Positions 1-64,000 of a stretch of DNA of 64,000 nucleotides are shown here, one piece after another. The DNA comes from Hysterium pulicare CBS 123377 (Eukaryota > Ascomycota > Dothideomycetes > Hysteriales > Hysteriaceae): positions 1 to 64,000 of the forward strand of contig AJFK01000018.1 of the NCBI GenBank assembly GCA_000467715.1. Reading direction: 5' to 3'. Positions within the stretch are counted from its first letter, which is position 1; every line of letters starts with the position of its first letter. The notes beneath the pieces are model-generated. The model did no database searches, was not told the origin of the DNA, and saw only the letters and a list, made by a program, of their open reading frames with translations. Made by a program: the position numbers and the translations under genes.

Positions 1-3000
1 TCGAATAGGGGCGGTTATAAGGTTCCGCCAGAACAAACTCCTTTTTTGCTGATTCTAATATTTCTAAAACTTTTTTTCCTTTTGTCCTTTTATTTTTATC
101 TGTTGTGGTTCTGTTTTTTTGCATTTTTGAAGTCTTGGAGTAGCCTTGATGGAGAGAGAAGAGTGAATTAAGCGAGGGGAGAGTGTTTGCGGAGTCCAGG
201 CGGAGGTCATGGACAGTTTGATTTGGTAATATTGCATTATCACTGCGTTCTCCCATCCATTTTTGATCTCTGACAGTATTTTGGCACAGTTCAGCTCTCC
301 TTGCATCTATATGGGCCATTCCGAGGAGCTATTAACCTATCATGTACTTGTATTGGTACTTGGACTTCTACAGCATCGCCTGCGCTCCAAAGGAAATTCC
401 CACACCAATTTATATTGGACTTGCACCCTACTTGCGTAGTCGCCGAGAGCATGGCAAATTATCTTTTTGAAGGTTATTCACTTTATAGGTAAAAGGTGCG
501 TCTTGGTTTTACAATCGATCACTCTATCAGGGTGAGCATTCGTAAATAAGCATTTGGTGGTTGACTGAACCAAGTCCACTCCGCAAAACTACATATACGG
601 AGTCTAAACAAGCATTTCTCGGATGATTGACTTAGTTTTTACGCTTTTATTAAACATGGTAATATCCAGGGGATATTTTGATTCTCACCAGGACTGGAAG
701 GGACTTTCCTGAACCATTTTGGTTCATACGCAAAAGAGCGCTGCCCTGGATGTCATTGCATTATTTCGACTCGGTACATCTGCAGTAATGCGAAGGTTCA
801 GTTCTAGAAGTTCGACATGCCTCCCGAAGCAATCCGCATGTCGTAAATTGGTGTTAAATGTCTTTCCCTACATCGTCAATCATAGCAGCGCCATTGACAA
901 ATACCATCTCAACACATTAACTTCACCGCTTCATCTGCTTGTTAGACACTATAGGTATTACACTCCAGTCGATTCCACCGAATGGATACTCTGGCATACA
1001 ACGCACTCATGGAACAATTTCTTGCGAGACTTCGCGAACCTTCGAGAAAATGAGAGACAGGTACTCATATTAAGCTAGCTTCAAAGCCCGAGCTACACCA
1101 TCCATTCTCTCTTTCCTATCCTTTCAGCCACAGAACCTCCGTATCACCAGTTTCCAGTAGATCCTCCAGTCCGACGTCTTTATTCTTGCCTATCACACCG
1201 CTAAGAGATCGATGCGAGCTTCTTCATGTCCGTTGGCACGAGCGTTGTATGGTCTGGAAGATCGCTGGGTTCTAGAACGCGGGTCAAGCCGGAAAGCGGT
1301 GTATCGGTTGCGCATGATCTCGATGGTATCGATGGTACTCGTATGCATCTAGTGAGATACTTGTACCTGGTAAACCAACCGGCAGAGGACAGGTAAATCC
1401 AGACGGAATGATCCGGCTCAGCACCTTCAATTTGATTGCCATTCTTAAGCGCCTCCTCCCATCATCATCGTAATCGATCAGGTCAACATCTTCAAGCTCC
1501 GGCGACTACTCTCAGGGGCTCCATCATGAGCATCAAGCTCCACGGGATCAAGCGTACCTTCTTATTCAACAGTAACTATCCCCTCTTCATGTGTTTGGTT
1601 GCCCCACTGTGCCCTATAACCTAATCCTTACCGGTTCATTCTTGTGCCGAGGGGGTGTCTTGTGGAGCGTTATTCTGGCCGGCATCTGAAAGGAAAGACG
1701 GGTTGGGTCCCGCGAGCTCTTAACCTTCATGTCAGTTGCACTGAGCCAGCATCGTCCACTACCCCGTTGCGCTACGTACCGCAATTGAAATCCAGTTCAG
1801 CCCTCCCGGCCAACGTGTTCACAACTCCCGAGTCCTATTCCTCCCTCTGTGTAGGAAAACGCGAATTCAGGCCGCATTCTATATCTTCCAAGACTCCAGG
1901 TCTCTCAAATGCTTTCCTTCTCCATTTCTCTTGATGCCGAAAGCCTGGAGTGTTAGGATAATTGTAGAGGTATGCTCGGGTTGTACGGGTATGGATAATA
2001 GAACGCTGGAAGCGAAAGGTATTGCGGGAACTTGATTCGAAGCTTTCTACTCTAACTAACAGACATGGGTTGATTAGCTAGAAAACTCTTTGTGCGAAAG
2101 ATTCATTGTACCTTACCTCCTCCTCCGTACATAACGCTGCGCTCCATACGGCCACTCCGATCCAGCACACTATCATTGATTTTGCCAGCAGGACGGAAGT
2201 ATTTTCAAGAACTCGGAGGATGGAATCTGGAAACGTCTTGGATATCTAGCTTGAGGATGTCCTAAGTCGTTCGTCGAGCACATGTGATTGTTTCGCTGAA
2301 AGTGCCTTGTCAATATTCGAGAGTAGTGCAACTTTTTTCTAGGCATGAAACGATGCCTTGAAAGAGGGTTGTGATGCTTTTCAGGCGAATTCTGTAGGAA
2401 AAGGTTTTAGTTTTGACCGTGATCGGACCGTTGACAATGAATTACTGAAAAATTCGACAGAAAAGCATTAGCATGGAGTGTTACCAGTGCATTGGCGAGT
2501 TTGGAAATTAAAAGTACAGAGGTTTGGAATATATGGAAAGCTGAGAAGAGGTTTTGCTTACTTTCGCATACGAAAAGCTGATCTTCGCAATCAACGAAAC
2601 CGAAACCGATCGAGAGGACGCGAAGAGTCTGGAAATGTTGTCTCCATCATGGTACGCTTCCTTGGAGATTTGTAAATTGATTGTGTTGTAATCCACGATG
2701 TATCCGATAGGCAGCCGGGTTTTCTCAGGTAGCTGCAGAAATATCCATAGTAGATATTTTGTTCTTTGCGGAAACCGGGCCGGCGCTCTCGAAGCTGTCT
2801 CTGTTCTATTTGGGCTGTCAGCGATACTGCCACACAAGGGAGACTTGTGAAACGAAAGCGCCTGGCCTGCGAATTTAAGGTGAACTTCTCGAGGAACCGA
2901 AGGCGCAAAGCCGGGTGGGTCGCGCGCAGCCTTTTTAGCAAAGATGCGATAGGTGTTTTGAGGAACTGGAGTCTGCGTGCTTTGATACTTTGTTTCCTTG

Positions 3001-4419
3001 TGCGAAGGACCCGGCGAGTCTATAAGCAGTATGTATTCAAATCAGATCCTGCCGTCTTTTCTGGGCCCTGGAGAGCATTAGCCTTGCAGTGTGATCACTG
3101 TTGCGCTGTATAACTGAGAGAGCAGGACGTCCTGGGGACATACATAGCGCCAACTACCAAACAAAGTCCAAAACGACAAAGCTACCAATTTTGCGCGTCG
3201 GATGTAAGGACAGCGCGATGTTGAAGGCAAAGAAAAGGTAGTGTTCGCCTCGATGCGGGATTGTGTCAACTTGTCTGAGCTGGTGTTGATGTAGGTTTGC
3301 TGCTTGCTTGTTGGACTGAATGCTTTCTTGGAGCAGGCTTATCGGGCGTAAGGCTGCCCATTGTTGGAATTTATTTCTCTATCCTTTCAGAACGAGGAAG
3401 CGCGTTGAAAGACGAAAGTGTAATAGTAAGTTGCGCATGCTTGTCCGGGATTTTCAGTCGACTTGGAGAGATATATCTTTGGCAAGACTTTCCAGGCTCT
3501 TCTGCTGGAAAATGAGCAAGGTGCTCTTTTTCAACTTGCGCTTTTGCCCCGTTAATCGAATTGTTTCGAGATCCGCGTTGGAATCATAGAAGTTGGAACA
3601 TATATTTCAAGATCAAGCGGTAACATTTCCTTTATCAAATTGCACACAGTTGAACTTGAAGGTCACCATAACCTTTCAACAGATAGTAATACCTCATTGG
3701 AAGGCTATTCAGCAAACAAGTGTACTACGAGATTGAGTACCTAGATATCCAAAGCGAAAAGTCCCGCCCCACCGAAAGTCGGCGTTCTGCATAACAGCGA
3801 ATACGCCCATTGCCCAAGGCTAATTCATGCCCAACCCAGAACCTTCCAACCAGCCAATATTTGTGTCCCCCATCTCATCATTATCTTGCGCGTATCCACA
3901 AAGTGCTTGTTATGCCCGCCCACGATCGCGCCCTTGTCATCGAAATCGTCGCTCGCCGAAGCTCGTCATGAAGTCGATCGCGTACCTGGACGGAACGAAA
4001 CACGTCAGCGGAATTGTACGTGGCAGCAACTCACTACGGAGACGTACCTGTTTGCTCGTGGTGTCGATTCTGTATGAGTTCGACTTAGCTTCGCCATTTC
4101 TGGCTACTGGTCCCCAGCACCGCGTAGAGGTGCGAACTCATCGCTGGGGTCCTCCTCTTCCTCGTCGTTCGAGCCTAGTAGCTCACCATCACCCACGTAT
4201 TGCTCCTCGATACGTAGGTCAGGGTGGTCCAATGAGGGTGCCTCTGAGTAAAACATGCCAAGGCCACGAATGGCTGTCGGTGTCCCAAGGGACTCCATAT
4301 CTGTTGGCTTCTTCCTCCAGGTCTGCGGTCACGCAAAGAGCAATGATCCTCCAAAACCCAGTGTCGGGCGATGCCACCTACCGCAGAGGGCCTCGGACCG
4401 GCAACTATCAACATATTAG
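1..4419. other. Stretch without a supportable gene
   Basis: No frame here shows a domain or motif I recognise, and no chain of introns links the short open frames. The best is an acidic frame on the minus strand at about 4104-4298 (GSNDEEEEDPSDEF), which has no family I can name. The stretch reads like decayed or non-coding DNA, as does most of the first 34 kb. Confidence 0.4.
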
Positions 4420-5230
4420 GATCGTCCGATGAAAGAGAGGGAAGAAGAATGGAAGAAGCCCTTGTGCCTCCGCCTCAACTATTCCCCAGGAACATAGCGG
4501 CCAGAGGACTTCGATTTTTCCTTTCCACCACGCCTCCGCATCGCCGAATTCGCCATCGCTAGCGTTGTGTCACGATATTCAAGAACCAAACCTGTCGTGC
4601 TCAGCCGATGCCATCAAGAGAGAAGGAACGGAAGGGGGAACATCTCATCAGATAGCATGGCTGGGGCGTATCCAGAAAATTCATCATCATTTGAAATCGA
4701 GGCCAAAAAGATCTCAAGACACTTTCCTTTTGGTGCCTTTGATGTCACTCTCTCCCAGAGAAAAGCATTCAAAGGACTTTGATAACATATTGTCCTCCGT
4801 TCCTTCGCACCGCCGGATCCGCCATCGTCCAATCTAGGAGGAGGTTAGCTTTGAAATTAAGCTCAAGAGATTTAGAGCTCAACATACCTCGTTCTCAATT
4901 ATCTCTCGCCGCCATCTTCGCAAGGCCCGCCCGACCTTCCATGTGTGTTATTAGGATTTCGATGAGACACTGTCGTGGTGAGCATGTGCTAACAAGAGAA
5001 GGGCGGAAGGAAACAAGGGGAATGATCTCTCAGACTGGTTCCTACGACCCCTCAAAATTTCGTCATGAGCCCGAAGGCAAATGGATAGCAGTTCGCGTCG
5101 TCGCTACAAGCGAAGTAGCTTCATCATAAGAGATCGGGCAGCGTGGGACAAGATACTTTCCTTTTGATACCTTCGGCGCAGCTGTCTCCTAGAGACAAAA
5201 CACCCAAAGGACTTTTATGAAGATCTCACA
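4420..5230. repeat. Degenerate direct repeats, about 280-430 bp apart
   Basis: Similar blocks recur in the same order. One block near 4720-4790 (ACTTTCCTTTTGGTGCCTTT, then CCCAGAGAAAAGCATTCAAA, then GGACTTT) returns near 5150-5215 as ATACTTTCCTTTTGATACCT, CCTAGAGACAAAACACCCAA and AGGACTTTTATGA. Another block, CGCCTCCGCATCGCC near 4525, resembles CGCACCGCCGGATCCGCC near 4808. Divergence is high, so I infer an old tandem duplication. No product was recognised. Confidence 0.5.
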
Positions 5231-5244
5231 GTATCCTCTCGTTC

Positions 5245-5357
5245 AAAGCCAACAGGGTCGAAAGCCGACAGGGTCGAAAGCCAACAAGGTCGATAGCCAA
5301 CAGGGTCAAAAGCCAAACGGGTCAAAAGCCAACAGCATCAAAAGCCAAATGGGTCGA
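5245..5357. repeat. Minisatellite, about 7 units of 16 bp
   Basis: About seven imperfect units of roughly AAAGCCAACAGGGTCG follow each other without spacers, with variants such as AAAGCCGACAGGGTCG and AAAGCCAAACGGGTCA. The 16 bp period is not a multiple of three, so the array is not a simple amino-acid repeat. Confidence 0.8.
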
Positions 5358-7019
5358 ATGTAGAGCTGCTGTTTTACATAGATGCCATTGCCAGACAGAG
5401 TTCTACAACTAAGCCGGCCGCAAAGATGAATCTTCAGGAACTCGTTAATCTCGGAGTGGTAAGATGGACGGTGCTACTGAAAAGCTCCGAACGCGGACCC
5501 CCCGCAAAAACCCTCCTTAGCGGATTCAAGTTTGGTCCACTGTGGATGACATTGATTTCCTAAATCTTTCCTTAGCTATACTCTGGAAACTGGGGGAGGG
5601 ATACTTAGCGTGTTGGGTTGCGATAACTCGTGTACGCCTCTCGTTCGCCGTATCCTGATGGTATACGTTCCCGGGGACCACCACGTGGAGGTGAGAGTGC
5701 GATTTTAGCCCCCAAAAAAGAGATAAGAGAACCGAGAGCCTCGTCGCGTTCACAGTCGTTAGTGGAAGCTGTTTGAAAATGGAACTGTGGAGAACCTACC
5801 CCGGATTTAATGAAAAGCCAGAAATGGATCACATCGAGCTCTACATCAAGGCGATATCTGGAAATGTCCGACGTTAGCAATTATCCATACTCTTACGTGT
5901 CAATTGCATGGAATGGAATCGTGAAATCTTCAGACAGAAGCATTGTCCTTGATTCGATCATCTATGCGGCATCTGGCGAAGAGAAGTAATAAGAGACACC
6001 AGTGGATAGCCAGCATACATCGTTAGGGTGCAAAACTCATCAAGCTCGGCGAAGCGGAATAGAGAACATGAAGAGACTTACTGTGGAACCCGGGACTTCC
6101 AGTACTATCATTGGTTGTAACAGTTGACCCACGGACCAAGGCGTTACTTGTCGAGGACCTATAGGTTTACACAACGAATTAGCCAAGGTCCACACGAGTG
6201 CTCAAGAAAGATATGCATCTTCGATTGGTATAAATTCAGAGCATAGGAGATATTTCTCCCCACAGCGTATCCCAAATTCCAACCCGGTAAACCGGTCCTT
6301 AGCCTCATTCCACCGCAACTGTTGCTAGTGGTTAAGTATATATAACGTTCATTGAACGGACTCATCATAGGAAATAGAGTGTTGATGTGTTTATACGAAA
6401 CAGCAGAAAGATGGAGAGAAGACTTACTAGGAGAGTGTTCAGCTTCCTTCGCCAACAAGAGGAACGTCGGCCGGATCCTTCAATTGAGACACACCAGCTG
6501 TATGGGACATACCGGAAACTAATGTCTGGGAAAATCAGCCTCCAGATTCCTGTGGATCCCTCAGACAAAGTTGCTCTCTTGTTAATCACCACTTCCACCA
6601 ACCTATCCTTATCGACTCAGAATTCTCTTCACTGTCGCGCAGGCTAGCTTCAGCTCATATTGGCTTAGGATTTATTGTGAGATAATCTCACATGTCATCT
6701 TTGGCCACAGAAACCTACGGGGAAGCTGAGTGGGGATGGGTACCCACCTTCGAAAGACTTGAACCGGATAGCAACGCTGAGACAAGAGCCATTACATTAG
6801 TAATTCCCATATTGAGTGGAAAAGCGTCGCGAAGAAGCGCTAAGATCACATTTACCTCGGAGAGTTGTTCATACAAGTGGACGTCCAATTCATCCATCGG
6901 GAAACAACCAGGTCCTGCCAAAGCGTCAGCGAAGGTAAAATAAAAGCAGGAACTTTTGGGGCTGATGAAGTAGCTAATCAGATAGGAAACGTAAAAAAAG
7001 GGTCATCAATGGGGTTCAA
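5358..7019. other. Stretch without a supportable gene
   Basis: There are coding-like snatches on the minus strand, for example at 6365-6650, where a frame ends at a GTAAGT donor. None gives a continuous protein or a known motif. Confidence 0.35.
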
Positions 7020-8540
7020 ATCAAAGGCTTAATTTGAAATGGCTCGGTTTTGTTCGTTCATCATTGCAATGGAAATACAAGATACGAGAGGATAGGCACA
7101 CCTTACCTTGACTCGATTGTTCCCACAAACGATTAGACCTGGACATGGAACATTAGCGAAGGCTACAGATTCCAAGAGTTTTAGAGCCAGTATAGGTTCT
7201 TTAAACATACCTTGGCCTATCTCGATCATCCATCGACGAAGTTCGGACCTGGACACGGATATCAGCGAAGACCACCAACTACTACGGTGACGTGGAGAAA
7301 ATGAAAATAGCGGATCAGACCATCAGTTCTTCAATGGAATTCAGCATAGCTAATACATGCATTTGATGGAGTTGTCATCATTGAAATGTAAAAACGAACA
7401 CGGGGTCTAGAACATACCTGAACTTGACATGAGCGAAGGCTGCGTTGATGACAAGGGTACGAGCAGTGAGCGACTCAAACCGAACGCAATATCGGAGATC
7501 TAGGGGACTAGAAAGAGAGTCAGCCTTGGAAGAGAAATCCAACGAACGGAGATACAAAAAGAAAGAATACGTCAGGATCAGATGTTTTATCTCATCAAGA
7601 ACATTCAGTATGCGAGTGTTTGGTTACGGTCTTCATCATCTTGGACGGGTTGGTGTGGACGAATGAGGAGAAGGGCTGGTTGAAGATCAGACACCGAGTC
7701 TTTTGCCTACAAGACTCAATCGGGTCAGTATACTCTTCAGTGATAACGTGTGATTGAGGAAGCAAACAAGAGTATGCATCAGATAGGAGCTAATTATTCT
7801 CAGGTAGCAGTCGCGTCAACTTGATCCTTCGATAAGGACTCATGTCATCCTATTGCAAATTGGCCATGCTAGCCAGATATGTTGCATAATGAAAGGGTTT
7901 CTTACCTTACCAGATTGTATGGAAATGACTGCTTTTGCTGGAGAGGAGGATTGTTCACCTGGAGGACTCGGTTGTGTTAGTAAAATATTCAGTAAAAGAA
8001 GTGAGATTGAAGAGATCAAACAGCAAGTGCATGTATCAGATACGAGGTAATTTTTCTCAAAGACCACTCAACGGGTAGTAAGTGTATTTTTTTCGCGTAG
8101 GGTGCCGTCAAGATGATGGCCAGAGCTTTGATCGGTCACTCCACGAGTGCTTTACTCATCTCATCCCAGTGCAAATTGGCCGTCCCAGGTATGGTGGATA
8201 ATGCAGGAGTTGCTTACCTATACCAGAGTGTATGGCTTGCTGGAAAGGAGATGTGTTCACCTAGAAGACTCGGTCTGGTTAGCAACAGCTCCAGTCAAAG
8301 AAGTGCGAATGCGGAGTGAAAACATCAAATGCAAGCATCAGACTGTGGTAACTATTCTCTTGGACGACTCAAAATGAAGTATCTTTCGTGGATGACACCG
8401 CCGAGATGACAGCCAGGGCTTTGGTCGGCCGATCGCACGCTTCTTAACCCATCTCATCATATTGCAAACGGGCCATGCCAGTTGTGGTGAAGGTGACGGA
8501 AGATTTGCTTACCATTCCAATGAGGAGAACGATGTAGCTA
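7020..8540. repeat. Degenerate tandem repeat, unit about 300 bp
   Basis: The phrase GCAAATTGGCC recurs at about 7855 and 8171 and, as GCAAACGGGCC, at 8464: spacings of about 316 and 293 bp. After each, similar blocks follow in order: GCTTACCTTACCAGATTGTA against GCTTACCTATACCAGAGTGT, then a block with GTTCACCTGGAGGACTCGGT against GTTCACCTAGAAGACTCGGT, then CAGTAAAAGAAGTG against CAGTCAAAGAAGTG. Weaker related phrases (GACCTGGACATGG / GACCTGGACACGG, each followed by AGCGAAG) occur at 7.1-7.45 kb. No coding function was recognised. Confidence 0.65.
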
Positions 8541-11315
8541 TTCGAACGCTCGCGAGCTACTCATGTTCCGTTACTTCTGGCTGAACAGTCGGAGTGTAAG
8601 ACCTGAGCGACTGGGCGGCAGCAAAGCTGGCTTCGCACACCCAAGGTGACGGTCAGGGAGAAGGGCAACTCAAGGAGAAGGATGTCAGGGGAGCAAAGAG
8701 CTTGATGAAGATGTTCCCATGCATGAGGTGGTTGGTAGGAAGGAGAAGAGTGTTGGGGAGGTGTCGAGTTCGAAATTTGAAGAGGTGTTGTGGGCGAAGT
8801 GAGAGAGGAAGCGAAGAGTCTTCCAGAAGACAACAATATCACGCGAGCTAGACGGCCACTTCTTGGCGTTCGGCCCAGCAACATTGTCCCCGGCAGGGAT
8901 TTTGCAGTCAATTGCACGCCTGCAGACCATCTTGATTTTGAGACGACGGGCTTGAGGCATCACTGGCACGGTGCATGGCATTTATGGGATCAGAAGACCA
9001 AGCCATGAGCACATTTGCATCCATTTATCATGAAGTTTAAGCTGGTAAATGGGTGGTATCTTTGGAATATCAATGAGGAATTTGCATACTCGGGCGCATA
9101 ACTTGCCGCAGGCGAGCGCCGCACAGGCCACAACAATTTCGACGCGTTTACCATGAAGGTTCAGCTCATGTTATGGAACTTAGCATTACATCATAGCAAA
9201 TTGGCTGAAACTAAAAGTAGGCATTGAATTGGACGACTTTCAATGAGTCCTGAAGCGCCCTTGGAAACAGAGTAGTGATTGGTGCGCGCTTCGGACTTCC
9301 CAGTTTAAATTAGATTTGGAAGCCTCCAATGAAACAAGAAGGCATTTAAAACTTAGCACGCTATAGACTTGCATGATTAAAAGCTTTCTTGAAGATTTGA
9401 GCCTTCATACTAGAACACCAGTAACGAATACTACAGATACTGGACGATATCGTCTTCAACAATAGACGGATCTCACAGAGAACATTTCAGCAAGGAGTCT
9501 TCCAAGCTGCTACTTATCCCTCTATCATCCTTCGTGATTTATCCAGTTCTTAGTCTAACTGAACCTTCCGGTTGCTCCGCCCCTTTGAAGTGTTTGCTGG
9601 GCCACGTAGATCCATTGCTCCCAACTCCCAACTTGCCTCCCATATATCGTTCCGTATTCAGACTCAGGTCTCCAACTTGGTTGCTTTGGTGCGTAATCGA
9701 AATCCAACTTGCTGGATAATTAGATGGCCGTCATTATGCGTTCGCTCGAGTGCGTGACTGGGACCTGTGCTGTGGCCGAAATGCAAATAAAGTTGAAAGA
9801 TTGAGGTATAAAGGAGGTTTTCCAAACGCAAACTGGCATCTCCGGAGACGTTGGCAATTGAGACTTTTATGCTGTGAAGATAAGCTTTTGAAGTTGACTG
9901 ACTTGACGTTGGCGATGTTCCGGGGTTCCTACCTCGATGGTGCTAGTGTGGAACCCTGGAAGTATGCTCGGGCACTGCTCGGGCACCATTCCATAGTGGG
10001 TAAAAATTGCATGCGTGAGCCCCTGCTTTGGTAGCTGCTCACCACCATTCGCAGCTTGGTTCATCGCCACCGTCATTGCGCCGCGATTCCACAGTTCCAT
10101 CTGAATTATAGCTATGTCGGAGGCGATGCATAACGGTTTTGGAAGAAACAGTCAGGACATGGACGGGGAGCGATACTTCTTCGTTATTCTGAGAGTACGT
10201 AGCCAGGGGTGATATGGTCGAGTTCTTGAGATTGACGGGTCCTGGTACGGGTACTGCATCGGCTTGCAGATATTTGAGGAAATTCTGAGTATCGCAGGCA
10301 AATAGTTGTTTTGTTAGCAAATGCTTAAGAGCAATGAGAAGGACAATACCATTGAGTCCTGTACTCAACTGCAACAGTGGAGAGTAAGGCGCTCACGGAT
10401 AGCAATGCAATGTCCAGTGCGTTAGTTCTTGCGGACCGAAAAGGGATCAATGCGGAAGAGTCTGACGGGTCTGCTTTGAGTCTAGAACATCTTAGCATCG
10501 CTTAGAGATATAGGTAAACTGATAGCATGGCACATGTATTCGAATGGTTAGAACCGTCGGTAAAGCCTTGTGTCCTATACAACCTTCAAGGTCATCCATC
10601 ACGCGTTGAGATGGTAAGCGCTTCGTGATATCACTGTGCGGTATCATGATTTGCCCTAGATTAACCTCCAGATATCCAGAATGTTGTTCGCGCATTTCCA
10701 AGGCTCGATGAAATGTATCGCTGGTAAACAAGAAACGAGCCGGGTCAGCAAGAGGAGAACATCGATGGAAGGCCGGAGGAGATACTCATGTAGAGGGAAT
10801 TGCGCATCTTACTCTTCGAGGATAGTGTGTCTATGCACTAGAATATAAGCCAAAGCTCAATATAAATTGGATGGGTCTTACTTAGACTTAAATTTTACAT
10901 TGATTGCGGAAAAGCTTAAGACGTAATATTGTAATATGTACGGCCTGCCACTGGAAAAAGAAGATTTTCGCGAAGATTGTATCTGCTATAGAGAGAGAGA
11001 AGAAGTGCTCTTGAATATCTTTGTAGGTGCCTTTCGATCTGGGACAAATTTGGTTTCTGGAACGGTCGAGCGGAGCGGAGAACGATGAAAGTGGATTTTG
11101 GATGGATAACTATGCACAACGATAAAGAACAGGCTTGTAACGTGACTGTCAAAATGTTGTGGAAACATTGGAAGGAGAGTGTTTTATTTGGACACATTCC
11201 CAGCAATGGGCCTTCACCATTGATAAATTCTTTGACCAATCAAATTGCTTGGCACTTTGACAATATCCCTAACACTTTTCTCAACATCAAATGCTCGGCA
11301 CATTATTGACGAATA
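8541..11315. other. Stretch without a confident gene
   Basis: Several minus-strand frames of 75-111 codons look moderately protein-like, at 10039-10374 and 10492-10731, the second starting just after a plausible acceptor (TTTACCAG). They share no known motif and I could not join them with proper donor and acceptor sites. Confidence 0.35.
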
Positions 11316-12024
11316 TCATGACTTTACTTCATCCAGCACCATAATCGCATACATAGTCATTCGGATCCAATAAATCCAAGTTTGATAACTCCCCGGCATT
11401 TCATGTTGACCAATTCCACCAGAATCCACGAGTTTCGCCCAACCGAGGATGATTTTCACTCCCAGAAACGTATCATCAAGGTGTGGCCGAGTTCTCGAAT
11501 TTGTCCTCTCCGCGTCTTCCCCAGTAGGTTTTGCCTTCATCTCCTTTGTATTCCTCTCTTTGTCTTCCGTCAACCTCGCTCGCCATCTGAGGGTAGCATC
11601 ATCCGTATCCTCGACTCCCAAAGGATTAGCATAGATGGTGTCCTAGGAAACGCCGCTTTTCTCTTTCATGATCGAATTGCGTTCGGGCTTGTTCATCGTT
11701 GGCCATTTGGCAGTTTGACTTGTCTTTCGAGAGTCATTTCGCAATCCTAACACCATTTTCAATCGCTGTCACTTCCTTGACGACGCTGAAATCTGCAGAA
11801 TCAATCCCCTTGCAGATGATATACTCCCTTTCGTACCCCACATCTTGCCTTCATCGTTCTTCCTGGTAGATTGAAGTGGACTATCGTCAGATTGTATGTC
11901 GACGGGAGAATGGCCACCAGATGCTTCAACCTCGTTCTTTTTTCTTGGCTATCTTTGTAGCACTCTCTCCTCCCAAGAGCTTTGCTTCACATTTCTGCTT
12001 CAAGGCGCCGTGTAGGATAGGCAT
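11316..12024 (-). pseudogene. Decayed gene of unknown identity
   Basis: On the minus strand an ATG at 12024 opens a frame beginning MPILHGALKQKCEAK. Hydrophilic, coding-like sequence then continues in changing frames down to 11316. Pieces include EVEASGGHSPVDIQSDDSPL, then EREYIICKGIDSADF with VVKEVTAIENGVRIAK, then MANDEQARTQFDHEREKRRF, then DDATLRWRARLTEDKERNTK. At least two frame changes and one in-frame TGA (just after NGVRIAK) interrupt it. The steady, charged composition over 700 bp suggests a once functional gene, not chance. I do not recognise the family. It overlaps the end of a weak spliced frame at 11987-12599. Confidence 0.45.
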
Positions 12025-12599
12025 GGTGGAGCACCTGAATCATGATAGACCCGCGAGGACAACGAGGTTCCAGCCGGCTACAGAGGACGGTTCTCCCATC
12101 TCCATTCCAGGGAGACATGAGGGTTCTGAGTGTTTTTGATGGCCTAGAAAGACCTTGTTGCAGGAGTTGGGTTGGCGTGTTCGTGGATGGCTGATTTTGT
12201 GGGCTTGCGGTGAATCTTATGGAATGGAAGTTGATCAATCGCTGCCAGCATCGCTCAATGAACGAACGGTCGTTCTGTATGGAACCTAAAGTTAATTAGT
12301 CTTCGGCCATATCGTCATAAGTTTTGCTTACCTTTCTGCTTCTTGTCGTATACGGCATTTTGCACTCTTCGGTGTTCTTTTGAAGGCCTGCTGCACAAAA
12401 CCCTGATATTATAAATCAAAATCTTATTTCCATCTACCATGTCTTGATAGCTTAGTTTTGCTTTGAAGCTAAGTATGGCCGACCAATCATCTACTAAGAT
12501 CGCGCTATCCGTCCTCATACACGAGCCACGTCCCTCAGCCCAGCAAAGTTCTTCCTCCGGAAACCAAGTAACTTTTGCCTTCAATTCAATAGCCTTCAT
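11987..12599 (-). CDS. Possible two-exon hypothetical protein (weak)
   Basis: A frame from ATG 12599 to 12332 ends at a GTAAGC donor. A 46-nt intron follows (GACTAAT branch site, TTAACTTTAG acceptor), and exon 2 runs in frame from 12285 to a TGA at 11987, for about 188 residues. The intron is well formed, which is the main support. Exon 1 is hydrophilic (KAIELKAKVTWFPEEELCW). Exon 2 is Ser/Thr/Pro-rich without a motif and overlaps the start of a better coding frame. It may be a relic, like its surroundings. Confidence 0.25.
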
Positions 12600-12960
12600 C
12601 TTGTCCAATCAGCCTGAAACACCATCCTCTGCATTTATACTCAAAGTCTTCTCATCGCCGAACCCAACGGCGAACACACGAAGCTACTCTGATAGTGAGG
12701 ACGACGGAGGCGGAGCGGACAAGCATCGTTGTCGTACATCTGGAATCATTTGTTAATGCGCTTTCATCGAGTAGAACACCTTCAGACTTACTTCATCTCG
12801 ACTGCGATGAGCTTCTGGGTTATTCAGTAATGGTCGCGAGACCTCTCGAACTCACTTTGCAGCAGATGTGGTGACTCCCGGAGGAGCGAGAAGAGGCATC
12901 CAAGATCATAGACCTTGGATTGGAGTAAGTCCAGCGACCGATTTGATGGCCGGAAAGCCA

Positions 12961-13270
12961 GTCACCTGCCAGCAAACTGATAAGTTTCCATGCCATCCCT
13001 GACTCCTGTCTTCCAAGGTCGGTATAATCTTTTGATGCCCAATGATCGTGAGCTTCTTTCCCGTTAGTTCCAGCGACAGCGTCGTTGACGCTGATTCAGA
13101 GTTTTGTTTGCTGAAGAACTACGTAATTCTCTTTCGCTGGTTGTCTCTATTAGGGAACCAAGCTCACGTTTGGGTCGCAGTATGACAAACCAGGTCTTAG
13201 CCATGATGCAGTAGTAGAGTGCGCAAGCAATGGTCACCTGTCAGTGAACTGATAAGCTTCCAAGCCGTTC
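12961..13270. repeat. Direct repeat pair of about 40 bp
   Basis: GTCACCTGCCAGCAAACTGA near 12961 and GTCACCTGTCAGTGAACTGA near 13230 are each followed by TAAGTTTCCATGCC or TAAGCTTCCAAGCC. Spacing is about 270 bp. This is one more sign of local duplication; the origin is unknown. Confidence 0.5.
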
Positions 13271-13778
13271 TTGATAGCAGGATTGAATTGGTCGACACAT
13301 GTGCGAGCCAAAGAGGAGCTTTGTGCTTGTGCCCTTGCCGAGCACGTCGAGGGACGTCCTGCTCCAAATCCCATAGCACGAGTATAGGATTCGAGAAAAA
13401 CCGACAGGAAAAGTCGGGTTTGAAGAGGAGGTTTCCTGCTGCGTACTTTCCTGGTTCAGCAAAACCCAAACCTTCGACCAGCCAAAGTAGACCGAGGACT
13501 CTGCAGGATCTGAACGGTTCAAGGAAACTTTCCCACTGATGTGCTTCCTCGTCGGACTTGACAGTAATGTTGTTTGCCGACAGGTTTAGGCTCTTCAGGT
13601 CGTAGGAAGAGAGCTGTATCGCCCAGTTCAATATATGCGATAGGAAGTCGCTTTGCTGAATTGGCCGACTGCATGGGCGAATTTGGGTCATCTGCCCAGT
13701 GAAAGGCCCCGCTCGCCACCGGCGCCAAACGAACAATCTAGGCCCAATAATCAGCTTAGTACATAAGAAGAAGTACAA
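13197..13778 (-). pseudogene. Open frame containing a GOGAT N-terminal scrap
   Basis: A 193-codon minus-strand frame contains PGKYAAGNLLFKPD (around 13430-13465). From memory of the family, this matches the N-terminal glutaminase part of fungal NADH glutamate synthase, where the sequence is close to GEYAVGNLFFKPD. The flanking residues do not look like GOGAT, so I read the frame as a relic patch holding one conserved block and not as a working gene. Other GOGAT scraps lie at 18.8-19.3, 21.2, 23.3 and 27.1-27.9 kb. Confidence is moderate because the block is short. Confidence 0.45.
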
Positions 13779-14119
13779 GAATCTGCAAATACCTGGTGCC
13801 TCGAAGCTTGTATGGGAAATGGAGGATGTCTTGATGGTGGAAATGGAGGAAGCATTAGACCGAAGTGAGGCAACGACTTCAGCAAAGAGTCAGAGCATGG
13901 GCCAAATCCAGGTTGGCAGGGGTCTAGCTGCTCTTAGTCACTCCTTCCTGGTACCTCTGGGCCCCTTTGCCATCTTCTGGTCCTTGCTGGCAAATGTTGC
14001 ATGATGCTGCGCATGTTTGTTGCATTTCCCTGCTCAGGATAAAAGGAAGATGGTGGTATTTATCACGATATTGTGAAAACGGATGCCCATTTCATTGCTG
14101 ATTCGTTCATGCAGGGGCG

Positions 14120-14704
14120 ATGAAACCGAAGTTGCAGGTATCCTGCTGTGGCATTGCGCTTCCACTAGAGCACCCTGCCGCTACGCGAGTAACTCTTCAC
14201 AACTTTCCATTTCCTCGTAAGGATATTGCCTGGTCATACGGCACATCTTTTCCACTGGCCAATGTCCTCGAGCTCCGCGAATGTCGCCACGAATATCTTT
14301 TCTTGGACGACTGCACCGTAAAACCTTTCAGACGAGATCAAGCCAGGCAACTCCCTCAAAACATTGAACCTCAGAATCCAATGGCCGAACTTCGACGACC
14401 TGAGATACAGGAACCAAGCATTCCCTCGTCACTGTCGATTATAGCTTCCAGCGGCCCAGAGTCGCTCAGCACCTCGACTGGATTGATGAAGAGAGAAGTT
14501 GCGCCGCCGTACCGATTTTCAGGCTACCTGCGAGTTGCCAATGCCTCTTCCTCCTCTGCTGCATCTAGAGTTTCATCATCACCGGGCCGCGGCAGTGATA
14601 GAAACACGTCACTATCACCAATCTGTCAGAATCCTTTTGCAGTTACCCTGCAAATGCGTCGCAGATTGGCCACTGAGAATCCCGTACGGGAACGGCCGTG
14701 GTAG
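14120..14704 (+). CDS. Hypothetical open frame of 194 codons (weak)
   Basis: This is a single ATG-started frame, with a Ser-rich part (ASSSSAASRVSSSPGRG) in the C-terminal half. There is no signal peptide, membrane span or known motif, and there are overlapping frames on both strands. It is listed because it is long for this tract, but it could be fortuitous. Confidence 0.2.
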   Translation: MKPKLQVSCCGIALPLEHPAATRVTLHNFPFPRKDIAWSYGTSFPLANVLELRECRHEYLFLDDCTVKPFRRDQARQLPQNIEPQNPMAELRRPEIQEPSIPSSLSIIASSGPESLSTSTGLMKREVAPPYRFSGYLRVANASSSSAASRVSSSPGRGSDRNTSLSPICQNPFAVTLQMRRRLATENPVRERPW

Positions 14705-14847
14705 GGGCCGTAGAGGAAAGTACAAGAGTAACAATGGCCGCGTGAACTATAACCAGCACGGTGCTCCGTTGAAGTTAGTTCATCACGCTGCATATCATCC
14801 TTAACACTACTAAGCATCATCGATCCAGGTCCGCTCGGCCCCTTTGC

Positions 14848-14985
14848 TTCGATCCAAGCACCCGCTAAGAGATTCGCATATGCGAACTCGAACGCACTCC
14901 TGGACGAACCTGTGGATGGCACAGCTATTGCTGCTATTCCCGAAGATATCGCAGGGAAGATGAGAGAGGAGAAGGCTGCGCGGAC
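14848..14985 (+). pseudogene. Copy A of a duplicated unidentified exon
   Basis: The plus strand reads LLDEPVDGTAIAAIPEDIAG. The same exon recurs on the other strand at 22560-22672 as LDEAGWPVDGTAIIAIPEGI. The two also match at DNA level (CTTCGATCCAAGCA, then GTGGATGGCACAGCTATT, then GCTATTCCCGAAG). Both are embedded in sequence that does not match. I do not recognise the source protein. Confidence 0.5.
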
Positions 14986-15310
14986 CAAACCCTGTTCGAT
15001 GTTTGTGTGTATGGGGTCACTCTACCTAGACATTGCATCAGTTGAATGAAGGCAATTCGGACTCCGTCACAGGTCCACTGAGATACCAGAACCAATCACC
15101 ATCACAGTTTTGTTCAAAATGCCCATTCTTCACCCATTCCTTTGGGATGCGTTCCCCACAAACGAGACCTCAAGTCCTATGTTGACATCGATGTGAGGGA
15201 CGATGACCAGTCCGGGGACGCCTCCAGCCAAAAGATCGTTGCTTGGGTAGACGAGTGAGTACAAAGCACTCCCAGATCTCCAGCTGGTAGGGTATGGGTA
15301 AGCAGCTAAC

Positions 15311-15742
15311 AACAAGCAGTGGGTTCCCCAGACACTATCTTTGTCATTGTCCAAGGACTTTGAGACCGATATCCCGAAGGCCGCGAAGATTTCTTTCAAT
15401 GACGCCGTTGCGGCCAGGAGACCAGGCGGTCTCAGGACCCATGATGACGATAAGGCGGTCAGCGACACAATGAAGAATGGGAATTATACCGCTGAATGTA
15501 TCCCCAACTTGGTCAACATTGAGAAGGACGATGTAGGGTATTCGAGTGACGAAGCGATGGCTATGGCGTTCGAGGTTATGCAAAACGCTTCGTCTCCGCA
15601 AGGATCATCAAGCCTTCTCAAGCCTTCTCCGAAAGTGCCCGATAGAAAGACGTCAGATGAAGAGCCTTGCTTCCGGATCATGTGGTATTTCCACAATGGC
15701 GCTGGATGCATGGAAAGTTCTGGATGTTGTGCATCTCTCTAG
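15311..15742 (+). CDS. Coding-like open frame, unknown product
   Basis: The frame is open from about 15311 and closes at TAG 15740-15742. Composition is protein-like: SKDFETDIPKAAKISFNDAV, VSDTMKNGNYTAECIPNLVN, DDVGYSSDEAMAMAFEV. Just upstream (15130-15254) another coding-like stretch (DIDVRDDDQSGDASSQKIVA) ends at a GTGAGT donor, and a GCTAAC..CAG acceptor lies at 15319. Joining them at these sites does not keep the frame. It is either a decayed gene or a model I cannot resolve; no family is recognised. Confidence 0.3.
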   Translation, partial: NKQWVPQTLSLSLSKDFETDIPKAAKISFNDAVAARRPGGLRTHDDDKAVSDTMKNGNYTAECIPNLVNIEKDDVGYSSDEAMAMAFEVMQNASSPQGSSSLLKPSPKVPDRKTSDEEPCFRIMWYFHNGAGCMESSGCCASL

Positions 15743-16678
15743 ATGCTAGATGGAAGGTAGGGTGTTAGATGTGCTTCATCTTGGAATAGCAGATGCGCCC
15801 AGTGGAGTCTTCGCATTTACATTCTCTCGAATTGGAGCATACGGCAATGAAATGTTTGCGATGTATTGGCTTCGAACTGGGATCAGACGAGCGGGCGGAT
15901 ATAACTTTTCTTCTGCTGAGAAGTAGTAAGCCATTGAGCTTTCTCTTTTGACGCTGTTCCAATACGATGTCTAAGTTGCATGTCGCACATTTCTGAGAAA
16001 AAGGCCCAATTTGGTGCTTGGTGATGGGTGCTTGGTGCTTGTCAACGGCAAAGTAAGATCGATGACTATAAACTCCCTGAAATTGATCATAAGTTCGAAA
16101 TTCAATGCGTCTTCTGGTGATTGTGCTGTCGTCTGGCCAAGTATCCTCAACTTTACATGCGCTATATTCTCTCACCATTATATTCTATCAGTGTAGTTTC
16201 TCTCGCCATTATGGTCTCTCTTCGTTGTATACTCTCAACGCCGCGCTCTTCCGATCTTGCCAATAAGTAATCTTAAGCAACCTGAAAAGGCATTCCCGCG
16301 AAATCTAGAGTTATTCAAGACACCTTAATAGATCACCTCACACAAAGGGATATTGAAAGACTCTTGGGGAGACTATCGACTTTTATATCATTTGGACATA
16401 GAGAACAAAGTACCTTAGGAGCTCCAAGCCTTCACCTGGCTAGGAATCCATTCCATAGGTAGAATCGTACTCAGCTACCGCGGACCCAGATGGGAGCCAA
16501 CCTGTTTCCGAGCCTGATACCATCAACTGATCCATCTTCCGGATAGCATTTACACTTCCCCCCTCGGATTCACCCCAACTCTAACATATCTTGCACCAGT
16601 ATTTGAGACACACAATCTCTTCTCAATTATCTTTTCCCACCCTACCCTGCCTTTGGTATGCTCACAAGTCTTCCTTGC

Positions 16679-17135
16679 TTACCCTCGTTCGTTTCCATCT
16701 TGAACTGGTAGATCCTAGACGGCGAATCGGCGTGTTAGTCCTCATCATCCCGAAAGTTTAGAATAATTCATCATACCTTCAACTCATCCATTCCTCCTTG
16801 AGCAAACAAATCCGTCTCGTCGAACAAGCAATCAAGCAGTATGTGTCCTTTTGGAACGCGATCACGGGACCAATGTAGCGTACGCGCGATGGACGATGGA
16901 CCAGGCGCAGCTGAGGTGCTGTTAAGCCATGGCGTGGTCTCGACAGTGGCTTTGGTAGCCATGGTTGTCGAAGTGTCCAAGGTAACCGAGGCCGGAGTGC
17001 TAACAGAAGTGAAAGGCGTCGAAGTGGGAATGACCGAAGTGTTATCGCTGCCTTTAGCCGTAGAAGATATGGAAATGTATCGGGATGCCGTGGCATTGAT
17101 CGGTTCATCGTTCCGTGGTTCATACCAATGCCACT
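16679..17135 (-). CDS. Ser/Thr-rich two-exon frame lacking a clear start
   Basis: The minus-strand frame is open from about 17135 to 16777, ends at a GTATGA donor, and continues after a 62-nt intron (GACTAAC branch, CCGTCTAG acceptor) from 16714 to a TAA at 16679. The middle is Ser/Thr/Val-rich (TSTPFTSVSTPASVTLDTST, with TTPWLNSTSAAPGPSS). The C-terminus is acidic and ordered-looking (HILLDCLFDETDLFAQGGMD). There is no signal peptide and no in-frame ATG at the start; a possible acceptor (CTACCTCAG) precedes it, so upstream exons may be missing or decayed. Function unknown. Confidence 0.35.
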
Positions 17136-17536
17136 GAGGTAGGAGTCAACTCGCGAGTGACTTGACGACCTGCGTAAATTCCTTCAGGAGTTGTTAGTTT
17201 GAAAACTGATTTAATCCAGGATACGTACCTACTTATCATCCACCTTCCATCGCAGGGCCCATTAAATAATATCCTCGAAGAAGTCATTGATCAGGTCACG
17301 ACCATCTTGCAAAAGAATCAGTGCCGGATCAAGGTCCAGTTATGCCATATTGGTGTTTAGTACCTGGCGTCTCCGCTCTGTCGTGCTTTCGCGATGAGCT
17401 CTTGCTGGGTGTGACCAACAGCAGGCGTTCGTGGAACGTGCTTACCACAAATGTTTTTACAAGCTGTTCCGCGCGGGTCTCTTACGAGTCTTCCTTCTCG
17501 GTTTTTTTAACGAGGTGTCCTCCTCGAGCTGGGAAT

Positions 17537-17757
17537 CCGGTCTTTTCTTCGACGGCGTCATCTAGAACGATGTTGAGATAGGGATTTGATCGGGACTGTA
17601 CCTGAAGCTGCATTTCGGTGCGGCCACGATGAGTTCTAGTGAAGGTCAGCGAGAAATTTGATACGAGATGGGGATCATAGCCGCACAAGATCTCAAGGAT
17701 ATTTCGATTGCCGTTCAGGACGAACAAGCGTTTGCCCAAAAGCTCAGGCTGTGCTTG
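17537..17757 (-). pseudogene. 5' half of a SmG (snRNP G) gene, broken
   Basis: On the minus strand QAQPELLGKRLFVLNGN, then NILEILCGYDP, is followed after about 90 bp of unrelated or intron-derived sequence by PYLNIVLDDAVEEKTG. These are the Sm1-motif blocks of the core spliceosomal protein SmG (KRLFVQLNG..GVLRGYDP.LNIVLDDAVEE). The start is damaged: the usual KKYMEKRLF is shortened, and Q is lost from FVQLNG. Similarity stops after EEKTG. The missing next block (GGEKVPIGMVVVRGN) occurs alone at 27194-27238 on the other strand. This is a partial duplicate of a housekeeping gene, not the working copy. Confidence 0.75.
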
Positions 17758-18779
17758 AGGCCCTTTTTATGAGGCCGCACTTGAAGCTGCATTCTGGTGC
17801 GGTCCAAAAATGTTGGTGATATAGATGATGATGTAGAAGAAAGTGTGGGTGTGTGAGGAGTTCACGTTAGCTGGCGAACTAAAGTAGGAGCAGCCAAGCC
17901 TCAGAATCATTGCTCTCGCCCGAATGCTGAGCAGCAAGCGACCCGGACATATGACTTGCCCACAAACATACCTGAACATTCAAACAGCCTGGTGACAGCT
18001 AGTTCAACTTTCTGCAGCAATGTTACCTAGGGATAGTCGAGACCATGTTATTCCTGTTGAATGTCCCTTTTCACTCTAATGTAAAATCAAGGAGACCGTA
18101 TACCTAGCCAATTGGACATAGTTTTAGTGGCTCCTGGCCTATGCCTGCGGCGGAGGGGAACTCGGGCTGCACTGCCGCTGTCAAACTGCCAAACCACCGC
18201 CGAAATTTGGGCGGTCCACCGCTGATACCCATTGGTTTCGCAATAACAAGCCCCTAATTTTAGCGATAGCTGGTAAGGTCTCCACCAAACAGCGGGCCCA
18301 GTCTTAGCAATTCTCATATTAAAATCATCCACCAATTTAATTCTAGATCTATTTCACATCGCATATTGGATCTACTAATCTTGTATCAGGACTTTAGACA
18401 ATTTATCTTTCTCACACTAACCTTTGCATGGTATTGGTAGAAACAATGATATCATACGTGAAAAGATATAACTAACAAATAAAATCATTGCATTCCCCCT
18501 ATGCTCCCTTCAAATTATACATCAACTCCTATCGACCGTCTGAGCCGTCTATCCGAACCATCCATCCGAGCCGATATTAACAGCAAGAATCACAACGCTG
18601 ATGTCCTCAGTGTGGTAGGATGGTGCTTTTAGTATTGGTATGGACGAGATGCCAAGTATGCCACCTTGTTGACTCCGACCCGAACGTACCGAATTAGGAA
18701 GAGCAGCGTGAAGGTCTAGGCTGGCAAATCTGCCTCGCTTGAGGAGCTCGATATTTTCCGTTTGGCTCTGACCTCGACC

Positions 18780-19290
18780 CAGCTCATCACCAAAAAGATC
18801 TGACTTCATGACACCTTCGCGTGCCCTCATCCAGTTCTTGTTGCCTCGCAGGGTATTGATTTCACCGTTATGGGCAGCCCATCGCAGAGGTTGAGCAGGA
18901 TCCCAACTGGGAAATGTATTTGTCGATAATCGGAAGTTGCCAAAGGAAAATGGCCCTCATAGCCGACTGATTTCTGGCTATGGTGATGAGATCCAACTGA
19001 CCCTTATACATGATGTTCTTGTTGCTCGGGGAGCAGAGAATGTGCCAGTTGTGTAGCCCGATGACATGGATGCTCGCTTCCGCAGGGCAAATAACTATTG
19101 CTTGAGTTCTGCGTCGTGCAAATCTGAGAAGTCGGAGATCGGTTCTGCTGGAGTATGATGGGTTCTCGAGACAAAGCTGCTGGACTCTTGTCCGGTTTGA
19201 AAAAGTCCTTTGCAAACTGATCTTGTTCAAACGAACCTGACTTCTGCTGCTCCGAGACAGCGTTCTTGAACCAAAGCGGCCGATACAAAA
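18780..19290 (-). pseudogene. Glutamate synthase (GOGAT) N-terminal fragment
   Basis: Conserved GOGAT blocks follow each other on the minus strand: FFKPDKS joined to PAALSREPIILQ (about 19230), LFALRKRAS, HVIGLHNWHILCSPSNKNI then MYKGQL (about 19000-19080), [20 protein letters not shown] at 18932 downwards, [20 protein letters not shown], then [10 protein letters not shown] near 18785. They belong to the class II glutaminase domain that feeds ammonia to 2-oxoglutarate. The order is right, but blocks are joined with deletions and frame changes, and Q before LFALRK is a TAG. Similarity ends after GDEL. This is a truncated, decayed copy; the functional gene must lie elsewhere. Confidence 0.85.
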
Positions 19291-21109
19291 CATGAGACCC
19301 GACCCATCCTGCCCAGTGTCATCTTTCGGGTGTTCTTCACCCTTTCTCTATCGCTTCTCGAAGACCTAGAAGTACCAAATTAGCGACTGTTCTGCAAGCT
19401 GCGAATATAGAGGCTCAACCTCCGAACCTACGTTCATACTGTCGAATGTCCTCTCAGCATGGGTAAAAAAGTTGTAAGCAATGGACTTTGAGAATTTCTG
19501 GCCGTCTCTCCTTTGTCGTCTCTGTCCATCTCAAGGAAGTGCCTGAAGGTATGTACCGTAAGATTTATCTGTGGGTTGCATCCTTCTCGTTGTTAAAGTT
19601 GTGAACGATGTAAAGGGCAAGAAGCAGAGACTGACCATGAAAACTTAAAAGGGGTGAGAATAAAGTATTTCCGAATCAAATGCTTTGGCTTTCAAAGTAA
19701 AGAGACGGGCGAGAGATGAAGTGTGAGAGACAACGGTGAACGATAGTTTCCCTTCCAAATGGATTGTTGGGTCAAAACAACTAGGTAAGCACTTGGGCAG
19801 AGGTCGTTGCACGTGATTGGGCTTAGCGTGAGAAAATGGTTTACCCTTTCGGGAAGTACCCCTCTCGCTTTATTCTGCCGCTTCAAAACTTTTATCACAC
19901 TCAATAATTCCACGGCCTTTAAAAGCCGTATCACTGTCTATATATGCCCTACAGTTGCAGGATTCTACCGCAACACCACATACAACAGCAACGGGGTCCG
20001 GATTAGATCTTTGCTTAAATCAGCTTCGTTCCAACTAGCAAATTGCCCATTTGCCTATGTTATCCTTTCCATTCCTCAAACCCGCCGCTACTTCTATGTA
20101 TCCTCCAAGGCACAGTACATCGGAGCATTCTAAGCAGGACTTGCATCCCTTTTACTGATCGGCAGTGGCTAGCACACCAGCGAAACCAGCTGATTCCATT
20201 CGGCGGCTAACCAGATCTTTCCCATACAAGAGCACAGAACACTATTCGGCAACCACAGCCCACAGCTTTGCACTCTCCTATTCTCTTCCCTAGAAGACTG
20301 TTCGAATGTTTCCTTGAGGAGGAAAGAGTTCGGTGAGGGTTAGCCATTATACCCATGGCTTTGGAAGGACAACACTCGAGGCTATTGGTAGCGCCATGTA
20401 ATTGGGATCCCATAGCCCAGTACTGGTATGGAAACAATGATGACTACGCCTTTTACTTCTTGCCGGGCTCCGGATCTATCTGCGTATTCTCATGGATGCT
20501 CTTCCTTTGTTTACTGATGATAGCTCTCTCCAGTCTGCTTCCCAACAACCTGTCTCTGTCATGGCCACATATCCACGTATCAGTACTCCACGAAAGTTCT
20601 CCTTTCAAAAATCTTTATTCGTGTGGTGAGTTGCATACACCTTCAATTCCCGGACTTCACTAACCTCACTCAGATTCTCCGTCAGAATACCTCTCGTAAG
20701 GGGGTCTATGTGCCAGTTCTGCATACCATGCTAAAGCAATCCAAACCCTACCTCCCTTCAAGCACGATATCGGATGAGCACCCCTCAACCCCTACAGCTT
20801 TGCACATCTATCAGCACTAAGCGCTACACACAGAGAGTTCCACAGATTGCTACGTTCAACGTTCATAGCCTTATGTTCATATACTTCCATCGGCATTCGA
20901 AACTCACTGACATGAAATACTAGGAAGTGGAAAGCTGACTTCCGTCAGCCCCTCTAGAATGGAAGATCTCTATATCTGGTGATCTATGAGCTAATCCACA
21001 AATGTGTCGAGATGTTACGGCCGAAGATCGATCTTGTGAAGCAGCGTTGGGCTCACGATTGCTTGGTGCAACACTTGAAAGACATCAAGGTCGTTAATAA
21101 ACGTGCCGT

Positions 21110-21412
21110 AAGTTGATTGAGGTCGCCACTAAGTCACAGTTTGCTAACTATGTATACAGTTTCAGAGCCGGTACGCCCAGGAACAAGATGAAGACACGCA
21201 AAGGTATCCTGAAGTCAAATCTTTTCGGGGATGGACTAGAATTGTTAGAGTCGATCATTGAGGACGAAAGATCTGATTCGGCCGCCTTCGACAATGTTCT
21301 CGAATTGCTCGACGTTCTTTCTCTGCCAGAAGCAGTCATGATGTACTGCAAACCTACGAAATCTAACCGCAGCTCCGAGAGCAGTATCGTGGGACAGCTG
21401 AAGGTGTCTTAG
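21110..21412 (+). pseudogene. GOGAT fragment, second copy, opposite strand
   Basis: The plus-strand frame contains NKMKTRKGILKSNLFGDGLE, then SIIEDERSDSAAFDNVLELL and DVLSLPEAVMM. It corresponds to [59 protein letters not shown], with a four-residue deletion after VLELL. The first part overlaps in content with the minus-strand fragment at 18780-18830, but the sequences differ. The two therefore come from different copies or have diverged for a long time. After PEAVMM the frame leaves the family. Confidence 0.8.
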
Positions 21413-22459
21413 TTCCGCCTGTTGCTGATCTGCTGAGGTTCTGGACCGGAGACTTATAAGTTATTGGTGGCCAGCGACATCCATAGCTCTGGCTAGATTC
21501 GAAAGAAAGGAGAAATATTGTTTGAGATTTCGGCATCGAGGGACAGATTCGGTTCACGTTGTTCTCTAAGGAGGATAAACCAAAAACACTTTCACCTCAA
21601 TTGCACGAAGATAGCCGCCTGATAAGTCCTTCTTCGTTCATTTAGTTCACAAAAAGAAGTCGTTTCTCACCCAATCAAGACATCAAAGCCCCGTTGATGT
21701 TCTGTGATCTCGTCTCCAACCAGTATCATTTCCCTGAAGCCTTGTCCTTTTAGTAAACCTGTGACCTTGCCCACATTGGGCGGACTTCCTTATGAACGCT
21801 TCCCTTTATGAAGACTACCCAAATTTTTCCCTCGTCTGTTCGCCCTCTAAGCACCTGCTTGTCTGGAAACCACTCGCATCTCGCAACGAATCCTGAGTTG
21901 GCATCAATTCCACTTATGACTGCTGCTGGGCATCCATGTCGGTCGTCCAGCAGAGGCTTCAGCCAAGTGCTATAACCGGGCTTCTTGCAATAGATCTAAG
22001 CTTCGAATAATTAGACTCCCGGTGTTGGTGGTGTAATAAGGTGATCGGACATTGTCATAGTTTATTGCCATTGCAGGCCTGCTGGGCAATAACACCGCCA
22101 TGAAGAACAGTGATGTAGATGAGGTATTTGTAGAATCGGTCGTTGGTCATTGGAAAGCTGTAGAGACTTCCGTGCGGAGTCATTCTCAGGGAGAATTGTG
22201 ACGCGTCCGCCGCTAATGCAAAGATAGCCATGCTATCGTCAAAATGTGGTGCAGGAATCCGTGTTTTCTCGGGTGGGATCAGTGTTTTCTCGGGTGGGGA
22301 TCAGTGGCTTGGGGGCGAGGAAAGAGGTGAGGGAACTTGAGCTGGATTGAAAGACCCGTTGCTGAAGTCAGATGCCCGATCTAACGGCTTCTTCGAAATG
22401 GTGTTATCAAAAGGGCGGTTTCCGCTTTTTCTTCCTTTAACTTGGCCTCCAACTCCCTC

Positions 22460-22690
22460 CTCAACCTCTCGTCTTCCTCTTCGATGGCTGACTTGAAGTT
22501 TGACCACCCACCAACATCCTTCTCCTGGGCTTACAGAGAAGCCTTTTTCTCCTTTGTTGGGTTTCCCTCTTCAATATTTTCTGCGATGCCTTCGGGAATA
22601 GCAATAATAGCTGTGCCATCCACCGGCCAACCCGCTTCATCGAGCTGCATATTAGCGGATGCTTGGATCGAAGGACGTAAACCAAGGAGT
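22460..22690 (-). pseudogene. Copy B of a duplicated unidentified exon
   Basis: The minus strand reads SIQASANMQLDEAGWPVDGT followed by AIIAIPEGIAENIEEGNPTK, ending near a GTAAGC donor. A further coding-like stretch follows (WSNFKSAIEEEDERLRRELE). It is the better preserved partner of the copy at 14848-14985. The charged, coiled-coil-like continuation suggests the source gene encodes a helical protein. Family not recognised. Confidence 0.5.
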
Positions 22691-23259
22691 CTTTCCTAGG
22701 TTACTGCAAAGTAAGCTGCTGTTGCTTGATGAGAGTGGAATAGTGTTACTGTACCCACCTGGATATGATGTGCGGTGCAGAGTCGATAGTGTCTGGAGGA
22801 AAGATGGGCTGGTCAAGTGGGGGTAACATTAGGTTGGGACTTGCGATTGCCTATTAGTCACCTTTTGCGTCGCCTTCTGGCTTGGGTGCTCATGCAAAGT
22901 TTGTCCCTCCCGCGACTCAATCATCTCCCAAACTGTCTCTTAGATGGATTTCCGCTCCAGAAAATGGGTGGTTTGTTTCTAAAATTGATTTTGGTGCGGT
23001 TTCACACACATTCTCCTAGCTCCCGCTATCACTGCCTGTCCAATTCCTATCAACCCTTCCCAACTACATCTTGCCAAACGTCACTAAGCTATCAAAATAT
23101 CAGAAGGCAAAATTTCAGCTACTCGTTCATAGTCTTTCAAGACCAACACACTCCCTAAGCATGCCTACTGTGTTTCATCCTTCCCAGGTTTTTCTGTACA
23201 AACAACGCGGAACTCAGTACCCCAGACACTTCTGCTAATGATCCAGCTAGGTAGGATAA

Positions 23260-23331
23260 GGTGGTGAAGATCCTGAACGACGTCTCCGCCTTGAGAATGG
23301 CGATACCATGCGGTCTAAGATCAAACAAGTT
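23260..23331 (+). pseudogene. GOGAT middle fragment (24 codons)
   Basis: The plus strand reads [20 protein letters not shown] then IKQVA, a near-perfect match to the GOGAT synthase-domain block [33 protein letters not shown]. Similarity stops abruptly: the strongly conserved continuation (SGRFGVTS) is absent. The block is only 72 bp long and is surrounded by unrelated sequence. Confidence 0.75.
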
Positions 23332-26300
23332 GCGTTCGATAGTTTCGCCGCACTTCAGCTCCTGATGCCAATAGCTTCACTCCGTCTCAGTGCTCCACCA
23401 CCATCATGGTAACTGACTGGCCATCGGACAACCCCAGCGGGAGCTGGGAATGGAGAGGTGAGTGTTGCCTGAAATGACTCTTTTTCAAGTCCGCACGCTC
23501 TTTGGTATACGCATAAAGCACGTTCAGGATTCTGTCGGCAATCTTATGATGGACAGACCTCTAGCTAATATTCTAAAGCTTAGTCACTAATTTGAGCTCA
23601 TGTAGCATGGCTCTCACTACCGCGTCCAGTTTTGCAGCAACAACCTTTAACCCTGCAGATATTCATGCCGCAAGCATCTACCATGTAGGGAATGACGCAT
23701 AGTGCTATCGAAGACTCGAAATGCAACGCGTGTTCTTTGAAGACAGACCTGTGGAATACAAGAAAGAGAGGGATGGCTTGACGGAAACAGGGATGAATGC
23801 AAAAAGGAATTATGGTCGGCGGAACTGGAGAGCTTGCACGCAAGCACTAATCCACCGGTCCACCAGGGACTCCACACCGACCTACTCAGCAACCTCCACG
23901 TAATTCTAGCGTCCAGAAGCTCGGCAGAATAGAGACGCCAGATACGCAGTTGATACAATCCTCCAATATCTATACCCTGGGAATGAAAACCAGCGATCTT
24001 GGAAAACCGGCTACAGGCAGTTGAATCGACAAAACACGAGAGAAGAGATTGCATCCACTCATCATGACCAACTGAGAACCCCGCCCGATACTGTACCATT
24101 CTGCTACTCCAGCTCTACCTGCATCCAATGCCCGGAAACACGGCAGGACCGAGACACATCCGAAACCCAAAGGCAGTTGCGAGAGTACTCAAGCAGGTGA
24201 GTTAGGTGCTGAGTATGGTTTTACATTTGTATTTCTTCAAGGGACACAGCAGGACTCTTGCAGATGTTGCTAACGTTAAACGTGAGCAGATGAAAAGTCA
24301 AGCTCCTGTTGTATTCGTCGAACCCATCGAAGAATGCTACAGAGGTAAAAAGGTACCTGTTGATATGGGGGCTGTACGAGGAATGCTCAAGGCCTGCACT
24401 TGCATGCAATCTGCCGCCTGTATGGACAGAGGTCGGATTCAGACAAGAGTTTCTGGCACATAGAGGTCATTTTCGCAGGCCCTGGGGGGTTGAGTAATAG
24501 GCATATGATGTTATTTCTCCAAGTTTTCCCATTCAAATCGCTGGCAAACCTTCAAAACTTCAGTCTGTCAACTCGGTAGCTGACAGATCTATAAAGCAAA
24601 TGATACCGGTGTTACATCACTTCTCGCACCGATCCAATGCTGTGTGAAGGAATGACAACCCTATTTCAATCTCGATTGATACAAGGTACAGGATGTCCAC
24701 ATCATCACACATCACATCCACCGCCACATCCTTACTCATACCATCTACAAATGAAAGAACAAGCTTCAGAGGCCGCTCTTGCCTCATAAGTCCATTTTGA
24801 CGGAACAAGGCCAAAGTATTTTATGATTCGGACTCGGTAGAGTGCATGATCAAGTGTCACTCTCATGGATATGCCAGAGGAGCGGATCCGGCCAGTAACG
24901 CATCATCCTTCGACATGTTAGAAACCCTCCAGGAACAGCTCGAGGACAGATATCTTACCAACGGCAGTCGAAAACGAGCACCAGACTAGCTCACTGCTGA
25001 GAGTAGATCCGTGTCTGTTTGAATCATGGATGCTAGGCAAGATCGAAGATCCTGTCTTAGCCACTTCTTCATGCTTCCCATAGCAAAGATTTAGTAAGAG
25101 TGGAATATTTCTTGCCATGGCAGATCAGCTCCTACAGCATTTAAGTTAATTGCATTAAAGTTGATCAGATATGTAACCCTTTGCGACTTACCTTGTTCTT
25201 ACGAGATTAGGCACCAGCTCCATACTGCTTCTGCTCCGCAGTCTTGAAAGTGTCGCGGCCTGACCGGGACTTGCCGAGTCCTTAGTTTAAAAGTGCAACG
25301 GAAACCTTTCATCCTGAACCTCATCATCACATCCACTGCGTGGATCAATGTCATCGCAATTTGGGTTGGATGTAGCATTCTGTCTCTTCCATGTGAGCAG
25401 ATCTACGCAAGATTGATTGTCAATGACAACTGGCTTCTTGTTCGTTCTCGATATCTTTCACCCGTGGTAAAAAGGTCGAAGAAGCCAGACAATTTGTCGT
25501 GAAATTCGTGCTCCACATTTGTGGAATCAGTATCATGAACAACTTTTGAAGAATATGCGTGCAACTTGGTAAAACCTTTATCGTTTCGGGCCATAATCAT
25601 GAGGATTTTGCATTGATCTTGTGATTGCTTATGGTGGGAAGGCGATCATTACTTCGCGGAATGAGTATGCCGCGATGCCATTTCCACTCGATATGGAGAT
25701 GCATAATTATGGAACAACGGCGAAGGTCATCAACTGAGCCTTGGTAGTGAACGTCTGGGTCAAATGGCTTTGGTATATGTGGAATTCTGCAACTAATGCT
25801 CTTCCATCAAGCAAAAGATCGCGACCATTTACGCTGAACATTTCCCTGGCATAGCTTGACTGTGTCACATCACAGTACCTTTTCCGGTAGTCCTTCTAGT
25901 ACTGAATCTGCGTCTTCTTTTCGCCGAGATCGGCAACTCGGCCATTTCGCTTCTTTCCACGGTCTGCGAAACAGCCTCTTCTACTGTCCACGGGTACAAT
26001 TTAAGGCTAGTAGCACCATCCGACTCCTTGACGCTCGCTTACTGTATGAGGTGAACAGGCGTCCTGTTTGAGTTTGCCGGTTGGAGGAATCCTTCTTTGG
26101 GCTGTTGCTGGTAGGTCTGTATGATAGTATCTTTGCTGTAACAACTAGTCAGTCAGTCAGTCTGGTAGCATGACTGTGGCCATTTACTCCGCGGTCGGAT
26201 GGCCGTGCCAGATCAACAATGACAGGTGCCAAATGGTATGATGTGGATGCGGGCTATCGATGCAGAGACAGGTGACTTGTTGCTCAGGGCCTGGGGCTAG

Positions 26301-27126
26301 GCTAATTCCGAAGGGTGATCCGGCGGTAGGGATTGCGTCAGATTCAAGGGGTTTTGGCTAGTCACAGGACTATGGAGACTCTCTAACGCGTCTATTCCTG
26401 AGCAGGTTGGTGCCGCTGTCAGCTTGTCGCATCAATGGTTAACATAATGGTCAAGTTTGGCGCTGAAAGCTAGTATGGCTTGCCACAGAAGCTACTAAGC
26501 ATGCTGAATCATCGACTGCAAGGCTTTTGATAAAGTCACTTGGCTATTCGAACAACCCACATAGAATTGTCTCAGTATTATCACTCAGTGCAATGCATAA
26601 CGAAGTAAACATCAGATTGAAGGCAGGCATGATTCAGCTAGCTCCAGAAACATGGCGAGATTATACGGAAGCCAGAACCGAAGTGATAATCGCCCTTTCA
26701 CTGCTAGTTCGCATGTACCCAGGCAGTGTTTGTGGCCCCTGCCCTGCCCTGCACTAGCGTGTGCCATCCATAAAAGAGAATTCTCCGCCATCGAGTCACC
26801 TCTGCTTCTTTTCCCCCACCCTCAACCCTCACTTTTCTATTTACTTTTTTTAATCCCCTCGGGGAAACCCTTTTTTTTCGCCCCTGGGGCACGACCCCGG
26901 TGTTACGGAGACCCCCATTTGTAAGTCTCTCAACCTCAATCTCACTGAATACCTTCATTAACCTACATTCAGACATGGCTATGCAATCACCGCCGATGGG
27001 GGATTCCTTGGGTGAGCCTTACTTGTTTGAGCTTGATTGAGATCCATGCTAAACCCAGACGTCAGGGTTCAGCCCCAAGGAAGCGCTGGGTCTCCCTTTT
27101 TGATGGGCCGCCCGGATTCAGCCTCG

Positions 27127-27174
27127 AGAGAAGCCTTCAAATATATGGGCAATGATACCCCACTTGCATGTCTT
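27127..27174 (+). pseudogene. GOGAT scrap (YMGNDTPLACL)
   Basis: REAFKYMGNDTPLACL matches the GOGAT central-domain block EKEALGSMGNDAPLACL. The match is short but specific. The residues before it (SPFLMGRPDSAS) do not belong to GOGAT. It sits in the third exon of the unit at 26.9-27.45 kb. Confidence 0.5.
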
Positions 27175-27193
27175 ACCGCACAATCCCACCGCC

Positions 27194-27238
27194 GGAGGCG
27201 AGAAAGTTCCAATTGGCATGGTTGTTGTACGAGGCAAT
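27194..27238 (+). pseudogene. 3' block of a SmG gene, isolated
   Basis: GGEKVPIGMVVVRGN corresponds to the Sm2 motif region of SmG (GEKVxIGMVVIRGNS). It is the direct continuation of the block that ends at 17537 on the other strand. The usual tail (SVVMLEALERI) is not found after it; instead AWG and a GTAAGC donor follow. It lies in a different frame from the GOGAT scrap 20 bp upstream. Confidence 0.65.
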
Positions 27239-27465
27239 GCTTGGGGTAAGCTTCTCCTTTTGTTTGCATGTACAAAGTTCGAACCGACCTAACGCAACGT
27301 CAGCGATGGCTTATTTGCAGTATCGGGTGAGACGGATGCTAAGGTGGAAGAGTTGGCCAAAGAGATGCACGAAATTGACGAAAGGTCTGGTGAGTCTTCT
27401 CTTCTTCGGTGTTCCTTCACCTTGTGATAACGACTAATCCCATCGCCAGGCATTTGGGAGCATAC

Positions 27466-28090
27466 ACTTGTACCGATGGCATAGGAAACAGGTCTCCCGC
27501 AAGCACATCTCAAGTTCACGACCAAACCGTTTTGCCCTCCACGCCGAGACTCTCACGCAAGCGCACCTCAAGTTCACGACCAGGCCACGACGAGTCCGCA
27601 ATGACTCTAAACTACGAAACTTGGATCGATGGCATAGGAAATTTGGACAAGCTCGTGGTAGTTGTTAGTGGCGGAGACAACGGAAACGACTGTATTGGCA
27701 TCTCCGTTCGCCATGGAGCCAAATCCGTGACAAACTTCGAGCTGCTTCCACAGCCGCCACCAGACCGTGCCCGAGATAACCCATGGCCGCAATGGCCGCG
27801 CATCTACCGTGTTGACTACGGACACTCAGAAGTCAAAACGCACATGGGCAAGGACCCACGCGAATACTGTGTTATGTCTAAGGACTTCGTCGATGATGGC
27901 GAAGGCATCTATTCAATAGCGAAGCCTTCATGCAAGCACAGCTCAGGTTCACAACAGAACAACGTGGCTCTTCACAACGAGTCCGCAATGACTATAAACT
28001 ACGAAAGTTGACTTGTATGGATGGTATAGGAAATCGGCGATGCTCCACACAATCACACCTCAAGGTCACAACCAGTTCAACGTGGCTCCC
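27466..28090 (+). repeat. Three-copy repeat carrying a GOGAT piece in copy 2
   Basis: The repeat begins GATGGCATAGGAAA (at 27477, 27628 and, as GATGGTATAGGAAA, 28020). It continues with CAAGCACATCTCAAGTTCAC (27511), CAAGCGCACCTCAAGTTCAC (27559) and CAAGCACAGCTCAGGTTCAC (27933), then with ACGAGTCCGCAATGACT and TAAACTACGAAA (27589 and 27979). Copies are about 100-150 bp. Copy 2 is split by the 27646-27906 GOGAT fragment, which lies between GATGGCATAGGAAA and the CAAGCACA segment. Confidence 0.7.
27646..27906 (+). pseudogene. GOGAT C-terminal (beta-domain) fragment
   Basis: The frame reads [88 protein letters not shown]. This is the NAD(P)H-binding part of the GOGAT small-subunit domain ([23 protein letters not shown]...). 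It is almost unbroken over 87 codons, far better preserved than the other GOGAT pieces. One glycine of the GGGDTGND nucleotide loop is changed to serine. Both ends are sharp: similarity starts just after a repeat phrase and ends before another. It is a captured or duplicated fragment, not a gene. Confidence 0.9.
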
Positions 28091-29454
28091 CGCGCTGAAG
28101 GTAGTGAAGGTTTGCGAGAATACGGAAGTGGGTATTGATTTCTCTATTTGAGTTTCTGGTCATCCGGCGAGTGGAGAGGCAGCAAGGTGCATCACCTTCT
28201 TCCAGGTTACTTAGTATGACAGCTGATGAGTGTTATTTTCACGGGAGTCCTATGAAATCTTCAATATGCATCAAATTCTTGCGTAATGGCTTTGGTGATT
28301 TATGTTTTCGAGCGTAGCATTATCCATGTGTGACATCCATTCGAATCTGGACGTTGTTTCACAAAACCATTCGACGAGCGTGTACTTCTCGCGGAGACGC
28401 ATAATCAAAATGATAGAAGAATCAAGAGACTAAAATGGACGCATCAAGCTTCTGGTATGTTCTAGTCGCTTGTTTGAGTCACTTTGGCCATTGCTGCATA
28501 ATGCGCGGGAGATGGTAGGCAGTCGCCTGTCCCGGTAGGCGGCCTTCAACTTCATATTCGCCAAAACCCGCCAACTTCAGCCCTCAACCTTTCATGCTCG
28601 AGCCCTAAATAGATTTGTGCTTTATTTACTGCTCACATTAGGCCTTCCAGTTTACCCCAGGAAGTATCTCACCATTCCTCAAAGCATATGGTTGAGCAGC
28701 AGGTTTCACTGATTTCACCTATTTCAACTCTGAACCCTACATATGTAATCCGGGAACATTTCCGAACTTTTAGAAGCAAAGTCCGAAAGTAGAATATTCC
28801 CAGAAAATCGAACTCCTCCAAAGACACCCGTTGGACCATACGACGGTTACAATGCGTCGTAGAATAGGGCTAGAAGAGTCCAACCCAAGCCCTCGGAGTC
28901 CTCACATAATCTGAGTACCGTAAATGGAGGGAGAACGCAGTGTACTGGAGATCTTGTTACTAGGGAAAAGAAATGACGACCGCCTTGGAAGACCCTCCGG
29001 AATCCAAGCGCAATGGAGCACTTCCTGCATACTTTACTACTCAACCTCGTCGGCTGTTTGAGGGTATTGTGGAACTACTTGCTCTGGTCCCGGATCTGCC
29101 GATTGAGAAGGGCCCAGCCAACACATGCAACATTAAGGAGATAATATAAGATAGCTGGCGTCTGTGAAGCAGACCGCAATCGACATGCGCTCAAGGACCT
29201 GGGAGGATGGTGCGTAAGCATAGGTTTCTGCAGGTCAAAGGATCGACTCACTTTCACCTTCTAGAAAACTCCAACATTCTCCATCGAAACAAGATCTACG
29301 GTCTATCTCATCAGCTTTGAACCCTACCTGACCCTTAGCGTTATTGCAAAGACCTATCACTACGACGATACTCATGTAATGAATTGTGTATAGCATGGAA
29401 ACGGGGAAGGCGCTGCGATATTGTCGAGTTGCAACAGTCTCCTGAAATGGTGTG
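28091..29454. other. Stretch without a supportable gene
   Basis: Short frames only. I see no motif, and no intron chain with compatible frames on either strand. Confidence 0.35.
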
Positions 29455-29960
29455 CTATGGCTCGGTATACAACCATGGTTCGAAGGACACTATGAAAGCT
29501 TTTTCCAACTTCAAATTTGAATCATTGGCTGCAGCTATGAGGACAGTATGTTGTAACAATGCTTGATTCTGTAGCAACCATGATCCCATGATAGGGTACT
29601 TACTTACAGAAGAACTCCAGCCTAGCCAGCCATCACTCATCCCAATCAGATAGCCCGCAGCACTCTTTCCAGTCTCATCACACCGTATCCTATTTCTTGC
29701 TGTTCCATATCCTCTCCCAACAGGTTCGGTAATCGTAATTGAAAATCTTAGGTCTTTGGACTTGGCTGCGGAACAATTGAGGGTGTAGATAAAGTGCGGA
29801 GATGAGAAGACATCGGTTGGACGTGCTCGTAGCTTTTCGGAAAGAGTATGCGCTGCGATTGCTGTGGTTGTGGATTTGGAACAAGCCAAACTTCTTCTAT
29901 CAATCTCCGTAAGAGAATTTTCGGAGAGAAGGTGCGCGTCCCATCCAGCTACGAATTTTC
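29455..29960 (-). CDS. Coding-like frame of unknown product, 5' end not found
   Basis: The minus-strand frame is open for about 165 codons, from just after a TGA near 29960 to TAG at 29455. It includes CSAAKSKDLRFSITITEPVG and NRIRCDETGKSAAGYLIGMS. After GWLGWSSS comes a clean GTAAGT donor with a TTGCTACAG acceptor about 38 nt later; splicing or read-through both keep the frame. There is no ATG at the start, and a CGTAG acceptor sits there, so an upstream exon is expected but I could not find it. This is the most gene-like frame between 28 and 34 kb. Function unknown. Confidence 0.4.
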
Positions 29961-32900
29961 ACGAAATGAAGGAAATATCAACAACGACGGTACATAAGTC
30001 ACTAGTATTGGACGTGTAAGCTCCACAGAAATGATTTGATGACAGGGTATTGGAGACTCGCCCTACCAAACTGTTCCAGCGCGCTTGAAATCAGCGTTAT
30101 ACTACTCTCCTGAACTGCTGGCGTTGAAGCCGCGGTTCCTAGTCCATCCTGCTTTGGTCACATAGCCCTTTGTCTCCTTGTAGCACCGACCACATGTTAT
30201 GTATGCTGGAGACATAAAAGGGGGAGGAGTTGGACGACGGTTATCTCTTGCCCTCCCATCATTCTACGCTGGTTTACTTTAATCTCTTCGCTTGCATCGA
30301 AATCGGACTTTGGGCTTCCGAGAACATTAAGGCGACATCTTATATAGGCGCCAGGAATGGTTGATTGGAACAGACTGAAACGCCATTTAGTGAGGTGTAA
30401 CGGAGGAAAGCGTTGGTCCCGTTTCTGCTTGTCAAAGGTTGCGTCAGAAAATCCATATTCTAGGCTTTGGCAAATACCTTCACTGGAGATTGGAGAAAGA
30501 TACCTAAACTGTTGCTAGAGACTGCTATATGGAGATGTTAGGCTTTCAATATAGGAGAAAGCTATAATCATTGAAGTCATGAACAGTTTCATCAATTCAA
30601 ATGTTAAGTGCCGTCGCAGTGTTTTCGAAAATACCAGGGTGCAAACTGGTCTCGCTTTTCGCTTTTTGCTCACAGATTTCCGCCATCCCTACAACGTCAT
30701 CAGAGACTCTTGGGCTACCTTCGCCGTTAAGCGTGCCTTTCCTTCTGCACCGATTTCAGATTCAATGCGAATACCTTACCTCTCTCAAGACACATTGACC
30801 AGCTACACTTCCTTGGCCATCGTTTCTCGGGTCCCACTCCGCTGAAATTTTCCAGATTCTGATTCGAAGTCCTAAACACCACGAATCCCCTGTTTCTAAG
30901 CTTGGCTCAAGATGGACGCAGCACGATACAATACATATTCAATGTGACTGGGTCAAGATTAGTAGCTCATTACCGGACGCCGCACCTTAAGAGATGGATC
31001 AAGCCGATTAAGAGGAGTGTCCGACACGCGCGGACGCAAAGAAGGCTGGTAAGCTATTTGCTGTCACTGCCGGCTTTATCTCCAAATCATCACCATGTCA
31101 CGGAAGCAGGCTTATGAGGCACAGGTTCATGATCGAATAGGCATGTCTCTCGAGGACGACCCATTGTAGTGGCTAAACCTAAGTCAACACCAGCGCGAAC
31201 GATATCAGAGACACCATTGACGTTACAAGTGGAAATAGTTCTCTCTTCCTCCCTTTGGCATTACCTTTCTTCTGCATCACCTCAAATATGGCTTCGGAAT
31301 ATCTAAGTGTTCGTGTTAGTCTAGATCTAGCACAATGCCGAAGGGCATTAAGAAGATATGTACCGCCAAAAAGTTTGAGATTCCATTGGCGTGTCCAGAA
31401 GCGTATCGTCAGAGACTGCGACGGCATTGACGTTGGGTAATAGATGTCAGATAAGTATGGCATGATTTTTTCCCTAACATGAAGCTTATGCGATACGAAT
31501 CTCACAGTCCGCACTCCAATTACCTGTCCTATATCTACCTCGCCTCGATTATGCGCAGAACCTCCTAAGCACTCGAAGATCCCTCTACACACGGCACCAC
31601 CAGTAACTACCTCGCGGACACCGACAAGTATCATGTCACGACACACTACCACAGGGGTGCTAATACTAGTGAGTGGCTGAAGGAGATAGATGGACTTACA
31701 AGATCCTACGTGGCAGGACCAGTTGCAAATACTAGGCACGGTTCGGAGTGGATTCACCCCTCTTCCACGGTTCCACCCTGTAACGCCCAAATTACACCAC
31801 CTGAAGATGGTCATACCAGTTACTAGCTTCCTTGTTTGTCATCTCAAACGAACCTTTCTCCATTCTCGCATCTGTGGTTTCCTAAGAAAGTATGAGTCGG
31901 TCAACATCAATCATACAACAGCATACCTCTAGAGAATTTTGAGCAAGACTGCCTGCTGGGGTAGGCCGGACACCCTCCACTATGAATGGTGCCGTGCACC
32001 AAGAAGACCTTGACGCGCTGGAACAACTTGCGAATGTACTTGCTGGAAACCTGGTTCCTGACATGGCTGCTTTTCAGGTTCGTAAGGTTTTTGTTACGAC
32101 TCTAGATCAGGAAACGCTAATGTTCGAACTGGGAAGTTCTAATCCTGCATCAACGCTTCCACCTTGAACAATGCGAAATTTGCGTGCGGTCGGTTACTCC
32201 TACAAGCCACGAAACGAAACCTGTCAGATAGGCCTCGCATCAGCTATCGAGGATTGCTTTCAATACAAAGAGCCAATTGGTGTTGGGGCGTTGGGGTTGG
32301 TCAAGACTCAAGGCTATGATGACGGCTTTTGCCCGCAGCATGCTGTCAGATCGAATTCCCTTGGCCAAGCCAGAGCAGAATCCAGCTCAATGAGTCCACC
32401 ATAACTCCACATATCTTTTGCTCATATTGGATGCGTTCTTCGATGAGCTTAAAAAAAGAGAGCCTTCATCATCGCAATGATTCAATCCGTGGCAGGCGCC
32501 ACACAAGGTAAACCCACCTTCTCCTCAGCAACGTATTGCAGCTATACTGATTCTTACAACTTCACAGAATACCCACGAGTCTCTTTCAAGCTTTCGAAAG
32601 GGTGCGCCATCATCGACTCGAATTTGCACATCGTTCCCTCTCCTGACTCCTGCAGCATCACCGTTCTGCGAGTTACGCCACACCATGACCAGGAATTAGT
32701 TTTCCCTCCTCGGAACATAGATAAACTCCACGAGGCGTACGCAATCGCTTTCATTTTCGAATGGAACGTGTGTTATCGCCAGCGATCCCAGTACTCGAGA
32801 GGAGGAAGAGGACAATGAGAACCACGGTTGGGAAAGGAAAACATGGTTCTCATGAGATCGATCAGATAAATGCGCGTCACACTTTCCAAACACGACATAC

Positions 32901-33038
32901 CTTGGTGGCGGTGAACGCAGCTTTCGAGGGGTACAAATACGGTTCTGGAGATCATGTCTATGGAAGAGGAATTGCGGTTTTCATGTGAATACGGAGAGGA
33001 CCTTTGCTGTATACGTTGCGAGTCGCGCATTACTTACT
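29961..33038. other. Stretch without a confident gene
   Basis: Several frames look partly coding, such as a 211-codon frame at 31179-31814 on the minus strand ending near AIFEVMQKKGNAKGRKREL, and 32477-32818 on the plus strand. None has a domain I can name, and overlapping frames compete. Confidence 0.3.
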
Positions 33039-33315
33039 TCATAGCGCTTCAACTAATGATTGGAAAGCTATCAAAATTTCCAAAATACTTCGCATGTCCT
33101 TGAAAATCATCGTGATTGCTAAGTCTCCAATGATGCCTTGTAAGCGGGGAACCAAGCGATATGGCGGTGACGCATCCGCACATCCATTTCTTCCTGACAA
33201 GAAGCAAATGATGCCACTCGCAATTCCTCCCCCAAAGTCAATCAACGCGAAGATCAACATCTTGATTATGAAAAGGTGCCAGAAGTCGATTCGCTCGACC
33301 GCCGTCTCGAAAGGT
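33039..33315 (-). CDS. Possible membrane protein C-terminal exon (weak)
   Basis: An open minus-strand frame ends at TGA 33039. It contains a hydrophobic run, IIKMLIFALIDFGGGIASGI then ICFL, that could span a membrane. It continues RLVPRLQGIIGDLAITMIFK and ends SLVEAL. Smooth composition supports coding, but no start or upstream exon was found and no family is recognised. Confidence 0.3.
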
Positions 33316-35027
33316 GTCCGGATGCCACATGGTCAGAAATTGGTGCGCCGAACTCTTGAGAGTCTTTAAACTTCACATAAAAACTTTAGTCGTTGCAGGA
33401 TGCCAGTAGTGATGATGAGTTCCACTCGTATAGATTGATGATGAACTATAGTATGAAAGCCAGAAGAGAACCTTATCATCAACATGTGATCCATCAAAGA
33501 AAACCCTAAACCGAAAACCGAAAACCAATTTTCTCCTTGTCCATGTTCAACAAAGATAAAAGCAGTCGAGAATTCCCAAAGCCCCGGCCAAATTATGATT
33601 GCAAACCTCGGAGACTTAAGTCCACAGCGGGAAGATGTGTCGGCGATGTTGAAGATGACCTGACCGCTTCCGCAACCCAAACACCACACACCCAACCGCT
33701 GCGCCCCAAAACACTGCAGGCGACTTCAACATGGTGCACCAGACATCCAAAGTGAATAAGAGGAGCTTCAATGCCGACAGGTTCATAAGCTTTGTTGTGT
33801 GCAGGATCAGACTTTGTTTCTTGTGGAATATGAGCTTCGATGGTAAGATTAGATGCGTGTTCTGAGACTTGCTCACCTGATTGTCGGGTTCTTATGAGTC
33901 GGCCTCCTTCCAAAATATCATGTACGTGTGCATCAGTACCCTTAGCGCTGCTGCCCAGAGTCCAGCGAACTTGTTTTCTTCGATTGCATTCTTCTGTATC
34001 TTCGGGCAAATGCGGTCCAGGTCAGATGTCCATGATGAGGACCATTGTTGTTTGCTGTCCGGATTGAAACTCTCGCACCGGGCTCCTGTAGACATGAAAT
34101 TAGGATATGGAACGAAGAGCTTTTGGGGTTTGAAATTACCATCTCACTTGAAGATTCATCCGGGATCCCCACACTTTCGTCTGCCGTGTGAATGAGAAAA
34201 GGGTAAAGGAGTACGCTTGTCTCCAACGCCCCTATAAAGACCCCAATCTTCCGTCCAGGGGAGGTGCCCTATTGAAAGGTGGTGGTGGTCAGCATCAGTC
34301 AAAAACGTTTTCCAGAAAACAGCGGTGAAGAACACAAGCAACGAGGAGTGACAATCATCAAAACAACGAGTCCGGGTTGTGACCCAAACCCCAAGAACAC
34401 AATCCACATACCTTCATCCCCGGCACCTCCCCCAACGGCGCATCAAACAAAGGCGACCGTTGTTGTGATGCACCCCCACCGGAGTGAGGGTGACTGACAG
34501 AGAAGAGAAGAGGAGGAAGAGGGAAGAGGGAAGAGGGGTACTTATAGGCGGCTGCTGAGGAAAGGGCACGTGTTCGGTAGCTCCTGATTAGTCATGTTTG
34601 CCACTGCTCCCAGTGCAGTGCAACGACGGAGAGCTACTTTCGAGGCTTACACAAAAGTGCTATACTTTAGGCAGGAGAAACAGAGTAGATACTTAGGGGT
34701 AAGGATGGGTTATAATATTTCAGCATTGTTAAGTAAAGAGGATCTCCCTTTTGCCTCTATTGATATTCCAAGGTGCCGGCCGTTCCCCTGATCGTATTGC
34801 CCTTTGGGAGCCCCTTCAAGTGGCTTTCGCCGCCGTACGCAGAGCCGAGTTAAGCTCTGCGATATGTCTAAAAGCCAGTTCGCGGCCGTGTGAGCATTCT
34901 GAATTGATATGGCACCATTCTTACTAAGTTTGTATATCATACCTCAAACATACATCCCAGAACACTGTATTCACACTTCCAGAGTGAGTTGGTTGCAGCA
35001 TATCTATTCCAGCCATCCATTCTAGGC
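33316..35027. other. Stretch without a confident gene
   Basis: A minus-strand frame near 33616-33876 has a hydrophobic C-terminal segment (SPAVFWGAAVGCVVFGLRKR) but no clear gene model. A purine-rich tract (GGAAGAGGGAAGAGG) lies near 34510-34540. Otherwise nothing is seen. Confidence 0.35.
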
Positions 35028-35675
35028 TCAAGTACCCTCCTCGAGATACAGTACATCCTCCATTCTCACCCCCTCCTCCTTGTCCACCCTCGGAAAGAAC
35101 TCATCATCCCAATGCGGCGCGATCCTCCTATCTTCGACCAGAACCACCTTTATCGGCGGCTGTGTAATGAGCATTTGTCTCCATGAAGCCTCCTTGTATT
35201 TGAAGCTCTCTGGCCACTGTACCCCCATTCCATGCACAGTAATTGTAGACCACATCACAATAGGTTCATCCCCCTTTGGATAGATGTAGCCGGGCTTGCT
35301 CGCTATGGAGAGGTGCTTGCTGAAGGCGGATTGAATGAGTTCGTTGGCTACGAAGTCGTAGGGGACTGGTCGTTCTGAGTATGGGCGCGGTGAAAAATGT
35401 AGAGCGCGTTGGATTCGGATGGATGTCACAATGATCCTCTTCCATGTTGTGCAGACGCGTTGGACGAGTAGGAGATCGCGCATGGGCAGGTATAGTAGAA
35501 TTTGTTCGAAGATTTCGATGAGACCGAGAGCGCGTTCGCGGGCCATGTTGGTTTTGCGGGTTGTGGATTTAGCTCGAGATTTCTTTTTGCCGCAAGCTGA
35601 TTCCGTGTATTTTGTGTTCGTGGTCGGAGGGATGGTGATTCGAAGGCAAAGCGTCGTGTGTTTCGTCGCGGTCAT
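35028..35675 (-). CDS. F-box protein
   Basis: This is a single-exon frame of 215 residues. An F-box follows a basic N-terminal tail: LIEIFEQILLYLPMRDLLLV then QRVCTTWKRIIVTS at about residues 52-85. The form is common in fungal F-box proteins, which act as substrate adaptors of SCF (Skp1-cullin) ubiquitin ligases. IQRALHFSP just after it is also typical of the ascomycete subfamily. No WD40 or LRR repeats follow, so the target-binding part is unknown. The start was taken at the first ATG; a later one (MARERALGL) would remove the basic tail and is equally plausible. It is the first confident gene after the relic tract. Confidence 0.85.
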   Translation of the reverse strand: MTATKHTTLCLRITIPPTTNTKYTESACGKKKSRAKSTTRKTNMARERALGLIEIFEQILLYLPMRDLLLVQRVCTTWKRIIVTSIRIQRALHFSPRPYSERPVPYDFVANELIQSAFSKHLSIASKPGYIYPKGDEPIVMWSTITVHGMGVQWPESFKYKEASWRQMLITQPPIKVVLVEDRRIAPHWDDEFFPRVDKEEGVRMEDVLYLEEGT

Positions 35676-36145
35676 GACTTTGTTGAACAGTAATTGGAAC
35701 GCGTACGGGAGTTTTGCGGAGAAATTTGTATGGGGCTGTTGCAGGGCAGCTTGAAGCGATTATGCACGTGATTGAACTGCTAAGTAGACTCTTCAGCATT
35801 CTTTTTGGGAGATATGTTGATTATGAGTATATTTATAGCATTTTTGGGGGGTTTGGCTTGGGTTTAGTCATGGAGATGCGTAAAAATTGACAAGTTAGAC
35901 CCAATTTTCTCCTGAACTTCTTCCACAGTAGACAACGATACTTGAATAGTGCTTGATAGCGCAGCAGAGCATGGAACAAAGCAGAGACATGGGTATCCAA
36001 ACATTATATATCTATCATCAGTCGTGAAACATAATGGCCTCCTCAAAGAAAGGCAGCCTATCCACCATACTACATTCTCCAAAGCACTGCTCCCCCGATA
36101 CCATGGTCAGACCGCGTAACGCCTTCGAAGTTTGCCTTCTGAGAA
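35676..36145. other. Intergenic, upstream of the F-box gene
   Basis: This spacer holds the presumed promoter of the minus-strand F-box gene and the 3' region of the next minus-strand gene. I see no further feature. Confidence 0.5.
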
Positions 36146-37077
36146 TTATTTTTTCCTCTGCTCCTGTCTCTTTTTCTCCGCAGCCGGTGCTGTAAATTGC
36201 GACTTCATGTCTCCTGAGCTCTTAACCTGCATCTTCTTATTCGCCTCCTCCAACTGTTTCAACTGTTCTTCATCGCTTTGTATCCTCCTTTCCAGACTGC
36301 ACTCGAGTTTTGGCTTCCCCCCTACCATATCGCCTTTATCCAACCCATCATCGTTCCGATCATAATACAGTGCCCACCTCAACCCATCCCTCTCCGCCAT
36401 ACCATCTTCTCCTTCGTCAACCGCAACAAAGCCCTCCCATCCTTCTAATATTAATCCAGCCTCGTCCTCCGTCCAATCCCACTCTCCAACTATGTGTTGG
36501 ATTGATGCCGTGCGATTGCCGTATTTTATCTCGAAAGTAACTTTGTCGACGTACAGCCAGTTCAACATTGGTGGGTCGTCAGATACTGTGCTTACAAGCC
36601 CTCTTTCAGGAGGGCAGCGTTCATCGTCTGGGTACTGGATGTAAAAGCCTGCGAAAGCGTGGAGAGGTGGATTGGTGTTTGCGACAGGAGGAATCGGTTT
36701 TTTAGTTTCGCGATCTTTTGGGACTATCCAGGCCTGTGCACACAAATGTTGCGTTAGTAAAATACCCCTGATACTACGTTTGCATGAAAGAGAATTCGTA
36801 CGCATGCGCACATAAAGTGCGCATCGAGATTGTAGAAGACGAAGTAAGCATGGTTTGCAAGGAGCATTACCTTATCATGCCTTAGCACTACGATTCCCTG
36901 GTCAATCTCCTCCTTCCTTTGTCCAGCCTCACAATACGTATCCAGGTTAAACTTGATCATTCGCGTCTGGTTCTGCGCCTCCTCGTTCTGTTTCTTTTGA
37001 TATGAGACGCCCTCCGCAACGCCCGTAACGACGGGGATGGCGGTAACGACACCGCCCAAGAAGAGACTTAGGACCAT
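36146..37077 (-). CDS. Conserved fungal protein of unknown function
   Basis: A two-exon gene. Exon 1 starts at ATG 37077 (MVLSLFLGGVVTAIPVVTGV, a hydrophobic N-terminus that may be an anchor or signal) and continues EGVSYQKKQNEEAQNQTRMI. Exon 2 (36733-36146) has AGFYIQYPDDERCPPERGLV, STVSDDPPMLNWLYVDKVTF, IKYGNRTASIQHIVGEWDWT and a Lys/Glu-rich helical tail (SDEEQLKQLEEANKKMQ). The pattern is familiar from many ascomycete hypothetical proteins, but I know no function. The intron is either 36734-36801 (GTACGA donor) or 36734-36870 (GTAATG donor). Both keep the frame, and the longer one removes an unusual segment ending HFMCAC. Length is about 240-287 residues. Confidence 0.75.
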
Positions 37078-37729
37078 TACCACGAAGTAGGAAAAAATAT
37101 ATGAGGTTAGAATATAGGTTGAAACAGATATTGCGCTACATTGTTGAGAGGTGGAGTTTTGGCAGCTGTTAGCCACATTGTCGTTCGTGTTTCGCGGCTG
37201 AAGCTAAAGAATCATATGCGTCATTAGACAGTTATTGTAATTTAGCTAGATGCTAAAACCAATCTCATCTTCGAAGAGTAAACCTCATCATCGGCAGAGG
37301 ATTGTTGACAAAATCATATTGGAGACGGACAAAACGATGCGCATTTATCCATGAGTTCTCGAGCGGTGAAGGACATCCAAGGGCTCGATCCGAGAAAGAC
37401 GATCACGTGATGCTCCTTCAATGGCCGGGTTCGTTGTTTTCTGCTCGGAATTCCGTGGATATCTCAAGAGTACAACTCCGCCATACCCTTCGAATACATG
37501 AGAAAAGGATGGCCCTCATTGATACCCGGGAGATTCCCAAATTCCCTCTCCGCTACGAATTCTAGTTCACGGCTTACTTTTCAAAAGAGTGGATACTTTA
37601 GTTATTTCGGTTGTGAGCACGAGTGGGTGCGTAAGGGTGGGTATGCTTAATTGTGATATCGAATGGAGTAAGCCAGTTATAGCGAAAAGCCCCCTACTCA
37701 TTAGAACTTATTGCTAATTCTACGATTAG

Positions 37730-37999
37730 GTTGATGGTGAAGCTTGTGATGATCCTTCAGTAGAGATCCACAATGCCAAGATTTTTGATATCAACGCCAA
37801 AATGGTCGGCGTCGTATCCCAAACTGGAGCTATTGAAGCTGTTTAGAATAAGCTGAAATCCACTCGTTTGATCGACTTTACTACCGATGCAATGTTGATT
37901 CTTGGTAGACCTCCACTACTTGCACATAGAAAGTTTGCTGAACTCCAGTCCAGGCCATCCCACACTCTCGTGAAGCCTGCCGAAATTTTCCGGGCCTAG
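37730..37999 (+). pseudogene. Exon-like remnant with an in-frame stop
   Basis: After a good acceptor (TTGCTAATTCTACGATTAG) a frame runs VDGEACDDPSVEIHNAKIFD, INAKMVGVVSQTGAIEAV, stop, then STRLIDFTTDAMLILGRPPL, ending at TAG 37997-37999. Apart from one internal TAG it is coding-like over 90 codons. The rest of 37.1-38.3 kb shows nothing else except a short tandem duplication of CAAGCCACCTGCATT near 38104. No family is recognised; it may be the last exon of a lost gene. Confidence 0.35.
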
Positions 38000-38310
38000 T
38001 CAATTAACCTTTGAGAGGTAGATCGTGGGGGCCGATGCGATATTGGTCTCGCGTCAAGAAGATGCAATATGCAGTTGATACGAAGATTATTGGTTGACTA
38101 TTCAAGCCACCTGCATTTCAAGCCACCTGCATTGCGCACCATTTCGAAGCGCCCATGCACGTCCTTCGAGTTAGGATCCACAAACAACACTCTCGAGGAA
38201 GGTTTAAACGACGTGCTAGGTGGTATACTCTGTAGCGAGTCTGGTCATAAGTTCAGCCCGATCCCGTTTGTAGAGAGAATGGGTTCTCTTCAGCCTGACT
38301 TCCAAAAACC

Positions 38311-39212
38311 ATGGATCAACTCATGGCATCTTTGGCATTCAAACTATGCCTCATCCTCTTCTACCTTTCCACATATTCGGCATGCCAAAGCACTCGATGC
38401 TACTTTCCAGATGGTAGCCCTGCTGATGTCTTCAAGCCCTGCTCTGACAAAACAGGCCAATGTTGTTATCATATAGATGATAGCCATGCCGACCTTTGCT
38501 ACAACAACGGACTTTGCTATTCCTGGTATTTTAGCAACGTATACCGTGGGGCATGCACCGATCGAACGTGGGCTTCAGGGTCAGGCTGCGCTAAGGAATG
38601 TCAAGATGGCAAGTAGAACAGCTCATATGGAATCGTGCTATGTTTTAGCTGACCTTGTATGTCTCCACAGCTGTTCCAGATGATGCTGTCAACATTACGC
38701 CTTGTAAAGATCGTTCAATGTGTTGCGGCACAGCCGACAACATCACGTCATGCTGCTCGTCGAGCATCGGTTTCACATGGGAGAATGCAACTTTTATCAA
38801 TTACCCAAGCACCATCAGCCTCGCCGTCGCGACCTCCTTGAGTCAGGCAACCACTACAGGCGCCACCTCGAGCCCAGCAACCACCACTTCCCCTAGTACC
38901 ACCGCAGCTTGTACGACGTCTCCACAATCACCGGGCAGTTCGACTCCGAGCTTCGGTGCTGGTATCGGTATCGGTATTGCCATTAGTGCGGGTCTCGCTC
39001 TAGCTACGGCTCTCATATGGTGGTTGTGTACTAGAGGGCGTGGTCAAAAGGAAGCTGATAATACGTATACTGGAACGCAAGTTCAGCCACTTGGAGTGGG
39101 GCAGCATTGGGCGCATAAAGACGAGGGACAGCCGTCGCAGTTACAACATGGATACAGACCGGAGCTTCCGGCGCAAACGCAACATGAGTACAGTCAGGAG
39201 CTCTCCACCTGA
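38311..39212 (+). CDS. Cys-rich single-pass membrane protein
   Basis: Two exons (38311-38608, 38671-39212), 279 residues. A signal peptide covers about residues 1-25 (FKLCLILFYLSTYSACQS). An extracellular Cys-rich region follows: CYFPDGSPADVFKPC, GQCCYHIDDSHADLCYNNGL, then DAVPDDAVNITPCKDRSMCC and ITSCC. Next come a Ser/Thr/Pro-rich stalk, one membrane span (GAGIGIGIAISAGLALATAL then IWWLC) and a Gln-rich cytosolic tail. This layout is widespread in filamentous ascomycetes as an uncharacterised surface or sensor-like protein. The 62-nt intron has a GC donor (GCAAGT) instead of GT; the GC-AG reading gives a perfect join (CQD-AVPDD), whereas the nearest GT gives a stop. Confidence 0.85.
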
Positions 39213-39966
39213 TAGAGGTTCAATTCCTCACAATTCTTCGTTTATTATATCAGAGCACGAGTTGAGTATCATTTTTCGACCACAACGTCCTCACTGCACC
39301 GATGATGGACTTACTCGGGATCTACGAAGCACCGAAATACTCCGAGAAAGCTCGCCATAGTGAAATAAAGGAATCAGAAGGCTCTTTGGACATCAGGGGG
39401 ACGAGCTTCCCAGTATGTCTGGCGTGGACTGGTCTATGCTGGATCGTAGGAATTGATGCATTAGGCTCTTTAGAAGGCATCCATTGGACATAAGCGTTTC
39501 GGTATGATCTTGAACTCTAGAAAAGAATGGCAAGAGGCATGTAGCTTCGATAAAAGACTCTACGCCATCCTCATGACATCTCTCATCCAATGCCAAGCTT
39601 GACTCCTTCATCTTACCGAACTTTCATCCGGAATAGGTAATTTCTACGAAGCGTCCCGCGAGTGCTCATATATCGATACACAAAGGCAAAGGTGGCAGCA
39701 GAGAAATATCGACGTACTGATTTCTTTGAAGTTGAAATCTTCTGAGGAAGATGATTCACATACCGAGGCTAAGATTGCGGGGCGGATCCCTTGTACAACT
39801 CCACATTTGCGAGTCAGTCAACAGATTACAATTTGAGCGTTGCCAGGAACCACAAAGATGGATAGTATTGTTCCGGACTATTTGATACTTCTTCAAACAT
39901 ACGCATCGCAAACTCATTCTACAACAGCATTCAAACCAGCGGAAGAAGCAAAAGAAATCTCAAATC
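39213..39966. other. Intergenic
   Basis: This spacer holds the 3' region of the membrane-protein gene and the promoter of the EthD gene. I see no other feature. Confidence 0.5.
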
Positions 39967-40941
39967 ATGCCGACCCCAGGTCTTCTTTTCGTGCGATCCC
40001 GCATCACGAACTCCTCGCTCTCCGACGAAGTCTTCAACAAATGGTATACCGAAGTCCACCTGCCAGATGTCCTGAATGCAGGCACTGCAGATATCGCACT
40101 CCGCTACAGAAGTCTCGACCAATCGTCCAAATACCCATATCTCGCCGTCTACCGTCTGCCGGACATACCAGCCTTGTCAGACCCAGAAAAGCAGAAGAAG
40201 ATTCCTTTTGAACATGAGATGCTGCCCAATGGAGAGAGTATTGACAAGTTGACCGATATGGAGATCAAAGTTTTCTTGCCAATTCAGACGTTCGAAGGAC
40301 CGAAGGCGTCAGCGGAGGGGAGAGCAAAGGTGTGCTTTACTGTGAATCTTGAACCGGCGGAAGGAGGCGATGAAGACTTGGATGAGTGGTACAGGAAGCA
40401 GGTGAGCAAGGCCAATCTCATTGATTAAGCGGTTGATCGAGGAGCTCTTTGGAAGTCAGCCGGAAGTCAGGATTGTACCATTTTAGAAAACACATACCTC
40501 CGCCGCTCTGCCTCCGACTTTTCGTGAGCCATCCATTGACCAAACCGGGAGCCATAATGATTTCGACTGAGCCAACCAAGGCCCAATAAGAATGCAGCAG
40601 CGAGCCACCAGGGCCCACTAAAACAAACTGCGCCTCCGTCAATATCCAACTCAGACTTCGGGATAGACATTGAAGCACTCACTGATAAATATACTCAGCA
40701 TCTAGATATGCTCAGCACACTCCCGAACTACCGCCGCTCAACACGGTACAAGTCAGCAGATGATTCAAAACCAAGATACCTCGCGATCCACGAGATGGAA
40801 TCAGCAGACCTGGATCCACGCTTGATGCAGGTGCTCATGAATACGGCTTGGTCCAAAAAGGTGCTGGGGGGAGCCCAAACCTTCGAGCGGAGCGCGTGGG
40901 AACTGATTGTGGAGCAGGGAAAGGTTAAGGAGAAGTTGTAG
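39967..40941 (+). CDS. EthD-like dimeric alpha/beta-barrel protein
   Basis: Two exons (39967-40401 and 40699-40941), 225 residues. Each half carries the same fold mark: FNKWYTEVHLPDVLNAG near residue 22, and DEWYRKQHLDMLSTLPNYRR formed exactly across the splice site. The splice is phase 0 and restores the motif, which fixes the model. EthD-fold proteins in fungi include small enzymes and accessory proteins of polyketide and degradation pathways, but most are uncharacterised. The intron is 297 nt, long for this genome, where most are 50-70 nt. There is no signal peptide, so it is probably cytosolic. It is convergent with the zinc-ribbon gene 15 bp downstream. Confidence 0.85.
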
Positions 40942-40956
40942 AAATAGAGCTTACTT

Positions 40957-41127
40957 TCACATCTCTGTGCAGTAGTCGAGGCAGAAAGTATGCCCACAGT
41001 GGTTGCAGGCGAGCAGGTTCTCTTCCTTGGGCGTTGCCCAACCGCATTTACAGCATTGGGTGCTGGTTGGTGGTGGTTTGGTGGGGTTGGGGACGGAGAG
41101 GGTTGTGGTGGGCGGATTGGGAGGCAT
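40957..41127 (-). CDS. Small zinc-ribbon-like protein, 56 residues
   Basis: The start was chosen at ATG 41127 (MPPNPPTTTLSVPN). A Pro/Thr-rich N-terminus leads into TQCCKCGWATPKEENLLACN then HCGHTFCLDYCTEM. That gives two CxxC pairs (CCKC and CNHC) plus HTFC and a final Cys, suited to bind zinc. Very short proteins of this type are frequent in filamentous ascomycetes and uncharacterised. The upstream in-frame part (to 41259) has a basic composition and is more likely 5'UTR. Confidence 0.6.
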   Translation of the reverse strand: MPPNPPTTTLSVPNPTKPPPTSTQCCKCGWATPKEENLLACNHCGHTFCLDYCTEM

Positions 41128-41772
41128 TTTGTAGGATGGTTTTGGCTTGGTATGCAGGATCAGGGTGTGTACGGTTTGCTGAAGAGATTTCGACGAGTGC
41201 AGCGGAGGCAGAGGTTTTAATAGTTTCGTGGCCTGAATTTCGTTCTTGCCCATTTTCAATCTTGAGTCCCCACTCCTGGTCGTCTACCACACTTCTACAC
41301 CTCCCGTTTAGGAAGACTAGACCTTTGCTCATTGACTGCCACCGGTTTAGGGAACTCAGGTGGATGCCTACCCACTGACTGCCCAATAGGATCCTTAGCT
41401 ATTTGATCTCCTGACGCAAAGCTCGAATGCTCATCACCAACATAGAAGGAACTACGATACAGCTCCAGCAGGCTTAGCAGAAGCCGAGGCACCGATTCAC
41501 AGATATGCAGTAATGGCAGCAACTCCCGTCCGCAGACTCGGCCATATTGGAATGCCATCGTGCCACCGATCACAAACGAGCTTCGTCCACCGACTCAAGT
41601 CCAGTTCGCCACTTTGAGAGTACACGAGGCTATACTGCTTCTAGGCCACTTGGATACTGAGAGGTAAGGACTGTATAAAATCCAGTCCGTCTATTCTATA
41701 GCTTGGGAAATATGTACAAAGAGAAAGATCAACGCCATGAGCCACATCATCATTACAACCTCAGGCACGAGG
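41128..41772. other. Intergenic
   Basis: Short frames on both strands without motifs. It contains the presumed promoter of the zinc-ribbon gene and the 3' end of the first RING gene. Confidence 0.45.
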
Positions 41773-42803
41773 TCATCGCCGCACTGGTCGAATGTTGTCA
41801 TGCTCGCAAGATTCCTGCCACTCTGCGCGACTACGAGAACATGATTAGCAACGTCTAAAGCTTTGGAGGACAATACAGCGACTTACCAGTACACACAGGT
41901 CAGTGGACGGTTAGGATCCACTCTCGCGGCCTCCCAGCTCTCAAAGCATTCCTTATGCATGCTTTGGCCACAGGAAGACTTGCACCAAATCAAGGAAGAC
42001 ATTGGCATACCTTCCATCACTTCGAAGCATATGGGGCAAGTCTCATCTACGGCACGTCGTGCCACATGATGTGCGGAGCACGAAGATCGGACAGTGGTTT
42101 GACGGGATTCTGAGGATGATGACGAGTTGAGATCGAGGTTAGAAATCTCGTCTGTGGCTACTCTCGAAGGACGGCGCGAAGCTTGGGATGCTGTCGATGG
42201 AGAGGGAGGCCGGGGCATCATATTCCGCGAGGATATGGATACGACATCCTCTCTAGATGAGGACGAGGTGGATGAAGATCGTGTGGAAATCGAACTTGGT
42301 CGCCGCTGCTGCTGTTGCTGTTCCATAAGGTCCAGGAGCCTGTTGAGCTGTTCTTCCATTCGCTCCATTTGGCGGAGAGTATCCTGCTGTTGGACCAAGA
42401 GATTGTGCTGTCGGACAGGGAGTCTGCTGTTGGACTGAGAGATATTTGACGCTGCCGCTTCGAAATCACCTTGAATGATGCCTTGTGGATAATCATGTCT
42501 CATAGCACGCTTCCATGTTTTGACTATTTGCGCAGTCTGGTCTTTGTGTCTCCAGCAAAGAGCTTCTTCGGCCATGTCTTCAAGCTCGTCTGCCAAAGCG
42601 GACCTACTTGGTTGAGAGGTAGAGAGGCTCCGTATGTGTTTTGCAATAGTGGCTCGTCTTCCAGCTCCGGTTGGGTTATGACATCTCCTGCCTTGGGAGG
42701 GCGCCCATCCAACGCAGTGATTATAGGTCTCGATGCCGAATGTTTCGACGGGGTCCCATAAAGGACCGCTAGAAACATGTATTCTGGAGGTGGAGGAAGG
42801 CAT
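41773..42803 (-). CDS. RING-finger protein A (paralogue of B)
   Basis: Two exons (42803-41887, 41830-41773), 324 residues. The N-terminal domain has a Cys/His pattern: YNHCVGWAPSQGRRCHNPTG, then ALCWRHKDQTAQIVKTWKRA. A central Gln-rich, coiled-coil-like stretch (QQQDTLRQMERMEEQLNRLL, then QQQQQR) and a Ser-rich linker follow. The C-terminal RING reads CPICFEVM, WCKSSCGQSMHKECFESW, then TCVYCRAEW. The last CxxC is formed only after splicing of a 56-nt intron (exon 1 ends TG, exon 2 supplies T), which validates the model. It ends CEHDNIRPVRR. A ubiquitin ligase role is likely from the RING; substrate unknown. A diverged paralogue lies about 1 kb upstream on the same strand. Confidence 0.85.
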
Positions 42804-43855
42804 AGTGCTCCGGACTGAACAGAGAGAATTTTAGACGAGAGTCAGTGAATTGTCCAGAGTATGAGGAAAGTCGTGGTATGATAGATAGCGATACCGTACT
42901 TCATTCCGCCTTTAATGTGCCCATTTTGCCTGTTTCATAGTCTGCCCTCTTCTGAGCAGGACCAAACTACATCATCAAGACATCGATAATGCGAAGTGGC
43001 AGTGCTCCAGACAAGCAGCTGCACCAGACAATGATCCGTGGGGGTCTACCCAATAGTAAGTCATTAGAGTCAAACATAAGCCTCAGAAGTCTCAGCCAAC
43101 CGTCCGCAGCAGGGACATGAGGAACATAAGCCACAATCTGCATCCTTGCAACTCATGCATGTCCCACATTATATCGACAATTTTGAGGCTGGTACCATGG
43201 TGAGACGGAGAGGGAAAATACGGTTTGTGATGTAGTTTATGCTGATGAACGAGTTGTAGAAAAACCTTCGCAAGAAAAAGACGAATGTTTTAAAGATGTG
43301 GACGCTCCGGAAGAGAAACAGTGTCTGCCGCAGTGTGCTGTGCCGCACCCTTAAACTCTGTGTTACCTAGTTAAGCGCCTCAAGGCTTGTCCACGTGGTA
43401 CCTATTTACGAGGATCGGGCGCTCAATGAACTCTCAAAATGGGTTTCAGGGTGCATATTGATGAAAACAAACTGTCTTGAGGCATGGTTTTAGCATTGCT
43501 TTGTCAAATAAGCATATCTTAATCCAGATACGAATTCGAATATGCAAGCAACAGGCCCCCATCTATCATAGCAAAAAGGCCGCGAATATCAGCAGCAGTA
43601 CATCCGAACTCCCAGAATGCCCCTACCATAACTCCATCTATCATTACCAACCGTAAGAACTTATCAAACGACCTCTAACCAAACTCCAAAAAAGTGTGGT
43701 ATAATTGTAGGCCTGTGCCCGCCATGCGGGAAAAGAATCGTAGCCTCCAGAAGACGCGCACAGATGTCTGTATTGGGGTGGTCATGCTCACTGGGCTATT
43801 CAGAGCTACACGATGAGCGATTTGTTGACATGTCCTTCCACCAAGAGTCGCCGAT
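42804..43855. other. Spacer between the two RING paralogues
   Basis: No coding features are seen. It should hold the promoter of RING A and the 3'UTR of RING B. Confidence 0.5.
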
Positions 43856-45137
43856 TTAGGGCGAGATACGATCATGTTCGCAAGGGTCCTCCCAATCAGC
43901 TCGACTACACAGCGTTAGCACTCGCACATAGAATTGAAAGAGCGCAACCTTACCAATAAGCACAGTTTATTGCGAGATCATCTTCATCTTGGCACGTAGC
44001 CCATCTGTCGAAGCAACCTCTATGCACACTTCGGCCGCAACTAGATTTGCACCAAACCAGTGAGCCCAGGTTCTCCATGACCTCATAACAGATTCCACAA
44101 GTCTCGTCAATGGGTCGGCGCACGACATGATGAGTGGTACAAGGTTGGTGAACTCGCCGAGAGGATTCATCATCTGCGGAGGAACCGAGGTCCAGATTCA
44201 TGAGCTCATCGGTAGAGATCCTCGAGGGTCGGTCTGAGAGATGAGGTATGGTGAAGAGTGAAGATGAAGCAGAGGTCATTGGGAAGGTGACTAGGCCATC
44301 CAAGTCAGGAGCAGCTTCGGAGTTTGCACTACGCGTTGTAGAGCTTGAAGCAGGTGGTCCAAGGTCAAGGACGGAAATGTTCTCGGACTCTATTCTCGGG
44401 GGAGGCGTGGCTCTTGGTGTCAAGATGGTGTTCCGGTCATTAGAAAGAACACCGATTCCGTTCAGGAGCGTAGAGCTACTGGTGGAAGAATAAGACGATA
44501 TCGACATAGAAGGTGACATAGCTAGTGACGAGTGTGCACTGGCTTCTTCTGCATCATTTAGACCTTGTAGAATCTGAGCGAGACCATCAGAAACTTGGTC
44601 TATTTGATGCATGCGTGTGACAAGCATGAGTCGGATCCGCTGCATGGTTCGAAGGAGTCTTTCCACTGCTGGGGAGATCGTTGGAGGTGGTAGAGTATTA
44701 TTCACTGACCTCCTGGGAGTAGTAATGTCCGGTTGTTCAACCGTCGGATGGTTGATGTTCGAAGGTACTTGAGACGTCTCTGTCATGGTGCGTGACCTTT
44801 GTATAACAGGTGACGAGTATTGCCTTTCCATCCTTCTTTGCCATTTCTCAACCATCGCACTCAACTCGTGTTGGTGCTGCGAACAGAGCAATTTACCAGC
44901 GAGCCTTGTGAGAGCGTCCGCCACATGACTGTTCAGTATGTCTGGCTGAGACATCGAGAGGAAACTGATGATTGCGTCGATATCGGCACGCTTCTGGGCT
45001 CCAAGGCGTCTGATACATCTTCGGCTCCGAGTCTTGGCCCACCCTAGGCATTCGAAGGTGATTTCATCCAGTCCTAACGTAGCACGGGGCTCCCAAAAAG
45101 ATGCCTGTACATTGGTCTGCGTTGAAGACGATGCCAT
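43856..45137 (-). CDS. RING-finger protein B (paralogue of A)
   Basis: Two exons (45137-43954, 43904-43856), 410 residues. It has the same plan as protein A: an N-terminal Cys/His block (FECLGWAKTRSRRCIRRLGA, then LLCSQHQHELSAMVEKWQRR), a helical middle (VERLLRTMQRIRLMLVTRMH) and a Ser/Thr-rich linker longer than in A. The C-terminal RING reads CGICYEVM, WCKSSCGRSVHRGCFDRW, then NCAYCRADW. The intron lies at the same codon as in A (TG/T of the second CxxC), so A and B arose by gene duplication after that intron existed. It ends CEHDRISP. A ubiquitin ligase role is inferred from the RING only. Confidence 0.85.
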
Positions 45138-46168
45138 TTTGTGGAAGCAATTGTGCTATTGAACAATCGAAAGATAAGCAAAGGATTTGGAATTTTAGCA
45201 AGAATGCGCTCCCATAGTCGTTCTTCGACGCTTTTGTATTGCATTGCTGCCTCCGTTCAAATAACAGTCGTGCCTGGCGCCATTAAGAAAATCCATGGCA
45301 TTCCGGGCCATTCTTTTGAAGCTCAAAATGGCGGTGCAAATCGAACCTAACCTCTTCCAATCACAAGGCAAACACACGCTTCCGAGAATGGCGGTTGATG
45401 CCCGTGAAACGAGGGAATACTCGCAACGCCAAGATCTCCTGTTTTTCGGTCACGTCCGATGCAGTATGTGTGCCCAATCAACGAGCTTCCCGTTGCCCCG
45501 AAACCCTGAAATGGCGGAATAGAGGCTCAGCCATGAATAGAAGTGGCTGGAGAGCCTCATGCGCTCCAAGAAGGTGGTGCTGCGGCCTCCTTGTTTGACG
45601 CCGTGGCTGGAAAACGCGGGATGTCGGGGCAGGCCACTAAGCATGGAATCGAGGGAAAGCGAAACGTTAAAGCATCCTCGCAGCTAGAGGGAGGAATTTG
45701 GAGAACTGAAAGAGACTGAAGAGAAAGGCGTCAAGACATCCGAGAACAGGGAATTAGAAACATTTTCTGCCTCAGTTGGCTCCGCCGCACCCTTCTGAGG
45801 GTGTCAATTGCACACTCGAGGCGACAGATCCCTCAAGAATCAAACAACAGCATTGGCAGTTCTATTGAGAACGTTACTTACATCACATGGTAATGAAGAC
45901 GGCGATGGTATCCAATACACGAATGGGATGAAGAAGCTGGAGAGATTCCCGATCAGGCCTGGACGCTAGCATCCGAAGAATATCCGAACAGTGCGTGGAA
46001 GGATGAGGGATGACACAATCGACGTCCAAGCTCCGTAGTCGAATGCCCTGATGCATCTCAACACCATTGAGATACCTGACACTGCCAATTCTCCGCATTG
46101 CTTCTCTCTTCCTATTGAATTATCGTTGTCTAGCTGTGTCCCGTTCGCAACGTTATGAGAAGCCCATC
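45138..46168. other. Intergenic between divergent genes
   Basis: This lies between the RING B start and the peptidase start and probably carries both promoters. Three ATGGCGG phrases (near 45328, 45389, 45511) recur, of unknown meaning. No gene is seen. Confidence 0.45.
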
Positions 46169-48715
46169 ATGGCCGACGAGCGCACGCCCCTTATACAAGT
46201 AGTCCAGGTTCGCCCCGCGCGTCCTCGATATCCCCACAACACCCTCCGCCGAGTTTGTACGACATTACTATCTATAGTACCACTCCTAGTCGTTGTAGCA
46301 GTATTTGTATCATTTACTCTCCCTGCCTCCTCTTTCGATGGCGATGGCTCGGACTGGTCCAAATACCTACCCTGGGCGGCTCGCCACCTACCAAAAGCAT
46401 GGCCTAAAACCGACGGCCTTTCATACGATGACCTTCAGAAGATCGTGTTGACGACTCCTGATGCTAAGAAGGCCCGGGAGTGGAGCCAGTACTATACTTC
46501 AGGTCCCCATTTGGCGGGAAAGAATCTATCGCAGGCAATCTGGACCAAGGAAAGATGGCAAGACTTTGGTGTTCCAAATAGTTTGATTGTGGATTATGAT
46601 ATCTATGTCAACTACCCCAAGGGCCACCGCTTAGCGCTTCTGGAAAAAGAGAAGAAGTCGAAGAGGGACGGTCTGGACACCGAAGGCGAGGATACTTGGG
46701 AAGTCAAATATGAAGCTAGTCTGGAGGAAGACGTCCTGAAAGAGGACGGTACAAGCGGCTTGGAAGATCGCATTCCGACCTTTCATGGATATAGCGCCTC
46801 GGGGAACGTCACCGCATCCTACGTTTTTTGCAATTACGGTACCTACAAAGATTTCGAAGAACTGCGGGCGGCGAACGTCAGTCTTTCAGGCAAGATTGCT
46901 CTCATCAAATATGGAGGGATATTCCGTGGTCTGAAAGTCAAGCGGGCGCAAGATCTGGGAATGATCGGTGCCGTAATCTACACGGATCCAGGGGACGATG
47001 GAGTAGTAACAGACGCTAACGGAAACACAACCTATCCCAAAGGCCCGGCACGGGAGCCGAGCAGTGTGCAAAGGGGCAGCGTACAGTTTCTCAGTGAGTT
47101 ATATGCTATATCAAGGCTTTTATAGATCTGTACTCACACTGTTGCAGGTCTTGCACCCGGTGACCCAACCACTCCAGGTAGCTTTGCTCTCTCGTTTCAT
47201 TCGATTTATCCTTGACTAAGGTTATTTTAGGCTACCCTTCGAAACCTGGTGTTCCCAGACAACCAGTCGATCATGCTATCCCCTCTATCCCTTCAATCCC
47301 CATATCCTATCTTGATGCTCTACCACTGCTCAAAGCACTTAATGGACATGGACCGAAAGCATCGTCGTTTAATAAATATTGGCGAAACGGAGGGCTAGGA
47401 TACAAAGGCGTTGAATACAACATTGGGCCTTCTCCCGACGGAATTGCTATAAATCTTGTCAACGAGCAGGAATATGTCACAACTCCAATGTGGAATGTGA
47501 TTGGAATTATCAACGGCACAATATCAGACGAAGTGATTGTAATGGGCAATCACCGTGACGCATGGATTGCGGGCGGGGCCGGTGATCCGAACAGTGGTTC
47601 CGCTGCTTTCAATGAAGTCATTCGGACATTTGGAAAAGCTTTGGAAGCTGGATGGAAGCCGCTGCGCACCATAGTCTTTGCGAGCTGGGATGGAGAGGAG
47701 TACGGTCTGCTTGGTTCTACGGAATGGGTGGAAGAGTACCTCCCATGGCTTCAGCAAGCAACAGTTGCATACCTCAACGTTGACGTTGGCTGTAATGGGC
47801 CCCATTTCTCAGCATCAGCAGCGCCTCTCCTGAACAAAGCGCTCATTGAAACTGGTACGTATGACCATCATGGTTGGCTTTGTCATGCTAACTAAGCTTC
47901 AAGTTAATACTGTCCAATCTCCGAATCAGACTATCACCAATCAAACAGTCTATGACGTCTGGAATAAAGTTATCAGGACGATGGGCTCTGGTTCTGATTT
48001 CACCGCCTTCCAAGACTTTGCCGGCATTCCATCTATAGACATAGGATTTAGTTTCGGTCAGGATACAGCCGTATATCATTACCATTCAAACTACGATTCC
48101 TTCGATTGGATGGAAACTTATGGCGATCCAGGGTTCCACTACCATGCAACCATTGCCAAGATCTGGGCACTCCTGGCCGTAAAGCTTGTCGAAACACCAA
48201 TACTACAGTTGAACGCCACAGATTATGCTGCGGGACTGGCTGGCTACGTCCGCAAGATCAAGGACAGTGCCGGCAACTCCTCGGCGTTTACTGATTCCGA
48301 TGAACCGCACTTAATGAATAACGATCTCTTCCTCCCACTTGAAAAAGCAATATCCCGCTTCCACAACACGTCCGCTACGTTTGACTCGAAAGCTGCGGCG
48401 CTCATGGACGAGATTCTAAATAATCCCATCCCCTGGTGGAAGTGGTGGGAGAAAGTAAAGCTGTGGTACGCCGTCCGGAGGATCAATTTGAAGTACAAGA
48501 CGCTCGAACGGCATTTTTTGTACGCTCCTGGATTGGATAATCGGAGTTGGTTCAAACATGTGGTGTTTGCGCCAGGTATTTGGACCGGATACGCGGGAGC
48601 AACGTTCCCAGGTATCGTAGAGAGTATTGAGGCTGGAGACAAAGGCAATGCCTACAAATGGGTTGGAATTATCACGGGTTTGGTGCAGCAGGCAGCGAGT
48701 TCGCTGGAGGATTGA
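46169..48715 (+). CDS. M28B membrane peptidase (glutamate carboxypeptidase II-like)
   Basis: Four exons: 46169-47093, 47148-47177, 47231-47854, 47904-48715, giving 796 residues. A short cytosolic tail and a single span (TTLLSIVPLLVVVAVFVSFT, about residues 31-50) make it a type II membrane protein. A PA domain (GKIALIKYGGIFRGLKVKRA) precedes the M28 zinc peptidase core: MGNHRDAW, GDPNSGSA, WDGEEYGL, LNVDVG and YHSNYDSF supply the His, Asp, catalytic Glu with Glu ligand, Asp and His. A C-terminal helical dimerisation domain follows. Homologues are human PSMA and yeast Vps70/Tre proteins; vacuolar or endosomal location is likely. Exon 2 is only 30 nt. An upstream in-frame ATG at 46067 would add 34 residues; MADERTPLIQ fits the family better. 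Confidence 0.92.
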
Positions 48716-48938
48716 AATTGAAATTGAGATACCCTTTGATCAGTCGTTTAAAATCTAGGCTAACATAACCATCATTTTACGCCTTTTTGACGATGATAGT
48801 CATCATCCTCCCAGTGTTTGTTCAGTTGTGAGTCCAGCGTCACGCAGCACCAAGATCATGGTGTCAAAAAATCGTGACACCACCTACATCATTTCTCCAT
48901 GCCAGTGTCCATATCATCGCGCGATCCACGAAGCCAAA

Positions 48939-49780
48939 TTACTCCACCTTCGAAGCCCTAACAATGACAAAATCAGGCCTCTTCAAATATTCATCCCAAA
49001 ACCCCGTTCCCTTTCTCTCGTCATCCGGCAAAACCTGCTTCATCCACTCCAACTTCAACCCCGCCCTCTCCGCCGCCCGTTCATAAATCTCCTTCTTCAA
49101 ATGAAACATGTCAAACTGCACCGGTGGCTCCGTGTGGCTCCTCAACCGACACTTCCACCCGACCTCCCCGGGAAGCGTCTCTAGTGTCGTAACCGTAATA
49201 CCGTACCAATCCTCCATAGGATAGATATCCGTCGCATCTCTAAGCGCGTTAGTCGTGATACCGACGAACTTACCCCCAGATTTCAAATTCGAAGCAATAT
49301 TCTTCCACATGGCGAAGAGCTCTTCTTCCGTGCCGGCGTAGTTGAGGAACCAGCCAGCGAAGATGACGTCGTAGGGTTCGGATGTCGGGAGTGGTTGACT
49401 GCAGTCGGCTACGGAGAAGGAGAAGCGGGCGTCATTTGCTGAAGCGGCGAGCGCGCCTTCGATCATGACGGCCGAGATGTCGTAGCCTGTTAGGCTGGCG
49501 GCTTGGAGGTCGTTGACGAGGAGGCGGGACCAGCGGCCCGTACCGCAGGCGAGGTCTGTTTAGATTGCTCAGCTTTGAAAAGTAGGTGCTTAGATCAAGA
49601 GTAGTTGAAGCAAGATTTGCCCGGTGTTCAAATGTTGAATATCGATTTACCTAGACATCTCGAACCCTTGATATCCCCCAAAGCTTCAATGACGGACGGT
49701 GTCTCGGGCTCCACGCATGGAAGATCGTGCATGTTGTTATACTTTGTACCGATGACATCGTATTGGGTGTTTTGCGACAT
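48939..49780 (-). CDS. SAM-dependent methyltransferase (class I)
   Basis: Two exons (49780-49651, 49555-48939), 248 residues, starting MSQNTQYDVIGTKYNNMHDL. The SAM-binding motif I, DLACGTGRWSRLL, is formed across the phase-1 splice (G/AC), which confirms the intron. Later motifs are GYDISAVMIEGA (acidic-loop region), YDVIFAGWFLNYAGTEEELF (motif IV/post-I) and LKSGGKFVGIT. The substrate cannot be told; similar ascomycete proteins are small-molecule methyltransferases. It is convergent with the M28B gene, with about 220 bp between stop codons. Confidence 0.88.
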
Positions 49781-50433
49781 GATTACGTCGTCCCTCAAAG
49801 ATTGAATGTACTTTATCCTGATTGACCAAAATATGATATGGTACACGGATCCTAATCCGAGGGTATGGTAAAGACGGATTTCGGTTCCTGGTCCTCGGGA
49901 CTGGAGGAGTACAAGGAACGCGGGTAGGGAACGGAGAATTCGGATTCACAATTATTATTCTTGCTGAGATGTTATGCTATAGGACCTTCGCACTGTAAAA
50001 AGACTAAAGAAACTTTGCAAGAGATCCTATTTTAGGAAGCCAGCCGTGCAGGTCTAGAGGAAGACGGATTGATGGGAGCAGTGAAGATAGCGGGGTGGTG
50101 ATTCTAGAGCTTCAAGCAGGCTTCTGTGCTTTCCCGCAATGGGGCAAGCGGAGTATGTGTTTTGTTCCTCAACAGATCTAGCGCCTTCAAGACGCAGCAA
50201 CTCTAGAACCCATTGATATCAGTTCACTGGAGCATGATCGACAGGATAGACAAAGTTATATCTTAATAATTCATCTATTTAATAATTGATCTAGAGAACA
50301 TGGGTAATCTTAAAGTGGTTTCAATCTAATTCTAACATTTTACTCGTTCATAACATCAGATCGCGAAGAAATACCATTGTATATTCTCAGACCATTCCCC
50401 TTTCCCCCCAGAGCTGTAGGGAACACCGGAAGT
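49781..50433. other. Intergenic
   Basis: AT-rich in part (50270-50400). No gene is seen. Promoter of the methyltransferase gene at one end. Confidence 0.5.
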
Positions 50434-51745
50434 TCACTTCTTCTCTACGAGCTCAATTTGAGCCGTTATGTTCTTAACATCCTCATCCAAACCTTCCTCA
50501 AGGTCCGTTGGTGAAGAAGCCAGAGGCAGGCAGGCTTCGCTCGCCTTCGGGGAGAATCCATGCAGGAATGAGAATTCCGCTCATCAGCGCAGAGACAATT
50601 ATGGCACGACGATGACCAACGAATTGTGAGAGATATCCAATGGTGGTGCCGCCGACGCAGGCACCATTCTTCATCAAGATCGACGCTCGGGTAGCAGGGC
50701 TATTTGTGAGATGTTTTTGGGTGAGCATGAAAGTGGTGTAGCTGTCTTGGCTAGTATGAGAATAGTAATTGAACTAGATACATATTAGCATGAGGATTCT
50801 GTACCTCTGTACGAGACACATAAAATTTACCCAGATCATGAGGATGATACAGTAAACGCACATTTCCACTCAGCAGCCAGCATGCGCTTGGTTTCAGCCC
50901 AGAATGCTCCAGGTGCCACAGCTTTGTGGCCAGCCTTCTTCGCCTCGATGAACTGCTTGGATTCCGGAAACAGAGCACGAATAAGTCCTACGGCAATTGA
51001 GATGCCCGCTCCAATCCAGAAGACTGTCTTGCAGCTATTTGTTGAGCCTCCCACCCCAAGATTTGCGCACGCAGCAATCACGTATCCAAAAGAGCAACCT
51101 TGTTGAAAAATACCGCTCATCAAACCTCTTGCGCTGGTTCTGTATATCACCAGTCTGTAATCATCATATCAGAAGTCCTCGGTTCATTCACGGGCAATTC
51201 TCAAGAGCCATGGCTATCGCATTGCCATAAACGCCACCCATGAAGAGGCCGAATAAACTTCGAAGGGCAAGAAATTGCTGGAAGGTAGAGCTATAGATGG
51301 TAGCGATCTGTAGCAAGCCCAGGATGATCATGTTGATGACCATAGGCCACTTTCGTCCGAATTTGTCTCTGGCAAGTCCAAACAGGGCGGCACCGATAGA
51401 ACGAAGAAGCAAAGTAAGAGTGATAGCCGTAGTTATATCGGTCTTTGATCTATCATAGTACTTTGAAAGCTTACCCGTTTGAATCGAAAGCGCATGGAAG
51501 TCGAAAGCATCGGCCGTCCACGCAGAGAAGCCAACAATAAAGAACAGCCAGTCTTTCGCTCCGAGCTGTGCCATGAGGCTAATTGGGTTCTTGAGAGGTT
51601 CAGGCGATTGCGATTCCGTATGTTGTTCAGCAAAGTCATTGGTGACTACCACACGCTGTTTCCACTTGAAAAGATCACTCAATGACTGCTTAGCCGTTGG
51701 AATGATGCCTTTGGCAATTGGGTCGGCGGGCTCATTCACAGCCAT
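50434..51745 (-). pseudogene. JEN-family monocarboxylate transporter, broken
   Basis: Start MAVNEPADPIAKGIIPTAKQ at 51745. Exon 1 encodes the first membrane spans (KDWLFFIVGFSAWTADAFDF, then RDKFGRKW and LRSLFGLFMGGVYGNAIAMA). The intron at 51191-51140 is intact. Exon 2 (ARGLMSGIFQQGCSFGYVIA, ALFPESKQF) has a one-base loss near 50846, so CIILMIW falls out of frame. After a second intact intron comes the JEN signature NYYSHTSQDSYTT with LMKNGACVGG and SGILIPAW. The frame then stops after ASGFFTNGP (50498), where the family normally continues for about three more spans. The expected-looking C-terminus (DEDVKNITAQIELVEKK) survives in another frame up to TGA 50434. So there are at least two lesions: a frameshift and an internal deletion. 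JEN proteins import lactate and pyruvate with protons. Confidence 0.85.
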
Positions 51746-52550
51746 GATCGCTGGTTTTGAACAAAGTGTAAGACTCATGATAGTGAACAGGAAGGCTAGG
51801 TGGAACGATTGGTTTGGAAGTTGATGGGGTGGAAGAATTTGGAGAGACTCCGAGCATCTGGCTTGCCAAAACTGGAAGATGTAGGATGCACTTTATACTT
51901 CCTTGCTAGACGTATTCACCAATGCGACATATTCGAAAATCACACCAGATACTCCATGAAGGCCAGATAGTCCATCGTCAACCACACCTATACTTGCCGG
52001 CCAAGGCAAGGGCCAAGGGATGGCCAAGACATCCAATGTTCTTAGGTTGAGGGGAAATCGGGACCAGGAATCTCTAAGGGACGGAGCGCGTGTCTACCAG
52101 AGACCCCTCCGCGGGTCCGGGACACCACGTATTTTAGTGAGAAAACAACCATGAAAGGAAAGTTGAACGTGGTATGAAAGGCGGAGACCACGTGGGGAAT
52201 ATTTGGGGGGCCTCTTAATCTCCACCTTGGGCAATATATTAGAGTAAAAGCACAACTCGGACATGCAAAGGTCGGTAGTGATTTCGACAGTTCAAGCCCC
52301 AGCGTACAATCCCATATCGATTAGGCTTCCCGAAGAAGGGCTGGCGATATCTCTCCCGCTCCTTGGCCAGCATCTTGGCCGCAACTTCTCCGAAGCTTCA
52401 CGAGCCACGGTAAGCTATGAAATATGTGTTGGCCAAGGGAGAAGAAGCGGGAAGCGCTGTACTCCAAGCTCGCGATATCGTAAGGCAAGCACCTCTTGGG
52501 AACCTTCTTTCAACCAGCATTGCCAACCTTGGTAAGAATGAACACGACCT
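51746..52550. other. Intergenic, upstream of the JEN pseudogene
   Basis: It includes a GC-rich stretch at 51990-52200. No gene is seen; probably the old promoter region. Confidence 0.4.
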
Positions 52551-53003
52551 TTACAGTATAGTAGAGGGGATGGGAGATATGGAGGGCGGAGCTCCTTGGC
52601 AGTAATCCGTCCGGAGGGCTTTCGGCCAGATTCCGCTGGCATCTAGAGTCGTGCTAGAGAAGAAGCCGGAGTCATCCTGATACCTTCTACTCAATAGTGA
52701 CTCCGGGAAGTTCTCGATAGAAAATGGCTCACGATTGTATGGCTCTGAATGCTGTTGAGAGGTGGCTAACCATGGGCATGGTGGGCATGGAGCATTGGCG
52801 TGGAGTTGCGGAGAGACATGCGGAGAAGCGGGGGTTGGATTCCAAGGTTCTTCCACCAGCCTCATCTCTCTTTCGTCCAACCCTCGACACCCCTCGGTCG
52901 AGAAGATGTATTGCATCCTGGTTCTGCCCAGGATCCGACGAAGTCTGATGGACAATGTGGCGTCGACGTGCTTGATAAGGCTGAAGAGATGGAATAACAA
53001 CAT
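52551..53003 (-). CDS. Hypothetical protein, 150 residues (weak)
   Basis: The minus-strand frame from ATG 53003 (MLLFHLFSLIKHVDATLSIR) has coding-like composition: RMQYIFSTEGCRGLDEREMR, then SIENFPESLLSRRYQDDSGF. There is no domain, signal peptide or intron. The competing plus-strand frames look poorer. It is divergent with the GPI-type gene 395 bp away. It could be a lineage-specific gene or chance. Confidence 0.3.
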   Translation of the reverse strand: MLLFHLFSLIKHVDATLSIRLRRILGRTRMQYIFSTEGCRGLDEREMRLVEEPWNPTPASPHVSPQLHANAPCPPCPWLATSQQHSEPYNREPFSIENFPESLLSRRYQDDSGFFSSTTLDASGIWPKALRTDYCQGAPPSISPIPSTIL

Positions 53004-53397
53004 GGCATTCTTATCTATCGATCCCACATGTGCAGCCCACGCCTAGTCCACATCCTCCAAGGGATCGATTACCCTCCTACTTCCCTCATTCGCTGTTGCT
53101 GCCGGCCATGCAGAGCGATGCTGTTGATCGCTGCCTTTATCGGGCTCGTCGCTATCTCGCCAATGCCCATCTGCGTCATTCCCACCTGCAGCTTCAAGCT
53201 GTTTAAACAACACGTCGGCCCATGCTGGCTTGTGTCAGCTCCCTGCAGCACGAGAGCTTCTCGTCGTCGGTTCAAAGCTGCTCTAAGACGTCCGGCTAGC
53301 TTCTTTCTGAATTCCACTTGCTTTGGCCTGTCAATCTACCTCAATTGCTTTCTCACTCGCTTTCTGTCAACCAAGTTATCCCCGTACAGAGTCAACC

Positions 53398-53862
53398 ATG
53401 AACTTGCACTACCTCACCACCCTCTTTCTAACTCTCCTCCTTTCCGACCTCACACATTCCCTCGTCCTCCACGAAGAAAAAGCCCGCAACCTCCCCATCC
53501 GCGCCGTTCCCAACTATCCCCGCGCAGTCTCTCAACTCATCCCTACCGCCTACACTACCAGCCGCAGCGCCAACACTCAATTTGTCGCTCCCCAGACTGT
53601 TGGATCAGGAAACCCCGACGCGACAACCGAGACGACCACTCACACTGCAAATACACAAATCATCCCGAGTGCAGGAACCGGGAGCTCTCCACCACTTATC
53701 ACGACTGATAGTAGGAGTGCGAATACTCAAGCTGTTGGCCCTAGCACTGCCCCTAGCACCACTCTTGCATCGGGAAATCATGCTCCTACTTTGGGCGTCT
53801 TCAGGGAAGCGGCTTTGGGCGCAGCCGTGGTCGTTGGATTTGGGATGGGTTTCGGTGCATGA
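53398..53862 (+). CDS. Secreted, probably GPI-anchored Ser/Thr-rich protein
   Basis: A single exon of 154 residues. The signal peptide is MNLHYLTTLFLTLLLSDLTH. A Ser/Thr-rich body holds three imperfect repeats around the core SANTQ: SRSANTQFVAPQTVGSGNP, THTANTQIIPSAGTGSSPP, SRSANTQAVGPSTAPSTTL. The tail is small residues then a hydrophobic end (AALGAAVVVGFGMGFGA), as for GPI attachment or a short C-terminal anchor. This suggests a cell-wall or surface protein. The start was taken at the ATG right before the signal peptide; an upstream in-frame ATG (53323) would bury the signal. The family is not recognised. Confidence 0.65.
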   Translation: MNLHYLTTLFLTLLLSDLTHSLVLHEEKARNLPIRAVPNYPRAVSQLIPTAYTTSRSANTQFVAPQTVGSGNPDATTETTTHTANTQIIPSAGTGSSPPLITTDSRSANTQAVGPSTAPSTTLASGNHAPTLGVFREAALGAAVVVGFGMGFGA

Positions 53863-54357
53863 GAACGAAGAAGAGTTAGAACGAATATGCCATGACAAGG
53901 AACCTGCAGTTGTGAGAGTTAAACGGGTGTGTGGGAGGTAAGATTTGTACATATAATGACGCCTTTGGAAAGCATGGGTGTTACGTTGTTCACGGACCTC
54001 TAGGATGTCAATCGGTGGGTTAGTCGCAGAATACGTTATTGCCATTGCATCAATCACCTGTGGATATATATGCTCTAGACAGCGTCCCAGCAAAATACCA
54101 TGCATCCAAGATTTGGACTTGATAGCTTGACGTCCGTGCTTCGCAGGGCCATATGACTGAGTACCTTTGAGTCGAACCAAATTTCAACCTCAGACCTCCC
54201 GCATTCCTCTTTCCCTCCACAATAATCTGAAGAAGCGAGAAAACATATGACGTAGTTGGCCATATATCTAGGTGAATCCTTCCGAATTGAGGTTTCAAAT
54301 TATTCACTTAGTACGGAAGTTGTTCGTTCTTTTCGAAACCGCAACAGCGTCTCAAAA
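53863..54357. other. Intergenic
   Basis: This lies between the GPI-type gene and the P450 pseudogene. No gene is seen. Confidence 0.5.
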
Positions 54358-56133
54358 ATGAATGCAATTCGCCTAACAATTTCTCTGACTATCCTCCATG
54401 TACCTTCATACGTCATCTATCGACTGATCAGAAGTTATCAAGAATATAAGGTAAACCAAGAAATAATCTCATTTTCTATGAATCATCCGACAAGTCTGCA
54501 GGCTGATATTGCCTTTAGGCATCGCCATGCATGTCAGCCTCCGCCTCAACTTCCTAACCGATGGTTTTTAGGGGTGGACCGACTTAAGCAGTTGTGGGAT
54601 TCAAATCGGGAAGGTCGATTACTTGCCTTCCTATGTTCCGTGGCAGTCGACTATGAACCACGCAACGATCTATCGCAATTCATGTTAATTGGACCTCGAG
54701 TATTCCAAACGCTACATCCCAAGGATGTTGAGGTGGTCCTTTCTTCCAACTTTAAACGTAATCGGGTCTCTCCACCCCAAGACCAAAAGAATGTTAACAG
54801 CATCTAGATTACGGCTTCGTCGTACAGCGTCAGATATTTGCTCCCCTCCTAGGCAATGGCATTTTTACGCAAGAAGGCCTTGCTTGGAAACACTCGCGGG
54901 AACTTCTTCGAAAGCAATTCGTCCAAGCACAATACCAGAATCCGGACCACTTCCAAGAGCACGTGAACCACTTAATAGAACGCCTACCTAGGTACCTACC
55001 GAAGGCGTCGTAGATCTCCAACCTTTGATTTTTAGCCTCACTATGGACGTTGTAACAGTACTACTATTCGGGAAATTAGTGTACAGTCTGAAAGGTGACA
55101 AACCATTTGACGAGAAGAATCGACAGTTTGCGGAAGCGTTCAATATCGTACAGGAAGGCTTAGCTAAACGCTTTCGAATCGCTCCCTGGCATTTCTTCTA
55201 TAACCCTCCCGAATTCCGGCGAGCTTGTTCAACCGTCCACCGCTTTGTTGAGGAGTATATCGAGGAAAAGAATCGACTACACAAGGAGAATGTAGCTAAT
55301 GAAAAGCTCTATGGATTCATCAATCAGATCGAAGAGGAGTCTGTCAGCAATGAACATCTTCGGGATCAACTACTCGATGTCTTGCTCGCTGGGAGGGATA
55401 CACAGCTTGCTGCTTGTCGTAGACGTTTCGGCTTCCAGTGCGTCACTCCGCACCGATGAAACGTCTGCGAGAAGAAGTTCAGTCAGTCATGGGTGACAAG
55501 ATACATCCAACCCGAAACGATATCCGGACGATGCCCTAGATTGCCTGCGTGATCAAAGAAAGTTAGTAATTTCCTCCTTCTGTTTCCGCCCTCCTGCCAT
55601 CTCTTCCCCTTACCCACCATCAAAAAGAAAAGTGGGGAAGAAAACAAATCTACCTAACCCATATAATTTACCTTTCTCACTCTATCGCCAGGCCTTCGTC
55701 TCTACCCTCCAGTCCCCTTAAATAACCGCACCGCCCTAAAAACAACCATCCTCCCCACCGGCGGCGGCCCCGACGGCACCTCCCCCATTCTCGTACGCCG
55801 TGGCGAAGTCGTCATCTTCTCCCAATACGTGAACTCGCGCAAGAGAAACATCTACGGCGAAGACGCATACGAGTTCCGTTCCGAGCGATGGGAAACCGGC
55901 GAACTAGACGATTTCGGATGGGCATATTTCCCCTTCACCGGTGGTCCGCGCATCTGCCTTGGGCAGGATTTCGCGGTCACGGAGATATCGTATACGGTAG
56001 TAAGGATGTTACTGCAGACGAGGGAGGTGGCGTTGCCGGAGGGTGAGAAGGTGAGTGTGTTATGGAGGAGAGGCAGAAGTTGACGCTTGTGCTTTCTAGT
56101 GCTGATGGGTGTAAAGTGGAGGTGAGAAGGTAA
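54358..56133 (+). pseudogene. Cytochrome P450, CYP52-type, broken
   Basis: Start MNAIRLTISLTILHVPSYVI (membrane anchor) at 54358. An intact 50-nt intron (54758-54807) joins NFK to HYGF and leads into FAPLLGNGIFTQEGLAWKHS and RELLRKQF. A frame change near 54990-55000 follows, then VVDLQPLIFSLTMDVVTVLL. The I-helix (LLAGRDT) is hit by a 2-bp insertion near 55403, and the expected TACCLSWTF reads TACCLS-stop-TF. A second stop follows RTMP before IACVIKE. After a second intron the K-helix (ESLRLYPPVP), the PERF-like FRSERW and the haem loop FPFTGGPRICLGQDFA are intact. A last frame change near 56070 precedes QKLTLVLSSADGC. CYP52 enzymes hydroxylate alkanes and fatty acids in the ER membrane. At least five lesions. 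Confidence 0.88.
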
Positions 56134-56472
56134 CGTGCCACGTCGTAGCATGCAGATATATAAATGAAATGTTAGAGTATGATTCGGACGGCAGCGAACG
56201 ACTATACGCTTAGCCCCACACGATGCCAGCTTAACGCTGCTTGACATTTGGCGATGCTCAAACGAAGAGAAGAGTTTTTTAATCGGCATCTCGATCAACG
56301 ACCATCGTAGACCGACACACCTTGTTCTTATTAAGTATTCAAAACATCCCAACCTACTACTAACCTCTATAGCAAACCACCCCAAGAAGAAAAACCACAT
56401 AGTTCGAAACTCCTCACACCAAAGCCTCCAATCTGCCTCAAAATACTTACCTCACCTCATAAAACCCCCAGC

Positions 56473-57273
56473 CTAATCTCCCTTCCCCCCAACATGCCTC
56501 CAAACTAAATAATCAACCAACAACCCCACCATAACCTCCCAAGTCTCCACCTCGGCCATCACACTCTCAATCCCCTCCTCCCCACTAAGCGCTACCCTCA
56601 AAATCTCCTCATCACTACTGCCCAGCGTAACACCAAGCCCCACAAGCTCCTTGGAGTGATAAGCCTTCAAATCCTCAAGCACAGCCCTCGTGACCGCAGT
56701 CCAAAGCTCCGCGCGCAAGTCGCTCGGATACGTGGGCCACCGGCTCATGAAGTTGTAATCGTTGAGCGCGGAGTACACATTCACGTACGTGGAGCTATCG
56801 CGCGGATCATCGAGGTCCGAGAGGAGTTGATCTTGGGCCAGGGAGAAGAGCTCGGAGAGGGCGGAGCGAGCAATGGATTCGTCGACGATGATGAGGTGGT
56901 GAGCGTGGTCGAAGGACGCGCTCGTTTCACGGATTTCGTCGAGGGTTTCGCGGAGGTTGAGGGTTGGGGATGAGGTGGTGGTTTGAGGAAGCGAGAAGAG
57001 GGTGAAGCATTGCGGACAGGCGATTTTGTGGGCGCAGATGAAGTTGTAGAGGCACGGGCGGCAGAAGATGTGGTCGCAGGAAAGGAGCGTGAGGGTGTTG
57101 TTGTCGGTGTGACAGTGAGCGCAGCTGGGAAGCTCCATGTTCTCGATACCTACGACTACTGTGCCTAAGGGATCCAGATTGCCGTAATGGTCGTCGATGC
57201 CGAAAATGTCAGCGACGTCCATGTCGGTAGAGGATGCTGCTGTGGTGTAGGATACTGAACCGTGATTATGCAT
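56473..57273 (-). CDS. C3HC4 RING-finger protein
   Basis: A single coding exon of 266 residues from ATG 57273 (MHNHGSVSYTTAASS). The RING is CAHCHTDNNTLTLLSCDHIF followed by CRPCLYNF and ACPQC, near residues 52-90: a regular C3HC4 set. The rest (RETLDEIRETSASFDHAHHL, NFMSRWPTYPSDLRAELWTA, then an acidic helical C-terminus) has no known domain. Upstream, a GTAAGT donor near 57332 and a CTGAC..CCCAG acceptor near 57293 define a 5'UTR intron. With it removed, 57273 is the first ATG. A longer frame to 57324 has no ATG start and would read through the intron. Ubiquitin ligase activity is plausible but unproven. Confidence 0.8.
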   Translation of the reverse strand: MHNHGSVSYTTAASSTDMDVADIFGIDDHYGNLDPLGTVVVGIENMELPSCAHCHTDNNTLTLLSCDHIFCRPCLYNFICAHKIACPQCFTLFSLPQTTTSSPTLNLRETLDEIRETSASFDHAHHLIIVDESIARSALSELFSLAQDQLLSDLDDPRDSSTYVNVYSALNDYNFMSRWPTYPSDLRAELWTAVTRAVLEDLKAYHSKELVGLGVTLGSSDEEILRVALSGEEGIESVMAEVETWEVMVGLLVDYLVWRHVGGKGD

Positions 57274-59559
57274 GTTGGAGATTATACCTGGGAATAAAGT
57301 CAGTAGAGTACTTGTTCCGGACAAGACTTACGGATGTTTTGAATGGTTTTGTTGGTGACCTAGTTCGTCGTTTTCAAAAACTGTTGAGCGAGGTAAAGAG
57401 AGAAGGAAGGCGTGGGTTTGGATCGATATTTATGCTTCCTGGACGGTTGAAGACAATAGGATTGCCAAGGGCTTTGTTCCCAATATAATAAAGAACCCAG
57501 GAGAACTCAAAGAATGAAAATAGCCTGGTGGACTGCAGAGCACAAAGAAGACAAAGGGTCATCGATAACAGTAGATTAGACAAAGCGAAAAACGAAATGA
57601 GAAGAGACCTCACAATGCCATTGTTGATTCGGGACAAGAAGCTTTCGTGACGGCGAGACCTAGAGATTGCTTGAGCTGCGAAATCGTGCACTCGTCCTCT
57701 CAGAAGCTGGCTTCCAGCGTTGACACGAGCTTCAATTAAAGCCCATTATGGAGCATCTAGTTATGTACAACGTCACTTGAGTTTTGGAATGATACATCAA
57801 CATTGGAAAGCTGGAGCGCGCTGCGAACTCTTATCTCCAATCTCCACTGTCTTCATCGGCTTCACCGCCGCAAGCTCACCACCAAAAGCAGAGTCATAAA
57901 AAGAGTCACCAACGACAACTTCTTCCTCAACACCAGCTCAAGGCTAGAGATCAACGAAAAAGAGCAAAAAGGGACTCCGACCACAGTGCGAGGCTCAACC
58001 ATCGCGGAGTAAAGTGGGTATCTGACAACTGACCGATGAGATATCAAAATCAATCAGATACAAAAAGAAGAAAACCCCGACCAGAAGCGATGCGGAACCA
58101 TCGCGGGGTGACTGGATACTGACAGATGTGTCTGTGATCAGTACGATAGCACAGCGAAAGAGCCTTATATGCGAAGGAACTCCGAGCTCGCCCTGTGCCC
58201 TCATGTAAGAAGCCCACACTGAATGCCGGATCCGGATAGTACCTCTTGACAACGAGATCGCGAGAATACGCACCGGTCGGTTCAGCTTGAAGAAGAAAAG
58301 AAGGAAAGGAAATAAAAGAGAGGCAGGTATTTGTAGGCGTTGGAAAGGCGCTAGTGACTAAGCTGTGACTGATCGCTCAAGGCCTTGACGGGTGAGGGTC
58401 ACGTGCCGCTGTTGCTGCCTAGGTAGGGCTGGAGTATCGCTGCTGTGATGATGACCAGCATCAGTCCCATTACAGTACATTCATTTCCCCATAGGACGCG
58501 CCGAGGGTGCTTTTCCCGACCTTGACGACGACGAGAAACCAGAGAGAAATGAAATGAAATACGCTATCGGTATTGAGAAAAGAGACGGTTGGCACGTTTT
58601 TGAGAGCCCAGAGACCCTAGCCCAGCGAAGGAAGATGGTTGGAACCGATCGACTGGTCAATTGACGAGATATGTTAGATGATGTCAATTATGAGTGTATC
58701 AAGAGAGAACTTACACGTCCGATGTTCTTGCGTGCATAATAGGGTAGTAGGCATCACAGAATGAAAAGAAAAGATAATGAACCGTACTCGTAGTATTAAC
58801 TTCAAACCATAATCTTGATCTTTTACACATACGTAAACATCCACCTATACGCCCCCTACGCCACCATGATCTATGCATTTCAATGAATCGGACGCCCGCC
58901 GACGCAGCGGGGAAAAAAGAAAGTGTATACGAATCCAATCCCAGGAGTAAAATGCAAAGCCAAGCAAGCGAAGGACCGTCATCCATCATCCCATCCAAAA
59001 AAAGTCCGCCCAGGAAGCCAACGAGCGGGCTCATCGCGGCCCCGCGTAGAATGGTTGTTGAATGTTTTCGCCCTCCACTTGCACCCTCCCGCGCCACTAA
59101 TTACACCGGCTTTTTGGTAAAGTTTCAGGTGATGGTGTGTACAAGACCTGAGTAAAGTTGAAAACGATTGACATATCCTTTGCTTTGTTTGTCCCATCAA
59201 GAGTAAGATATGCAGAGTGAATCGGAAAATTGTGGGTATGAAGTACTTGAAGTGTGAACAAGAACAGAACAGTCCGGGTCAGCTGTACAGTGGGACTGGA
59301 GTGAACATGATATGATATGATGTGATGCAATGTAGAAACGAAAGGGAAAAAGAAAAGAGAAAATCCGGAAAACTCCTCTATGCGCCACCCAATGTGAGTT
59401 GCTGCGAATGCAAGGCGCTAAGAGGACTCGAGAGAAGCGCGCTATGCACGGGTTGTTGCAGTATGAAGGACCGAAGAAAAGGTGAAATCTATGCACACTT
59501 TCGAAAGTGTGCGATTAGGGATATGATGTCGGAGGTCGTGAGAGCTGAGATTGTGTTGC
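57274..59559. other. Long spacer without a confident gene
   Basis: It contains the 5'UTR and promoter of the RING gene, two tandem hairpin sequences (listed separately) and the 3' region of the DUF3405 gene. A minus-strand frame at 58711-59097 has a hydrophobic part (MSPLVGFLGGLFLDGMMDDG) but no support beyond being open. Microsatellite-like TGATATGATATGATG occurs near 59308. Confidence 0.4.
57971..58140 (-). ncRNA. Two tandem hairpin sequences followed by T-runs (candidate RNA)
   Basis: On the minus strand, copy 1 (about 58140-58071) reads CCCCGCGATGGTTCCGCATC then GCTTCTGGTCGGGGTTTTC. Copy 2 (about 58050-57965) reads ACTCCGCGATGGTTGAGCCT then CGCACTGTGGTCGGAGT and a CCCTTTTT run. Outer arms pair in each (CCCC/GGGG and ACTCC/GGAGT) though their bases differ, as expected for a conserved stem. 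An inner GCGATG/CATCGC stem is clear in copy 1 and weaker in copy 2. Flanks are also related (GTCAGTATCC / GTCAGATACC). No known RNA family is recognised; it could be a duplicated UTR element. Confidence 0.3.
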
Positions 59560-61767
59560 TTATTCAGCTCCGCGCTCCTTCTTGATGGGATGGAAGAGGA
59601 TAGGCCGCAAGCACATTCTACCGGTGCCTTTCTCTTCCTCTTTGGTGCCGCCTTCCCTGTTCTCCATGGAGCCGAGCCACCGTCTCCACAAAGCGGCAGA
59701 GAAGCCAGAATTGTAGTAGAAGGTAGTGCCTAGTTGGTTATGCTCACCCCAGCCGAAGACGCTCTCTGTTGGTTTCGCAGGGTGGTTGAATGTGTTGTCC
59801 AGTGTCTCTAATGGCCAGTTGCGGTCGAAGTAGACAGGATGCGGTGCATAGACAGCCTTTAGTCCGTGGTGGAAAGCGACGGATGGTGACCACATTTCTG
59901 GGAACATGTGGTGCCGCATTTCATATGTCTCTTCGTGCATGAGATTCATTAGTCGCTTGGAGAGACGCGAGACCGTAATGATAGCGCACCGGCGTGGTGG
60001 CTCGGGAAGCTCAAGATCGTAGCCAGAGACATCATCTCGGAAAACCCAGTTCGTTTTTGCGGGATCGAAGATGGGGTTGAAGGTAATGAGATCAGCATCT
60101 TCACCAACACCCCACTCATAGTTGTCGTTCATGTATGTCCTAGGGGGAACGCTCTCGGCGGGTGATGCGAGCATGCCTGAATTTTCAAACTGTGGAGGAC
60201 CCCAGACGGGCTTCTCTTCACTCTGAAATACTTCTTCCTCAACGATTTCAGTGAAGTTTTGGTAGGAACCATGATGCTCAGGAATATAGTAGCGAGAACT
60301 GCGCTCCCAAGCACCCTTCCGAGGCTGTTGCCTGGCCCAGTTACCAACTTGCGTATTGAACTCATAATAATGGCCGGTGTATCGGATATCCATTTCCCAG
60401 TTCCAGTAAAAGTCATATTCTTGATGCATTTGCGAGAACCATTGGAGTGCGAAGTGAGCGCTGCGGTAGACGGAGTGTATCGGGACCTTTGCGTGGTTGT
60501 GGACATTACTCGGGAAAGGTTCTGGATAGTACATTTTCATTTGCTGCTCAGACCACAAGGTTACCAGGCCCCAAAATTCTTTGGGCACGTTTTCTTCGAT
60601 CGTTCTTTGATAAACTTCCTCCGAAGCCCAGATGGGAACACTGTCATCCTTGACATGTACTAGAAGGTGAACGTCATATTCACCTCCAGATTTGAGACTA
60701 AGCTCGTTGATCATAGCGCGAAGAGCAAGGATCTGATAATCAGTGTACTGGTACCCTGTCCAAGAACGGAGGATATAAGCATGTCGGGGAAGCGTCTTCT
60801 TGTCAGGTTCAGGCTTCTTGCCCTCTTCGGTGAGAGCGTTCTTGTCGAACCGAACTTTGTTCTTCGAAAAGCACTTGTTCTGTGCCTTGGCCCAATCGAC
60901 GTTCCGGTAATCAATCTTCTTCTCCCAGCTCCATATCCTGTCTGCTCCATGGCTTTCAGATTTGCCAGACATGCCCAATCCACCCTCCTCGCGAGAATAT
61001 GAGTATCCATACGGTCCATATCTACCGAATCGATCGAAGCAGAGCGTGTCTGAGACACCGAGTTCTTGGTAGGAGCCAAAGGACGGCTCTGTCATATTCT
61101 GAGGAATGCCCGGGTATGCGTATACATCGGGTAAGTCGACCGTTTCAGCCTCGTCAATATAACAGGTGTGGACCGGACTGTGATCTTGAAGATACTCGTA
61201 CGAAGTATAGTCTGGGTAAGGACTGAAGGGAACAGGCTCCAATGGAGGTTGCTTGTCGGTAATTTGAGGGTACACAGGACGTTCTTTTGCGGCGAGGTCG
61301 TTGGATTCTGCGCTCTTGATGTATTTTTGCTCGGAGACCCAATCAGAACTTGGGACAAGCGTGCGAATTCCATTGTAGAACCCATTCAGTCTTGATTGAA
61401 AAGAGTTAGGTTCATCTAGCGGAATGTTGTTTCTTCTCGCTTACCTGGGGAAATATTCCCAGTGATATGGCACCCTCAGCCCTTTCTTCCTCTCTGCCTC
61501 TTTCCACTGGTGTCTTCGGTACAGGCCTGTGCCGATCAAGGAGGACAGTATTATGGTCAATGTCACGACCAGAATGACAAAGCGCGTAAGAGATATCCGA
61601 GGCCTACGCCAGCGTTCTGACCATGGACTTCTATTCCTCCATGACTTGATTAGGGGTGTGCCAAAGAGCGGGGAGGTACTCTGGCTGTCGGCGCCTGGGA
61701 GTTTTTCGTAGGAGAATCGTGTCCGGATAAATAGCTTCCGAGGATCCATTCTTGAGAATGGCGACAT
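59560..61767 (-). CDS. DUF3405 type II membrane protein
   Basis: Two exons (61767-61445, 61390-59560), 717 residues, with a phase-2 join (CCC AG/A CTG). A basic cytosolic N-terminus is followed by one span (TRFVILVVTLTIILSSLIGT, residues 61-80) and a large lumenal domain with Tyr/Trp-rich conserved runs: LPRHAYILRSWTGYQYTDYQ, EYDVHLLVHVKDDSVPIWAS, EYDFYWNWEMDIRYTGHYYE, GEDADLITFNPIFDPAKTNW, and a C-terminus GTGRMCLRPILFHPIKKE. This is the fungal DUF3405 family. The ExD-type motif (WEMDIRYTG) and topology recall Golgi glycosyltransferases, but the reaction is not established. Some databases mislabel the family as a transporter; only one span is present. Confidence 0.85.
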
Positions 61768-64000
61768 GGTGTTGTGCGACTTGTCTCTACTGCATTACTA
61801 GGTAGGACTGAGGTTGTGCAATGGACCCTTTTTTTTCAATGTAAATTAGGAGGCTGGATTGGGCCGAACAACGAAACACGGCGATTATGTACGGAGGAAG
61901 GAGGAAAGAGAAAAGGAATGAAAAAAGCGAGCAGTGGCTGCAAACGAGTGAAGTGTCCAAAGGACGTGAAGAGGAAGTGGCTGGAGTGGGATGGGGAGGT
62001 GAAGGATTTCTGAGGGGCGGAGCTTCGAGATGCTGTTGAGTCGCGCGGCGAGGCTCGAAATGTAGGGGGTGGCCACTGGCCAGAATAGTGTGTGGTGCTG
62101 CAGGGGCACTATTGGCGGGAGCGAGTGAGCACGATGCACAAGGCCAAACAAGAGGGTTCGATGGGTAATAATGGGTAATTGTATGGGGGAGGACTCGGGG
62201 AGCAGCGACAATCAGGAGGTGAAAGTGGAGTCCGCTTTCCAGCAGAGCGGAGCACGTCGAGACAACAGCGCCTTCAACCGTGGGTGCTGAGGTTGTTGCT
62301 CTCTTATCGGGCCACGCCCAACCCCAACGACCTGTGACCCCAACCCGGGCCTCGCATCCGACCTTTGAAGCTTTTGAGGGCCAAAGGGGCGCTAAAGACC
62401 CCGATCACGTCTTCGACGCCGCCCATAACCAATCTCGCGATAGCCTGCCATCGCTTCGCGCAGGGAGGATGCGATTGCGATGCACTTCCTCGGCTAGCAG
62501 CCTCTGCTGCTGAGATGCAGGTGGTGAATTCATCTTGACGTCGTTGCACGACATGGCACACACCCAGTTTCCCTTCTGCCCTGCACCCCTGCCAACAGCA
62601 TGCATTTGGAATGTCGCATCTGACATGTCAATCAGATATGGCCATTTTATTTTTATTATTATTATTATTGTGTGCTGCATTTCCATCGCTGCCCTTCCCG
62701 CCCGCCGTCAAGCCTGCCGCACTCTCTCCAGACCTCGGGACCTTCCCCTGTGGCAATGCCTAGTCCGCCGGCCGGCGCACCCTCACCAACCTCCGTTACT
62801 GGCTGCTCAACCTTTTGCTGCCTCGTGCCCGGTGCTTGGTTCACTTAGTCGCACCGTTGTGCACCCTGCATAATTGTTGCATAGCCGTGCCAGCCTCTAT
62901 TTTGGTTCCACTTGCTCCCATCAACTCCCTTTTTGCGCGGCATTCGCCAATGCTGAAATCAGTGCCCGCAGTCGCTCGTGGCGATTTGCGCATCTCCAAC
63001 CACCCATCCAACACGAAGACGAGTCCACGTCCAAAAAGCTTGGCAGGTGGGAGCACAGCTAGCCTTGAGCTTGTTCTCTTATCGATCTCTTCTCGTCGCG
63101 CAAATGCACCTGGCCCAATCATCCAACACGGCCGACGTCTGATTGGCGTCGTTGGAGGCACCAGCGAGGTTTGACTTTTCCCCGATGATTGGCCGAGTGG
63201 CCCGCACTTCTCCACATCGTCGTCGTAAGCTGCAACACTGTCAAAGCATCATCAATCGTCGTCTTGCCGTCAACACTTTCGATACTTCTTCCTCTTCAGA
63301 ACGCTTATGCTCTGCAGATGTCCCTAGGCAAAGCTTGTTCATTTCCTGGTCATGACAGTTCATACTAACCCTGCAGCGGGCAGTAGCCTCATCACCATCA
63401 CAATGGAAGATGCACGCTTACGAAGTAATGCATGCACTAAATTCACAGCAACTTTTCTTGATGGCCAACTCACTGGCATTCGGCCAGCCACCGCTAGAAT
63501 TGAGACTGCAGAGGGAAATCGAAACGCTCCTGCCTTCACCGGTACACACGTGGAGTTTGCGGAACTCGGCCCGTAGCCGTACCTCGGACTTGAACAGAGA
63601 GTAAACACCACATGCCATGTCGAGACAGATCTGAAGATGCATTACAAACGTTCGCCGCGGCTATTTGAAAACACTTCGGAGTAGACGCAGTCGATCTTTC
63701 CGAACCTCACTTCACTACGCTCTACATGGAAACGTCTTTCAAAAGCGCCTTGTGGCCTCGGTATGCGCTATGCGCTGAGCCATGGGGAGCCCTTACGGAC
63801 TTCCGGAAGCCGGAGTGAAGGCATATTCGAAAAGAGAGTAGCTTAAGCCTTTGTGGCATGCTTCAAGATTATGGCCTTCCGATAGCGAGAGTGAAAGGAA
63901 GTTTGTATGGCTCCTACTCGACATGAATCTGATGACGCGATATAAAGCCGAAGGCCTATCGGTATTCCCTATTATTGGAAGAAAATCAAATATGCACACA
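61768..64000. other. Terminal stretch without a supportable gene
   Basis: It starts with the promoter of the DUF3405 gene. Short frames overlap on all phases at 62.2-63.7 kb (for example 63352-63576) with no motif or intron chain. It could be regulatory or part of a gene beyond the window. Confidence 0.4.
62644..62670. repeat. ATT microsatellite
   Basis: A run of TTATT and ATT units (TTTTATTTTTATTATTATTA then TTATT), about five perfect trinucleotide repeats. Confidence 0.8.

Follow-up and report, generated by a model that had tools for sequence, protein, structure and literature searches.

The gene-poor part of the window between 12.4 and 34.9 kb is best read as a patchwork, built up over a long time, of short stretches copied from the genome's own DNA. 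The window is the whole stretch of 64,000 nucleotides that was analysed, and its contig is labelled C16 among the 596 contigs of the assembly. Own-genome DNA searches, from which the list of pieces was made by hand, identified 38 pieces with 20 source labels in this region (Table 1). The pieces have a median size of 143 bp (range 35-389 bp), with 18 on the plus strand and 20 on the minus strand. Between 12.5 and 23.5 kb, 27 own-genome matches were found, compared with three in 29 kb of gene-rich control stretches of the window. Glutamate synthase (GLT1), around which the first-pass annotation had built its account of the region, is one donor label among the 20. Its patches are real, but most pieces match other loci, and that account was too narrow and its listing incomplete.

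The pieces are tightly joined. Of 37 gaps, 16 measure at most 20 bp, whereas 10000 random spacings gave 1.6 such gaps on average and never more than eight; 14 of the 35 neighbour pairs of different source lie this close together. At ten junctions, picked for abutting, the sequence switches from one source similarity to the other within 0-12 bp, and the two sources have no more than a few bases in common there; some of these alignments are offset by small indels, and the edges are blurred by decay. A junction-aware alignment, whose jump cost was too low and gave many spurious bits shorter than about 60 bp, was used solely for the edges of pieces that BLAST also found. Some pieces are nested, in the order C433 (C335 (CBF5) C335) C433. 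The source of the C335 pieces has no Pfam match, and none of 7986 scored candidates proved to be a homologue at E 0.001. The CBF5 shard in this nest is 65% identical to the genome's own CBF5 on C402 (blastn E 6e-17, tblastx E 6e-18). The pieces differ in age, those of C18 spanning identities of 98% to 66%. In 16 coding pieces from donors other than GLT1 (14 on C16, two on C15), the differences number 199, 164 and 289 over the three codon positions. This third-position share of 44% is close to the 45% that we ourselves would expect if a copy of a constrained gene decays freely, and free decay thus fits these pieces. No RIP footprint is present, TpA/ApT and (CpA+TpG)/(ApC+GpT) being flat over 16 blocks of 4 kb, which rules out RIP as the cause of the divergence. 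Seven rows of tandem repeats are unrelated to the pieces.

Table 1. Pieces of other loci and of GLT1 in the window (L008, coordinates of the GLT1 locus).
Feature	Position	Strand	Evidence
C240 match (gene with weak DUF7730 match, below Pfam cut-off)	12421-12685	-	blastn 76% over 271, E 2e-43
C40 match (locus represented on C15 too)	12690-12850	+	blastn 74%, E 8e-23
C80 match (cyclin gene, Pfam cyclin), more diverged copy	12864-13003	+	blastn 70%, E 2e-12
C441 match (leucine-rich-repeat gene, Pfam LRR)	13006-13207	+	blastn 80%, E 2e-43
C80 match, less diverged copy	13204-13379	+	blastn 90%, E 1e-51
GLT1 shard, residues 46-66 of long frame	13413-13475	-	tblastn E 0.017
C441, second piece	13486-13619	+	blastn 81%, E 1e-26
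C322 match	13626-13696	+	blastn 82%, E 2e-9
C361 match	14182-14329	-	blastn 79%, E 5e-28
C433 relic, left part (14331-14554 and 14601-14656)	14331-14656	-	blastn 82%, E 2e-52; 79%, E 3e-5
C56-like bit within left part of C433 relic	14541-14599		blastn 86%, E 4e-9
C335 relic, left part, enclosed by C433 relic	14671-14954	-	blastn 74%, E 2e-49
CBF5 (dyskerin) shard, enclosed by C335 relic	15054-15248	+	Pfam DKCLD E 0.003 (below cut-off)
C335 relic, right part	15368-15635	-	blastn 76%, E 9e-48
C433 relic, right part	15669-15769	-	blastn 73%, E 3e-8
C386 match (partly C288)	16903-17064	-	blastn 78%, E 1e-33
C18 match	17246-17391	+	blastn 66%, E 3e-11
GLT1 shard, glutaminase part (L008 2926-3388)	18781-19185	-	blastn 77%, E 4e-73, and 37 bp at 95%, E 1e-5
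C433, further pieces (20977-21107, 21124-21182)	20977-21182	-	blastn 77%, E 6e-22; 76%, E 9e-5
GLT1 shard (L008 3329-3500)	21178-21340	+	blastn 74%, E 1e-26; GATase_2 E 7e-8
C335 piece, less diverged copy	22415-22655	+	blastn 86%, E 1e-66
GLT1 shard, synthase part (L008 5313-5409)	23254-23350	+	blastn 78-83%; tblastn 23254-23346, E 3e-8
C18-locus piece, left part common to C15, abutting the 23.25-kb GLT1 shard	23344-23961	-	blastn 64-75%, E 1e-8 to 9e-45
Possible GLT1 shard, marginal (L008 4015-4100)	27098-27183	+	tblastn E 0.005 (27100-27183)
Short dispersed bits (C426-like, C390/C36-like) flanking the 27.6-kb GLT1 shard on both sides	27492-28117		blastn
GLT1 shard, NAD(P)H part (L008 8273-8535)	27645-27907	+	blastn 88%; tblastn 27646-27906, E 9e-50
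Possible GLT1 shard, unproven, absent from the first-pass list	31593-31859	+	tblastn E 0.001
C441, third piece, outside the long frame of the C441 gene	33753-34095	+	blastn 70%, E 5e-49

The intact GLT1 sits on contig C74, as two long open frames. With this protein as the tblastn query, four strong shards were found in the window, at 18.8-19.2 kb on the minus strand (18780-19145, E 1e-28; Pfam GATase_2 E 4e-22) and at 21.2 (21179-21373, E 7e-15), 23.25 and 27.6 kb on the plus strand, and the hits thus extend beyond one or two places. The best GLT1 match in one reversed and ten Markov-simulated control windows had an E value of 0.57. Six patches had been proposed at first. The four strong ones stand, while the patch at 13.4 kb (minus) is reduced to a DNA match of 35 bp at 13413-13447 (86%; score 25, whereas 500 shuffles reached 18 at most) and that at 27.1 kb (plus) is marginal (blastn 67%, E 1e-5, and only with the broader of the two settings used). 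The DNA score of the patch at 31.6 kb (plus), 21, is barely above the maximum of 20 in 200 shuffles. Patches at 5.6, 12.9, 36.4 and 42.3 kb (tblastn E 0.57-0.98) were not counted as GLT1, nor were 17125-17199 (minus, E 3e-4) and 28973-29106 (plus, E 1e-4), seen by blastn in the broader setting only. The order had been described as scrambled, which is only partly right: the blocks on the minus strand and both weak patches are out of line with the gene, but the three strong plus-strand blocks follow gene order. The claim that one block is present twice with different sequence was borne out. The first 60 bp of the 21.2-kb shard repeat part of the 18.8-kb block (L008 3329-3388), and one copy has no private changes and the other 11 (two-sided 0.001).

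Similar pieces of the same donors, often from other parts of the genes, are found on contigs C15, C300 and C213. The donors that recur in several patchworks are GLT1, C441, C18, C40, C322, CBF5 and C335. C322 sequence adjoins a CBF5 shard on C300 as well. Further GLT1 pieces lie on C15 and C300, and the detected parts do not overlap between C16, C15 and C300. Overlaps between detected parts are limited to the 60 bp on C16 and to about 25 bp on C15; otherwise each part is single. The pieces of C18, C335, CBF5 and C40, by comparison, overlap one another and differ in age, with identities of up to 98%. On C300, the alignment of two CBF5 shards runs from one exon to the next across the intron, which was placed by eye. 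The shards of this contig, distinct from the window's own pieces, thus seem to keep the intron, and the absence of introns that marks processed pseudogenes is not observed in them. Copying probably took place at the DNA level, judging from inspection of these copies.

The preferred explanation, to which we give an even chance, is that short genomic pieces were captured again and again at double-strand breaks and that local rearrangement followed. End joining would have sealed breaks in the region by taking in short stretches of DNA from other places in the genome as "filler" or templated insertions, and the sources would have been copied rather than cut up. Later breaks inside earlier fillers would produce nested pieces in both orientations and of different ages. 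After capture, the pieces would decay, and small inversions and duplications would add to the mixing. Abutting edges without long shared sequence, in pieces that match other places in the genome, are what is expected of filler DNA. The proposal that host gene copies were broken and re-inserted is a fair short description, although 20 source labels, pieces inside pieces and GLT1 parts on C15 and C300 do not describe a single gene shattered in place. Counted against capture at breaks is the low coverage by the identified pieces, only 5875 of 22491 bp between 12.4 and 34.9 kb. The recurrence of the same sources in several patchworks also counts against it, as random capture would not produce this.

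A serious rival, although rather unlikely in our view, is that a second, diverged gene set formed a single unit, whether as a duplicated segment, as an accessory chromosome or as the copy of a hybrid parent, and was later broken up over C16, C15, C300 and C213, leaving a different portion of the gene copies on each. The donor set common to these contigs, the non-overlapping GLT1 parts and the collinearity of the three parts on C15 speak for it. On each of C16, C15 and C300, a GLT1 piece lies 0.2-2.8 kb from a C18 piece, on the opposite strand each time, which hints at a shared ancestral unit. The near-coincident GLT1 edges at L008 8535 on C16 and 8538 on C300 are suggestive only, with a chance probability of about 1 in 10 by our own rough estimate. 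Codon positions point the same way. Over eight GLT1 shards, a set that leaves out the aligned 27.1-kb patch, 176 of 296 differences fall at third positions. Divergence is uniform there (p 0.83) and non-uniform at first and second positions (p 0.005), as if one donor had diverged under selection and been broken at different times. This point rests on the 27.6-kb shard, without which the second p is 0.23. Of the 31 differences in that shard, 26 occupy third positions, a skew with P 1e-5 under the copy model and 0.001 in comparison with the other GLT1 shards; its codon changes are silent in 26 cases and replacements in five. Simple copying from C74 does not account for the GLT1 shards, given this skew and the uniform third-position divergence. 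A distant foreign donor of the 27.6-kb shard is unlikely, as one residue (a D within ten protein letters) is common to C74 and absent from four compared fungal proteins; a close sister lineage is possible. Against a second gene set, the overlapping pieces of different ages require more than one copy or event, free decay fits the non-GLT1 pieces, and neither an intact second copy nor neighbour genes in native order are seen.

The other alternatives are weaker. An improbable one is that a transposable element (Helitron, hAT, Pack-MULE or Starship-like) captured and spread the gene fragments. Gene capture by a hAT element in Dothideomycetes (PMC6710886) gives a precedent, and dispersed bits lie on both sides of the 27.6-kb shard, with a self-match of 27553-27642 to 27928-28034. 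However, each GLT1 shard is found once, without an amplified unit, and introns are seemingly retained. No transposon domain was found at E 0.05 in six frames of 1-10 kb and 12-36 kb, a scan that a badly decayed or non-coding element would escape. The Pfam matches there were GATase_2 in the GLT1 shards, DKCLD (below cut-off) in the CBF5 shard, and F-box models in an open frame at 35.0-35.8 kb. A further alternative, an ordinary collinear GLT1 relic that was inverted once and then received insertions, is disfavoured and has only a slight probability. The three strong plus-strand blocks in gene order agree with it, and flipping 18781-21177 would put the 18.8-kb block in order too, with the 60-bp repeat at the edge. 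The second gap, moreover, holds seven very weak matches (E 0.27-5.3) on the plus strand against one on the minus strand. Yet the copies of that repeat differ in age, and the gaps between the strong plus-strand blocks contain no significant residual GLT1 (best E 0.27), though the blocks themselves are 74-88% identical. Pieces of other loci directly adjoin several of the blocks, and further GLT1 parts lie on other contigs. The first-pass rejection of one relic decaying in place therefore holds, and no collinear gene on one strand explains blocks of mixed strand, order and age. A single chromothripsis-like event, with pieces of one age and each part used once, does not match either, as overlapping pieces differ in age. 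An assembly or contamination artefact is highly improbable. The assembly is split into many contigs and was judged from assembled sequence alone, but most pieces are at least 10% off their sources and are not misplaced reads of native genes. Moreover, the pattern is repeated on several contigs, and C16 itself runs on into ordinary genes.

Capture at breaks can be compared with several known systems. In human pericentromeric regions, mosaic segmental duplications juxtapose gene pieces from many loci and are common to acceptor regions; those pieces measure kilobases to hundreds of kilobases, unlike the short ones found here. Yeast gene relics, which Lafontaine et al. reportedly described in 2004, are decayed gene pieces with intact relatives and are said to be usually single, whereas the pieces here form end-to-end patchworks. 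Another parallel is capture by end joining at yeast double-strand breaks. There, according to a preprint (PMC10802722), pieces of about 45-300 bp, longer for nuclear DNA, come from elsewhere, and two to four of them are joined with little or no edge homology. The sizes found here fit such capture. The yeast pieces derive from NUMTs, Ty cDNA and nuclear DNA, in stationary-phase or Dna2-deficient cells (PMC10802722). Here, by contrast, nuclear genes are involved, with dozens of pieces in one region, nested, of mixed ages and with recurring donors, and the mechanism is inferred from sequence. The filamentous ascomycete Magnaporthe oryzae joins many pieces into concatemers, in both orientations and with 0-3 bp of homology, at a Cas12a-induced break (PMC9684475). 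That was a laboratory event with supplied donor DNA, while the present pieces are natural and come from host genes. Histone H3 was captured and amplified by a transposon in Dothideomycetes, the class to which, judging from GLT1, the present fungus probably belongs too. In that case as here, inactive pieces of a housekeeping gene exist alongside a single intact gene. There, one gene was captured by a hAT element as a transcript, reached high copy number and was mutated by RIP (PMC6710886); here the sources are many, introns are seemingly kept, shards are single and RIP has left no footprint. The literature searched, largely free of subscription papers, yielded no description of gene patchworks of this kind in fungi.

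The region gives the appearance of a long series of DNA breaks that were mended with fragments of other genes. If this is right, gene-poor regions of some fungal genomes would be built of tiny host-gene scraps and not of transposons, and the boundaries, ages and donors of the pieces would record break repair over evolutionary time. Donor recurrence would make the choice of donors at breaks testable. A more speculative and rather unlikely reading is that a recurrent process copies pieces of one small gene set, time after time, into a limited number of acceptor regions. These genes may have been carried by an accessory or extrachromosomal unit that was repeatedly broken up and spread, or donors and acceptors may have been held together in the nucleus; the patchworks would then be a dated record of break repair in which certain donors were preferred. 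For annotation, fragments 80-90% identical to core genes can pass for genes or recent duplicates.

Shards of many host genes form a patchwork in the left part of the window. When the window's DNA was compared with the host's own genome (37.2 Mb in 596 contigs), at least 27 matches were located in the 11 kb between 12.5 and 23.5 kb, at least 10 between 23.5 and 35 kb, at least two between 35 and 50 kb and at least one between 50 and 64 kb. At least seven lie between 1 and 12.5 kb; of these, six cluster at 4074-4393 (plus strand), where short elements have 74-90% identical copies on contigs C218, C217, C565, C163, C426 and C31. Merging of the matches gave 38 pieces between 12421 and 34911, with 20 source labels (C numbers are contigs of the host assembly). 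The C18 piece (BLAST 23417-23961) is counted as two, split at 23573 by junction-aware alignment. Not on the list are two GLT1 patches (27.1 and 31.6) and those rows that overlap a listed piece: C282 with C335 at 14671, C288 with C386, C15 with C40 at 12.7 kb, C507, C548 and C486 with C92, and some C300 rows with other pieces. The C213 match enters in one register, its second having been dropped. The first-pass annotation described a single shattered glutamate synthase (GLT1) gene, a reading that is replaced by this mixture of sources.

The recognised source genes are GLT1, the dyskerin gene CBF5 (C402), a cyclin (C80) and a leucine-rich-repeat gene (C441). The C240 source has a weak DUF7730 match, and six of the ten source frames submitted to Pfam are without a match. 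C213, C416, C390, C426 and C92 may be short dispersed repeats and not genes. The C335 source locus (L014) holds a 513-codon open frame (579-2117, minus strand), for which no Pfam match and no homologue were found; its pieces occur on C16, the 99-kb contig whose first 64 kb make up the window, and on C282, C213 and C555. Long, ordinary-gene-like open frames are found in the right part of the window, and only shorter ones in its left 34 kb. A dispersed repeat (C92, C507, C548, C486; 74-81% identity) lies at 34622-34911, near the start of the ordinary genes. Two neighbouring related genes (41883-42830 and 43950-45155, minus strand) form a local duplicate pair with 60% DNA identity over 416 bp.

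The intact GLT1 on C74 is the sole strong match to the synthase domain in the genome (E 1e-132); five further matches (E 2e-6 to 7e-4) fall in other frames of 311-471 aa. Over 501 residues, its protein shares 93% identity with the GLT1 of the Dothideomycete Zopfia rhizophila, which would place the host in or close to that class. With this host GLT1 as query, the patches in the window proved real. One reversed and ten simulated control windows gave nothing below E 0.57. From the initial list of at least six patches over 15 kb, four are strong, the one at 13.4 kb is supported over a short stretch and that at 27.1 kb is marginal; the patch at 31.6 kb is an unproven addition.

GLT1 matches in the window (host GLT1 as query, unless indicated)
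Feature	Position (kb)	Strand	Remark
GLT1 patch	13.4	-	35 bp of matching DNA
GLT1 block	18.8-19.2	-	strong
GLT1 block	21.2	+	strong
GLT1 block	23.25	+	strong
GLT1 patch	27.1	+	marginal
GLT1 block	27.6	+	strong
GLT1 patch	31.6	+	unproven, absent from the first-pass annotation

Scrambling that exceeds ordinary decay is supported. The three strong plus-strand blocks keep the gene order; the minus-strand blocks are out of line with them. The 27.6 shard lies within a 205-codon open frame (27394-28011, plus strand) that reads it as GLT1 does and has unrelated flanks; this frame may be accidental or newly fused.

The 38 pieces are 35-389 bp long (median 143), 18 on the plus and 20 on the minus strand, and many of them lie close together. 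Gaps of 20 bp or less separate 16 of the 37 neighbour pairs, and 14 of the 35 with different sources; over all pairs, random spacing gave a mean of 1.6 such gaps and a maximum of 8 in 10000 trials. Between 12864 and 13696, for instance, C80, C441, C80, GLT1, C441 and C322 follow in succession. At ten abutting junctions inspected base by base, the source switches within 0-12 bp and long shared sequence is absent, small indels shifting a few of these alignments. Pieces are also nested: C433 (14331-14656 and 15669-15769) encloses C335 (14671-14954 and 15368-15635), which in turn encloses a CBF5 shard (15054-15248).

Parts of the patchwork differ in sequence divergence, so it probably grew over time. 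In a doubled 60-bp GLT1 block, the 18.8 copy differs from C74 at 4 sites and the 21.2 copy at 15, with two common changes, two sites altered differently and 0 versus 11 private changes; equal age is unlikely (two-sided p 0.001). The 18.8 block is itself uneven (193 bp at 87% and 162 bp at 72%; Fisher 3e-4, from rounded counts), and C18 pieces elsewhere in the genome range from 98% down to 66% identity.

The same donors recur in other patchworks. Three collinear GLT1 pieces are present on C15 and a single one on C300; C15 also carries C441, C18 and C40 pieces, and C18 pieces are found on C300, C15, C171, C213 and C36. Several of these contigs were located through a common donor, so that the first donor shared by each is expected and further ones are not. 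Outside C16, GLT1 and C335 gave 7 pieces per 11.6 kb of query versus 3 matches per 29 kb of control (Poisson 3e-4), a comparison in which the donors were picked for having a C16 piece and the reference is the window's own genes instead of random ones. C18 and GLT1 lie 0.2-2.8 kb apart on C16, C15 and C300, on opposite strands every time. On C300, the patchwork L077 (~47.9-50 kb) contains a recent 330-bp C18 piece (98.5% identity). Close together with it near 48-50 kb are a second C18 copy (71 bp at 80%), followed by C322 and two CBF5 shards, one 82% and the other 71% identical. These two CBF5 shards align across exon, intron and exon, the intron being placed from reading frames and what we take to be the CBF5 sequence; copying there was therefore probably at the DNA level. 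By eye, the intron (L076, the CBF5 locus on C402, 1555-1843) seemingly starts with GC in the intact gene versus GT in both shards.

The divergence by codon position bears on the donors. Third positions hold 44% of the 652 differences in 16 coding pieces of non-GLT1 sources. By this sequence measure, they match free decay of a constrained gene's copy, for which we estimate 45%, assuming that 70% of third-position changes are silent. The GLT1 pattern departs from a simple capture model in the same measure: third positions account for 176 of 296 differences over eight shards (four on C16, three on C15, one on C300). Across these shards, divergence does not vary significantly at third positions (p 0.83) but does so at first plus second positions (p 0.005; 0.23 without the 27.6 shard). 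In the 27.6 shard, 26 codon changes are silent versus 5 replacements, a split with P 1e-5 if the 45% model holds and 0.001 when set against the other GLT1 shards pooled. The GLT1 donor may thus have been a second copy, diverged and functional for a long time, whose break-up came late. An origin of the whole patchwork from such a diverged duplicate of these genes, broken up and dispersed, is rather unlikely, and it keeps some weight because of this codon pattern and the donor set common to several contigs. The recurrence points to a donor preference, which random capture would not produce.

Our preferred reading, at about even chances, is recurrent capture of genomic pieces by end joining. Putative double-strand breaks would be closed by end joining with capture of such pieces, and later breaks would hit earlier fillers. 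No transposon domains were found at 1-10 and 12-36 kb, and no RIP footprint was found. In yeast, captured pieces measure ~45-300 bp, sometimes several together (PMC10802722), compared with 35-389 bp here. In a filamentous ascomycete, numerous pieces were joined at cuts in either orientation (PMC9684475).
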